A DNA stretch of 64,000 bases from Paramacrobiotus metropolitanus (lineage: Eukaryota; Tardigrada; Eutardigrada; Parachela; Macrobiotidae), in assembly GCF_019649055.1 (NCBI RefSeq), contig NW_026570283.1, positions 372,001 to 436,000 of the forward strand, in the 5' to 3' direction. Shown piece after piece: positions 1-64,000 of this stretch. How positions within the stretch are numbered: the first letter of the stretch is position 1; every line of letters starts with the position of its first letter. The translations under genes and the position numbers were made by a program. The notes under the pieces were generated by a model that was not told the origin of the DNA, did not search any database, and worked only from the letters and a program-made list of their open reading frames with translations.

Positions 1-3000
1 GATTCATCATTCCATCGTGTTAGGAATTTCTGCCTACTTTACCGGCTACTTCTCCTTCTCATGAATTTCTAGATTTAGTCTTGTAAGTACTCAGCTTGCA
101 TCAACTTGATCAACCTTGTCCTAATCTCTTGCACTAAATCTTGCTCCGTCTCTTGATTCCCTTATCATTAAACATCTCTTGATTCCCTTGTCATTAAACA
201 AGCCTTGAGTTACGTTGTTGCGTTTGAACGCTTGGGATGAACATGTGTCATCCCAATCGGAGCCACCTGTATAATTGGGTTACATCAGTGTCCTCGGGTG
301 TCCTCGGCCAGCATCGTTGCCTGCCGTGCCACCTTTCATCCTAACATCCGCATAATCGTGGTAAAGGCTGATCGCCACCCCACTAGAACAGCAGCCTCAT
401 AGGCTGGTGGTATAATACATTTCAAGGCAGTAAGCATTCGTTGAAGTCAATAACAGTTGACATCGGAGCAAGCCGAGAGAGGAAAGCTAACGAATCACAG
501 ACGGCTTCAACCAAGGTACCAGTTCGTATTTTACAGACCTTAGGGAGATGGTATTAAGAAATTTGAGGGAGATCGGAAGCCGTATAGCCGCTGCTATTAG
601 CCAGAAAGACGTCAAAGATTTTTTCGGCAGAGGCTGCCCTCCAGATACAACGGGGAATGGTGTATGAGTAATGGGCACGATTCCGGAGCAAGATAGTATT
701 GCGGAAATATTCTTGCTTTGATTTGCTTGTTTGTATACTTATATGAAGTTTCGAACAAGCTGCTGTGTTAGAATTACTAATGGTCACAGTGCGTGTAAAT
801 TTAGTTGACAACCTTTGCATTTTCACATCGATTGTATTTTTCACTCCTATTGTTTTATCACGGTACATTCGGCACAGGTCTGGTGGTAACAACTAAGTCA
901 TTAAATAACACGAATGAAAGCGTATTCCAGTAAGCTGAATGGTCACTGGGTGGCTGCATCTGCGAGCACATTGTTTGCATGGCAATAAAACTCACGGGAT
1001 ATTCGCAAGATGCAATTACTATGTAATGGCCAAATCCGCCGCAAAAGTAATAGCCGCAGATAAATGACAGCGAGACTTGGAAGGATGGATGACAGCGAGA
1101 CGTGGAAGTTGCCGGACACGGCGCAGGACTGTCCGGGAGCGCTGCAGCCCGAGCCGGTGTCGGAGCAGGTGATGGGCAGCGCCGCAGGTGTGGATCTCGT
1201 CCATGGCGGCCGTGTCGAGCCGGTCCAGGGTGGACGCGTTGGCCTCGTCCAGGTGGGATGCATGCCTTGTGGGTGCGGAGCGCCTCCTTCACTGGACGAG
1301 TTTCCGTGCACTCCACCGGGGAAATTGTGGGCAAATGCCATCTGAACGCGGAAACTGACAAACAGTAAAAGGCAAAATTGGAAATCATTGCGGGTTAGGA
1401 AGGCGCAGTGTTCGGTAGATCTACTGTCTACATAATATGTAGAACAAACGTTGTGATTTGTGAGTATCTCTAGAATACTCGATATTCACGACTCTTATGT
1501 CCAGATTGTACGCAAATATTCTAAGCAATGATGTGTGCAGTTATGTGGAATAATTTACTGGGGGCTGTACCTTGGTGTCCAGTGCCTTGGCAGGCATTGA
1601 AGTTGTGTTGATGATATTGCCCAAGGCGGTGATATAGTGACATGAGATTTTGTCGCCATTGTTTGGCTGGCGAATTAATGTTGTCAGCCAGCTGATTCAA
1701 ACAAATCTGCATAGCTTCGTAAAATAATTCAATTTTTAAGAAATCGATCTCGTGTGGTTCTATTCAGTAATACGAATAAGCAGCTTAGTAAACCGTCACA
1801 ACAGTTATTTTGTTACATTGTATTTACAATATTAATCAGCAAGTCTGTTTGATATTCATAATTGATCAGTAAATGTGATCGATATTCGAGATCTATGAAT
1901 TAGTGCAGAGATGACATTCGGTGGGCGTGCGCCGTATTCCTTGGTTACGCTTATGTTACCACATCCCTTAGTCAGTAAATAGTCACTGCTTCCGTGATAA
2001 CAGAAGAGGTGGCGGACGCGGTACATTCTCCAATGTTTCTTTGATCCTGAAAAATATAAAAAAAGCACCTTACCATTAGAAACAATAACTCTAACACATA
2101 AAAACCCCTGCGTTGGAAAGCACAAATTTTTGGCTGATCTCGTTCTGTAAAGTATGAATGCTGTTATTTTGCTAAACAATTTTATGTTTACCATTGATTT
2201 CTAATGGAAGCTATTGGCATAGATACGATAAGGCAGTTTAATAAGGAAGACAGGAGAACTGTCAAAAAGCCCAAAGTTAAAAGCCCACCAACTGTCAAAG
2301 TAACGCGTTGAATGATATTACATGTTATCAAGTCGGCAATGCATACCCGTCTCCATTGTCGGTAACATGGAGCATTCGGACAAGTTGCCATCCAGATGCT
2401 TCGTTAACTTAACGCCGGCCGATCCATACGTTTTCTTCGAACTTGGTCCAGACGTTTTCTTCACGATCAGACTATTCCATGTGCATACTGATCCCTTGCT
2501 TTACGAGTTCTCATTTGGGTATCTCGGTTTTGGCTTAGCACGTCGCTGATTTTGTTCTTCAGCCTGCCACGCACCAGTTATTCTGTTTCTTTATTTTGCG
2601 TATAAGGAAAGTAATTGTCTACGTGGCTGAAGCGATTCAGGGTGCCAGCGTATTCGCATTCACCATCTTGCCCACACTTCCGGGTAACACCTTGAGAGTT
2701 CCTCAACACACCTTCGTGACTGCACAAGGATGTCAAACATGCATATGAATTACGAGTAGCCTTTATTATAACGTGCACAACACATCAAACCTAGCCGATT
2801 GCAAATGTTTCGGTTAATTTGCTATTTCTTAAGCTCATTGTGTTATTTATACGAGGTAATTCAAAGGTCGGGACTTATTTTTGTGATAATACTGGAGAAT
2901 TTTAAGATTATTAATTTTATGTTATTGCTTTTGCACGTTTGTATGTAGCAAGTAGAAATGTGTATAGACCCATTAACCTGAAATTCAATCAAAGTGTACT

Positions 3001-3790
3001 TTTCTGTTAATAGAACCTGCCGCTTTCATGCATTCTTATGAATAAGGCATTCTTGTGCGCTGATCTGATTGAAAGGTCAGGGCTGTGCTTTTTAAGGCAG
3101 AATAATATGCCGATACTTCTACGCACTCGTTTGTAATTTTGGACCATGCACACTAACTAATAACTATAGCGTACCTATATGCGACATCTATTTACGGGTG
3201 CACCGTTGAGCAAAAAGAAGCATCAAGCAAATTAAAAGTTTTCTTAAGTTCTGATGTTTTGCATGGTCAAATTATAGATCGCAGTTGGTGGTGGGACCTC
3301 ATTAGATCCTGCATACCGTAAAATTACCTTTAATGCAGTTTAAACTACTCGTAATAGAAGTCTCCTATTTTTTCGCTTCGATTTGTGCCAGTTGCAGACG
3401 TCTTCAAGTGGTAACGGAAGTAGCACTGTGCCGGCATTCATTAGTGTCGCGCAATTTTTCTGGTCAGCGTCAAAATATGATTGCAGGTATCTGGTGCGAA
3501 ACGGCAGTTGTTATATTAAGAATATAATTTCAACCCTTTGTCCATTGTTATTTTTGAAGTTAATGGTTGTGTTGAAAGACACCATTACTTATAATTAGTT
3601 CTTTGCATAGTTATACAAGGATGTATACTTCATGCGGCTGCGATTCATCGCTTACATTAGCCGCAAAATCTGTTAATTGAAGACTCATGATCAGAAGTCT
3701 TCATCTTTTTAAATAAGTTCTTTATAATTTGTCAGACTGCTGTATGACAAATTATAACGAATCTAGTTAAAAAGGTACAGAAGCCGATAT
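1..3790. other. Left intergenic region, no recognised gene
   Basis: I see no convincing gene here. Open frames are short and lack family resemblance or splice-linked neighbours. The stretch is AT-rich except for a GC-rich island listed separately. A distant untranslated exon or an unrecognised small gene cannot be excluded. Confidence 0.5.
1064..1345. other. GC-rich island with several overlapping open frames
   Basis: This block is visibly richer in G and C than the surrounding AT-rich DNA. Open frames cross it on both strands: 93 codons at 1064-1345 plus, 132 codons at 943-1341 minus. A third minus frame reads a helix-like stretch, HLDEANASTLDRLDTAAMDE, around 1190-1250. At the left edge, a gacagcgagac-type unit occurs twice (about 1067 and 1089). 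I recognise no family. It could be an exon of an unrecognised gene, a CpG-like promoter, or transferred DNA; multiple open frames are expected in GC-rich DNA even without coding. Confidence 0.3.
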
Positions 3791-3792
3791 TT

Positions 3793-3883
3793 TGCAGTGG
3801 CGATCGAATGAAATCGTTCAAAAGCTGTTTGCTGCCATGCTGGTAAATGGTAATCGTCGCTTAATTAACAAGATCATCTGCAG
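3793..3883 (-). pseudogene. Relic of a GPCR last exon
   Basis: About 90 bases here closely match the 5' part of the last exon of the neighbouring GPCR (4395-4490). The shared core includes gaatgaaatcgttcaaaagc followed by tgtttgctgcc. The copy carries a small insertion (ggtaaatggtaatcg where the intact exon has ggtaatcg) and a changed splice-acceptor side. No partner first exon is visible nearby. I infer a decayed tandem duplicate of the C-terminal exon. Confidence 0.7.
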
Positions 3884-4251
3884 CACATGATCACGAGAAG
3901 CAATAATGTTGTGTCTGTATATTAAAAAACCAATAATGCATAATCAATACGTACAATAGTTGAACTGAATGAATACCTGGTGATGAAAAGGCATTACTTA
4001 TTACCGAAACCTAATATGCAATAAAATTAAATCAGCAGAATTGAAATAATTTTGTAGGTTAGGAAATTCGCTGGACATCTGCTGTCTCTCGCAAGCTATA
4101 CCTTATAAGGTATACCATCCACGCACAAAAAATACGACCGCTGTCCTATGGGAGGTGGCAACGTTTCTACCGCCGTGAATTGTTTACTTGAATGAAAGGA
4201 TGCAAGCTTGGCAAAATGTTCAGAGGGGAGGTGCGCAGCGAAAAAAAAGCA

Positions 4252-5554
4252 CTATCCAGTCTGGAGAGATACGGCTGTTGGTCTGACGTCCCATCTACCT
4301 CGAGTGCTAGAGTCCTTTCCGCCGACTCCTCGATTGTCGGCTCCCACCGAATCCACGACAATGCGATTGTACAAGAATAACAAGCAGCTGCTGATCGCAG
4401 TGCGCAGTGACCGAATGAAATCGTTCAAAAGCTGTTTGCTGCCTTGCTGGTAATCGTCGCTTAACAAGAGGAAGAACATCTGCAATAGATTCTTGCAGTG
4501 CTATCATGATTTGTACACTGCTGCAAGAAAAATAAAATTTGAAAAATTAGGTATGAGTGCCAAGGAATTTTATTTACGCTGTCGTTATGTACTTCAGTAC
4601 TTGTAATATCTGCCTGCACACGCAGTTTAATGAATACATATTGGTATTGTGGCAGACAAACAAATCGACCATAAAATTTTGTACCGGATTGGCGGCATAT
4701 TCCAGAGCGTGAATGGTGCGCAACCACAGCGACAGGAGCGCGCGATTGCCGGCACTGCGTGGTACCAACTGTATCAAGGCAATCGGCAGCTGACTGCACA
4801 CCGTATTCCATATGTAGGACGCGAACAGCAATTTGGCAATGACCACTCGCCTGCGCGAGACATCACTCCGTTGTCCCGCAGCACCCACTCGACTGCTCAT
4901 CTTAATCCGGATTGTTAAAAATATCGTAATGTAGATCACACCCGAGAGTACCACAGGAATGTACTGCCCGAACGCGGTCATCACAATGTATGTGAAGTTG
5001 TCAGTAGGGCCGAGGATTCCACATGAGTTCACCGTAACACCGAACTTCATGCCAATGTTGAACAGGGTCGGAATATCGCAAACGAGTACGATAAACCAAG
5101 AAAATGCAATACATCCGACTAAGGAGGGTTTCGCAGCAATGACGGAATACTTGTGTGGCAATAGCAGCGCGAACAACCGGTTGACACCCAGAAAAAAAGC
5201 CGTCCAGTAGCCAACCTGCATCAAGGTCAACTGAACAAACTGAGCCCACACGCAGTTCACCGTTAGCCCCTCGATGTTCACATACAAATTGATTACCGGG
5301 GAAATCATTATGGGGAAAATAATAGCGCAGAGTATCACATCCAAAATCTGCTTGTGAGCGATTAGCCAACCGGAACCCGTTTGGAGCTTTCGCTGTGTTA
5401 AGATGACCACCAAGAGAAAGCAGTTAAGGATGATGCCGAATCCACAGATCAGTGCATAAACAGCTAACCAGATGGTGGCATTCGACGTTACACGAAAAAC
5501 AGAATTAGTTGGCAGTGAAACATTGGTTGCCGCAGAATCGTTGAATGTTCCCAT
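4252..5554 (-). CDS. Orphan rhodopsin-like GPCR, copy 1 (two exons)
   Basis: Seven-transmembrane receptor, predicted in the plasma membrane with an extracellular N-terminus carrying NxS/T glycosylation sites. Exon 1 is 4685-5554 (290 codons) and exon 2 is 4252-4479 (75 codons plus stop), joined in phase 0 across a donor at AATCCG|GTACAA and an acceptor at TATTGCAG|ATG, giving about 365 residues. The splice falls inside the TM7 motif, restoring NPMFFLLLSDDY where typical receptors have NPxxY. TM3 ends in GVNRLFALLLPHKY, so the usual DRY is NRL. The TM1 Asn is present (GIILNCFLL). Three further copies and relics lie at 29-42 kb on the same strand. Ligand unknown. The class A call is solid, but no named subfamily is supported. 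Confidence 0.85.
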
Positions 5555-7656
5555 GATGGCATAAAAGAGTGCTCACCACAGCCGACAACGTCTGATCATG
5601 AAGATGTCTGATGTGTTGCGGTTGCTGATTCATGCGCTGATGGAATAATCCCGGCTTTTATATTCGCACTTATACCTACAGGTGAGTTGCACATCATCGC
5701 AAGTGTTCCGATTAACAGAATCAATAGAAGTGCTAACAAGGTTTTTATTCAAATTAGCTGCTAATTCCCAGTGCCACGAAGAAAGGGTGAGGCAGTGCCC
5801 GCGACTGCTTAATCTTTTCTTGTGACCGCACGATCAATCACGACTCACGAGCTCTTTTATTCCAGCATTCCATCTTGTCGATTAAATTTTTTTTCCAGAT
5901 ATTATGTTCACACTGCGGTCAGCGCATTCTGGGAATCAACGCCCCACGCATTCTGGGAATCAAATCAACGCATATTGTCTGGATGCGAAATGACAATCGC
6001 GATTAAATTTCTCTTTTAAATACAACACTGGCGCAAAATCCTCCTACATGTCTTCACTTTGAGAGTACACTTTAGAAATTGCTTTAACATGTTTTTATGT
6101 TTTATTGTTAGTTGAATGGCATAAGCTCAAGATCTGCTGAATAATTTGCTCCTTTGTTTGGATTATCGCTGATGGTTTGGTGTGCTTGTGCAGTTTCATG
6201 GCAAGATCAGCTTCGTTTGAGCATATTATAGTACATACAGGAAACACCTGCGGCTACCGCCTCCGGGGTTTCTTGGATCGATTTTTGAAATTTTTATACG
6301 TTATAGTGACAAAGTTATATAAAGTTATATGAAATCTCTGGTATACTCTATACAATACTCAATATACAAGTTGCAAACGGCAGGCTTTTGATGTTTGTTT
6401 TTTTGATGTTTTATTTATGCTGCATATATGTACTGTATATGCATATTATACTGTATGACACACGGAAACGTCGAAATCAAACACCCTCATTTTATTTATA
6501 GAAGTAGTCATCGAAGAAGTCCATTGTTTCAACACAATACCGTACGCAAGGGTCTTTTTGTATTACATACAAAAATGTATTAAATAAGATCGTTTTGTAT
6601 GTTTACAAAAAGTACGGCCCCTTGAGTACGGCACTGTTCAACCGTACCGTTTTGCTTTTTTGATATCTGTTAAGCCGTTGCACTGAATCGCGATTCAAGC
6701 AGTGGCCGACATTGTACTGTAATGATTCCACGTTAAAAGGTGTCTGTATTTTAAAACCACGTTATAAGCCACAGTAGCCTGTTTTTAAAATTTTTTTCGA
6801 CTAACGGTCACTTGTTGCTGTTATGTGCACGTCTGTTGTCAACCAATTGGTAAAACTTTATGACCGCTGATTACTTGTACCTAGCTATAGCTGGATCGAA
6901 CCTAGGAGTCCGGCAGCTGGAAAAGCCTCCGTACCACCCGCATTATTAAAGAAACCCATAAAACTATGAACTTCTATAAAATGATGACTATCGGTCTATC
7001 GGTAAAATTGAAAAGCAACGTTGTTCAAGAAAACAAAAACCCTGAATACAACCAACCATATAAGCAACCATTTTTTACCATCATTGGGGAGATTTGGGCT
7101 TTCGGGACGCTGCAGAACCACCCAGCAGGTGCCGCATGTGGCCTGCACATACTTCCTGGGCCTCATCTTAGCGGGTCCACCCTACCACTCTGTAGAGTCT
7201 TTTTAGGGACTAGCTTTTAATACTTTGAGATACAATCGAGAGAAACGGAGGTGTGACAAGTGGAAAAGCCGCAAATCCCATTTCACCAGTCAGCCCACAA
7301 AACGGAAATGCGGAAGTGAGCAAGTAATCAAATCTGATTGGGTTTTTGTACATAAAGTTTTCAGATTCAGACGGATGACGGCATAACTCAGAATCCATAA
7401 AAGTGTCAGTCCGATTAACAATACACAAAAATCGCCCTCGGGATCATAATGCTAAACCTTTAAGACGGTAAGATACATGTACAAAGGATTGGTGTAATGG
7501 GTAAACCGATTTTCAAATGGGAAAATTTTTCCTTTTTTATTACTTACAACGCACTACAAAAAGGTGTTCAGACATAATCGTGCCAGCCACTGAGGATTCC
7601 ATGACCTAGCCATGCAGATAAAGCTGTTTTCGTCAACAGCACTTTTTTAAGCATCT
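5555..7656. other. Intergenic region between GPCR copy 1 and ACVS
   Basis: No recognised gene. A 17-base direct repeat, cgcattctgggaatcaa, occurs at 5923-5939 and 5947-5963 in the DNA upstream of the GPCR. The right end holds the 3' flank of ACVS; a minus-strand AATAAA (plus TTTATT, about 7536) could serve as its poly(A) signal. Confidence 0.5.
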
Positions 7657-10600
7657 TTAGGCGGCAATTGTATCGCAGCTATAAAAAATAGACCGAATGC
7701 GCTGACCTATCCGCCTCACAGTGTCCGGATTGCGTACCCATGAATGGTGCGTGTCTTCCATGAGAATAAGCTGCACCGATGCTGCATCCATTAACGTGTC
7801 CAGATGGTTGTATTGTGTTTGCAAATAATGTGCGTGTAACAGCCGCTCATCTTCCGCAGAAAACATGTCACTTAGTCGAATAGCGCGGAAGAGAAGAATA
7901 TTCTGGACGTTTCTCATCATGTCCTGAAAGTCTGTCCTGTCCCGAGTATACCGATAGTGAATACGATCGAGGATGTACTTATCGGGACAACCAATAGTGC
8001 GCCCTGCAGCCGGCACATCGAAGTATGAATCAATAAACATCAGACTGGAAATTTTGTCTCCATTCTGAGATAACTGGCGGGCGACTTCGAGCGCCAACGT
8101 GCCACCAAAACTCCATCCCAGAAGATTGTAGGGTCCACATGGCTGCAGTTGTTTTGCGTAGTTAATATAGAATCTGGAAAGCTCTTCAAAGGTCATATCC
8201 GGTTTGTCCCGATAAATGTAATAGTTGTTAAAAAGAATCAGATGGAAAGCTTTTAGCTCTGAAGCCAAATTGTTCAGATAACTCTCGGCGCCTCCCTCAC
8301 CAGGAGGAAAAACGAAAATGACGGGGGCGTTCTCGTTTCCGGGAAGGTCGATGTAAGGCTCAAATTCGGCCAATGTGCTCGCTTCCAGGTCGATAATTTG
8401 CTGAAGGGTTTCTTTAAAAGATAAAGCCAGGCATTCGGTTCTTTCGTTTGCCAGTTGGCTCTTTATGCTAAAGCGTATTTCGTCATCGACACAAAGTCCC
8501 GTGATCTCCACGATGTCCTTGTTCGCAAGGTGACTGTCAGCTGACCTATCCTTTTCGTAATCAGATCGAATGTCCGTCAATGTCCAATCTGTATCCTTCT
8601 GGAAACCGAATCGGCCTAGGTAGTTAAAACAGATCTTGGGCAGAGTACTTTCGTAACCAATGAAGCTGCCGTATCCCAAGCCTTTATTTGGAATGACCTT
8701 ATGTAAATACTCGACGACGTGCAGCAGTGTTTCTTTTAAACTGCCTCGTACATGCAAAGCCACTGGATACATCGTTGTGAACCAGCCGACAGTCCGGCTG
8801 ACATCCATACCGTTCCAGGGCTCCCTTCCATGGCCTTCCAAGGTGACATAGTTAGTGTTTTGTTTGGTCGCACTTTGCAGGGCGTACGCTAGCGCTGTTA
8901 GCAGGACATCGCTGATCTCGATCATTTTCAGGTTTCCTTCTCGTCGCAGTAGGCGGTCGGTTTCTGTTTTCGACAAGACTATAGTGTTTTGATAAGCTTT
9001 ATCCCGGGTGACTAATGGTGTTAAGATACGCTTGTTGTACAAATCAGCCTCACTGCTCAGCTTTCTCCATAGGGCTTGTTCCGCTTCTGCGTTTTTAGCA
9101 TAGCCTTCGATGGCTTTGCTCCATTGCCGGTAACTTGTGAGTTTTTGGCCCAGCTGCCCACCTTCGTAGAGGGTTTTGAGGTCGTCAGAGATAATTCGCC
9201 AGCTGACAGTGTCGACGATCAAATGGTGCATCGCAAACCACACTCGCGCTGAACCATCGCAGTAACCGTGCAAATAACCTGCAGCGTAATTTATATGAAG
9301 TCACGTGACCTTTCACTAGGTGGAGAAAAAAATCTGGAAAATTCTAATTTTGATACCTACAGATAGCTTTGTTGCTTAGGGGGTGTGTCGTAATTTATCG
9401 GATATCTCGAAACACAATATATTGCGTTACTAATGCTACGTCGACTATGACTAACGACATACGGGCCAGTATAAATAAACAATAATTAGGATTCTCACCA
9501 ATGCTGAATATGGGACCGCCTGAAATGTCGAATTCATTCTGAAAATTTAGAATGCTTTCCGGATTTTGATAATGTTCCACGGAAAACACTTTAATCGGGA
9601 CTTTTCCGGTGTTAACTTCGTAATTCTGTGCGATTGTATCTCCGATCTTTCGGAATCTTAGACGAAAACCATCGTGATGTTTGATCAGCTTTTCTACAGC
9701 TTCCTGCAGCACTGGAAAATTAAGCGGTGGTGTTTTAATGGCAAAAGACTGATTCCAGTGGTTTATGTTATTTAATTTCTTGTCGAAAAACCACTTCTGG
9801 ATCGGTAGCAGCGGAACCGTTCCGCTTAAAATCCCCTGTTCAGTTGCAGTATTCAGGATATCCACCGCATATTGCATTCGATTGGGCGAAACGGCGTTCT
9901 CGGTAATCTCGCGTATTGTTCGGAACCTAAAAATATCCTTGAGGGTAACGCTTGTCTGTGTCTGTTGACGCATTCGTCCAATAAGCTGCAGTGACGCAAT
10001 GCTGTCGCCGCCGAGGCGGAAATAGTCATCATCAATACCGACACTGGGAACGTCCAACAAATCCGCCCAGATTTGGCAGAATTGTCGTTCTAGATGGTTT
10101 CGAGGTGGGGCGTACACTTTCTGAACCGGTACAGCGTTTACATCGGGGAGCGCACTCATGTCCAGTTTGCCATTTATTGTAACCGGAATTTTGTCTTTAA
10201 TTTGTATAATAATGGCTGGTACCATGTAACTTGGGAGTTTTTTCCCTAAGTGCGAAAGAATTTTGTTTTCCTCGAGTAAACAATTTTCCTGTGTTACAAC
10301 GTATCCCACAAGATACGGATTTCCGTGATGACCTTTGGGCAGTACGACACACTGTTTAACCGTAGGATATATCGCCAGGACTGCTTCAATTTCACCCAAT
10401 TCCACTCGTAAACCGCGAATTTTAATTTGCGTATCATCGCGCCCCAGATACTCTAGCGTGCCATCCGCAGCACGGCGAACCAAATCACCGCTTTTATACA
10501 TTACTGCATGCTCACCAAGCTGCTTTTCGACTTCTGTCTGGAAAAGGTTTGGGAGGTATCGCTCGCTGGTGAGCTGCTGTCGATTCAGATAGCCCCGTGT

Positions 10601-13600
10601 AACACAGTCGCCGGACAAGTAAAGTTGACCAACAGCACCTTGTGGCAAAAGCTGTAAGCTGTTATTCAGAACAAAACACTTCGTGTTGGACAATAAGCTG
10701 CCCAAGGAATTCTGATATGCATCGTTGGCTTGATATGTGCAGACCATATTATACACCGTGGTCTCAGTGATGCCGTACGCATTGTTCAAAATGCCTTTAT
10801 ATTCGCTTCGGATCTTCTCAAAGTGGATGCGCGTAAATGCCTCTCCGGCAACGGTGACCATCTGTAAGCTGGGGATTCTCGATAAGTCGATTTGTTGCAA
10901 GTATGTTGGTGTGCCACTTAGATAGGTCAGTCGATTCTCATTCAGGTACGTGTAGAATTCATCGTCAATGGTTAAGTTGTTGGCCACCACGATCAGCTTT
11001 CTGCCGTTTAGTATCGACAAAGCCATCTGTTCTATGGAGAAATCAAAAACATAGTTGGAAAGAAGGAGTACGCCGTGGTGCGGTGAATCGACAATATCCC
11101 TCGCGAAATAGCGGTCTATTAAACTGTTTCGCAGGCTGACCACAGCGCTGTGAGGAACCATTACGCCCTTGGGCTGTCCTGTTGTGCCAGAGGTGTAGAT
11201 AACGTAGGCTAGATTGTTTGCATCGGCAAATGATTTACAGTTGTGCAATGGTTGTTTATTCAGTACTGAAACAAACCCTGGGCTATCTATTCCGATGGCT
11301 GTCACCGTAGAACCGACAAGGTCATGTATTCGGTTAATATAGTGATGATTAGCGATGACAATATTGGTACTTGTATCCTCCAGGATGAATCGAATGCGCT
11401 CGTCAGGATAGCTGGGGTCAATAGGGACGTATGCGGCACCGGATTTCCAGACTGCGAGGATTGTAATAATGGTTGTCTCGGATTTATCGAGAAAGAGACT
11501 CACCAAAGTATCGGAACGGATGGAGAACATGGACCGTAAATAATGCGCTAGTTGGTTAGATCTGTTATTGAGCGTCTGGTACGTTAATTCAGTATTTCGG
11601 CACACCACCGCAGTGGAAGCTGGTAACCTTTCCGCCGTTCGTTCGAATAGCAAGTGCAGGAGTGGCGTAAGCTCATGTTGACGATTGCACACAGAAATTA
11701 TGTCGTCATCTAATACACAGTCTTCTTCCTTGACCAAATGCAAGCTGGCGAGTATTCGGTCATCGGCGGCATTTAGTTTCGCAATCTGCCTCAAAATGCA
11801 GAGATAGCTTTCCGCCATGCTGGTAATGGTGGTTCTGCTAAACAGACTTGTCGCAAAGTTTATTTGACCTTTCAACATGGCATCGCTTTCGCTAATCGTC
11901 GTAGTTAGGTCATACTTCGCCACAACATTGACTTGGGTTTGCGGTGTATAAGGGTGTGTTTCAAAAGCACCTTCGTGAGACACGGCTTCCGGTTTGTCGG
12001 CAGTTTCAAAAGGATTCAACGAGAATACAACCTGTTAAAAGAAAAGAAAGCAAATAGCAGTTAACGCTATAATAGTAGCTGCACCACGTCCGCCACCATT
12101 TTTCTAACCGTACAGCGCTCATATACCTATCTCGAATGACCCACCTGGAATATCGGGTGGCGACTGGGGTCCTTATCCAAATTCAATCCTCTTACTAAGT
12201 TTCCGAAAGGTATTTGCTGATGGGTCTGACATTCGATCGCTTGAGCGCTGACAACCTGAATGTATTCCATGATGCTCATTTTCAGATTGACCTGTATTCT
12301 CAAAGGGAGCATATTAACAAAGAAACCGATCAGATTTTCCAGTTCGAGCCGGTCGCGATTTGCAACGGGTGTGCCAATCACGATATCGTCCTGCTTGGCG
12401 TAATTGCTTAAAAGAAACACGTAGACACTGAATAGAATGGCAAATAAGCTGACACGAAGTTGCTTTGCCAGATTTTTCAGCAGTTCTGTAGTTTGCTGGT
12501 CAATCTCGAAGCCGACATTTTCTCCAGCATAGTCGATGTGAGAAGGCCGCGAAAAGTCGGTTGGAAGGCGGAGACTCTCGAATCCATCAAGATGCTTCAT
12601 CCAAAATGCTCTTAGATTATCTAGTTTCGGCTGCGAAAGGAATTGCCGCTGCCAGACAGCATAGTCTTTGTACTGGATAGTGAGATCTGGAAGATCTGGC
12701 ACCTGTGACACAGAAATTTGATTTTTCTGATAAAAAGTATAGTAAGCATGAAGATCTTGCTGAAATATCTTCCAAGACCATCCATCGAAGCAAGCATGAT
12801 GAACGAGAATGTTAAGAACCAAAAACTGCTTATCATCTGCAACCTCAAGAACGGTGACCTTTATTGGCAACTTCTCATTCAGCTTGAACACATGCATCGA
12901 TGTTGTTTGGAGTTCGTTGTCCAGTGTCTCGAGCTTGTCGACAAAACGTTCATCAACCATAAAGATTTCGTCGATGATGTTATCGGCAACAATGTGCTGT
13001 TCGTAGCTGCCATCAAGTTTCGATCGCTGAAAAATCGTTCGCAGCGCTTGCTGTCTGCCAATAAGCGAAATTAAGGCTCTTTTAAGGTTGCTCTTGTTCA
13101 CCGACGAAGGAATTCGAATGCTTAAAGAGACGTTGTAGGCACTTGTGCCATTTTCATAATCCTGGATGAACAAAAGTTGTTCTTGTGCCAAAGATACCGG
13201 AACGTTTTGCATGTGGGAGGAAACAATGGGTTGTGCCGCGCTAGCAGCTGCTAAGATGCAGTTTGACAGCGCTTCGATGGTCCGATGTCGGAAAATGGAC
13301 GCAATATCGATGCGCGGCTCCGAGAAGGCTTTTGCGATTTCAAAAAACAGCCGCTGCACACTGAGACTGTCACCGCCCAGGCCAAAGAAATCATCGTGTA
13401 TACCGATTGCATCAGCGGCAAGCCCGAGTATCTCCGACCAAATGTCACGTAATTTTGTTTGCACGGGAGTGGTTGGCACAGCGATCGCTTGGTGTGAAGA
13501 ATAGTCAATATCTGGTAGGCTCTTTATGTCTAGTTTGCCGCTAACCGTTATCGGAATTTCCTCAATACGCATTAACCGATGGGGTACCATGTATTCGGGA

Positions 13601-16600
13601 AGGCTTATCTGCAGAAACTTCTTCATTTCGTGTTCAGCAATGTAAGCGTTGGACATGTAATATCCGATCAAGTATTTTCTAGTTTCGTCATTCGCAGCAG
13701 ATGTATATTCTTTTGTCGTTACCACTGCCCGTTTGACGCCGGGATAAGAGATCATAGCCGTCTCGATCTCGCTAATTTCAATGCGCAGTCCTCGCATTTT
13801 TACCTAGAAATGTAAGAATACTTTGATTACTACGAGTAGAGTAGGGTAGGGGAGTAGAGTATCTCAGTTTTAAACAGTGAGCAAATGGATTACCTGCATA
13901 TCATTGCGGCCCAAGTACTCCAGTTCCCCATTTGGTAACCATCGCACCAAATCACCTGTTTTGTATATCCGTCCGTTTGTACCCTGTAGTTTTTCTTTCT
14001 CCGTTTGAAAAGGATTTGACCGAAACCGATCCGCGGTCAGTTCCGGACGGTTCAAGTACCCCCGTGCCACACCGACCCCACCAATGTATAATTCACCAAC
14101 TCCACCGACAGGCACACACTGCATATCGTAATTGAGAACATAGCACTTAGTGTTGGCCACCGGAAATCCGATACTTTTGTTGGTTCGCTTTTCGTGAACC
14201 GGGTATAACCGTTTGTGGCTCGTGATGGAAATCTCGGTGGGCCCATACCCATTGATAATCAAGCCTTCGAAACCTTTCCGTATCTTGTTAAATACCGGCT
14301 CGCTAAAATCCTCCCCAACCGCATCGATGCGGGTCAGCGAATGTTCAAATCGATCGTACTCGTACATCTGCAGGACAGATGGCGTACCGGACAAATAAGT
14401 GACCTTATTGCGCTGGATGTATTCGTACAGCCGGGCTTTGTCGGTGCGCATCTCATCGTTGAGGACAACAAGTGTTTGTCCATTCAACAGCGCATCGGTC
14501 ATTTGTTCCACAAAGTGATCAAAGACATAGTTGGAAAATGATAGGAACACTTCCTCTTGTTGCTGAAGCTTGAACACTTTACTCAGCGATAATTGCAAAT
14601 TAACCACACCCATGTGCTCCACCATGACACCCTTCGGATTCCCTGTTGTTCCTGATGTGTAGATGACGTAGGCCAGATCCGTACTCGATGACGTCGGTCC
14701 GACGTTATGCCACAGGCATGCAGCGCCCTTTAATACCGATTCAATTGGCAGAATCAAAATGTCCTTGCCGGCAACTAGCTGAAGTCGTGCAACGTGACGC
14801 TGATTCGTAATGAGGATTTTGGCTGAGGTGTCTTGCAGGATGAACTGAATTCGCTGGTCAGGGTAGTTGGGATCAGTAGGTACATAGGCCGCACCCGATT
14901 TCCATACGCCCAGGACGCTAAGGATCATTAATTCGCTCTTATCCAAGACAAGAGCGATTAGCATGTCCGGATGGATGTTAATCAGGCTGCGCAAGTGATG
15001 CGCCACCTGGTTGGCACGTTCGTTGGTTTTCTTGTAGGTCAAGCGACGGTCCTCGTAGACGATGGCGGTTTTGTCGGGATTTCGTGCCGCCATGTCTTCG
15101 AAGACATTGTGCAGAGTCTTCTCTCGGGGAAACTGACTTTCGGTATTATTCCACGCGTCAAAAAGAAGTTGCTGTGATGACGGTACGTAATCCAGTGTAC
15201 TACTGTTTTGTTCGGGATTTTCATTAATTTGGTTTAGCAGTTTAGCGAAGACGTCCAGTAGCTGGAGGACAGCGGTCTTTGAAAACAGGTCCCCAGCAAA
15301 CAGAAGAGTTAACTTGATCGACTGGCCTATTTCCTTAGCAAGAACGGCTAACGGATGGTCCAGCTTTTCCACTGTAAGCTGCTCTTGAAATCCCATCTTG
15401 TCTCGGTGTGGATCACTTCCGCTAGCATAGTTCTCCAATACAAAAAGACTATCAAAAAGACCATGCTTCAACGCCCCAGTGTTAACGTGTAGCAGCTCCA
15501 CGTTGCTTCGATCGTTCATTGCTGATATCTGCAAGAGCGAAAAAAATGTGGAGCCCTTTCCGTCATATCATTTTCTATAACGATAAGTATGTTCCATAAC
15601 ATGAGAATGCTTATAGTTAATTAGTTATTGACATAATTTTTAATTCCCTCTTCTTCGTCCATACAACTGTATACTACATAGCACTGTACTAAAGTGTACC
15701 ACCAGACTTAACCAGTTACAGTATACTATAGAAGTATACGTACTGTAAACTCTCTAGCTTATACTCTACTAAACGAAGCTGATAGCCTGATACGAACTGC
15801 TCGACCTCCTGCCGAGAGTTTAGCACATTGCTAAAATGGTCTTTCCAAGAACAGATAAAAACAGTAATGGATATTTATCTCTACGCCGATTTATTCAAAC
15901 ATCCAGTAATTAACTATCCGATTTTTTCAGTGATTTACCTGCATTTGTATGGATCTGATGCATTCGATAACACTTTGATGGCTGTCGTTTTCGTGACTGA
16001 CCACTAGCGGTAACGTATTAATAAACAGACCCACTGTTGATTCAATTCCGTCGATCGGAATATTACGTCCAGATACCGTTGTTCCCACCACTGTCTGTCT
16101 GCTACCACCGCAAACGGACAATACTTTGTGCCAGGTAAACTGCAGAACGGAATGGAGAGTAACGCCGTTCTGGGAGCAAAACATTTTCAATCGCGCGCAA
16201 TCGTCTCCACTAATTATTAGACTCTGCTCCAGCTGTTCTTCGATATGGTCGTAACTTGCCATGACAACTTTGTATTTATGCTCTTCCTTCAGAATACCAT
16301 TCATATCACATCGCTCGGAGATTCGTGCCGTTTGCTGCTGCCAGTAGCCTTCGTGCTCCTTGCGGTGTGCATGTAGATGTCGTTGGGCAACCGCGTATGT
16401 GCAGTCCGGCTCAAAGGTCACCTGATCCTGAATTAAAACTGGATCTTTAATGACGTCCTCAAGGACAGCCGTACATCTTAATCTAAACCAACTTGTAATA
16501 GTTTCCCGCAAATATTCGTAAACATAAACAACTTCTATGGATAATACAAGTAAGTATACTTCTATATCCGAACGAGCACTCATCATTGCACCATGCGACT

Positions 16601-19229
16601 GTAGTGTGTACGTATCTGACGGCTACGTACAGAAGGCGAAGCAGGCTCTAGCTCTCGAGAGAGGCCAGGAATAAGGAGATTAATTATTAAAAGAAGGAAG
16701 TGCGGTTACACTGTTTGACTGGATCATGCGGGTATAAAACTCATGGGCACAACGAAAAATAACAGCAATACTCCAACCATCCACGATAATATGATGGCAA
16801 CTAAACACTAGCGTAAACAGTTCATCATTCCGCTTTATGAGGTAAATGCGAAACAGATTGCCTTTCTCCAGATAGTATTTCTCGGCTCGATCACTGTGAA
16901 GTAGATCTTTAATCTGCCTCTCTTGCGCATCGAAACCGCCCTCGTTTGATAGATCCACGAAGTGGTAGTCAAGAGCTTGACTGTCATCCACGATCTGCAC
17001 AACCCTCTGGTCAACAACCTCGAACCTCAAACGCAAAGCCGGGTACTTCCGCTGAGTGTGTATCCAGGCATTATGCATATAGTCAGGATGGATTGATGAC
17101 CGGTATTGGTAGACATTCTGCATGGTGTAAGCATCTCCGCTTTCACGTTGTTTAAGGTATCGGTAGTATAGTCCTTGTTGAAGACCGTTGGCCGGCATAA
17201 CCCCTGTCTTCTCGTCGGTTTCCTCGTTGTATACCGGTAATAAGTTATCATCATTAACGATAGAATTTCGTTGTATGTGAGAGGCCAAATTTTGTGCTGT
17301 TCGCATTGTAAAAATATCCTCGACTGTTAGAGCTGTACTTAGTCGCTTGCGAACCTGCCCGATAACATGGATAGCTTGGACGCTGTCGCCGCCAACGCAC
17401 AGAAAGTCATCAGTCGCGCTAAGATGATCGAAAGGGATATTCAAAACCGTTGCAAAAATGTTCAGGATTTCTTTTTCCCAGTGGTTGCATGGGGGGACTT
17501 TTTCGATGTTGCAGGCAATGCTGACGTCCGGCAGTGATCTAACATCCAGTTTGCCATTAGTTGTTACCGGTATCTGTGCAATTCGTACCATTCTGTGTGG
17601 TATCATGTACCGGGGAAGTCTGGTTGCCAGATACCCCAAGATAGCTTTTTCTTCAGCATCGCCAACGAAATATCCCACCAAAGACTTTACTGCACCGATA
17701 TCTTTGGCCACAACAACACTTTGTGTAACACCCGGGCACGCGGAGAGATGTGCTTCGATCTCTCCGGGTTCAATGCGGATGCCGTGTATTTTGACCTGAT
17801 TATCGTTTCGACCAAGGAATTCCAGCTCACCGTTGCTTAACCATCTAGCCAGGTCTCCTGTCTTGTACATTCTGGCATTATGACCGTATGTCTTCTCTTG
17901 TTCTGTCTGAAAAGGATTTTTGAGAAATCTCTGGGCCGTCAGATCTGGCAGCTGCAGGTATCCTGGAGAAACTCCCGCGCCTCCGATGTATAGTTCACCG
18001 CTTTCCCCAACCTTGACTGACTGAAGTTGTTCGTCTAAAACGTAGCATTTCACATTGTTCAACGGTTTTCCGATACTGCGGTCTAATCTTTCCGATCCTG
18101 CTGGGAAAAACTTTCCTGTGGTGACAAAAGCTGATTCCGTAGGACCGTATTCGTCGATAATGGTGCCGGTGAAGGTTTTCCGGATTTTGTTATAGCAGTG
18201 TTGCGTTAGTTCCTCTCCGGCGCATAATATTTTGGAAAGTGCGGGACATGCCGAGTAGCTGTACTGCTGCAGCAGGGATGCCGTGCCGTTCAAGTAGGTG
18301 ATACCTGACTGCTGCAGAAAACTACTGAATTTTATGGGATCATGTTTATGCTGATGCGGCACAATGACGAGCGTTTGGGAATTAACAAGTGCCATTAACA
18401 TTTGTCGCAGAAACGGCTCGAAGACGTATTCCGAGAACAGAGCAATCCGTTCGGAGCCTTCCTGCATCTTGTATCTCGCTGACAGGTCGACAATGCTGTT
18501 GATGACATTTTTGTGCTCTTTCAAGACACCTTTCGGTTGACCCGTTGTACCGGATGTGTATGTCACATAAGCCAACGTGGAGACGTTGTGTTGTGGCAGT
18601 GGTTTCGACAAGAGCGGTTTCAGATTATCAACAGCAATAATTTTGTCCGAGGGATACAGCATGGACAGCCGCGATGTATACGATTCGTTAGCAAGCACAG
18701 CTACTGCCCTGGTGTCGTTCAGAATGAAACGTACACGATCATCTGGATAGTCTGGAGCGATGGGAACGTATGCGGCGCCGGCTTTCCAGAGAGCCAAAAT
18801 GCTGATGACCAGGAGCTCGCTTTTGTACATAAAAAGAGCAACCAGCTGGTCGGGATTTGCTGTCATGATTGTTTGGACGTACGAAGCCAGGTGGTTGACC
18901 CGCTCACTGAGCACCCGATAGGTAAGTTGTGTACCTTTGTTGATGACTGCCAGTTTATGAGGAGCTCTTTCGACTGATTCTTCAAAAAGTTGTATTAGAT
19001 TTGCAGCCGATGGGAAGGGCGCATCCGTTTTGTTCCATTCTTCCACGACGTCCAGCTCTTGTGGAGAACGGTTATGATCCGGGCTTTCGGTCGAGTCAGA
19101 GGTGCCTCCGAACTGGGCTTCAATCGTCATTTTCCTATAACCATTCCAGACTATTAATGCTCGTAATGTCTGAAACGCATTAGACAAAAATTTACGGATG
19201 ACATCTCTCATTATAAAATTCTTTATCAT
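7657..19229 (-). CDS. ACVS (pcbAB-like): ACV synthetase, trimodular non-ribosomal peptide synthetase (six exons)
   Basis: Joins L-alpha-aminoadipate, L-cysteine and L-valine into the ACV tripeptide (LLD form), the penicillin precursor. Exons: 16710-19229, 15939-16427, 13894-15528, 12145-13803, 9499-12031, 7657-9278; all junctions are GT-AG and the spliced frame is unbroken (3485 residues). Order: A1 ~85-565, T1 (GGDSVQ), C1 (HHIIVDGWS), A2 ~1135-1640, T2 (GGDSLS), C2 (HHACFDGWS), A3 ~2230-2740, T3 (GGDSIA), epimerase (HHLIVDTVSW, EGHGRE, NYLGRF), thioesterase (GWSFGG). Pocket codes read by alignment: A1 EPRNLAEFV, A2 DHESDVGIT, A3 DFESTAAVY. The last two are the canonical ACVS codes. The start is uncertain: Met1 at 19229 or Met34 (19130). 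The roughly 270-residue N-terminal region of fungal ACVS is not seen. It diverges from IPNS across 1.9 kb. Introns argue against bacterial contamination. Confidence 0.95.
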
Positions 19230-19475
19230 CAGTACTGTTACACACTCTGGTGCTTACACACACGTACAGATAAAATGTAATATCTATGTTATGTATTCAA
19301 GACATGTAAACTGTCATTACAAAATACAAACAACGATAAATACGTACATACATGCCGAGCAAGTGGTAAATGTTCCGCGCAGATCTGTAGCTGTTTTTTT
19401 TTAATCTCAATTTCAGTGTAATTAATTTTGCATTCAGCTTGATGCTACCGGGACTTGGTGCCACAATAACTTTTT

Positions 19476-19510
19476 GATGCAATTGCACCACTTTTTGGTG
19501 CAATTGCACC
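19476..19510. repeat. Paired TGCAATTGCACC palindromes
   Basis: Two copies of TGCAATTGCACC sit 21 bases apart. The second, extended to GGTGCAATTGCACC, is a perfect inverted repeat. Paired dyads near a divergent promoter are typical of factor-binding sites, but I cannot assign a factor. Confidence 0.5.
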
Positions 19511-20224
19511 CTGCTTTTCTGAAGGAAACCAATCACATAACGGCATGACTATTTTGTCCCGCACTTTGTCTTAAAGTAGCCAGGCTAATTCATATAATTT
19601 TTAATTTTAGCACGAGTAACTTTTTGGTAGTAAGGCACTTACACGTTAATTACTGCAAATCCAAAAGACCTAACTTAACAGATCCAAAAAACCTAGTAAA
19701 GCAGAAAATACCTTACTGCAGGCTGTTATGCCGACAAGGGTGTGGCAAATTCACAGTCAAAAGGTGTTTTGCTACAAAAACTGCGGCAAAGTAGCCGCTT
19801 TGATACATAATTTCTTGGTTTACCGCTCAGCTTCACAAAAAGGACTTCCTGCAGATATGATCCTTGGCGTTCGTGATACTTCTTTCCTATTTTCTTCGTT
19901 AAATCATTGTTTAACATGCAGTGTATATCAGTAATGTTCAATAAAGCAGTTACATACAGACGTGAATGGGTTTTCCTTTAAGCGAGCACACACCCCAATA
20001 AATGATGAAGTTTGAAACCGATCCACAGTCAAATGATTAATAATGGTTCCCAAAAACTTATGAAATAATAGTGCACTGTATTAATTAATATTTGCAGGTT
20101 GAGAGCGCGCCAACGTTGAATTTAAACAAATGTTAAAGGTCACGGTTGAGCAAAATCAGTAATCAGTGCTTTGTTAGATCCGATCAAATCGAGTCTTCTG
20201 TGCATTTAGAAACATAAGCTCAGT

Positions 20225-20467
20225 ATGAAGACATTCATTGTCGATGCATTTTGGGTAATATCGGTTCGGATGGCTTTGAACTTTTATGAAGTATGTATTT
20301 ACCCAATACTAGATACAGTGGCAATACAAAGCCTTGTACTGATTATATATACCTCTGTGCTTATCGGGACTTATCTATTCCTGACAACATTGTTGACACG
20401 GATGATGTATGGAAAACAACCTTCTGACGTCTTTAGAAGGCGAACTGCCATAACAGCTTCGTTTTAA
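20225..20467 (+). CDS. Possible small two-pass membrane protein
   Basis: An 80-codon open frame starts with MKTFIVDAFW and ends RRRTAITASF. It has two hydrophobic stretches, the second (residues ~34-58) strong: SLVLIIYTSVLIGTYLFLTT. A short basic C-terminal tail follows. It lies between the divergent ACVS and IPNS starts, on the IPNS strand. No family is recognised and no intron is needed. It could be a chance ORF, an untranslated leader, or part of an unrecognised gene. Codon composition does not settle the matter by eye. Confidence 0.3.
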   Translation: MKTFIVDAFWVISVRMALNFYEVCIYPILDTVAIQSLVLIIYTSVLIGTYLFLTTLLTRMMYGKQPSDVFRRRTAITASF

Positions 20468-21118
20468 GATTTTTTTATAAACAAGCACCGTCTGCTCCAA
20501 AACAGTATCGTCCCAAAAAGTCTAACCTCGTTTTTGTATGTACGTGCATACAACTTCACTGTACTGCATCTACGGAGAAAAATTGGACGTACATCTCACC
20601 GCCTATGCTTAAAATTAATAATACCCACTGTGTGAGGTAGCCGTATAGAATCAACTTTGACTGTATTTCTGAATGGACTTTCGTCAGGCCTACCTTACAT
20701 CGGCCAACGTTTTATCAACGCATTAATTACTAGTAACTGTTTTGGGTTTATCCGCCATTGTCTGCAATAAGGCGGACACTACTGATTATTATTTGAGGAT
20801 GCAATTATATGAATGAGTGTTGTTATCAAATTGTTTGCATGGATGAGAAAGCTGTTTCGTGCAAACAAGGACAATTACTGCTTATCACATCGAACCTTCT
20901 AATTAATGAGCAACAACAACAGAAACCGGAAGGCGCGTTTCGATCGCATCATGGTATCGCATCATATGTCAATGTTCAAATGCAAGGCACCGCTTGTAAA
21001 TGACAACTGCAACGCTTTATAGCGGACAATGTTTAGCAGTTGTCAACTGTACCTAATTGTATCGCTTTGGTTAACTACCAGTACAAAAATTTTCGAAGTG
21101 CAAATCTATAACGCAAAA

Positions 21119-22325
21119 ATGCTGACCACCGAGGTCAGCATTCCAACTATTGACATGTCACCATTGTACGGCGACAACACAGCGGCGAAGCTAGAAGTAG
21201 CACGGCACATAGACGCGGCATGCCGCGGCACAGGGTTCTTCTTTGCCAAAGGTCACGGTGTGGATTGTCTGCGAGAATTCTTCAACATTGTCGACCATTT
21301 CCACAAGAAGATAACAGATAAGGAGCGATGGGAGATGGCCATTGCGGCGTACGATCCGCAGCATAAAGATCACATCCTCACCGGTTACTACCTGCCGGTC
21401 AAGGACAAGAAAACCGTACAGTCCTTTGTAAGAGTTACAATATCTAGCTGTTCTTGTTTGTATGGATAATTTGTGTTTCGTTTTTAGTACATCCAAAATC
21501 CAACATTCAGCGCCGATCATCCCCTTATTCAAGCCAACACTCCGCTTCACGAGATCAATGTATGGCCGGACGCTGAAAAGTATCCCGGTTTCAGAGAGTT
21601 CATCGAAACCTATTACTGGAAAGCGTTCAATGTGTCAAAGGCTCTTCTTCGTGGCATCGCCTTAGCTCTGGGCAAAGATCAGGATTTCTTCGAACCATTC
21701 TTTCAACCAGAGAGCACCATGTCGTCGATGAGACTTATCCGCTATCCGTATATCGATCCATACCCACCCGGCGCCATCAAAACGGCCGCCGATGGAACGA
21801 AACTCAGTTTCGAAACGCATGCAGATGTTTCTCTGCTGACCGTCCTGTATCAACCATGTAGGCCTTTGATCTTCAAAATCTGTGAAAATGCAAGGACATG
21901 ACAAACTCCTTTTTTTGTAGTTGTGGCCAATTTGCAGGTTGACACTGCGGATGGATACAAAAGCATCCCATCATCGGACGACTGCTACCTGGTGAATGGT
22001 GGATTATTCTGCAACGCATTACTAACAACTATTACAAGGTCAGTTGGAGCAAGGAAAGTTTTGGTTCTAGATCCTTTTCTTGGTTATCTTATGGTTGGTA
22101 CCTTTGTTACAGGCTCCCCTCCATCGCGTGAAGTTTGTTAATGCGGAGAGACTCTCTCTGCCGTTTTTTGTCCATCTAGCCAGTGACAGCGTTATTGAAA
22201 GCTTTTCTCCACATGGAAGCGCCAGTGATGTTATGTGCAACAATCCACAATATCCAGTACTGTCTTATGGGGAGTTTTTTCAGGAAGAACGCCAAGTGCT
22301 GATTAAAAAAAACGGACAAACGTAA
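21119..22325 (+). CDS. IPNS (pcbC-like): Isopenicillin N synthase, non-haem iron oxidase (four exons, frame problem in exon 3)
   Basis: Closes the ACV tripeptide into the bicyclic penicillin nucleus using Fe(II) and O2. Exons: 21119-21427, 21488-21857, 21921-22038 (or 22042), 22113-22325. Residues align without gaps to Aspergillus IPNS numbering up to about 258. Iron ligands are His214 and Asp216 ([13 protein letters not shown]) and His270 (APLHRVKF). Ser183, Tyr189 and the RxS pair (AERLSLPFF) are present, and the family C-terminus NGQT is kept. Differences: Arg87, which binds the aminoadipoyl carboxylate, is Leu; Val185 is Arg. Exon 3 changes frame: VNGGLFCN is read in one frame and ITNNYYK, ending at the best donor (AAG|GTCAGT), in another, one base short. 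A weak donor four bases later (TCA|GTTGGA) restores the downstream frame, for about 337 residues. An in-frame upstream Met at 21029 would add a hydrophobic leader. AATAAA is at 22422. Confidence 0.93.
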
Positions 22326-23500
22326 TAACCCAACCAGAACTGTTTTATGACTATCGTATCTTGTTTATCATTAAACAGCAATGTTTTTGTATGGCTAGAC
22401 TATCGACAAACAATGGAACCAAATAAAATTATGGGTACTATAAACCGAGCACAAAAGCATAATTTTTATGACAGAAATCTCCGCGTGTGAAATACGGTAG
22501 TTATTGCAAAATTAACAGGGGCCCGTACTAGGAAGACTTCCGCATTGGAACACATTTAATACGAAGTACAGTATTATTTCTGAGAATTAGGTTTATCTAC
22601 GGTGTGGGTGTAGTGCTAACGGGAAAAAAACGTGTAACATTGTAGCGGGATGTAAAAAGGTTTAATAGCGTACGGATGCATCATGCATGCGTCCCGACGA
22701 ATACGTTTATTGAAAAATGGAAACGACTTCCTACCGGAAGAAGATAAATCAAGCTAACATGTCGAATTAGTGGATTACCTAATGTAATTTATGGCCAACC
22801 AAAACGCTGTCACTACAAAAAAAATGAACATCGAAAAAGAAGTAGAGCAAAATTAATGGAAATCCATATTTTAGGTCTTTATTAATTTTATTTGGAGTTT
22901 GTTTATTCGAAGATCTACTTGCGACATTATTGTGACCTTACCATTCGTTCTTTCTAAGTCGAACCTGCAGACATGGCACTCGAAACATGTGATACTATAA
23001 TTATACAGTGGTACTACAGTCATTTACTGTTGGTGACCGGCTTATAGTGTGGCGCATTTAACATATTATTGTTTTTCAGAAATGCTTTTCTTCTTATGAA
23101 GCTGTCTGATAAATTTCCATTTTGACCAATTTCTAAATACCGTTTCCGCATCAGACTGCAACTTTCTGCATAATGCCGGCGCTGCAACATACACGGGTCT
23201 TCTTGTCTTCATGGAAACTGCTGAAGTTTTTGGTTAAACAACGCATCAGATAACTGTTATCAGCTGAAGACAAGGTATTTCGTGTCAGTATCCCGTTATC
23301 GGTAGAATCGCGGAAGTTAGTTGCGTCTTAGCGGACATTAATGTATAAAAATTGTGCTAAATGGATGTAAAACACTGCTGTGAGTCGTTATATATATCCG
23401 CCACACTTTCGGCATTTGACTAAACAGAATATTAACCGCAGATCCGTATATATATATCATCCTCCAGAGAAAAGTTGCACTAATTTTAGAAACGACAAAT
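22326..23500. other. Intergenic region between IPNS and the first ODC-like gene
   Basis: Holds the IPNS 3' flank with an AATAAA at 22422-22427 and the upstream region of the next gene. I see no coding exon. Stretches such as tatatatatc near 23448 are simple AT sequence. Confidence 0.5.
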
Positions 23501-26148
23501 ATGGATGTGTTGAATCAGAGCGATATGCTATCTCATATTGTTTATGAAAGCGAGACTTCGGCTGGTGAGAACCTCCTGGAAAACATTCTTCGCGCACAGG
23601 TACATCTTGTACAGTACTTCTTACATTGTTTTAGAATACCGTATGCCTTCGTTGGTAGTGAACTTACTCATTGTCAGTAATATAGACCTTCTGGTCATTC
23701 CTTGGTTAGTCAGTTTATTCAGGAGCAGACACACCCTGGGCACTCGTACTGTGCGTGAGCGGCCACCTTGCACAAAATTAATGTGGAAATGGTGCGCAAC
23801 CGCTTTGAAAATTAACGTACAAGTTAAGGGATTTGGCCCGGTACAAAGTACCAAATTCGGGTGCATACACGGGAACTTTCGCTGTCGCGCAATTCTAAAC
23901 ACCCTTTTGCATTGCTTTATGACATTTTGTGGCCAAAGAATTTACATATGTGGCGTGAAATCCGTTGGCGCGCGCAACATCCGGTTCGGGAGTTATTAAT
24001 TAAGGAAATAAAATTCCAAAAGTTCAAACGCGCGGATGTGTACCAAAAGTCTCATTATGAACCGATGCTCTTCAAATTTTGCACGAAAACACACATTACT
24101 ATGAAGATCATTTTGGTATCGAACCAGCTTTCTACCATTTTTTTCAAATTTTAAAATGAATTTCAAAAATTTTAAAAATTAACAAAATAACAAAGTGCGT
24201 TTTTGTGCAAAATTCGAAGAGCATCGGCTCATAATGAGACTTTTGGTACACCTCCGCGCGTTTAAACTTTTGGAACTTTATTTCGCTAATAATTCCCGAA
24301 CCGAATGTTGCGCGCACAAACGGTTTTTTCGCCTATGTATACGAACCCTTCGGCTACATAATATCGTAAAGCAATGCAAAAAAGGGTTGGGGAGCGCGCG
24401 ATAGCGAAAGTTGCCGTGGATGTATACAAATTTGGTGCTATGTACCGGGCCAAATCCCTTAAACTGTGGGCATTACTGTTTTACATTTGAGCGAATTCTT
24501 GTAAAGCTTTGTAAATTTAATGATGATTTTCTTGTTGAAGAAATTACCATGATATTCATAACATTCTGGTGCTCTAAAACGAATTTCCGAGCACGTACTC
24601 TATGCATGCAATAACCGTTTTACACCAATACGTATGTAGTGCAAAAAATAGTGGTACAAACGGTATGCACAAATAACCCGGCTTTGGCCAAATGTAATTT
24701 GTTTACTTGGTACGGATTAGCAGATATCTGCTTTTATATCTGTGCAGCAAAAGACATCTTGATTTGCACTTTTTGAATATTTGTTGCAGTTGATACCCTG
24801 ATTTGTAGGGCGAAAACGAAGATTCTTTTTATATCGTGCGTTTGACCGAAATTTACGCAAAGCATGCCAAATGGTCAAACCTGATGTCCCGTGTAAGGCC
24901 ATATTATGGCGTTAAGTATAATCCCGATCCTATTGTGCTGCGGGTGATGGCGCAATTGGACGTGGGTTTCTACTGCGGCAGTCCAAGGGAAATCCAGTCT
25001 GCATTCAATATGGGCGTCGCACCGTCGCGGATCGTCTACAGTAATCCCTGCAAACATCGATCCTTCATCAAATGGGCACAAGAAAACGACATCGGTCTCT
25101 TGATATTTGATAACGAAGAAGAACTGCACAAGATCAAACAAGGTCATCCAAACGCTGCCTGTATTTTGCGAATCGTTGCTGGTGGCCAAAATCGTGCAAA
25201 CCTCTCAGCGAACGAAGTAAGAACAATGACATAGATAACTGTGGGTATAATTATTTCGTGCTGCTGACTTAGCTGCTACGTCTTAGCCCACCGTTTTTCT
25301 GTTACAAGAAATATGGAGCGAATGCAGTTTCGGCCCGTCTGTTGATCAGCATATCCAAGAACCTTGGCTTAAATTTAAAAGGAATCTGCGTACACCTTGA
25401 AGGAACGGAATCAAGCACACGTAATGTGTTCGGGAATGTTGTGCAAGAAGTGCGGCAGCTGTTTGATTACGCACAGGAAACGTTCCAGATCAGCATGGAT
25501 TTAATCACCATTGAGGGTAACTTCTTAGACCAGGATGATTCCCTTGCGTCCGTTGAGTCCCTCGTTGAAGCGTACTTTCCAGCTGATGCACAACCGCAAG
25601 TAAAAATTATTGCCGAGTGCGCTGGCTGCTACGTACGGTCAGCAATCACGCTCTGTTCAACAGTGATAGCCAAGCGAAAGGTCACCAACCATGGTCTTAA
25701 TATATCGATAATGTATTACATCAACGCGGGTCGCCTGGGCAGCTTGAAAATACATCGACCTCAAGCACAAATTGCTCGTTTTGCCAACAACAAGGAAGAC
25801 GCTTCTGACCACATTAAATCGTCTATTTGGGGTCCAACGTGTGCGGCTTTAGATGTGGTTACAACTGAATGCTATCTACCGGAAATGCAAATCGGGGAAC
25901 GGTTGGTTTTTCCCGGCATGGGCATCGATAGCCTGACCTGTGCATCGACATTTAATGGAATGCCATTAACACAGTCTGTTTACGTGGTCCCCAATGCCAC
26001 ATTTCACTGTCAACAAATGGCGAAATGCCCACCTACATCTCAGGATATCGAGCGATTAGTTGATCGAGCGTCGGTACGTCTGCTCCCACTCTTGGTTCAT
26101 GTGGCGCTTGTGTATTCCCTGCGCTGCCTTTTTATGTGTAAGGTATAA
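23501..26148 (+). CDS. Ornithine-decarboxylase-like protein 1, active site degraded (three exons)
   Basis: Fold-type III PLP decarboxylase family. Exons: 23501-23599 (MDVLNQSDML start), 24809-25216, 25309-26148, all phase 0, about 446 residues, with no internal stop. Relative to active ODC it keeps the PLP lysine (VKYNPDP), CKH and WGPTC. It has lost the Asp of GFDCAS (here GFYCGS), the glycine loop (GGGF becomes EGNF), EPGRY (becomes CAGCY), the Asp of NDGVYGSF (becomes NAGRLGSL) and the residue after the catalytic Cys. This looks like an antizyme-inhibitor-like or otherwise non-catalytic homologue, but early decay is also possible. The last exon may splice at TCG|GTACGT near 26073 to an exon I did not find. 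Intron 1 carries a large foldback repeat. Confidence 0.8.
23823..24465. repeat. Long imperfect foldback repeat in ODC-like 1 intron 1
   Basis: Two arms of roughly 260-280 bases are inverted copies. The left begins aagttaagggatttggcccg (23821) and the right ends with its complement around 24445-24465 (cgggccaaatcccttaaact). The spacer is about 100 AT-rich bases near 24090-24195. Arms match at perhaps four bases in five, so it is not recent. No transposase frame is present. Most likely a foldback or MITE-type DNA element that entered the intron. Confidence 0.75.
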
Positions 26149-26167
26149 AAGTTGGCACATAGCACTA

Positions 26168-26250
26168 AATTTTACGGTTACCTGATGTTAGACCAAAAAA
26201 GTTTACGGTTATTTTTACGATTTTTACGGTTTTAAGTTTACGGTTTTATT
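26168..26250. repeat. Short interspersed TTTACGGTT repeats
   Basis: The unit TTTACGGTT or near variants recurs about five times between the two ODC-like genes (26170, 26202, then around 26214-26245). Spacing is irregular, so it is not a clean tandem array. No function is evident. Confidence 0.5.
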
Positions 26251-26486
26251 ACTACAAGTATTTTTTCTTTTACCAAAGTTTGGAAGTACAATCTCACAGT
26301 ACGACGGAGACGATCCAACTAAGCCGCGTCGGCATTCTCAACATTTTTATGACAAAAAACGAAGCATTTTTTAGTCAAAACAGTAACAAAACTACATATA
26401 CCACTAATACATATCTAGATATGTAGTTGGTTTTAATTTTAAAGCTGAGATAATTCCATTTACAGGAAAATTATTTTATTCATCCT

Positions 26487-27866
26487 ATGGATCCTGGAAT
26501 GACGGAGAGGTCTTTAATTGTCCAGACTGAGATTGACATATCTGGTGCGACGAAAACTATCAGCTGTACTCAGGTGAAGCTTCTACTGCTTAATAGTGAC
26601 TTGCGAGCACCAGTTCGAAATTTATCCTTTTCTTAGAACTATACTGACGTCCCCTTCTTTGTTGTTAACCTCGACGACGTATCCCGAAAATATTTTCACT
26701 GGATTCAAACATTTCCGCGCATCATGCCGTTCTACGCTGTCAAATGCAACCCCGATTTGGTCCTATTACGCTTGTTAGCAGACCTTGGTACTGGCTTTGA
26801 CTGCGCTAGTCCCCATGAAATTCAGACAGTGCTGAATATGGGAGTGCATCCTGAGCGTATCATTTACGCTAATCCTTGCAAACAGCAATCATATATCGCG
26901 TACGCTAGGCAAAGAAGCGTTGGGCTGATGACCTTTGACAATGAAGCAGAACTGTACAAAATAAAAGAAAATTTCCGAAGGCTAAATGCGTTTTACGAAT
27001 TGTTACTGACGATACGGGAGCTCATTTTCAGCTTAGCGAGGTACGTTTGTTGTCAAGTTGCAATTCCCTTTAATCGATTGTTTACAAGCAAACCCGTGAC
27101 TCACCTGATAAAATAACAGAAATTTGGAGCCAGCCTGGAGGATTCTCAAGAGCTAATTCTCCTTGCGCGGCACCTGCAGTTAAACCTGTGTGGGATCAGT
27201 TTCCATGCCGGTTCGGGTCAGATGTCGGCAACAACGTTTGAAAAAGCTATATCTAACACTCGCACATTGTTTGACTATGCTAAAAATCTGGGCTTGAACC
27301 TCAATCTTTTGGATATTGGTGGGGGATTTTCGGGGTCGGCTGACTTCACTGCTTTCGATTCTCTGGCATTAAAGGTCAACGCAGTGCTTGCTTTGCACTT
27401 TCCTCCAAATCAGTTCCATAATTTACAAATTGTTAGCGAACCTGGGTGCTATTTTGCCAGTTCCGCGTACACACTTTGCACCACGGTTATTGGTAAACGA
27501 ACGAGGGAAAAATATGGAGAACCTTTGATAATGTATTACATAAATGATGGTGTTTTTGGGAGCTTCAAGTTTCTCAGCCGCCCACGCGTTGCACCGGAAC
27601 TGATCGAAGAGAAGACAGGGCCAAACTTGCGAAGTGAAATCTGGGGACCGGCAACCTCCGGACTCGATATGATTGTAGCGAAATGCGATCTGCCTGAACT
27701 GTTGATTGGCGATTTAATCGTTTTCCGCAACGCCGGTGATTATTCCGTTGGAAGCGCGGTTCCGTACAACGGGATGCCGGTGGCACGAGAACGAATGGTT
27801 TATCTGGCCAGCTTTTTATGGGCGGAACGCAACAAAATTTTTATTTCAGACAATTTTAGGCAATAA
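26487..27866 (+). CDS. Ornithine-decarboxylase-like protein 2 (three exons, one-base frame break)
   Basis: Paralogue of the preceding gene, same strand and same intron positions. Proposed exons: 26487-26573, 26637-27040, 27120-27866, about 412 residues. It keeps the PLP lysine (PFYAVKCNPD), Asp of GFDCAS, the His of SFHAGSG, LDIGGGF and the Asp of INDGVFGSF. The catalytic Cys/Asp pair of WGPTCDGLD is replaced (WGPATSGLD) and EPGRY reads EPGCY, so classical ornithine decarboxylation is doubtful. Exon 2 is one base short: the frame ending KIKE must shift at 26967-26971 (run of A) to read FPKAKCVLRIVTDDTGAHFQ up to the donor GAG|GTACGT. One extra A would restore it, so assembly error is as likely as decay. 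The first exon is assigned by position and splice site only. Confidence 0.78.
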
Positions 27867-29230
27867 TCTTAAACAATTAAAGTAAATCAAAGAGCAATCA
27901 TGGTTACCGTGCTGGCAACAAAAGCTGTCTGCATTAAAATTAAGAACAGGGAACTTCATTTTCTGACGTACAGGAGCAGTTGAATTTTTTTATTTTTATG
28001 ACGCCCTGCAACACTAAGTCCTTTAATGAGAAGCTTCGTAAATGTTCCATTTAACTATGCAAATAATAAGATGACAAGCACATTGGCGTTGTGCAGCGTG
28101 GAGCTTGTCGGATTTTATATTTCGGGCAACAGACTGGACAGAGCCGCCGATTTATACGCAAACAGCCTATTTGTGCTTGCATAAAAACTTTATCCACTTT
28201 AACCGAATTGTTGGTTGCATTAAAAAGGATGCATATATAGGTTGTGTAGAGTACATACACTTGACTGCAAAATGGAAATACGGTATGACACGATTTAAAC
28301 GGTATCGCGATTCTTGAAAGCTCGTAAAGCCACTTCGTGCAGTGAATAGTCTGGATACCAGGTGCTTCGTACGGGCATATGTGGCACTGCAAATGAGGGC
28401 ACTTTTTCCAGTAAGAACTTCAAACTTTAGGCTTCATTTTAAATTGTAGGGTTGTGCTAGCCTAGTATTCTACTGTTCTTGGCACTGCCCGTCTTGGTGG
28501 CCATTCGTTTCGTTTTTGGATATGCGTTTTCTGTTTATTTTCGCCATGTTTTTTTCCAGATCTGCAGCACAACTACGTTGGTACAGAAACCGCCAGGACT
28601 TACAATTGTTAGTTGCATAGATTTTAGTGTTGCGCGCAGTATCGACATTTGATTTCCACTTACAAGTGTATGCTGCCTGTCAAAAATGCAAAACGGGGAG
28701 CTGTAAATAGCAATTCCCGGTGAACCGGACAACAGCAATTACTGTAGAGAGGTTACAGTCACAAATTATGTGACCATGTCATACGTCGTGGAACACTTGC
28801 TTTTTTAGAAGATCCTGCAGATGAATGGTGGATTCAAAGTAATTCCGGTGTGATATCTTTACCAAGTGCTAATAAAAATGTTGCAATGCTTCACTTAACA
28901 CGGCAATATACTATTTCTGGCAATTATCCCCTTTTATTGCTTGCCAAGAACGGGCCCTTGCCATTATTCAATGGATATACCAGCGATAGTTAATAGTAAT
29001 GCCTGTAAAAGGTTACATATCCTTCATTTTGAATTCTTTATCGTTACTGCGACAAAAACGTGTCTTTTCTAAATATTAATGCTTACAGCGACAAATGTGC
29101 ATGTGTAGTGCTGAAACAGTTATGATATGAAAAACATGACGCATGCACACAGAAGGATACGCCACAATTTAAAGAGAGCGAATTACTTATTTACATAATG
29201 GAACAGACCATGCTGGTTTTCGGAAATTTG
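27867..29230. other. Intergenic region between ODC-like 2 and GPCR copy 2
   Basis: No recognised gene. The open frames here are short, on both strands, and show no motif or splice partner. It contains the 3' flanks of two convergent genes. Confidence 0.5.
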
Positions 29231-30596
29231 TCAGTGCATATATACAGCGCAACGGGAGGGCTCCTTATATTCAACATGGATGGTGGCCGTTGTGGCTCGA
29301 ATGCGCCATCCAACAAAACTAGTCAAATTGTTCCAGCTCATTCCTTTGTCTCTAGAGGATACTGGATCCACGACAATGCGATTGTGCAAGAATAATAAGC
29401 AACTGCTAATTGCAGTGCGTACTGACCGTGAAAAAGCGCTCAAGAATTGTTTGCTGCCTTCCTGGTAATCATCACTCAGCAAGAGGAAAAATATCTGAAA
29501 CAACAAACAACTTATCGTTAGAACGCACGAGGTAGCGCGGGCTTTTATGGGATGGTTTCTTCGTTTACCAAATACTGTACGTGAACACTAAAATAGCACA
29601 AGATATGGTGTGGTTATAATAGGAATGTGCGAACCATGACGTTTTACGACAACGGCAATAGATTTTTTTAACCAACAAAGATCTTATGCAAAATACCGGA
29701 TTGGCGGCATATTCTACAGCATGGACTGTCCGCATCCACAACGACAGCAGTAATCGACTGTTGTAAACTGCCGGCACCGTAAGCATCACAATGACCGGCA
29801 CCTGGCTGCACACCGTATTCCATACGTACGAAACAAACAGCAATTTGGCGACCACTACTCTTCTTCGTGTAATAATGTTCCGTCGCGGCGCCGCAACATC
29901 GCCAACATGTGTGCTCATTTTTATCCGAATAAATAAAAATATCGAAACATACATAATACCGGACACTCCCACCGGAATGTATTGCCCAAAGGTCACCATG
30001 GTATTGAACATCAGTTTATTCGTTACAGTGGTTATACCACATGAGGTCACCGTCAAACCGAATCGCATTCCAACGCTAAACAAGTTCGGGATATCACACA
30101 ATAGAACAATGAGCCAGGAGACAATAATGCTACCGATCAATAAACCTTTCGAAGCGATGACAGGATATTTGTGAGGGAAAAGAAGTGCGAAAAAACGGTT
30201 AACGGACAGGAAGAATGCCGTCCAATAGCCGACTTGCATTAACGTCAACTGGACAAACTGTGACCATACACAGTTCACCGTTGGCCCGTTGATATTCCTG
30301 TACAAGTCGATTACCGGTGAGATCATGATGGGGAAAACAACAGCACACAGTGCTACGTCCAGAATCTGCTTATGGGCGATCAACCAACCGGAACCGGTTT
30401 GGAGTCGTCGTTGGGTCATAATGACCACTAAGAGAAAACTGTTCAAGATTATTCCGATTGCACAGATTAATGCATAAACTGTCAGCCAAAGGGTAACACC
30501 TGGGGTTATATGAAATAACACAGGGTTTGGTGAAGATACATTGGATACAGAACTGTTGAGAAACGCCATGTTTCTGACAGATGCAGACGAATTCAA
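29231..30596 (-). CDS. Orphan rhodopsin-like GPCR, copy 2 (two exons)
   Basis: Same family and gene structure as the copy at 4.2-5.6 kb. Exon 1 is 29697-30596 (300 codons) and exon 2 is 29231-29494 (87 codons plus stop). The phase-0 junction is AATCCG|GTATTT with acceptor TTTCAG|ATATTT, giving about 387 residues and NPIFFLLLSDDY at the end of TM7. The TM3 motif is VNRFFALLFPHKY. The frame is intact, so this copy looks functional. The N-terminus has several NxS/T sites (NSSASV, NSSVSNVSS). It is the first receptor to the right of the beta-lactam/ODC block, on the same strand as the copy to its left. Confidence 0.85.
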
Positions 30597-32518
30597 AGAT
30601 TTGGTTTACGGTTTATATACAACTCTTTCCTGATAAATGCAACCGGCAACGTGCGATGACATTTCCAGAGTCTTCTGCACCGAGCCCAGCGTGTTTGGGT
30701 ACGGTTATCCCGTTGGTTTACCTCGCGTTCATAAAAAGGTGTTCATAATCTTACAGAGTCCCATAATTTATCGATTTATCAATGGGCATCAATTTAGAAG
30801 GCCTCGCTTCTGCCGCTTATTCACCCAAGCCTCAGCAGTCCTTGACACAGGACCACAGGCAGTATTGGCCGGAAGACCATGCGGGAAGAAACAGGGTTAC
30901 TGCATCCTTTTTGTTTATTTGCATGTCTAAAGGATAAAAAAATATATTTAATGTGGGATACTGACTCTGACTTTTTCCTGTAGTGTAGTTTCGTTTGGCA
31001 AGCTGAGTTATCGGCATGTCTCATGTTTTTGTAATCAAACGGCTGCTGTGAGAGCGGGAATGTACACCAACTGGCTACTTCGAGCATGACAGGAGACCCA
31101 GTCACTAGTCAGTGGATTTCAACCACCCTGTCGGCTGTGAGGTCACTGTGAAGGCTTAATTATTATCTTGCTAAAGACCTTCAAATAATAGTCCTGTTTT
31201 TGTCGACACATTACAGATTTTTAATATTTTTAATTGCAGATTAGTCTATAGGCTCTATACACCACAAACCGGAATTACTGTAGTATTATTTTACTCGTAT
31301 TACATATTACAATACATATCGACAAATGCATTTCACTATAAAAATAAGATTCCTTCTGATAACGACGGGTTCCACAGTCAATGTACATGGGTGTTAGGAA
31401 GGCCGTGCTGCACCCAGTCTTGTTGTGTCAAAGATACACCTCACGCTATTCAATTTCCGGATCGAAAATCAGGTCAAGGTTTGAAAGGAAACAAGTACCT
31501 GCATAATTAATGGGTATTAAATTCATTATTCTAGTTAATTATGTAAGCAACAAGGTTTAAACAGTTCATTGAGCTGTGTTACAAAGAAATTTCTCGGCTG
31601 ATTCCTTTGGGAATACTGCACGCATCCGGCAGCTAGCGGTTTCTGGCCCATAAACTATGAACTAAATACTCAAACTACAAACTCTCTTCCGACATAACTG
31701 GCACAGTTGCAATAATGATACAATATTATGATGTCTGTATACAGAGAAGCACAGAGCAGCGGGCTGAATCAGGCAAACTGTACTTTCCCGTTCCCGTGCC
31801 GTTTCCTGATCTATCTGGTATTGTACATCCCGATACCACTCGCTTTTGCGGTCCTATTTTAGAGCATAGTTACAGAGGCGTGTTCATAAGCTTGTTCACC
31901 TCTGTGCCAGATGGAACTGATGGAATACGTACTGATACTGTGATATATACTGACAAGTGACAAACAAACACCACAACCTTTCCTGGCCACTTTGGACAAG
32001 ATAAATAAAAATTATCCGAATTTGCTAAAGGGTGTAAGCTTGCAAGTCTACCGCAAATGCAAGTTCTCCATACTATGTAAGAGTTAATGTCATTAAGTTT
32101 GAGAAAAAATAGGACTGTCCCATTTTCGTTCAGCTATTTGTATTTCCCCTAAAGCCCTAACAGAATGGTTTTATTGTTTCCATGTTTTTAAACCTTCTTA
32201 TATGGTGCGGCACGGGAGTGCAGCTGCATGAAGTTGAAATTCTGTCCAACAGTTACTAAAAATGCCCTTTGTTCGGTTGTCAATATTTTCTAAGTATGTA
32301 CACAGAATAATGACAATGTGGCCTTTTGGCTTTTGACACAAGTTTGACATATTTACTTTATTACCTTTACCACCAGAGCTGCACAGAACAAAATGGCAAT
32401 CGTCGTAAAAAAAATCGCGCGGTATGTAGCAACTGCAAAATGAGTTTTCTTTCTGCGCCACTGGAGGTCGCAACGTTTATGCACCTTTGCGAATATGAAA
32501 CACGGCATAATTAATAAC
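30597..32518. other. Intergenic region with no recognised gene
   Basis: Short open frames only; none has a recognised motif or splice-linked extension. It is flanked by receptor copies and may contain further decayed receptor DNA that I could not align by eye. Confidence 0.45.
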
Positions 32519-32790
32519 TTAAATCTTACTATACAAATTGATTACCGGTAAAACGATGATTGGGAAAAAAATAGCGCGGAGCAGACATCGTGGTTTATGC
32601 GCGATTAACCAACCGGAACGTGTTTGGAGATTTTGCAGGGTAAAGATGATTTCCAAGAGAAAACAGTTCAAGATTAGTCCGATGTCGCAGATCACGCTTA
32701 CACCGCAAACCAGGATATGATAACAGGCGTTAGCCAAAAAGCAACACAGTAAGAGACGTGTTGGCAGTAGAATTAGTCAAGGCAGTCATG
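32519..32790 (-). pseudogene. GPCR first-exon relic (N-terminus to TM2)
   Basis: Minus-strand pieces match the start of the local receptors: an N-terminal NSTANTSLT stretch, then GLILNCFLLEI, then LQTRSGWLIAHK and FPIIVLPVINLYSK. They are interrupted by several stop codons and frame changes. Everything after TM2 is gone. This is a decayed fifth receptor copy on the same strand as the others. Confidence 0.75.
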
Positions 32791-34012
32791 GTGGAACCGA
32801 AAAAAATTGTGATCGAACAATTGTTATTATTAGTGCGGTTTAGCAGCCGTTGTCTGTACCAAAACGGGGCGATACATCCGGCAATCGAGCCATTCTGTTT
32901 TATTACAATTACAAAAGCATTTTCACAAGTGATTTCCCGGGTATCCTGTTCCGGTGGTTAACACCGCACGCACTGTATTTTTTACCTTAAATGTCTGGCG
33001 CCGAAACGAGACTACTTTTAACAGGAAAACTTATTGGGTGCATTAACGACCATAAACTTTTATCGTTACACAAACTTGTATGTCCCTACGTTGAGTGTGA
33101 GAGCGCCAGAATCCTGGATAGCTTCCTAAAAATACTCTTGCCGTTGTTGTTGCGCTATTGTAACGTTGGGCTTATTTGTGTTGTTTTTTTGACAGAATCG
33201 ATATTGACACACAGACGAAAATAATGCAGTAATGACGACAGGACGTCTCACTTATGTAATATTGGGGTAATCCTGGAGATCTCTAGTGAGTCAAACTTCA
33301 AATGTACAACCGGAAACAACATATTACGTTTAATACCGGCTACAGGCACATTTCCCAAACCAAACTCTTCACAGAACTGCCTGCCATCTGTGTCTACTGG
33401 AGCTTACGTTAATACTGATGATATTCTTCTGAAATTGATGGACCGTCGTGTGTCAGTGACAGTTCACTACAGAACGCTAAAGTCACTACAGAGTCTGTAC
33501 AATCCACTAATATACAATTTGGCTAAGGGCACTCAATATGCGCTAGTTCGCTATACCTATATTTGTACTACGTACGGTAAACTAACTTCCGATTGCACAC
33601 AAAACAATGCGCCAGAGAACTATATATTAAGTGATTGATAAAACGTTATTTTAGTAGGTGCCTAAAGGCTTCAGCCTTTAGCGTTCTCCCGCCAAAACGC
33701 TGTTTTAGAGTGGTTAATGAGGCAACTTCCTTAATTTATTTAAAACAGCTGCACCGGCATTCGATCGTTTTCGGACAGCGTCTCTGCAATCTACCATTCA
33801 AGAAACCAAAGGTTATGGCAAAAATTCCGCAATAAACTGAACGCTGTTGTACTTTCCGGATGTGATGTCAAAGAGTCAAACGTTTAAGATGTGGCGCCAT
33901 TAGCCTTTTTTGTAGTGGGCAGTAGTGACAATAGTGTTTTGTAATCAAATGTCCATTAGCGTCAGCCATACTGATTAACATAGGATAATCGGTAATTCGT
34001 TACAGAACGGCT
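32791..34012. other. Intergenic region with no recognised gene
   Basis: Open frames up to about 80 codons occur (for example 33390-33638) but show no family likeness. I see nothing else to report. Confidence 0.45.
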
Positions 34013-34255
34013 TCAGTGATGCTGACTAGCGCCGTCTGCAGTGTAGGTTGACGCCATTGTAGGTTGGACGCGCCATGCAGTATTGTTCGCATTCTTGCTC
34101 CCCCGTTTATGGTCGACTGTCAGCGAATCCAAAGCCATGCGATTGTGTAGAAACAATAAGCAGTTACCGATCGTACTGCGCATTAGTAGCGAGATACCGT
34201 TCAGGAATTGTTTGCTGCCTTGCCGATAGTCATCACTGAGCAGGAGGAAAAACAT
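34013..34255 (-). pseudogene. Orphan GPCR last exon, probably belonging to copy 3
   Basis: Reads MFFLLLSDDYRQGSKQFLNG and onward, clearly the last exon of the local receptor family (compare 4252-4479). The splice acceptor is now supplied by CTTAG created at the edge of an inserted MITE at 34261-34422. The nearest first exon in the correct orientation is copy 3 at 38024-38916, so I infer these were one gene whose intron grew to about 3.8 kb by insertion. Its frame is open for about 80 codons. Confidence 0.7.
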
Positions 34256-34260
34256 CTAAG

Positions 34261-34422
34261 GCCTTGGCTCAAATTCGAACCGTATCTCGCTACGGTACGG
34301 TAGCTCCACCGCACGAAGTAGCTGTTTGCAGTGGCCACGCCTACAGGCTCCGTTGTCCAAGCCACCTCGTGCGGTGGAGCCACCGTACCGTAGCGAGATA
34401 CGGTTCGAATTTGAGCCAAGGC
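34261..34422. mobile_element. 162-bp MITE with long terminal inverted repeats and CTAAG target duplication
   Basis: The ends gccttggctcaaattcgaac and its complement form inverted arms of about 54 bases with only one or two mismatches, separated by a spacer of about 55 bases. The element is flanked on both sides by CTAAG (34256-34260 and 34423-34427), a five-base target-site duplication. There is no coding capacity. High arm identity suggests a recent insertion or a selected hairpin. Confidence 0.85.
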
Positions 34423-34427
34423 CTAAG

Positions 34428-36377
34428 AATACAATAAAGCCTCGAAATACACGACAATGTTTAACCAGAATTCAAAAATTTAAAATTCAGAAATATGTCA
34501 CAGCATTATTCCAAACGAATGGCTGTTGTATGTATATATTATGATGTGCACAGAGTATATATTGTATGGATACTTTAATAGGCAATAGCCGTCAAAGTAA
34601 CAAGAAGTGCAAGCGCAGGCACACTACGTTACTGTTAAAATTTTAAACATTGAAAAAACAACAAAAATCTCTATCCACCCGTGGGTTAAATGGTAGCGTA
34701 CTTAACACAGCCGTAGCGTTTCCCTTAATAACAGCCAAACTGAAACGTTGTTTAACCCGTTCCACACCATGCGTGTTAGACCGACATGTTGGAGGACTTC
34801 TTCTGTAGAGTTCGTTGTTGTGGTCATAGGTTGCTTTAAATGGTTTTGTTTCAAAGAAGAGATGGTAGACTACAGTTTGAACTATGAAGTTGTTAGCTCC
34901 ACCATGTCCGTGAGGTCTGGAAAGTGACCAAACATGGTCAAAAATGACCAAACCGGGCTCCCGGAGGTCCTGCTTGTCTCTACACTTACCTCCAGATCAG
35001 ATAATTACCACAAAAATTAGAAAGGTAGTTATTGTCAAGCTTTGTGGAAGAGCCAAACAATGTTCAGAGAAATAAACACCCGCTGGTCATTTCTGGTCAA
35101 CTGAAAATACCATGTCGAATTTGACACGGTTGGGCATGGTACTTACTTATTAATAATCTTTTAAAATCCATATCAATTGACTGAAAAATCGTACACGGTA
35201 GCACAAGCAGTCAAAAGCTCATAAAACCTTTAAATAGTGGCCTGAGTACAGTGGTCAGCAGACTGACCACTGGTCAATAATGACCGGAAATACGGAAAAT
35301 ATAATTTTTGACTGAACGCTTCTAAGATCGTTGTGAATTAAATGTAAACAAATTTTATAATAGCACCTCACAATGGCACTATAGTCACCCTGATGCGCAG
35401 AAGATGGCCCGATGCATGTGAATGTGCTTTGAAAGTTATTATTACCATATGCAGAAGGTATTCGGCAACCTGGCTAATAAATTTTCCCGTTCTTATGATT
35501 TGTTCTTTTCAAGTTTCACATGAGTTCAACTAGAGTAACGAGTAGATAAACCTGTAAAAGTGCTAATTTCGAACTGATACTTTGGTAATTAAACTTCTGC
35601 GCTTGCAATAAACACACATTCCAACCTTCCGGTTCATGGGCACTGGTAACCTTTAGCACTGATCTGCGCAAAACGGTGACTATATCAGAAAGGAGCATTT
35701 TACAATGCGTTGCTGAGTTTTGACAACGTCTAGAGACTATTCAGCAAAGGTGTCGCCTGAGACAATGCAAAGTACATGCACTCCCTCACAGATTTTGGAC
35801 AATTAATGTCTAAAAAATAAGTCGTTCGCCTGTACAGTAAGTAATAGGCTTTTTTTAACAACTTTGCTGAATCTTATGTGGATGCTTCCAAATTTTGTAG
35901 CAACTGGTCATTTGTATGACACTTGGAAGGATTGACCACCGGTCCATAGCGATGGTAACCACGTTAGCCAAGTTTTTTACTCTTTATCTCAGCTATCCCA
36001 TTCAGTTGCGCAACCGGATATAGTTTTACTTCAACTATGTATGTCACTTGAATTGTGGTCCACAATAAAGCCGATGACCAACTGTCCAAAACGTAGAGCG
36101 GAAGTGACCAACTGTTGCTAATTATCGAAGCAGCACTTATGCACTGCATATGAGTGGTTTTTCCTTTTTTAAATTTTCCTTGACCACTGGTCAGCTTGAT
36201 GACCATCACGGTGAGTCCTTGTTGAAGTACTCGTCGAGATCTATCGTTTGAGCTATTGGCACATTCTGTACGAATTTTCTATCAGCTGTTATAAACGGCG
36301 ATGGATAACATGTCGGTGCAACATGCTTACCATGCGTGTCATTCCGACATGGTCATCTCCTGCTTGACCTATGGTCG
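34428..36377. repeat. Region rich in TGACCA / TGGTCA elements
   Basis: No gene is recognised. From about 34910 to 36370 the words TGACCA and TGGTCA, and palindromes such as GACCACTGGTC, recur many times (near 34925, 35090, 35255-35275, 35905, 35935, 36075, 36110, 36182-36200, 36350). They occur on both strands without regular spacing. The right edge abuts the retrotransposon 3' end, so part may be its untranslated tail. The repeated half-site resembles a nuclear-receptor hexamer. Confidence 0.45.
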
Positions 36378-37965
36378 CTAAAATTTTGAAAAAAATATTT
36401 TTCTCTTAATTGAATTTTTCTGTCCCAGACTGCCAAGTTTCAAAACTGTACTCCCATCCCTTCTAGTACCCGGTTTTCCTGGGTTAAGAAAAGCAGTAGA
36501 ACGCGCTTCTCCAGTCAGGTCACGAATTTTTCGGCCCATAAAGTGCAACAATTCGCTTAAAGCTGGACCGAAAACGCCAAACGTTTCAACCACTAAAGGA
36601 TAGAAGGAGTATCGGTTTTCTAAACTTGCGTACTTCCGTCGCTTCGCGCTTTCTGCTAGGTGGGCCACACTGCCAGCCTTCTTCGAGCTCCCGTGGACAT
36701 GAGAATCGGCCACAGTGCACCAACTTGTCGCATCCCACACTATTGGCATTCCTTGCCGGACAGGAATCAGCGTCATACCATCAGGTCTTGTCCCGTCGTT
36801 TGATAAGCCCACAGGTTCCAACTGACACGGAAAACCTGAACTTTCGCAGCAACTTTTAGCGATGCTGTTCATTTCTCTGTGTCGCGCCCAGCGTCCTTTT
36901 GTTGATTTATTGCAGGAGAGTCCATGATGGCCGTTTATTTCTACAGCTTTTCCACAGGCGACGCAGTTATGTGCAATAACTGCTGGTAAGCCAAAACGCA
37001 AGGCCACTCCAGTTCTTACTTCTTCATCTCGTAAAAATGTCCCAAGACATGGCGCCGGCAGCGCGTTTAACCATGCTCCTGAATCTCTACTGAACGCTGC
37101 TAATAGCACTGCTCTCCTACGCTCATCGCCGACCGTTGACAACATTAGCGTCGACACATCTCGGTCAATCATCGGCGTGTCCCAAACATACTGACACCTT
37201 CGTTCGCATTCTTCTGGCAGCATACATTTGGTGTTCGTTAGCCAGCACTCTAAAGCCGATTGCGTCAGACACTCGCCAGCCGGCGTGTAAAACCTAGAAA
37301 CAAGAGACTGCACAGAGTACACCGATGCCAGAAAGGCACACACAGCTAGTGACTCAATGCGTCGCGTTCCCAGTCCACCACGCCGAACCGGTAATGCCAT
37401 CTGCATCCACTGAGCTTCGGATATGCTCACATTAGATAACTGCTGCACGCCCTTACGTAGCAATTCATCGTAATCTCGGAGTAGTGCCGGGAATTCGTAG
37501 CATCGGGAAGTCCGTAAGCCGAATAAAACTTTCGGTATACTGAGACAGTTTTTTAGCAGAAAAAGGCTGTAGTGGGATGGCAGTTTCGAGAGTCGCTGTA
37601 CAAACTTGCTCAGCTGTTCTTTCTTTTCAGTTAGAAATTTCTCGCAGCCGGCCGGCTTAAGAGCCGCGCCGAGTAGAGAAAAGTTATCATCACTTAACCG
37701 TACCATGTCGGGCCATAGTTCCAGTAGTTGTTTACCCGCTTTCGCTGATGGGTTTAGGACATAAAACTCACACTTGCTAAAATTCAGCTCCAGCCCCATC
37801 GCAATTCCCCTTTCTTCAATGCGTTGTATAGCGGCAATTACTTTCGAAACCGTACCAGCAAGAGTGACATCGTCGAGGTAGCCCAAAAACAGATCCCAGT
37901 CTAGACCGTCGAACAGCGGCAGCGTTGCGAGACCATATCCAAAGGGGCCCGATGGATATATTGTA
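36378..37965 (-). mobile_element. 5'-truncated non-LTR retrotransposon (reverse transcriptase plus restriction-like endonuclease)
   Basis: The readable frame starts abruptly in the middle of the reverse transcriptase, near YPSGPFGYGLATLP, and continues through the catalytic box FLGYLDD, the thumb region and a C-terminal zinc-knuckle-like segment (CVACGK, HHGLSC). An endonuclease-like core follows, with RPDGMTL, WDATSW and a later KKAG/KRRKY lysine region. About 500 codons are open down to the stop at 36378. The missing N-terminus is the usual 5' truncation of LINE insertions. The tail resembles elements with a restriction-like endonuclease, but I cannot name the clade. It lies just beyond the splice donor of GPCR copy 3. 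Confidence 0.8.
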
Positions 37966-38023
37966 TTGTACGTATAATTATGTTGTACGTATATGTATTA
38001 GAGACAAGCAACCTTCCATGTAC

Positions 38024-38916
38024 CGGATTTGCTGTGTATTCCAAGACATGAATCGTCCGCATCCATAATGAGAGAAGCACTCGACTCTATACGGTACCAT
38101 CTGCATGGTCGAAATCGGTAATTGACTCATTTGGCTGCACACCGTATTCCACACATACGACGCAAACAACAGTTTGGCAATAGCCACGCGTCTCCGCGTG
38201 ACTTCCCCACGCTGTGCCGCATCGCCCACGCGCGTGCTTTTCTTGATCCGTACAATTCCAAATATTGCCAGATACATTATCCCCAAAAGCACCACCGGAA
38301 TGTACTGACCGAACACTGCCATCAAAATGTATACCCTGTTCGTCGCTGCCACGATCCCACAAGAGGTCACCGTAAAGCCAAACCGCAGTCCGAATTGGTA
38401 AAGATTCGGAATGTTGCAGAAAAGCACGATACACCACGATATGAAAATGCACGTCACCAACGAGGCTTTTGAGGCGATGACTGAGTATTTATGTGGGAAT
38501 ACTAGTGCAAAGAACCGGTTGACGCCCAAGAAGAAAGCTGTCCAATAGCCGACCTGCATTAAGGTCAACTGGACAAACTGAGCCCACTCGCAGTTGACAG
38601 TCATTCCACTGATATTTATGTACATGTTAATTACCGGCGAAATCATAATGGGAAAAACAAATGCGCAGAGTACAACGTCTAGGATCTGCTTATGCGCGAT
38701 TAACCAACCGGAGCTGGTTTGGAGTTTTCATTGTGTCAGGATAACCGCCAAGAGTACGCAATTCAGGACGATTCCGATGCCGCAGATCAGCGCATACACG
38801 GCAAACCATGTTGTATCACCAGGCGTTATGCGAAACGTAAGAGTTGTATTAGGAAATGATACGTTGACAACAAATTTGTTAAAGGTAATCATGACTGGAA
38901 TTTGGAACCGAAGCAA
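38024..38916 (-). pseudogene. GPCR copy 3 first exon, inactivated
   Basis: Matches exon 1 of the intact receptors from the N-terminus (MITFNKFVVNVSFPN at 38892) to the TM7 splice site (AATCCG|GTACAT at 38024). It carries an in-frame stop between TM1 and TM2, where the other copies read TQRKLQTGSGW (CGA changed to TGA near 38729). A frame shift near TM6-TM7 follows VPYRVEC. The retrotransposon fragment lies immediately downstream in what would be the intron, and a candidate last exon is at 34013-34255. A non-functional gene is the simplest reading. Confidence 0.8.
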
Positions 38917-40921
38917 ACTGCGGCGGAGACTTTGACTGTGCGGTGCAGCTACTGTTGACTGTCACCACGAAGCGAAATGGTGCCATATAAGTATTCAGCG
39001 GTTTTCGAGATGGTTACTCAAAATGCTAAACGATAGACGGGATCACTGGCGCGTCGGTTCGGTTAACAGATTCAATGACTATCCTGTTTCTAAAAATTAG
39101 CTATAAAGACCAAACGTCACGGCTCAGGAATACGCTCAGAATGTAGGCAGATATCCGTTCATCGGGCATATCGGCGTATCCTTGCTGTTAACACGAGGCA
39201 ATTATCATAACTGCTCTAGGGATTACAGTAGTAACTAGTAAGTAATAGCGCACGGTTTCTGGTAAACGCTTTCAGTGGCTTGTGAGGCAATTCCTTTCTG
39301 TAGATGCCGCCGGTGATAGTAGCCGAAGCGAATTCGGTCAGTGCATTTGGCGCCTTCCCGAATGTCAACCAACATCTGTATATTCGCAAGTGATGCGGAA
39401 TTTCTTATCTTGTATTGATTATAACTTGGACGTATCACCGAGCGCAGCGGCTCTGCCTGGAGTCTGGAGATACAAAATCATTTTTTCACAGGTTTTATTT
39501 GCGCTTGATCGAAACGAAACATCGAAACCTATGTGACATCGAATACGTGACGTCGAAACTGGCAGATAATATTACGAGTATCCTACCATATTTACGCAAT
39601 TCTTTGGAATGGCATATACGCTTTTATGCATTCCATACAGGAGTGTTCGATCGGTGAACGACGAGAAGAAGATTTTGGAAACGAAAACATAATGCAGCAA
39701 GGTGGCATAATTTTCAATTCAAACACACCATCCCGTGCTTTTGATACTTGTATGCAAGAAGAAAGGAACAGAATTAATAACTAGTGTAGAGTAGCAAGGC
39801 AAGGACTTACCGTTTTAACGTATCACCGGTGCCATTATACGTATTATCTTATGTAATCCATTTACTGCATAGCAGTTAATAACTAAATACGCTTGCTTGC
39901 TGTTGGCACATCATTCCGGCTCACTACCTCTCTTTGATTCTCATCAGAAGGCGGAAACAGAACACCGTTAAAACTGGAGCGAATATGGTCTAACTGACAG
40001 ATCGCTACCGTACTAGCGGCAAAGGTGTGGCATACATACGGGTGAACCTAGTAATTTTTGTAAAACTGCACTGACATCATCTTGAAGGAGAAAGTGTTTA
40101 ACATCTTAAATACTTCTCCAGAACTATCACAATTTTGCATTCTTTATTTACGTAGTAGTTAACCGGCTGGGTGTGTGTGCGCGACAACAGAAACCAGAGA
40201 AAAACTCTATACAGTTAATGCAGAAGTATGGCAAGGAATGCTGCTTTCGTGTTGCTCTCACAATCATGTTTTACCGTCTAACCGAAAATCAGCTCATTTT
40301 CTCCACCAATATGTGCATTAGCGTGATTGGGGCTTTATTTTGTATTATCTGAACATTGTGCATATAGTAAGTATCGCGCGCGAAAGTGTTTCTGTACAAC
40401 TGATTTGGTTACGGGCCGTAACTTACGGCGCATTAAAGATTCGTGTCCACCGGCGTTGTTGCGCAATGTGTACATTTCCAGGACACTGTGAAGAATATCC
40501 ACACTCTTCCCATGTGAAGTGCGGACCGTCTAGGCAACACTAGGCAAACCTCCAGTATAGTGGTGAACTCACCGGTATCACTAGTACTACTATCTTAAAG
40601 GGTAAAAATCATCAGTTTTTGGAAGGATGATGAATTAACCACGTACTACAGTTTAACAGCGAAAATTAGTTGGCAGACAGGATCGCTCGTACAATTGTAC
40701 GCAGTTAGGTTTTTGCTTCAACCAGCACCTACAGACTACAATGTCTGATGTGATACTTCGTTTCCGGTCCGATCCGTAATTACAGTACAATGCCTTAGGC
40801 AACTGTGCGTCACGCGAAGAACGCTCTGTGACGCTTTTGTTCGTCTAACTTATTTCGGGTCAAACTGTATTATGCGCTTATATACGCAGGTCAGATAAAT
40901 GGTTGCCGAACCAAGAACATA
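38917..40921. other. Intergenic region between GPCR copies 3 and 4
   Basis: No recognised gene; open frames are short and unsupported. It contains the upstream region of copy 3 and the 3' flank of copy 4. Confidence 0.45.
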
Positions 40922-42219
40922 TCAGTGTTCTAATTTAGGATTCTGTCCGACTTGAATAGATACCGTTGTCGGTTGGACACGCCATGCGGCAAAGTCGATT
41001 AGCTCTCGGGTCACTCCAGCCGTGTAGGTTAGCCGTCCGTTCACTGCGATGCGGTTGTGCAGGGACAACAAACAGCCACTGATCCTTAGGCATACAGACC
41101 GAGAAATGGCACCCAAGAGCTGCTTGCTTCCTTGTTGATATTCATCACTCAGCAAGAGAAAAAACATCTAAACAAACCACGGAATTCGATGTGACTATAG
41201 GGCAGCGAAAAGATTCATATCTTTTAAAAGTGGTTCACAACTTTACATGGTGACATCACATTTATTCATTCACTTTTAGCAAATACTCCATTAACTGCTG
41301 CTGTTGCAGCAGGACACAGTGAAATTAAAATATATGTACCGGATTTGCCGCATATTCCAACGTATTAATCGTACGCAGCCACAGCGACAGAATCACTCGA
41401 TTGTTGTAACTATACGGCACCAACTGCAGCACCACGAGGGGCAACTGACTGCATACCGTATTCCAGACGTACGATGCAAATAACAATTTGGCAATGACCA
41501 CTCGTCCTCCGTGCCACTGTCACTACCACATCCTCCCGCTGCGACGTTTCACCCACTTGCGTGCTCATCTTCATCCGAATAACCCCAAATATTGCCACAT
41601 ACATCACGCCTAACATCACCACCGGGATATACTGCCCGAATACAACCATCAAGATAAACACTTTGCTGGTGATACGCACGATGCCACAGGAGGTCACCGT
41701 GAAGCCAAACCGCATTCCGACTTGGAAGAAGCCTGGAATATTGCAGAACAGCGCGGTAAACCATGAGACGACAATACACGATACTAACGAGGCTTTTGAG
41801 GCGATTACGGAGTACTTGTGCGGGAATAGTAGCGCGAAGAGCCGGTTGACGCCCAAGAAGAAAGCCGTCCAATAGCCGGCTTGCATTAAGGTCCCCTGGA
41901 CAAACTGAGCCCATACGCAGTTGACACTAGTGCCTTCGATATTCATGTATGAGTTCATTACGGGCGAGATCATGATGGGGAAAACAATAGCGCAGAGCAC
42001 CACATCGAGGATCTGCTTATGCGCGATTAACCAACCGGAGCCGGTTTGGAGTTTCCGCTGGGTTAAGATGACCGCCAGGAGAAAGCAGTTCAAGATTATT
42101 CCGATGCCGCAGATCAGCGCATACACGGCAAACCAGGCTGTAACAGCAGGCGTTATCCGAAGAATAAACGTTGTATTAGGAAGCGATGAGGAGACCGCGG
42201 AATGGTTGGAGACGGACAT
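40922..42219 (-). pseudogene. Orphan rhodopsin-like GPCR, copy 4, with one-base insertion
   Basis: Two-exon structure as in the intact copies: exon 1 is 41340-42219 and exon 2 is 40922-41167 (MFFLLLSDEYQQGSKQLLGA). Exon 1 is 880 bases, one more than a multiple of three. The frame breaks at 41501-41512 in the third intracellular loop, where cggaggACGAGTGG stands in place of the cggaggCGAGTGG expected from RRRVVIAK. After the break the other frame encodes a normal TM6-TM7 up to AATCCG|GTACAT. All else is intact, including GVNRLFALLFPHKY. Either a very recent pseudogene or an assembly error; corrected, it would be about 375 residues. Confidence 0.8.
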
Positions 42220-45065
42220 ATTGTTGGCAACAGGAACAAACAGCGTTTAGGAAAGTTGATTGTATGCTGTGCCGTAACTGAAGGACAACTGCGGTGTAAG
42301 TGTGATTTCAATTTCGAAATTGCTAGAGAGCCAGGAAAGGCAGAAACGTTATCCCGGCTTCCTAATTACTATAGGGTGAATATACAATGCGGGTAGCAGG
42401 TTAGATAGATAGATATATTGGGAAGATATTCGTTCAAGCCGCCGACAAAGACGTCATCATGAATCAGGCGTATGTGGGCATCGTTGCAGCGCTGTTTATG
42501 CCCACTTAATCCAATTGGATCAAGTACTGTATCTAATGCTGCTGCCGGTGAGCAGTCAAAACCTGTGACTTTGTAGTCCTTCGCGAATGTTAATTGTTTT
42601 CCGCGGACTGGTGTGTGCAGCCGGCGGGCGGCGACTATTATCGTTGTGTGCGAAGAACATCAGCGAGCTTGATCAGCGCCGTGCGTATGCGTGAGCACAA
42701 CTGCAGTCGTGACCTTCCTGCTTCCTCGTCATTGCACCTTCCTGCGTCTTAATTACTACAGTTTGGCGTGAAATCCGGATGCAGCATCTGCGCCCGAGGA
42801 CCAATCGATTTCTTTGGATTTTTGCTTATTTAATATGGGCATTCCCAAACTACAGTCAAAAATGAAAAAAACAATCTCGCAAGTCTTGACTTTGCCCATA
42901 AATATATGTAATTCTTTGGTCGGTCCAAACCAAATATATTTTACGTTTTCAAAGTTAATTGCCTTATTGTAGCTGCTGTCCAACGGTAGCAGTGCCAGTA
43001 TCATACATCATGATACATGTACAATCATGTATGCCTACAACAGCATGTGCAACAAAATTAGTCACATTGCCTGATTTTGTAACACTGGTAAGGAGAAATT
43101 AAGTAAAAGTTAATAACTATTAATAAGGTGCTATTACCATAAAAACATTTGCTTCCAACACCTAGGTATTCGATTTCTGCTATTAAACATCTGAGGCGAG
43201 CATAGTATATGCAGAAATTATTATTAATAATTGCCATCACATTCGACCAGCGGATTATCGGAATGCTGCCGGCTACCGTGGTCATGAAATTTTAATTAAT
43301 TATAATGAAGCGGAGCGTTTGCCGAAAGCCTCTAATTATACGAATGCATGAAATGCCATGAATACGCTTGAAATTTACGTGTAACACGATTGCGGAACGT
43401 TTTAGGAAGCCTGAGACCTGAGTCCCTGACCAAGTTGTACTCGTATTCGTTGTACAAAGTACAAACTTCTGCACGATCGAAAAGTCAAACTACCTCACCT
43501 CCTTATTAATACATAATTTTATATGAAATGGCTATAGGCAGTTTATTAGGTACCCCCTTTCACCCCCGTCATCTATAGGCACCCCCTTTCGATTAATTAA
43601 TCCACATTCACATATTACAAGAGAATATGTTTTCTCTTGTAATAATTATGTGAGTTCTGCAGTAGAAACGTCTTTGGAATAATAAGGTCTGACAGTTTGG
43701 GAATAAATATCCCATCCGAAGATAACCCACTCTCTGACAATGACCTCGTTTACTCAAACTCTACCTAAGAAAGCGATCTTAAGGTCAGTTACCCGGCCTT
43801 TTGAGCATTCGAAGCTGCTATTAAGCAGTATCAAAGAGATACGCTCAAACCATTCGTAGTTAGACGATGTGAACGCGGCCCATTGTCTACAATATGTCTA
43901 GTGGAAGTATACCTAGATGAACTGACTAGTACTTATACCTTTTTATGTGGATGCCTAACCAAAAAATCTTTGTAAAAAAACTGTCAAAACTCGTTGTCTA
44001 TCCTCTGGGAAAAAGAACTAAAAATAGGTGCGTAAAGTCCGCGAAAAAAAACGGGGTGCTAAAATTATCTGATAGAAAAGGTTCAGGTACTGGAACTGCA
44101 TAATTTTATTTGTTAATTTATTTGTTCTTTCGTCTACGGTATACGGTATACTAGTACAGTACTGCTGTATTTAAGTAAGTACTGTACTTGTGTATTTCGG
44201 AACCCTTTTTCTCAGAACTCATATACGGCAGTACGAGCAATGAGCAGAAGCACAACGAAAAACTATGATGAAAAAACTCAATAAATGACAGGTTTTTATC
44301 TTCAGAGTTCAGAACTGTCGGAAAAGTAAACTATCTGGGAACTGAATCTGCCGAGGGCTTCGTCTGCGTTTCCTTTGTTCGCGCCCTTTTACCAAAAATA
44401 GTGATCTCAATCCTACGTAAAACCTGATCAAGATTTGCAAGCAACAGGCAATGCTTGCTTAATTGTTCAGTCGCAGAAATTGCCTTGTTCGGCCAAAAAC
44501 CTGTGCGAGTACTAGTACAATTTACAGTACTCGTACTTGTAACTGTTGTAAGTAATCTTCCGGTCAAAATCAATTGAATATAGCTAGGAAAAATGAAAAT
44601 GTGCGCTTTTGACTTTCTTACTGAATGGTATTCTTTAATAGTTATCCCAAAATATGGCAAAATTAATTAAATACTAAAAGTTGCTACTTCCTATCCTTAT
44701 TTGGATCAAGGCTGTCTCTCTTAATTACAGCGGAGCACTGTTGTTGTAGAACTTCACTGTGTCCGCATACGTACGGTAGAGCTGGACACACGGCAAAATC
44801 CATGTTTCCACCCGAAGAAACCGGACAGACAGGCGGCCTCTTCTGAACTTTTTTCCCACTTTCCGTCGGACACGTGCGGCCAGAGCTATGCGCAACAACA
44901 ACGCGTAGTCGTGTGAGTACGTACGTACTTTCGTAGCGGAGCACTAGAACGCTTTTCTGACAAACGGTTTTTCCAGACCGTAAGTCGTCATGGCAGTGCA
45001 CAATGGAAACTCCGCCCAAACGTACGTTACACGCGCGTAGCGGTCATAATTCCCCGGCCTCCGGC
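42220..45065. other. Intergenic region with no recognised gene
   Basis: Nothing coding is supported. Near 43540-43590 a short motif, (t)ataggcacccccttt/taggtacccccttt, occurs twice. The last 100 bases are the upstream promoter of the disordered-protein gene. Confidence 0.45.
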
Positions 45066-45073
45066 TATAAAAG
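45066..45073 (+). promoter_or_regulatory. TATA box of the disordered-protein gene
   Basis: A consensus TATAAAAG in the context ggctataaaagccc, 173 bases before the presumed start codon. The same extended word, GGCTATAAAAGC, occurs upstream of the BET gene (62286). Confidence 0.75.
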
Positions 45074-45245
45074 CCCCCAGCGCAACTAAACCTGCAAAAC
45101 TGTGTTTGCACTCTAGATTTCCGAAGATTTCTGAATTACCGATACATTCGTTTAGTGATTGAAAGTGAGCAATTCTGACTGTGACCTTTCGATATATTAC
45201 AGTAGTGTTTGCGATAAGCTACGTTGTAACATTTAAAGTATCACC

Positions 45246-46945
45246 ATGTCGAAGACTGAAAGCCACTCAACGCGCGCTAATCAGGATCGCGATCGTGGAG
45301 ATGAAGACTCTGGTCGTCAGAAGTCGGGATCCCATCACGAAAAGTCTGGCCAGCACGATGGACGTCGTGACTTCAATCCTGAGGTAACGAATGCAGTTTG
45401 CTGGATAAAGTGTTCTTTTGTCGCGCGTGCTTTGTGCTGAAGCCAGTGCGGTGTGCAGTAGTAGTTTTAAAACCGTAAACTTTGCGGGTAATGCGAAAAA
45501 CGGAATCTGGGTCACATCATGTGACGATTGGGAGCAAAGACGTAGATTTGCTGTGCTTGGTAACATGTATACGTCTATTTTTGATTGTCCTGATTCGGTT
45601 CTTTTTGACAGGATCATCCGCGTGACGAAAGCGGCCATTTCGTGAAGAAAGACGAAGCAGAGAACGAAGGACGCAACAGCGGCCAACATGGCGGAAAGTC
45701 TGGATCTGGATCTCCGCAAGGAAAATCCGGCCACCATGATGGACGTCACGACTTCAATCCAGAGGTATGTACTGCGCAGTATCTTCACTTTACTTGTGGT
45801 GTTATCGTATACCGTATGAAAGCCGTTCGTTACAAGTCAATGCTTTAATAAAAAGAATCATCAGTAATGGCTATACTGCCTGGAGTACAGAACTGAATGC
45901 CGTATGCGCTTGGAGTGGGCAGTTATTGAAGAACATCATATATTAGAAATTCAGAATTGTATTTTTTTATTTTTGTGCAAATCGTACAGTGTTGAGAAAC
46001 CAGCGAGCTGTGTTGTGAAAGATATTGATGGTATTATTCGGTCGTTTCTGTTAGGACCATCCACGCGACGAAAGTGGCCACTTCGTGAAGAAGGACGATG
46101 CGGAGAACACAGGACGCCAGACTGGTCAGCATGACGGAAAGTCTAAATCTGGACATGGCGGACAGGAGCGCTCGGGACAGCGCGATCGCGACGATCGTCA
46201 GGATAGCGATTCTCAGGTACGTGTAGCTAAGTTTATCTGTTGTTCGAACTGTGTAAAGGGACGTTCGTATGTATAAGATGGATGTTACCTGCGTTATAGC
46301 GAAGAACGTAGTGCAATGAAATGGCGATTCTGTTTCACATATGCGTATTAGTTTAAATTCTTCCATTTCTCTATCTTTGGCCGGTGCGATTGCGATGTTT
46401 AAATTAACTTCTTTGGGAGTTGTTTCGTTTGTGTTTCGTAATTTGCATCGCTTGACCGTTTCAGGATCGTCCACGCGATGATTCAGGCAAGTTCGTCAGC
46501 AAGGACGAAGAAGGCAAGGGAAAGAGCCGCTCCACTGGTCACAGCGGAAAGAGTCGTGAAAACGACGACATGGACGATGATGATGACGATGAGCGTGGCA
46601 AAGGTTCCGGCAAAGGCGGAAAGACTTCGGCACGTGGCAAGGAAGAAGGTGGTCAGGTCGATCGTGAGACGGCCCGTGAAGAGCTGAGCGCCGCTGCAAA
46701 GTGAGTAGGATTCACAGATAAAAGATACGATTGATAATGAGTAGGATTCACAGATAAAAGATACGATTGATAAAATTCAGTTCAAATACAGGCTCTGACA
46801 CCGCGTATGCACTAAAAAAGCAACTATCTGGTTTTGCTTTCTTCGAATCGTGTTGTGAGTACAGTATTTTGTGTTCTGGTTTAGGCACTTCGCGGAGACT
46901 ATGCCACGCGATGATCAGGGTCGTTTCGTCAGCGAGAAGAAGTAA
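45246..46945 (+). CDS. Repetitive, charged, intrinsically disordered protein (five exons)
   Basis: Exons: 45246-45383, 45612-45764, 46055-46216, 46465-46700, 46885-46945; all GT-AG and in frame, 249 residues. Composition is dominated by D, E, K, R, G, S, H and Q with almost no hydrophobic residues apart from the short repeat, so the protein should be unfolded and very soluble. Exons 2, 3 and 4 each open with a copy of D(H/R)PRD(E/D)SG(H/K)FV(K/S)KD, and the C-terminus ends MPRDDQGRFVSEKK. Exons 1 and 2 both end RRDFNPE/RHDFNPE. Repeat and exon boundaries coincide, so the gene grew by exon duplication. An acidic run DDDDDDE lies in exon 4. No known family is recognised. A protective or stress role would be a guess from composition only. 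Confidence 0.82.
46703..46774. repeat. 36-bp tandem duplication in the last intron
   Basis: The 36-base unit beginning gagtaggattcacagataaa occurs twice in immediate succession at the 5' end of intron 4 of the disordered-protein gene, near-identically. The duplication begins two bases into the intron, and its second copy sits where a decoy donor GAGTAGG could matter. Confidence 0.75.
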
Positions 46946-48067
46946 TGATGATCGGAGTGAGCGGAACGCCATTGCTCGGAATGTTTGTAAATAGTATGAC
47001 TGCTGTACTTAAAAGTACTTGCGTTTTGGTGTACTCGATCCAGTTGCATAGTTCAGTGACTTCGGTCTGATAGAAATTCATATTTCTTTTAGCATTTTAT
47101 TTCTGGATAGAAAATCACTTTTTGTCGATTTTGCATCTTTAACCTGAGTGTAAAAACACACGCTGAGAGAAGTTTCACTGGGAATAGCCGATTCCTTGGT
47201 TTATAATTAGCTTTGATTTTCTGTTGTACCTGAAGTGCCAATATCGCAATAAATCCTACGTTTGAGTAGATGTACATGTACAATACTGAGCACATAATAA
47301 TATTATTGTTTGCACACGTTATTCTGTAAAAATGAAATATGAACGCAGGTTCTCTAACCCTAATGGTAAGAGGTTTAAGAAAATTGTCAGCGGTTTACAC
47401 CAGACCAGTCTAAATAATACGAGTATCTCGATATAGCTTACCGATTTCGCCACATGCAGATATGTACTTACTTTCCTGCTTAACGGTGGGTGTTCGTGCT
47501 AAAAATTATTAAGCCATGTAATCAGTGAAGCAGTTTCTGCTGGCTAACAACAGCACATAGCTAACCTGTATAATTTTACAACTGTAATCCTGTTCTGTTC
47601 CGATTTCCGACGTAAGAATCTGCGGAAACGATTTCTTAGTCACGAGTGAGACTGTATAGTCGATGTCACCTGTACCATTATCATCGATCGAGATGCGATT
47701 ATTCGTGAACTCCCACTTCAGCTAGCAATGGGATACATACAACCGTACTGAATAAATACGTAACAAACGAATGCAATTTAAATAAACACCCATCATTATT
47801 TCCCAACGTAAAAGGCAAGATATTCAAAAAAGCATTTCAGTCACCAATCTGATTATTTCACTGAGCACCGCACAGCAGCGAACAAAAAAGTACTTCAGAG
47901 TACAGCGCCAAAATATGCTATGCATTAAAAACCTGCAGACAGTTTCTAAAAATTATCACGACCGCCGATTAATAAGGCACAGATAAAATCACATAAAACA
48001 CTATAAAACATACGAACATCAAAATATCAATTCAAAACAGCACATGTCGCAGCTGCCATTGCTTATT
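46946..48067. other. Intergenic region between convergent genes
   Basis: Holds the 3' flanks of the disordered-protein gene and of Flightless-1. Several AATAAA-like signals occur on both strands. No gene is recognised. Confidence 0.5.
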
Positions 48068-51000
48068 TTACATGGCCGGGGCTTTGTGGGTGCTCCATCC
48101 GTGGAAGCACTTAGAAAACTTGATGGTTTCTTTACCTTTGGCCGTCAGCAACAACTTTCGCGGCCGTTCTGGCTGTTTATTACGCAGATTCTGTACGTAT
48201 ACCTACAATGCACATACGACTTTGGATTGTGAAATAATGCAACTCACCCAACGCAACCCCAACTCAAACAACACGAAGAATTAAAAAAAACTGAACTGTA
48301 TTCTCCTCCCACGATAATCACGCGTGGAGCGCTGCACTTTATGTCAACTTCGACTACTTTGCAGGTTTAACCTTGTTGGCCTATGTGCAGCGTATCAGCC
48401 TACCTGAACACTTTTGAAAGCCAACTTGATCTCCACTTCACTGGACTTGCCACCAACCCACAAAAACACTTCCTGGCCATTGTCCAAAATCATAATGTCA
48501 TCATCCGCTAAATCATCCTAAAGTAAAAACCAATGCGACCTCTCGACAGTAGGAAAGATCTTGCTCAGAAATTTTTCTGAGTCAAAAACGAGATCGCAGT
48601 CATACCTGACAAAAATCTGCACATTTTTCCGACACAGTGAAGTACCCTTTTTCGTTGGAACAGCGAAACAATCGGCTATACTTCATAAAATCGGCAGACT
48701 AAAAACGGAAATGCATTCCGAAAATTCAGTTACGCGAAAAACTGCAGGTATAATCAATACCGTTTCGTAAGGCTTTTTGCCTCCCAGAGAATTCCAGAAA
48801 AAGTTGTCAGGCTCTTCACCCTCTTTCACAATTTGCATGGTGTAATGGTACTGCAATGATTACACGGTCATGATTACGCCGATCCGACGCTTCAACACTA
48901 ATAATATCACCATTTCCCGGTCACATATATCTATAGTTTACCTTAGTCATATCTTTGGCAATTTCGTGCGCTAACTCGATATCTTCCTGGGACGCTTTCG
49001 ATCCCAGCCACAGATAGATTATTCCGTTGGCGGCCGATCGATCAAACGGCACGTTCAGCATATGACTATATACCAACAAACAAATCTCAGACTGATCTAA
49101 CAACATTTCACCTAATTTTGAACTGAAAAGAAAAGAACAGCATAAAAAACTGTATGAACATCTTCTGTAACATTTTCCAGTCGAAAATTACGACGTACCA
49201 GAATGATGAGTTAAGCGATGTTGGCTTTGCGTCGATCTAGGGATAATGCAAAATAAATACAATCTAATATTAAATAGTAGTTGATACGAAAATGTGCAAA
49301 TCGATACTTCACCTCGATACACCGTGCACAGATTAGTGAATCATTGATGCGCAACTGATACAGCCGTGGCGGCGGTAAGCGGCTGCGATCAATGGGTTCC
49401 TTGCGCTTGCCGCGGTGAATGATGAATTTTGACTTGAAGTGTGATAAGAACTTTAAGTTCTCCTGTTGTTGGTGCATGCGCACAACTTCAAGAGAATTCT
49501 TGAAAGCTTGCTCGAATTTCTTTTGCAGGCTAGAAGAATGCAGGAAGTAAACCAGTTACTAACAATATCTGACAACTACAAAATATAAACGACAAAAAAA
49601 CAAAAACTGGAAACTTATTTAGGTGAAACAAAGACAACTCACAAACGAAAAGACCCAATCATGAAACTCATAAGAAATACTAAAAATTAAGATGTTCAAA
49701 GCTGTTCACAAACAGCACATACCTGAAAGTAAAGGTCAACCAACCCATATTACTAGCATCTCGGCCCTGCCAGAAGTACACCGTGTGCACCTGGGTCTCT
49801 TCAGCGTCACCATCAGCTTTTTCCTCATCGCCGCTGGATTCTTCCGCTGGCACCCAGTACGTACACAGGAACACATAACATTCTCCACTGTAGAAATGGC
49901 CTGTAACATCAACGGCGTCTTAAGCAGTTAGTCAATGCCAGCATTTTAAGTAACGAATAGGTAACCTGTTTCGCGTTCGGGCAAACGGACAAACTTCTTC
50001 CCTTCCAATACGAAAGCTTCCATGCGGTCTAGATCTTCGTTGAACTCATCGATTACAGCTTTCTAAATAAGTGGAAAGTAAAGCTGTCAACTTTCACTGA
50101 AAATGATGATTCATTCATCTGATTCATTTCCAGACATCAAGTTAATCGCATCTTAAAACGTTCTTGTATTTTACACGAGTTTGATAAACAGGCAAAACCA
50201 CTTTGGTAGCGACATTTTTTCCTTACTGCTTCTTCGGTTGGCATGGCCTGCTGGCGCGGCATAAAGAGAGCCGTTAAATCGGTTTTGATTTGATCCTTCT
50301 CGAGAATTTTTTTCAAATCCACACCCCGGCTGCATACACATGAGAGATAATGAAATACAATATCTCTTATTCTCTTTTTAAACAGTGTGACGTAACATCA
50401 CTCACCGAATAACGCTCTCCGCTGTACGTGTAAAATCTACCGCCATAACATCATCCCATCCTTCGAACTTGGATTTAAAAATCTGGCTTTCCGTTCTGCA
50501 GAAAAATAAAAGGAAAGAACTAAAAAGCGGAGCCTCACAACATAATGACAGAAGCATCCAACAACCACCCGAAACCGACAGCGTTCGATATGCTTGATTC
50601 AGTTATTTGTATAAATATTAATTTAAAATATCATTTTGTACAGAGTACAGAGTTCATTATAATTATGAGTATTTCAGGTACGAGCATCCTCTGTACGCAC
50701 CCTTCCAACACTCGGGTGACCATAGCAAAATCTGGTCGCGGCAGCATGTCGCATAATTCCTGAGACAATTTCAATGCGGCAGCGCGAACGAGCCTAGCAG
50801 ACTTCTTTCCAAACCTGGCAACAAATCAGATTAGCAACCACGTCTCAGCTACAAACAAAAATTTGCATTTGTATATGCTATTCTTTTACCACACGAAAAG
50901 ATCCGCCCAACAGTCCAGGATGTACACATTACGACTCTGGAGCATTTCTGACTTCAACCGACCATCCTTGAGGTCAACTACATTAGACATTTACCGAGAA

Positions 51001-54000
51001 TAAACAAACAAACCACAAACATGCAAAAAAACAACGTCGGTGTTTTTACGCAACTTTGGAAGTATACATGAAATTACATAAAGCTTCCCGTACGTACCCT
51101 GAGGAAGCTCCAAGTACCCTTTGCCCAGATGAATAGTGTATAAATGTGCCACTGTCGGCATGAAATCTTCCGGTACATGTGGCTACAAACCGAAATTCAA
51201 TTACTAAAACGACCGATTTTAATCAATAAAAACAACCAGAATAGTTACTCAAGTCCAACAAATGAGATATTTTAGAAAAGGGTCACGGACACACGTCAAC
51301 TTCAAGTTAATGTGTGTAACTCACTACTCAGTGTGTAGTGATCAACTCCTTACAAAGCATGTAGTTTACCTAGGAATCAAACTAAATGTAAAAGCGTTAT
51401 AGAGATTAACACCACCTTAGGTTCTTCCATCCAAGGCAACTCCGGTACACCAAGAGCAAGCCAAAATTCATTGGGTTCCTGGCGTTGATTAAACACGAGG
51501 ATTTCACTGGTGCCTTTCCGCTCCACTTTATTAACTTTCTCCGCTAGCAACCTGACCCAAGAAGAAATAAAATAAGTAAGAAAATGCGGCCACTATGCGG
51601 ACATCCGGTAAAAAAACAGGAGAACTTACCGCGCTTTAGAGCGAGTAACATTCTTTGACTTGCGTCCAATCCACACATACAACTTTTTCACAGCATCCAG
51701 ATAAAACACATAACGTGGATCGAGACTAGCCGGAGATACCGGCACCTGAAGTAAAAAACAAGACCACGGTTCAAATTATCCCGGTTGTAGATTCTCCAGC
51801 ACATCAGCCGGTGTGTTCAGTAAATAAATTAACTGATAAAAAACTTCAACCGTGCACGGCGGTTGGTGCCATCCACGCCAGTAGCAGGCTATTTTAAAAC
51901 AACTGCAGGATATTTTATTTGCAAGTTAGCTTTGTCTAGACCGTTTGCAGCGTAATACCACCGTCCTATATAGTTTAATACGGATTCCTAGAGCAGAGTA
52001 CGTGTCAGACTTCGACCATTCAAATGCATTCCACATATCGGAGCTCCGTACTCCAAATAAATTTATTCATATATGTAGTTTTGTTACTCTTAAAGGAAAC
52101 CAGAGAGATCGTACTTACAGTTTCCAAATGCAGGCTCTTTGTCCCATGCAGGCGATACAATCGCTTGACCAACGGCTAGAAAACAGAAAAACCAAAATAA
52201 TCCTATCAAGCACAGATCTAGTGGTGTTATAAAATATACCGCATCCTCCACGGTGTAAAATCCACTAGCGGTCCGACCACCTGGATAATCCAAAGAATTT
52301 TTAAATTGCACGAGACAAAACATTTTGGTACAACTTTCGGTAAAACTATTTTCTACGGTTTTACCATTTATGACTTATGTATCAAAACTCATTATATTAC
52401 AGTAAGCAAAGCATTCGGTAGTACAGTAATTCATTGTTTGGTTAATTTTGTATTGTTATACTACTGCAACTTGCAAGAGAAATTACGATGTCTTGAAACA
52501 TATACAAAGAAGGTTAAAGTACCCGTCGAAAAACCAACAGATGACAATTAGCACACCTTCGATGTAGACCAATCCGTGAGGAAACAACGATGAAAACTCC
52601 TCTTCCTCTTCGTTCTGCTCTTGCCTGGAAGTGCGGCATTCGGCACCCAAGAAATTCCGCAAATTAACAGCATGAATTGCCGCACAGGCCTTTTTATCCA
52701 GCTGCAAACCCGGGCGATTACTTCATAAAGAACACAAATTTTGCACCGCAACTTAGATTTAAATAATATTACCGGCGCCTTTTCACCGATCCAATAGAAA
52801 ATTTTCCAGTTTAAACTGTCACCCTGTTCTGCGTAGGTCTGCAGGATAATATAACAGTCTGCTTCGTAGAACTTCCCGATCAAAGCTGAAAAGGACAATA
52901 AACGGTTCAAACCGAAAATGTTCATCGTAACGCGTGTCGATATGACAAAAAAGTATGCATAACGCTAACTTTCAAAAGTGTGAGTAATTCGATAAGTAAT
53001 ATTCATTGTTACAGTAATAATATTTCTAACTGCGAATTCTATTCTGAAAACGTATACGACATAAATACTGCATTTGTACACTGGCATAATCGGCTACATT
53101 TAGTAACACCACGCTGTCATCGGTTGAATTATCACATAATGTGCTCACCATTCTCCATCAGATTGGGCACGAAGTTTTCAATTTCCCAGCATGTTAAGCC
53201 TATCAAAATCACAAAGCTGAATGAAGTTATTATGAAACAACAACGTTTGGGCAAGAAAACAATTAATGTATGCCACAACCTTCTCGAGTTCCGGTGTCAT
53301 CGTCAAAGAAATCGCTATAATCCAAGTGAGGCTTCTCCAGCTCCGTTACTTTTCGGCTTCTGCAGCACAAACAAAGAGACCCGTTTTCGTTATCAGGTAC
53401 AAATACCGTACAATTAACAGTTATCTAATTAATACAAGTTAAGGTACAATTAAAAATAATAATAACAGTTACACTACAATTAACAGTACAACTCAACACC
53501 AATGTACTGTATCTCCTTGCGTAATAACCTACCGAGTAGTAAACATTAAACAACAAGCTTACATAAATAGCAACAGCAACGAAATTAATGTACTGTATAT
53601 TCCACTATACACTACTGACAGTGAGTGTATATGCATATATACGAGTATGCATCCAAGCTGACTTGTTGCAGTATGCCGAACATAGAACATTTCGCGATCT
53701 TACAGTTTCCAAAAATTGTAAGGCGCCCCAAACATGCAATTTCGAGAAAATACAAGCTACTGAAATACGTACTTGACCACCGGTTCCCGATCCAGGTCAT
53801 CCTGTGAGCCTTTGCGCATCCGGGCCACATCTTTCATGCCCTTCAGCACCTGACCAGCGCTCTCGTCATCGCCATCCCCTTTCATACGCCGCAACCTAAT
53901 TTTCCGCGCCACTGGGTCCTTCACCGGGACTACAAACATAAGATCTTCTTCAACAAGCAAAGACAGCAGACAAACAACAGCGCTACTACCCAGTATAGTT

Positions 54001-57000
54001 AACCGCCAGTTTTTGTGTAGTGAAGGAAGAGTTCAAACTGCGATAATATGGCTCGTATAATATAACAATTTTCAGTTACCTGGCGAGGGAGTCTCCTGGT
54101 GCGTCATGGAACCAGCCAATCGCATCTGATGACCCAACGAGAAATCGATGTTGTAAAAAGCTAGGCCGGCACCTTTCTGTAGATCTGCTGGTTTGGGCGG
54201 CATAATCAAATCACGATTACCGCCAAGATCCAGTTCCTACAAACATGCCGTACTGATGCTAGGTTTTCTAATAGCTCGATTACAAGATTTCTGCAAACAG
54301 AATGTTATGCAGCATCAATCGGCTCAAAAAGACGCCATTATACATCAAAATACAGCCACTTTAGAACGGCAAATGATAAATCTATTGGTGAATTTATTTC
54401 TCTTTTTTCCAAAATATGAAAACGCACCTTTTCTGCTACCTCACATTCCGCAAAAAAACCTGAATTTATTACCTCTAAGTCAGTCAACAAATGGATGGCG
54501 TCCGGAAGAGTGACTAGGACGTTATTTCGTAAAATCAGCTTCTTCAGTTTGCCACATCTACACATCACGAGATGTTAATCTGTTGAAGTATCCTTAATTT
54601 TGTAGGTTATGTTCAGCGTTAACTTACCGTAGTAAACCCTCGGGCACCATCTCCAAACGGTTATCCGCGGCCATGAACACCTCAAGGCTTTCTAAGCGTC
54701 CTATTGATGAGGGGATGCCGTTAAAGTCCAGTTCGTTGTTGTTCACATATAACCGTTTCAACGCCGTGCATTTGGGCAGATTTTGCTACGAACATAAACA
54801 GTTAATAAATCCGCAGGCAGGCACCGTAATAAACATTCTTACCGATAAAGATTTCAGTTTGTTATGGGATACATTCAACGTTTGCAGTTTGAGCCAACCC
54901 TCTACAAACCAAAAGCAAATTGAGAAATTTGTCTAAATTTGTCTGATTCTAACAGGAATACAAAACCATCGGGAATCAGATAAAATCAGATTCAGCAACA
55001 AAAAGGGTAATATCACGCTTGTACATTGTCATAAGTAAATCAAAATGCAAAGTTCTGAAAGAGAAGTTGCATTGTTTAGCTGAGATGGATCACGACGATC
55101 AAGGAAACATTCTACGGCCGAATCATACCGGGAATATCGAAGTCACTCAGTTGATTTTTGCTCAAATTTAATCGTCTTAATTGAATCACATTATAAGCGC
55201 ACTCGGGGACTCGCGTCAACTCATTTTCCGCCAAATCCAGCTCTAACGTCACAAAGGCAACAAAATTAAAGATCCACATAACGCTTGTGACCGGTAAATT
55301 ATATCATACCAGCGAGATTTGGTATCATTTCCAAACTAGGAGGTAGATTACTCTGGTTACGATGGGTATTCCGTAAATTTAGTACTTGCAAGTTCACCAA
55401 CGACGGAAGTTGTCTACAACGGCGAAAAAATGTACTGGAATCAGCAATCGCTACACAATATTAAAGTGTACGTTCTACGATAAAAAAATTTCATGTGCCG
55501 GAATACTGAAAATCACACTATACCGAAACTGAAAATGCACCAAGGGATTATTGCTGAGATTCAGGGTTTGCAAATTGATCAGCCGACGCAGCTGTGGAGG
55601 TAGAGATTCTGCAAATTCACGGTGATTTTCACAGACTGAAGATAAATCAGTTTTCATAAGTTTCACGCAACTGACACGAGTACCTAATTTGTTGAAACTC
55701 AGATCCAGTTGCATAAGACCGGTTAAGTTCAGGAACACTTGCGTAGGAACTGATTCAATGCTGCACGAAAACAAAACGTCGCTATATGGCAATAATACAG
55801 AACAAACGAACTACAGGGTACATATAAAAAAAAATGCAGTTGTAAGTATCAATTAATGAAACTTTCAGATTCTATATATCTGATTGCTCCCGCTTTTTGG
55901 ACTAATTTCCGTACTGGCTATCATTGCACCAACGTAAAATAAACTGTATGAAATCTTAATTATTACTACTTACGCAACGAGGCATGAGTTACAACATCCA
56001 CCGTTTTTATACCTGTTATTACTCAAATTCAGGACAATCAAAGTTTTGACTTGATCCAAGTCTTCCGGTACTTTTGCCAGAGAATTGTGGCTTAAGTCCT
56101 GTAAAAGCCAATTTCAAAGTACCGATCACCACCCAAAATTAGGCAGCAACCACGCTGAGTCACCGACTGACCAAGATGGACAATTCCTCCAGCTCGAAAA
56201 GATCTTTCGGCACCTGCCCGGTCTGGATATTATTGTAGCGCGCATTAAGCGTCCGCAAGGAGGGCATCTTCTTGAAAAGGATGCGCGTCGATCCATTGGG
56301 ATTGTGCAGTTCTAGACTGTCTAGCTTATTGTGGGCAAGCGTCAAGTGCTCCTAAACAATCCAACCCTTATCCCACCACACTAACCGATTTAATGTGTCA
56401 CAATAAAATTCTACATCAAAAACTCACACCTTTAACCGATAACAAATTATCCCGGTTTAGTAATAAAAAATAACAGATAAAAACCTTTTCGCGGAAGGTG
56501 CGCATGAAGTGAATCAAAAAGCCCCACATCGTTTGTGGCCAACAAACGATAATCTTCGTTCGTGAAAATTGTTCAAAATTTTAATTTCATTTGAAAATAT
56601 GGAAGACAACATTTTTTCAATAAAAGCTATATTACCATAAGCAATTTTTTGTCGTAGCAGGCAAACCGTACTGCCGCACTGTTTTAGTGTAACTGAAAAT
56701 GCACTAACTACCACTACGGTTCCGCAAACTTGCTACCTAACAATTATGAAAGTCAGGATAGCCCATAATTTATACCGCTCATAGCTTACTGATGGAAAAT
56801 AGTAATACTCAATCTGGGAACAAAAATTAAATCCTTAATAATTATGGTTTATCGACAACGCAAGGAGTTAAAGCACGTAACAGCTACGCTTCTGAGGATG
56901 TCAAATAAATCCTTTGATTGGCTTTGAACATACCAATTTATTCAGTTTCATCAGTTCAACAGGCATGTCTTCCAGAGTGGTGCGATTAAGACGCAACCAG

Positions 57001-57549
57001 CGCAGTCCCAACATTTCCTCCACCGCTTTCGGAAATAAATCCTACAAATTGATCGTACACAATCACGCCATTCATGTCTTCTTGCATTTCAGAATTTTTT
57101 AGTGACAATTTATAATTTAGAGACGGACATGGCAAATTTTGCCACATCCTTCAAGTTTACAACGTAAAATAATATAAAATCATGGAATTTATATGATGGG
57201 CTGTTTATTTAATGCAAGTGACAAGTCACAGGAAATCAACAGCTACGATAGTAAAGACACGGTTACAAAATACCAATACGTATAACAAACAAAAGTTACA
57301 AAACGTCCCATTCAAAGAAACGTACGCTTCTAGAATTAAAACACTTGACATTTTCAAAGTACGGCAGTGCTAATTGCAGTACGCGATGAACAGAATTCCA
57401 AATTCAACAAATGTATCAACAAATTTACAAACCTATTAGAGCACTAACAGATTTCATTTTCTTAAGTCCAAGTCATAACTGCGCACCTGAAAATCATTTC
57501 TCGAGAAGTCAATACCCCTGACAAAGGGGAGGACTCCCGTGGATGCCAT
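48068..57549 (-). CDS. FLII: Flightless-1 homologue: leucine-rich repeats plus gelsolin domains (about 34 exons)
   Basis: Actin-remodelling and transcription co-regulator protein. The start is ATG at 57547-57549 ([20 protein letters not shown], donor at 57487). Exons run 56934-57041, 56172-56351, 56013-56098, 55684-55760, 55524-55608, 55310-55413 and so on. Leucine-rich repeats occupy the exons down to about 54470 (for example [15 protein letters not shown]). A linker ([19 protein letters not shown]) is at 53774-53929. Gelsolin repeats follow: [14 protein letters not shown] (52.8 kb), [20 protein letters not shown] (52.7), [12 protein letters not shown] (52.3), [19 protein letters not shown] (49.7), [20 protein letters not shown] (49.4). 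The last exon ends [13 protein letters not shown] and stop at 48068. Order and spacing match animal FLII throughout. Exon edges below 55 kb are approximate. Introns are mostly 50-250 bases. It diverges from WDR45B. Confidence 0.93.
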
Positions 57550-58182
57550 TTCACGTAGTCAGACGCAAAGCCAGGATATAATGGGACAACTGAGAGGGTA
57601 ATAACAAAACCAGAAACCAGAAGCGGTATCAGACTTTCGGGCCTGCGACACAGTGATGCAGCGTGACTCTCCCGAAGTCATTCGCTGCTCATCATCACAA
57701 TGCAGAATCCTTTCCCTGGATCGTTTGCTTCATGTCTGGTGGTAACTGGTACGGTTGGAGACTAGAAATTTTAAATCCTAATAGCTGGGACATGAAAACA
57801 GTCAATAATACGTATGCTAAATGGTAAAAAAGCAGAAATAAAAATCGCTAATCGTCTAATCGTATCTTCAAAAAAGCAAATACTGCGCAGTGCCCACTTT
57901 TCTGATAACGTACTTACTCGCAACTTCAAAGATTTCTATTTTGGTTTTGGTCAGAAAAAATGCAAAACCGAGCGCGCAACCCCGCCTCTCTGTACGGCGC
58001 ACACTACGCCGTTTGAATTTTGTTTTAAAACTTTTGGCAAAAATTTCGTCTTTTATAATTTATTAGTTTATTGTCTGAAATTTGATAACCATAAACTTGT
58101 CGCGCTAAAGTTGACTGTTGAAAGTTAACGGTGGTAAGGATTTTATTGGTTTATGCCATTCTATCTTACAAGTTAGTGGAGA
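57550..58182. promoter_or_regulatory. Short divergent promoter region between FLII and WDR45B
   Basis: 633 bases separate the two start codons, which point away from each other, so a shared bidirectional promoter is likely. No TATA box is obvious, as is usual for housekeeping genes. Confidence 0.55.
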
Positions 58183-60679
58183 ATGAATCTTTCGCAAGGT
58201 AACCCGTATCATAATGGATTGTTGTTTGCGGGCTTCAACCAGGACAACGGTAGGTGACATATCGCAAGTCTAAATCCTGCTTGTTCTTTTTTAATTTCCC
58301 ATCGTCTTTGCTTTATTATATAATATATTATGCTTGTTCCTACAAGTCTCATATGTACTGCTAAGACCTACTGTATCCGACGAACAACAGAGATGTACAC
58401 TGCTTTGCGAGAGCTCGCATCGCACGTAGGGTTGCCTGATAAATGAGAATGTTCGTTTATTTTTTTTATATTCGTTTTATATTCGTATTATAGTATTTGC
58501 CATGTTTAGGGTGTTTCGCTTGTGGCATGGAAAATGGATTCCGAATTTATAATTCCGACCCGGTAAAAGAGCGTGAACGTCACGGTGGGTGTTTTACTGT
58601 CGAGTGTCGACCATTATACAAGTCGTAGCAGTTGCACGAGAAAAAGAAAGTTTTCGCACAAGTGACGAGTCACAAGTGACTGGACTGATAAGTGTGGCAA
58701 GACCTAATCAATTTTTTAAGTTTTTGGTGTTTTGGTGTTTCATATTTATGTTCTATTTGTTGCTTATAGATTAACTGCTCAATGTTGCGATAAATACAGT
58801 AAGCTCGAATCGATCCAGAAAAATATAAGCAGTAAACTTAACGTGTTAATTTCGCGGTAATTGACGAATTTACTTCGATGAGTCTAGATTTCGATGGGGG
58901 AATCGGGTACATTGAGATGCTGTTTCGGTGCAATTATTTGGCGCTGGTGGGCGGCGGGCCGCATCCAAAATACCCGCCCAATAAAGTGATCATCTGGGAT
59001 GATCTGAAAAGTCAGCCGGTGGTGGAATTGGACTTCCCTCAACATGTGCGGGCGGTCAAGTTGCGTCGGGATCGGTACGAGCGCCGCTTTCATAGATGTT
59101 TTTTATTTGGTTGAATATTGCACTGTATTTGTTATCTTACAGAATTGTGGTTATTCTGGACGAGATGGTGCGCGTTTACACCTTCACACAGAAACCTCAG
59201 CAGCTCAACGTGTACGAAACGTGCCATAATCCTAGAGGTAAAATCAACACAATAATTTATGTGGTCAGTTGGTCACTAGTTCTTATAGTGCAGATGCTGT
59301 ACCTATGTTACGCGTGAGGGCTTTTTTCTTACTTTAATTGATGGATTTGGGTTTAAAGTTGGATTCTATCGGTACTTGTATTCTAACAGAAAGTTTTCAG
59401 CCTCTGTGCGGGTTTAATTGGAACAATTATTACATGCTGGAGTTTCTGTTTATTTAATCGTTTATACGATTACCTTCATGTATCCTGAATTGAATTGTGC
59501 ATGTTATAGCTCATTTTTTTGATTTGTTTCACCTTTTTTATTTTTGACAAAATGAGCTGCAAAATTTCGTTTGCGTCTGAAGCTGTTTGGTTTTGCACAG
59601 CTCATTTCTTTTGTAAGTTTTCCCACCGAAAATTGATACGACCATCATTTTATGTTGTCTTCGGTAGGATTATGTGCGTTATGCCCAAACAGCACAAACA
59701 GCCTGTTGATCTTTCCGGCACGGAAATCTGGAACGATTCAAATTGTGGATCTGGCCAACACGGAAAAGGCGCCTCTGGAGATTCAGGCCCACAAAACAAG
59801 CTTAATGTGCCTGATGTTAAACAGCGAAGGAAGCAAGGTCGCTACGGCGTCGGAAAAGGTCAGGATCAGGCCGGCTTCTTGGAGCAGTAAATTACTGGTA
59901 CAAAATTTATATAAGCTTCTGTCATTTAATTTAGGGAACGCTCGTCAGGATTTTTGACACGGCTTCCGGTCAGCAGCTGAATGAACTCCGTCGTGGTGCC
60001 CATCATGCGAATATTTTTTGGTAAGCTTCGTTTCAGTCCTCTTTTGATTGACCGCTTGTTATATTTTTTGCTTTTGCAGTATGAATTTCAGCGTCGATTC
60101 CAGGTTGTTGTGTCTTAGTAGCGATCACGGAACATTACATATATTCTCTCTTGAAGACCAGAAACCATCGAAAATGACTCAGTAGGTTGCTAATGAATCT
60201 GAAATGAATTACCCGGGTAACTGTCCTTTAGCTTCGTCGACTGAATTTATTAAAACAATGATGTTTTCAGAATAATCGCTTCTGGAAATATTGCCAAATA
60301 TTTTAACTCAACCTTCAGCAGCATTCGCTTACAAGTGCCGGGCGGTTCTCAATGTATTTGTGCGTTTGGTATGGATTCCAACACCGTTTTGGGTAAATGC
60401 GTTCGCCATTTTTAATTATTCTATCTTTTCTCTCTCTTTCTCTTTATATTTCCCGTTATTTTTCGTGCAATTTCTTGAATGCGTAATTCAGTCTAACATT
60501 TTATTCTGGGCAAGTGCAGGATTGATGAAGTCTGAAGACGAAATTATCTCTTATTTTGTGCTTTGTACTTTGTAGCAATCTGTGCGGACGGAAGTTATTA
60601 TAAATTCGTCTTCAGTGCGGATGGTCGCTTTAGTCGTGATAAGTACACCCAGTATTTGGATATGACAGATGAACGCTAG
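58183..60679 (+). CDS. WDR45B: WD-repeat PROPPIN, WDR45B/WIPI3 type (nine exons)
   Basis: Beta-propeller that binds phosphoinositides on membranes and acts in autophagy. Exons: 58183-58249, 58510-58584, 58888-59074, 59143-59237, 59668-59858, 59935-60020, 60080-60181, 60271-60392, 60576-60679; phases agree at each junction and give 342 residues, the usual family length. It starts [20 protein letters not shown]. The lipid-binding motif is LRRG in [20 protein letters not shown], closer to WDR45B than WDR45. Other family blocks are [34 protein letters not shown] and [17 protein letters not shown]. It ends DMTDER. Intact throughout. Confidence 0.93.
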
Positions 60680-62725
60680 GTTGGATCCCGGAAGTGTCCC
60701 GTTTCCTGGCATTCCCAGTGAACTGCAACTATTGGTGTCTGAATGTGTGTTCACTGAATTCCGTTTTCTTCTGGTTATTTGGCTTGCTGATTCGGATTTC
60801 TGAAGTGCCTTGAAGTGTTTTTATTTTAACTGTTAATTCTTAATGCCTTTCTTTCTGGTGATACAAAGTCTGTTTAACAACTATTTTGCACTGTAAAAGT
60901 TGGTCTTTGCAACATCATGGAATCCGAAATTGATTTCGTTCGTTGCCGGTGATATTAAAGTATATTGTGCGGAATAATAATTTTCCCGTGTGTTATTTGT
61001 TGCGAAAAACATTTCCTTCCTGGATGTTGTTGTCAAGAACTACAAATCATGAAACTGATTTCATTCAGAATATCTGTTGCAGTTTTACTAAAGATGAATA
61101 ATTCTCGGTCAAAATATCAAAGCGGAAGAGTCTAAATTCCCAGGCGCCCTTCTAAATTTATAACTGGCAACAAATGACAATTTAAAAACAATCAAAATGT
61201 ACGCCTAAAATTAATGATAAAACATACGGTACAAGAGATCATTTTATTGGGTTATTCACCATAACATAGGTTAAATGCAATAAGTACAATAATTATTATA
61301 ATATTAAAGTTCTTTATTGAGTACGCTGCTGCACGCGCAGGAATGGCAGCGCCCGTATATTTAGCGGAGACATTACTCTGTCGTGGTTCTCCTATACTAA
61401 AAATGCGACTGTCGGTTTCTGGTTGTGAAAATCTTCCCAGACTATAAAACGTTTTGAAAAATGATTCGAAATATTAAAAAAATGATTATTCTTCGAAAAA
61501 CATCAACTATATGGACAAACAACCCTCAATTCCTTCATTATTTTGATACAACAGGCTGAAAACGGTCGATTTCGTCAGCACGGGTCGCCGCGGTTTGCTG
61601 AAATTAAGATTACGCTGGGCGACGATCTAACAAAACAGAACAGATTTTTCACGATCCCAAATTATTTCTAAATGAAAAGATTATTAAAATTTTCACGATG
61701 ATGTCATAACTTCCGTAGAAAAAACTAGGAGGGTGCCCATTGTCACCACTTGCATTCTGTGTCCGGATTTTACAGACATAAAAATAGGCACCGCCCCACT
61801 CCAACGTGGCTGCAGCAGTGACGTGCCTCGTGCCTACGGTATACATTTACGCTCCGATGGAGCAGGACTGCTTATAAGTGGTAAACTGCCACCACGGGTC
61901 TGCAGTACTGTCCGGGTTTTACAAGAGTTTGAGAAAGCTGTTCTTTAATTTGATTGGTGGTCTTCTATACAGCACATGGGAATCGGTCTATATAAACAGC
62001 GCAAAGGTATAAAAGGCGTCAAGACAGCCGCGACGGAATTTCAAGCGGCGTTTCAGTTCAGTTGAGGAAATTTTGCGTGTACGGTTGGAATTTTAACCTA
62101 CGCCAGTACGCCATACGATTTACACACAGCATATTTTACACACACGACGTACTCAACATACGAGCCTGCCGGATTATAAAACACGGCGGTAAGCGTTAGA
62201 GCCCTGTCTCGCATAACGTGTGTTGATACGAATCGTTTTGCTGCGTTGATTGTTCCGATCAACCGTTGTGCATCAGAAATGCTCTGGCTATAAAAGCGCC
62301 CAGGAACTGATAACCCGCTTTTTATTAGTCACTCTCTCGATTCCCATGTAGGCAAAATTAATTTGTTGCATTTTTTTCGACTTGTTCCCTATAATTGTTG
62401 TTTATTGATTGATATTGGGCACCAAAAATTGTTACGGATGTTTTTCTTGTCGTTTATTGTGGAAGGATTTGGCGGAATAGCCTAAGCATTTTCGTATCGA
62501 TTTTCAATTGACTGGGTACTTTAGCGTATGGGTTTTGGAGATCATCAGTTCCGTCATTGTTTCGCTGTTTCCCTGCCAGTTTCTGTCTAAACCCATACCT
62601 GTAACAGCCCTTTTTGAAGATTATATCATCAGCCAGCTGGTCGCGGAATTCCCCTGGCACCAGTCTGTTCCATGTTAATCCCACATTGTCTCCAGCAGTG
62701 AAGGACAGGCTGTGACTGTGGCGTC
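60680..62725. other. Intergenic region and BET upstream region
   Basis: No gene is recognised. Three TATA-like boxes lie on the plus strand in the right part: TATATAAA at 61989-61996, TATAAAAG at 62008-62015 and TATAAAAG at 62289-62296, the last inside GGCTATAAAAGC. They may belong to the BET gene or to an unannotated leader or transcript. Confidence 0.5.
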
Positions 62726-64000
62726 ATGTCAGCAGCTGTGGACATGTCCGTCTCCTCCACGGTGCCGTCCCTAGAGCACTCCGAGGTGGACATGCCACTG
62801 GAGAGTCAGCAGAATGATGCAGCGCAGTACAACGGTAGCATGGAGGTGAGCGAGGAGGCATCGCCTCCCCTGGACTGCCACTGGTGAATTCCCCGCGGAA
62901 ATTATCAATGAGTGAGGATCATCTGGCTGCCGCGTCGGAGGAGGCGCTGGAGTATAAGCCCATGGTGTCGGATGTGGAGATGGCCGAGGAACCCACGGGA
63001 CATCCTGGGGAACATCTCAGCTCGGAACTGGGCTCGGGATCGGAGGCTACATTTACCTCACCGCCACCACCCGTGGATCCGTCGGTAAGTTGTTCGTAAT
63101 AATTTTTCGTGAGAGGTTTAATGAGGGCGGCAACGGTTGACAACTGTGTTTTGGCAAATACTGTAAACAGAGGACCTGAGTTTTCCCATTTTGTTTGTTT
63201 CGTTGTTAAGATCTTAGGCTTTCGCCAGGGGCCAGTGATGTAATGAAATGTAAAAACTGCTTTCTTTTATTAACGATTTTCATATATCTCGATTATAGAT
63301 GTGCTCTCACTGATGCAGTATAAATGTAAATCTATCAAAAGTGCGTAACAAATTTTTGGTCTGTATGAGCGATGTATTTCATTATGGATCGAGATGGATG
63401 TTTTCCGTGTTTGATAGTGAACATTTGTTTATCATGAGATCTAATCAGAGATAAAAAAAACTGCAATGGCAGCAATGCGATAATTGTTGTGGTGAAATTT
63501 AGGATACAGACGCCGACAATGGCGGGCCGCCTTCAGAAGCCGACGTCAGCATCGACGGCGATACTTCCGGCAGGACCTTGCAGCATGTCGGGGGTGTTGT
63601 CCAGCCGCCTTTCAAGCCACCCGTGGGTCAGACCCTGCACACGACGAACCAGTTGGAGTTCATTAAGAAGAACATCTTCAAAGCACTGTGGAATCACAAG
63701 TTTGCCGTGCCATTCAAGCAACCCGTGGATGCGGTTCGTCTTAATCTGCCGGATTATCATACCATCATAAAAAATCCCATGGACATGGGAACCATTAAGA
63801 AGCGCCTCGACAACGGCTGGTATACCAAAGCTGAGCAGTGCATTAAAGGTAAATTCTGAATAAGCTGCAGTTGTTTGTTAAGCGTAGCAGCGTACCATCA
63901 GTGTTCGATGCTTTTAATTTTCCTTTACTGTTCTTGCTGCGTGCGTTTGCGGCTTTTAGAGTACGTTCTGTTTCGTTGCATATTGGTTTGTAGATTTTTT
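62726..64000 (+). CDS. BET family bromodomain protein, 5' part (truncated by window end)
   Basis: Acetyl-lysine reader that recruits transcription elongation factors. Exon A runs from ATG 62726 ([20 protein letters not shown]), or from a later ATG at 62908 ([19 protein letters not shown]), to the donor TCG|GTAAGT at 63084. Exon B is 63503-63848. It encodes the first bromodomain from [20 protein letters not shown] to [18 protein letters not shown], with [19 protein letters not shown] as in BRD2/3/4. The rest lies beyond 63849. Two oddities: the conserved WPF shelf reads VPF ([12 protein letters not shown]), and the two candidate start frames differ by one base near a CCCC run at about 62868, so the 62726 start works only if a base is missing there. 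Confidence 0.88.

Follow-up and report, generated by a model that had tools for sequence, protein, structure and literature searches.

Genes of the ACVS and IPNS families have been described in animals (the cited papers are drawn on, here and below, in excerpt). The springtail Folsomia candida reportedly has two ACVS and two IPNS genes (PMC5490193), and springtail IPNS could not be traced to a donor among either bacteria or fungi (PMC9460274). The nematode Plectus sambesii is described as having ACVS, IPNS, and DAOCS; its ACVS is on short scaffolds, and contamination was not excludable (PMC10531068). IPNS of Enchytraeus is already in print (PMC8460440). An earlier note on the DNA studied here named springtails as the reported animal case, which is correct for springtails but incomplete with respect to the latter two. 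The published animal beta-lactam genes that we found thus belong to springtails, a single nematode, and a single annelid. The excerpt of the 2023 survey (PMC10531068) gives no NRPS in its two tardigrade species, and our literature search found no report of ACVS or IPNS genes in tardigrades.

The window, that is, the whole stretch of 64,000 nucleotides analysed here, comes from the tardigrade Paramacrobiotus metropolitanus and carries an ACVS-type NRPS gene and a gene for an IPNS-family oxidase. The identity of this pair, its tardigrade host, and its beta-lactam pathway class are very probably as stated; this confidence applies to these three points and not to the product, and both an ordinary ACV pathway and a decaying pathway, discussed below, belong to the same class. 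With the two genes paired on a long contig, a further phylum is added by an example that is easy to interpret.

Structure of the gene pair

The features of the locus are listed in Table 1. Joining of the six ACVS exons (19229 to 7657, minus strand) gives exactly 3485 codons, and all five introns (282, 410, 90, 113, and 220 nt) have GT-AG borders. An independent NCBI protein of P. metropolitanus (P0121) corresponds to residues 34–3485 of the join; this means that the reading frame is not due to chance. It should be mentioned that the NCBI start lies 33 codons downstream of the ATG taken in the earlier note. The Pfam domains (AMP-binding, PP-binding, Condensation, and Thioesterase) are ordered A-T-C-A-T-C-A-T-E-TE; the Pfam scans covered 31 stretches of the window rather than every ORF, and most of the smaller stretches had no match. 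The active-site motifs are intact: GGDS and HHxxxD[G/T] occur three times each, and GWSFG of the TE domain occurs once. The best aligned pieces show 41–48% identity to ten compared ACVS-type proteins.

Pocket codes, in their customary numbering and meaning, were compared with 88 other ACVS and the second tardigrade copy. These came from 119 listed proteins (P0122–P0240) among the best 120 of 2144 scored; 30 were dropped by length (3300–3900 aa kept) or for lack of exactly three A anchors. The A2 code for Cys, DHESDVGIT, is identical in 29 of the 88 others, and the A3 code for Val, DFESTAAVY, in 28 of the 88 (both among the matches listed). Six GT-AG exons forming one 3485-codon frame, the presence of introns, the full domain order, and the Cys and Val codes had all been proposed in the earlier note, and each of these proposals agrees with the present results.

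An accessory, partial C-like region N-terminal to A1 was not found for the tardigrade ACVS: in nine of the ten compared proteins the match begins at residue 197–355, opposite residues 36–65 of the window protein. When 13 ACVS N-termini were searched against 19110–21118 by tblastn, no convincing exon was found (best E 0.088). Small exons might have been missed upstream, and the protein without this region is therefore still filed as ACVS-type. A second ACVS copy (P0122) matches P0121 at 86%. They lie on two different contigs of P. metropolitanus, 874,946 and 680,294 bp in length, and both copies are long and open. In the second copy, the HH of the E motif is replaced by HR and the F of the A3 code by L.

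Table 1. Positions of the ACVS and IPNS features in the window
Feature	Position	Strand	Remark
ACVS exon 1: A1, T1, start of C1	16710..19229	-	NCBI model begins 33 codons in
ACVS exon 2: middle of C1	15939..16427	-	3' splice site picked by homology; alternative 6 nt downstream possible
ACVS exon 3: end of C1, most of A2 (Cys code DHESDVGIT)	13894..15528	-	
ACVS exon 4: end of A2, T2, most of C2	12145..13803	-	
ACVS exon 5: end of C2, A3 (Val code DFESTAAVY), T3, start of E	9499..12031	-	
ACVS exon 6: E (HHLIVDTVSW), TE (GWSFG), stop	7657..9278	-	stop at 7657
Region separating the two divergent start codons, 1.9 kb	19230..21118	.	presumed shared promoter region; GC 37.7%
IPNS homologue, whole	21119-22325	+	divergent from ACVS; overlooked in the earlier note
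IPNS exon 1 (Leu at position 87)	21119..21427	+	
IPNS exon 2 (Arg185, Tyr189, HxD iron ligands)	21488..21857	+	
IPNS exon 3, with the frame interrupted by one nucleotide at about 22009-22012	21921..22038	+	
IPNS exon 4 (His270, Arg279-x-Ser281, C-terminal NGQT, stop)	22113..22325	+	open in conserved frame

The IPNS homologue matched solved IPNS chains with an E value of 1.2e-108. When the frame break is read as X, it keeps the iron ligands H214, D216, and H270, as well as Y189, R279-x-S281, and NGQT. The break in exon 3, which is either real or an assembly error, interrupts the frame by one nucleotide, and the NCBI model (P0001, 301 aa) ends before His270. In exon 4, 70 codons are open and include His270, Arg279, Ser281, and NGQT. 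A second 2OG-type oxygenase or linked DAOCS was sought with the IPNS profile among 2143 window ORFs of at least 20 aa, and none was found: only the four IPNS pieces scored below E 1, and the next value was 1.7.

Recognition of the first residue

If the pair is expressed and active, A1 would load aminoadipate or a closely similar compound, and Cys and Val would be loaded by A2 and A3, respectively. C1 and C2 would join the three residues, and E would convert Val to the D form. The tripeptide would then be freed by TE and closed to a penam by the iron oxidase, and this penam might act against microbes.

Arg87 of IPNS binds the aminoadipoyl carboxylate of ACV (PMC8378823, PMC5637899). Among the best 120 of the 232 proteins found in the IPNS search, position 87 is Leu or Val in all five proteins of the tardigrade/rotifer group and Arg in the 115 others; the five without Arg87 all have Arg185. 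Because Arg87 is replaced by Leu, we class the tardigrade protein as an IPNS-family oxidase rather than as an IPNS proven to cyclise ACV. Its residues at positions 87 and 185 are shared by an engineered enzyme, S. cattleya IPNS S185R R87L, which converts acyl-Cys-D-Val to penicillin G, penicillin V, and amoxicillin; S185R combined with R87A, R87L, or R87S was inactive on ACV (PMC13338154). That enzyme, unlike the tardigrade one, is man-made.

Changes are also observed in module 1 of the ACVS. Position 301 of A1 is Ala in both tardigrade copies; it is Val in 87 and Ile in one of the 88 other listed ACVS. The A1 module, with domain borders placed by hand, shows an excess of changes matched by none of the 88, although the p value of the Fisher test was no lower than 0.025 and this ACVS is among the more divergent proteins. 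Since Leu87/Arg185 in the oxidase coincides with a changed aminoadipate module, the first residue of the pathway may, judged from these residues, not be ordinary aminoadipate. The same two changes weaken the earlier claim of a plain ACV synthetase, of which the assignment to the ACV-synthetase type stands. In this reading, recognition of the first residue has been remodelled in both enzymes, so that the acyl moiety, or the way in which it is bound, may not be the same as in fungal and bacterial ACV.

Tentatively, and with some doubt, we suggest that tardigrades, and apparently bdelloid rotifers, have a natural beta-lactam pathway with a switched first residue, in which ACVS module 1 and the acyl pocket of the oxidase changed together and the product is a penam bearing a novel side chain. 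The Leu87/Arg185 pair of the oxidase is the one that engineers selected for making penicillins directly from neutral acyl-Cys-D-Val, and such a penam would arise with no need for the exchange of side chains employed by Penicillium. The natural Leu87/Arg185 state permits a concrete and cheap biochemical test; a positive result would mean that an enzyme for penicillins whose side chain is not aminoadipoyl is already at hand.

The chance that the pathway is an ordinary one is not far from even. Normal ACV would then give isopenicillin N, with Arg185 replacing Arg87 as the holder of the carboxylate, and the changes in module 1 would be neutral drift. This is consistent with the A1 code EPRNLAEFV, in which eight of the nine positions read, E235, P236, R239, and E322 among them, agree with the most frequent code in ACVS, and with the unchanged Y91, S183, and Y189 of the oxidase. 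In addition, Arg or Lys is present at 185 in all 14 proteins of its clade, nine of which still have Arg87 (among the matches listed). However, the inactivity of the engineered enzymes on ACV and the A1 excess without parallel in the other listed ACVS argue against an ordinary pathway. Decay of the pathway seems rather unlikely. In that case the IPNS homologue would be a recent pseudogene, and the animal would make the tripeptide alone or nothing useful, as the break in exon 3, the truncated NCBI model, and the altered E motif and A3 code of the second ACVS copy might suggest; one nearby receptor gene also seems frame-shifted when read by eye. Nevertheless, exon 4 keeps its open codons and catalytic residues, and the main ACVS copy is open throughout. 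Furthermore, a one-nucleotide misassembly is documented for another gene of the same assembly (PMC11191345), which was made from Nanopore R9.4 reads and polished with Illumina reads (PMC8277472).

Two further explanations lie outside the assigned host and class. It is very improbable that the contig comes from another organism such as the rotifer Lecane inermis, although this rotifer was the feed of the culture (PMC8277472), another rotifer, Rotaria, has the IPNS that is closest in the tree among those with a name (59% identity, among the matches listed), and a flanking receptor matched only its own contig. The animals were starved and washed by the assembly authors, the GC content of the window is 42.5% against 43.46% for the assembly (PMC8277472), and the two ACVS copies are on two long contigs. 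Codon usage agrees with that of the four flanking ORFs (r = 0.90; GC3 0.505 versus 0.513), though this is silent on which animal is concerned. An NRPS and an oxidase without relation to beta-lactams can hardly be credited. Module 1 and the N-terminus are unlike classic ACVS, and IPNS homologues have reportedly appeared in another connection in luminous ctenophores; but the Cys and Val codes, the identity to the ten ACVS-type proteins over the best aligned pieces, and the adjoining position of the two genes all point to the beta-lactam class.

Host, origin, and relation to known systems

The ACVS–IPNS pair is flanked by 7TM/Srx receptors (Pfam 7TM_GPCR_Srx), ODC-like genes, and the start of a BET bromodomain gene. 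The Srx matches of the receptors at first suggested a nematode as the source, but this was rejected because the protein searches pointed to Paramacrobiotus. The animal gene neighbourhood that had been claimed is confirmed by the bromodomain, the receptors, and the assignment of the contig to a tardigrade by NCBI. One flanking receptor was searched for independent homologues in tardigrades and matched only two proteins on its own contig, so that this search neither proves nor disproves a tardigrade neighbourhood.

Trees were built from proteins hand-chosen among the listed matches (43 for ACVS; 73 and 44 for IPNS), and both tardigrade proteins fall outside the fungal and bacterial sequences sampled. 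In the tree of chosen proteins, the IPNS homologue is in a clade of 14 (100/99) apart from fungi and bacteria. Four of the 14 are named, all from animals (tardigrade, rotifer, nematode, and fly), and two are EukProt entries; the label "animal" was applied to this clade after the first tree and rests on these four. In the ACVS tree, P0124 and the tardigrade proteins are long branches that meet, which calls for caution. We infer that the gene pair is foreign in its ultimate origin, yet it has introns and host codon usage. The names from four animal phyla raise the question of one old acquisition versus animal-to-animal spread.

Compared with known systems, the locus resembles that of F. candida in being an animal genome with both ACVS and IPNS; by description only, one springtail cluster additionally carries cmcI and cmcJ (PMC5490193). 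The springtail IPNS, whose donor was unassignable (PMC9460274), has a parallel in the position of the tardigrade proteins, which group with neither the fungi nor the bacteria sampled. The IPNS of P. sambesii is in the same 14-member clade as that of the tardigrade but keeps Arg87 where the tardigrade homologue has Leu, and P. sambesii has DAOCS (PMC10531068), whereas the window is without a second such oxygenase. The fungal pcbAB-pcbC pair of Penicillium and Aspergillus is divergently arranged, as in the tardigrade, but the Penicillium genes are intronless (PMC8954384), unlike the tardigrade genes, and the fungal proteins branch apart in the trees of chosen proteins. Bacterial pcbAB-pcbC pairs (Streptomyces and others) encode the same two enzyme families. 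Among 12 bacterial loci with a close IPNS, 11 have the two genes in same-strand order and the twelfth is without ACVS in the stretch examined, whereas the tardigrade pair is divergent.

The synthetase gene and its divergent partner

The open blocks of the ACV-synthetase-type gene (ACVS) join across five GT-AG introns into 3485 codons. The NCBI entry for this protein (P0121) matches the join without difference from residue 34 to the C-terminus, which bears out the single frame claimed in the earlier note. Pfam content (three AMP-binding, three PP-binding, three Condensation-type and one Thioesterase) confirms the claimed domain order; the Condensation-type stretches are read as two C and one E. 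The protein also has the active-site motifs (GGDS three times, HHIIVDG, HHACFDG, HHLIVDT, and GWSFG).

A second ACVS copy of the same animal (P0122, on a 680,294 bp contig) is 86% identical to the window ACVS (2887 of 3349 positions). In 150-residue bins, the identity is 89-98% from residue 151 to 1800 and 60-88% from 1801 on. This copy has HR rather than HH in the E motif and L rather than F in the A3 code. These differences suggest that its epimerase step may be changed or lost.

An isopenicillin-N-synthase-family oxidase gene (IPNS homologue), overlooked in the earlier note, is divergent from ACVS, with 1.9 kb between them. Its four exons are separated by GT-AG introns (60, 63, and 74 nt), and the encoded protein matches solved IPNS chains at E 1.2e-108. 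The frame of exon 3 shifts by one nucleotide near 22009-22012, and because of this break the NCBI model (P0001) stops early, at 301 aa. The frames of three relatives (P0002-P0004) are unbroken, and exon 4 has 70 open codons in the conserved frame, through NGQT to the stop. The break might be an assembly error or a very recent loss; error seems somewhat likelier. A single-nucleotide misassembly truncating another gene is described for the same assembly (PMC11191345, partial text).

Host contig and flanking genes

P0121 and P0001, both from Paramacrobiotus metropolitanus (Tardigrada, Macrobiotidae), share one 874,946 bp contig.

Coordinates and strands of genes and open frames in the window
Feature	Position	Strand	Remarks
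ACVS	19229 (start) to 7657 (stop)	-	
IPNS homologue	21119-22325	+	
7TM receptor family	4577-5572, 29568-30605, 37981-38727, 41413-42246	-	three of four scanned: Srx-like scores
Two tandem ornithine/arginine-decarboxylase-like genes	24809-27863	+	Pfam Orn_Arg_deC_N, Orn_DAP_Arg_deC
539-codon open frame	36381-37997	-	weak reverse-transcriptase match, E 0.013; overlaps end of receptor copy

Among the flanking genes are Srx-like 7TM receptors, two genes of ODC type, and the start of a BET bromodomain gene. Pfam gelsolin and LRR pieces lie at 49-58 kb; we take them to be FLII, as the earlier note did. The receptor copy at 41.4 kb has an apparent frame-shift, as judged by eye. The second decarboxylase-like gene has GPATSGLD at the site of the usual active-site Cys motif, so its product may be a non-enzymatic regulator. 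The 539-codon frame is probably a retroelement fragment.

The claimed animal neighbourhood is supported by the receptors, the BET start, and the tardigrade name of the contig, but the single flanking gene searched against proteins, a receptor copy, matched just two at E 1e-10, and each of them lies on this contig itself. This leaves a small chance of contamination. The sequenced animals were starved and washed, and their diet was Chlorella and the rotifer Lecane inermis; the assembly (170 Mb, Nanopore plus Illumina) has 43.46% GC (PMC8277472, partial text). The GC of the window is 42.5%. Codon usage of ACVS correlates with that of four flanking ORFs (r = 0.90 over 59 codons; GC3 0.505 versus 0.513). 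The food rotifer is an unlikely source of the contig.

Phylogenetic position and origin

The 44-row IPNS tree placed the window sequence with P0002-P0004 (100/98) and, one step out, with Rotaria (100/99). The animal-named clade of 14 rows (100/99) also takes in Plectus and Bradysia; four of the 14 rows carry animal names. Fungi formed one group (98/87), and bacteria were placed elsewhere without forming a single group. In the ACVS tree (43 rows), for which a long-branch warning holds, both tardigrade copies grouped with a relative, P0124 (4245 residues), outside fungi and bacteria.

These genes are otherwise mostly microbial, so a horizontal origin, which the earlier note inferred for ACVS, is the natural reading; the trees, however, place the proteins outside the sampled fungi and bacteria and give no donor. 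The history may be a single ancient gain in animals followed by many losses, or spread from one animal to another. The springtail IPNS was likewise assignable to neither bacteria nor fungi (PMC9460274, partial text). The gene layout of the tardigrade pair is fungal-like, since pcbAB and pcbC of Penicillium and Aspergillus are also divergent (PMC8954384, partial text), yet neither protein falls inside fungi in the trees. Of the 15 loci that a search through genome contigs turned up, 12 have a close IPNS (55-84% identity). ACVS was present in the available stretch at 11 of these 12, always on the same strand as IPNS (11 of 11), upstream of it in ten and downstream in one.

The animal clade includes an IPNS entry ascribed to the fungus gnat Bradysia odoriphaga (P0007, with P0009 and P0012; 3.5 Mb contig), whereas a 2023 survey recorded beta-lactam genes, among the hexapods it analysed, in Collembola only, and none in its two tardigrade species (PMC10531068, partial text). 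P0124 (ENA contig, 24,106 bp), sister of the tardigrade ACVS, shares its A301/P325 states and has five Condensation stretches versus three; one of them, after module 1, is epimerase-like with HH replaced by DR.

No report of these genes in tardigrades appeared in the titles or abstract openings of the literature found, a set mostly outside subscription papers, nor in the partial texts of PMC10531068, PMC9460274, PMC11258130, and PMC10764717. The proteins are already public as automatic NCBI entries.

Substrate pockets of the two enzymes

Nine A-domain pocket positions, numbered after GrsA, were compared with those of 88 other ACVS among the matches listed. The A2 code (DHESDVGIT) and the A3 code (DFESTAAVY) equal those of 29 and 28 of the 88, respectively, and the claimed cysteine and valine codes thus stand. 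The A1 code is EPRNLAEFV; its position 301 is A in both tardigrade copies, and V (87) or I (1) in the 88 others. At columns with the same residue in at least 95% of the 88, the window protein carries 16 changes among 153 columns in A1, 8 among 179 in A2, and 5 among 106 in A3 (A1 versus A2+A3, Fisher p = 0.025). T1 is changed at 6 of its 13 such columns, compared with 1 of 11 in T2 and 1 of 15 in T3 (p = 0.0098). In a leave-one-out control, the A1 excess was 0.059 for the window protein and at most 0.024 for the 88 others, none of which had six T1 changes. The A1 changes L336C, V337A (position 301), N359D, and F363P are at or beside pocket positions, and their A and P states are common to P0124.

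In IPNS, the aminoadipoyl carboxylate of ACV is bound through a salt bridge with Arg87 (PMC8378823 and PMC5637899, partial texts). Position 87 is L in the window sequence, P0002, P0003, and Rotaria, and V in P0004. Among the best 120 of 232 matches, Arg87 is present in all 106 rows outside the 14-row clade and in the nine remaining rows inside it. At position 185, 13 of the 14 clade rows have R and the other has K; one of the 106 rows outside the clade has R there. All five Arg87-lacking rows also differ at seven further columns: the full set is 74, 87, 104, 106, 181, 184, 218, and 314 (S. clavuligerus numbering), each conserved in at least 90% of the 115 other listed rows. Tyr91 and Ser183 are unchanged in the IPNS homologue. 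The Rotaria protein (P0006, from the bdelloid Rotaria sp. Silwood1) has Leu87/Arg185 as in the tardigrade; rotifer IPNS is absent from the titles of the literature found on the subject.

The synthetase, activated by a host phosphopantetheinyl transferase as proposed for springtails (PMC10531068, partial text), would assemble a tripeptide, which the oxidase would cyclise; the product might be antibacterial in the gut or on the body surface. We infer this chemistry from the observed genes and residues. The A1 code is still near aminoadipate, and Tyr91 and Ser183 are retained, features that disfavour a full substrate switch. Judged by the pocket residues, an altered first-residue substrate is therefore conceivable but rather doubtful, and an ordinary ACV pathway is a serious candidate that falls a little short of probable. 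S. cattleya IPNS with S185R takes phenylacetyl-, phenoxyacetyl-, phenylglycyl-, and hydroxyphenylglycyl-Cys-Val; S185R R87L is the best variant for three of these four substrates, and S185R R87A/L/S gave no activity with ACV (PMC13338154, 2026, partial text). The Leu87/Arg185 pair engineered there is natural in four of the five rows, P0004 differing by Val87.
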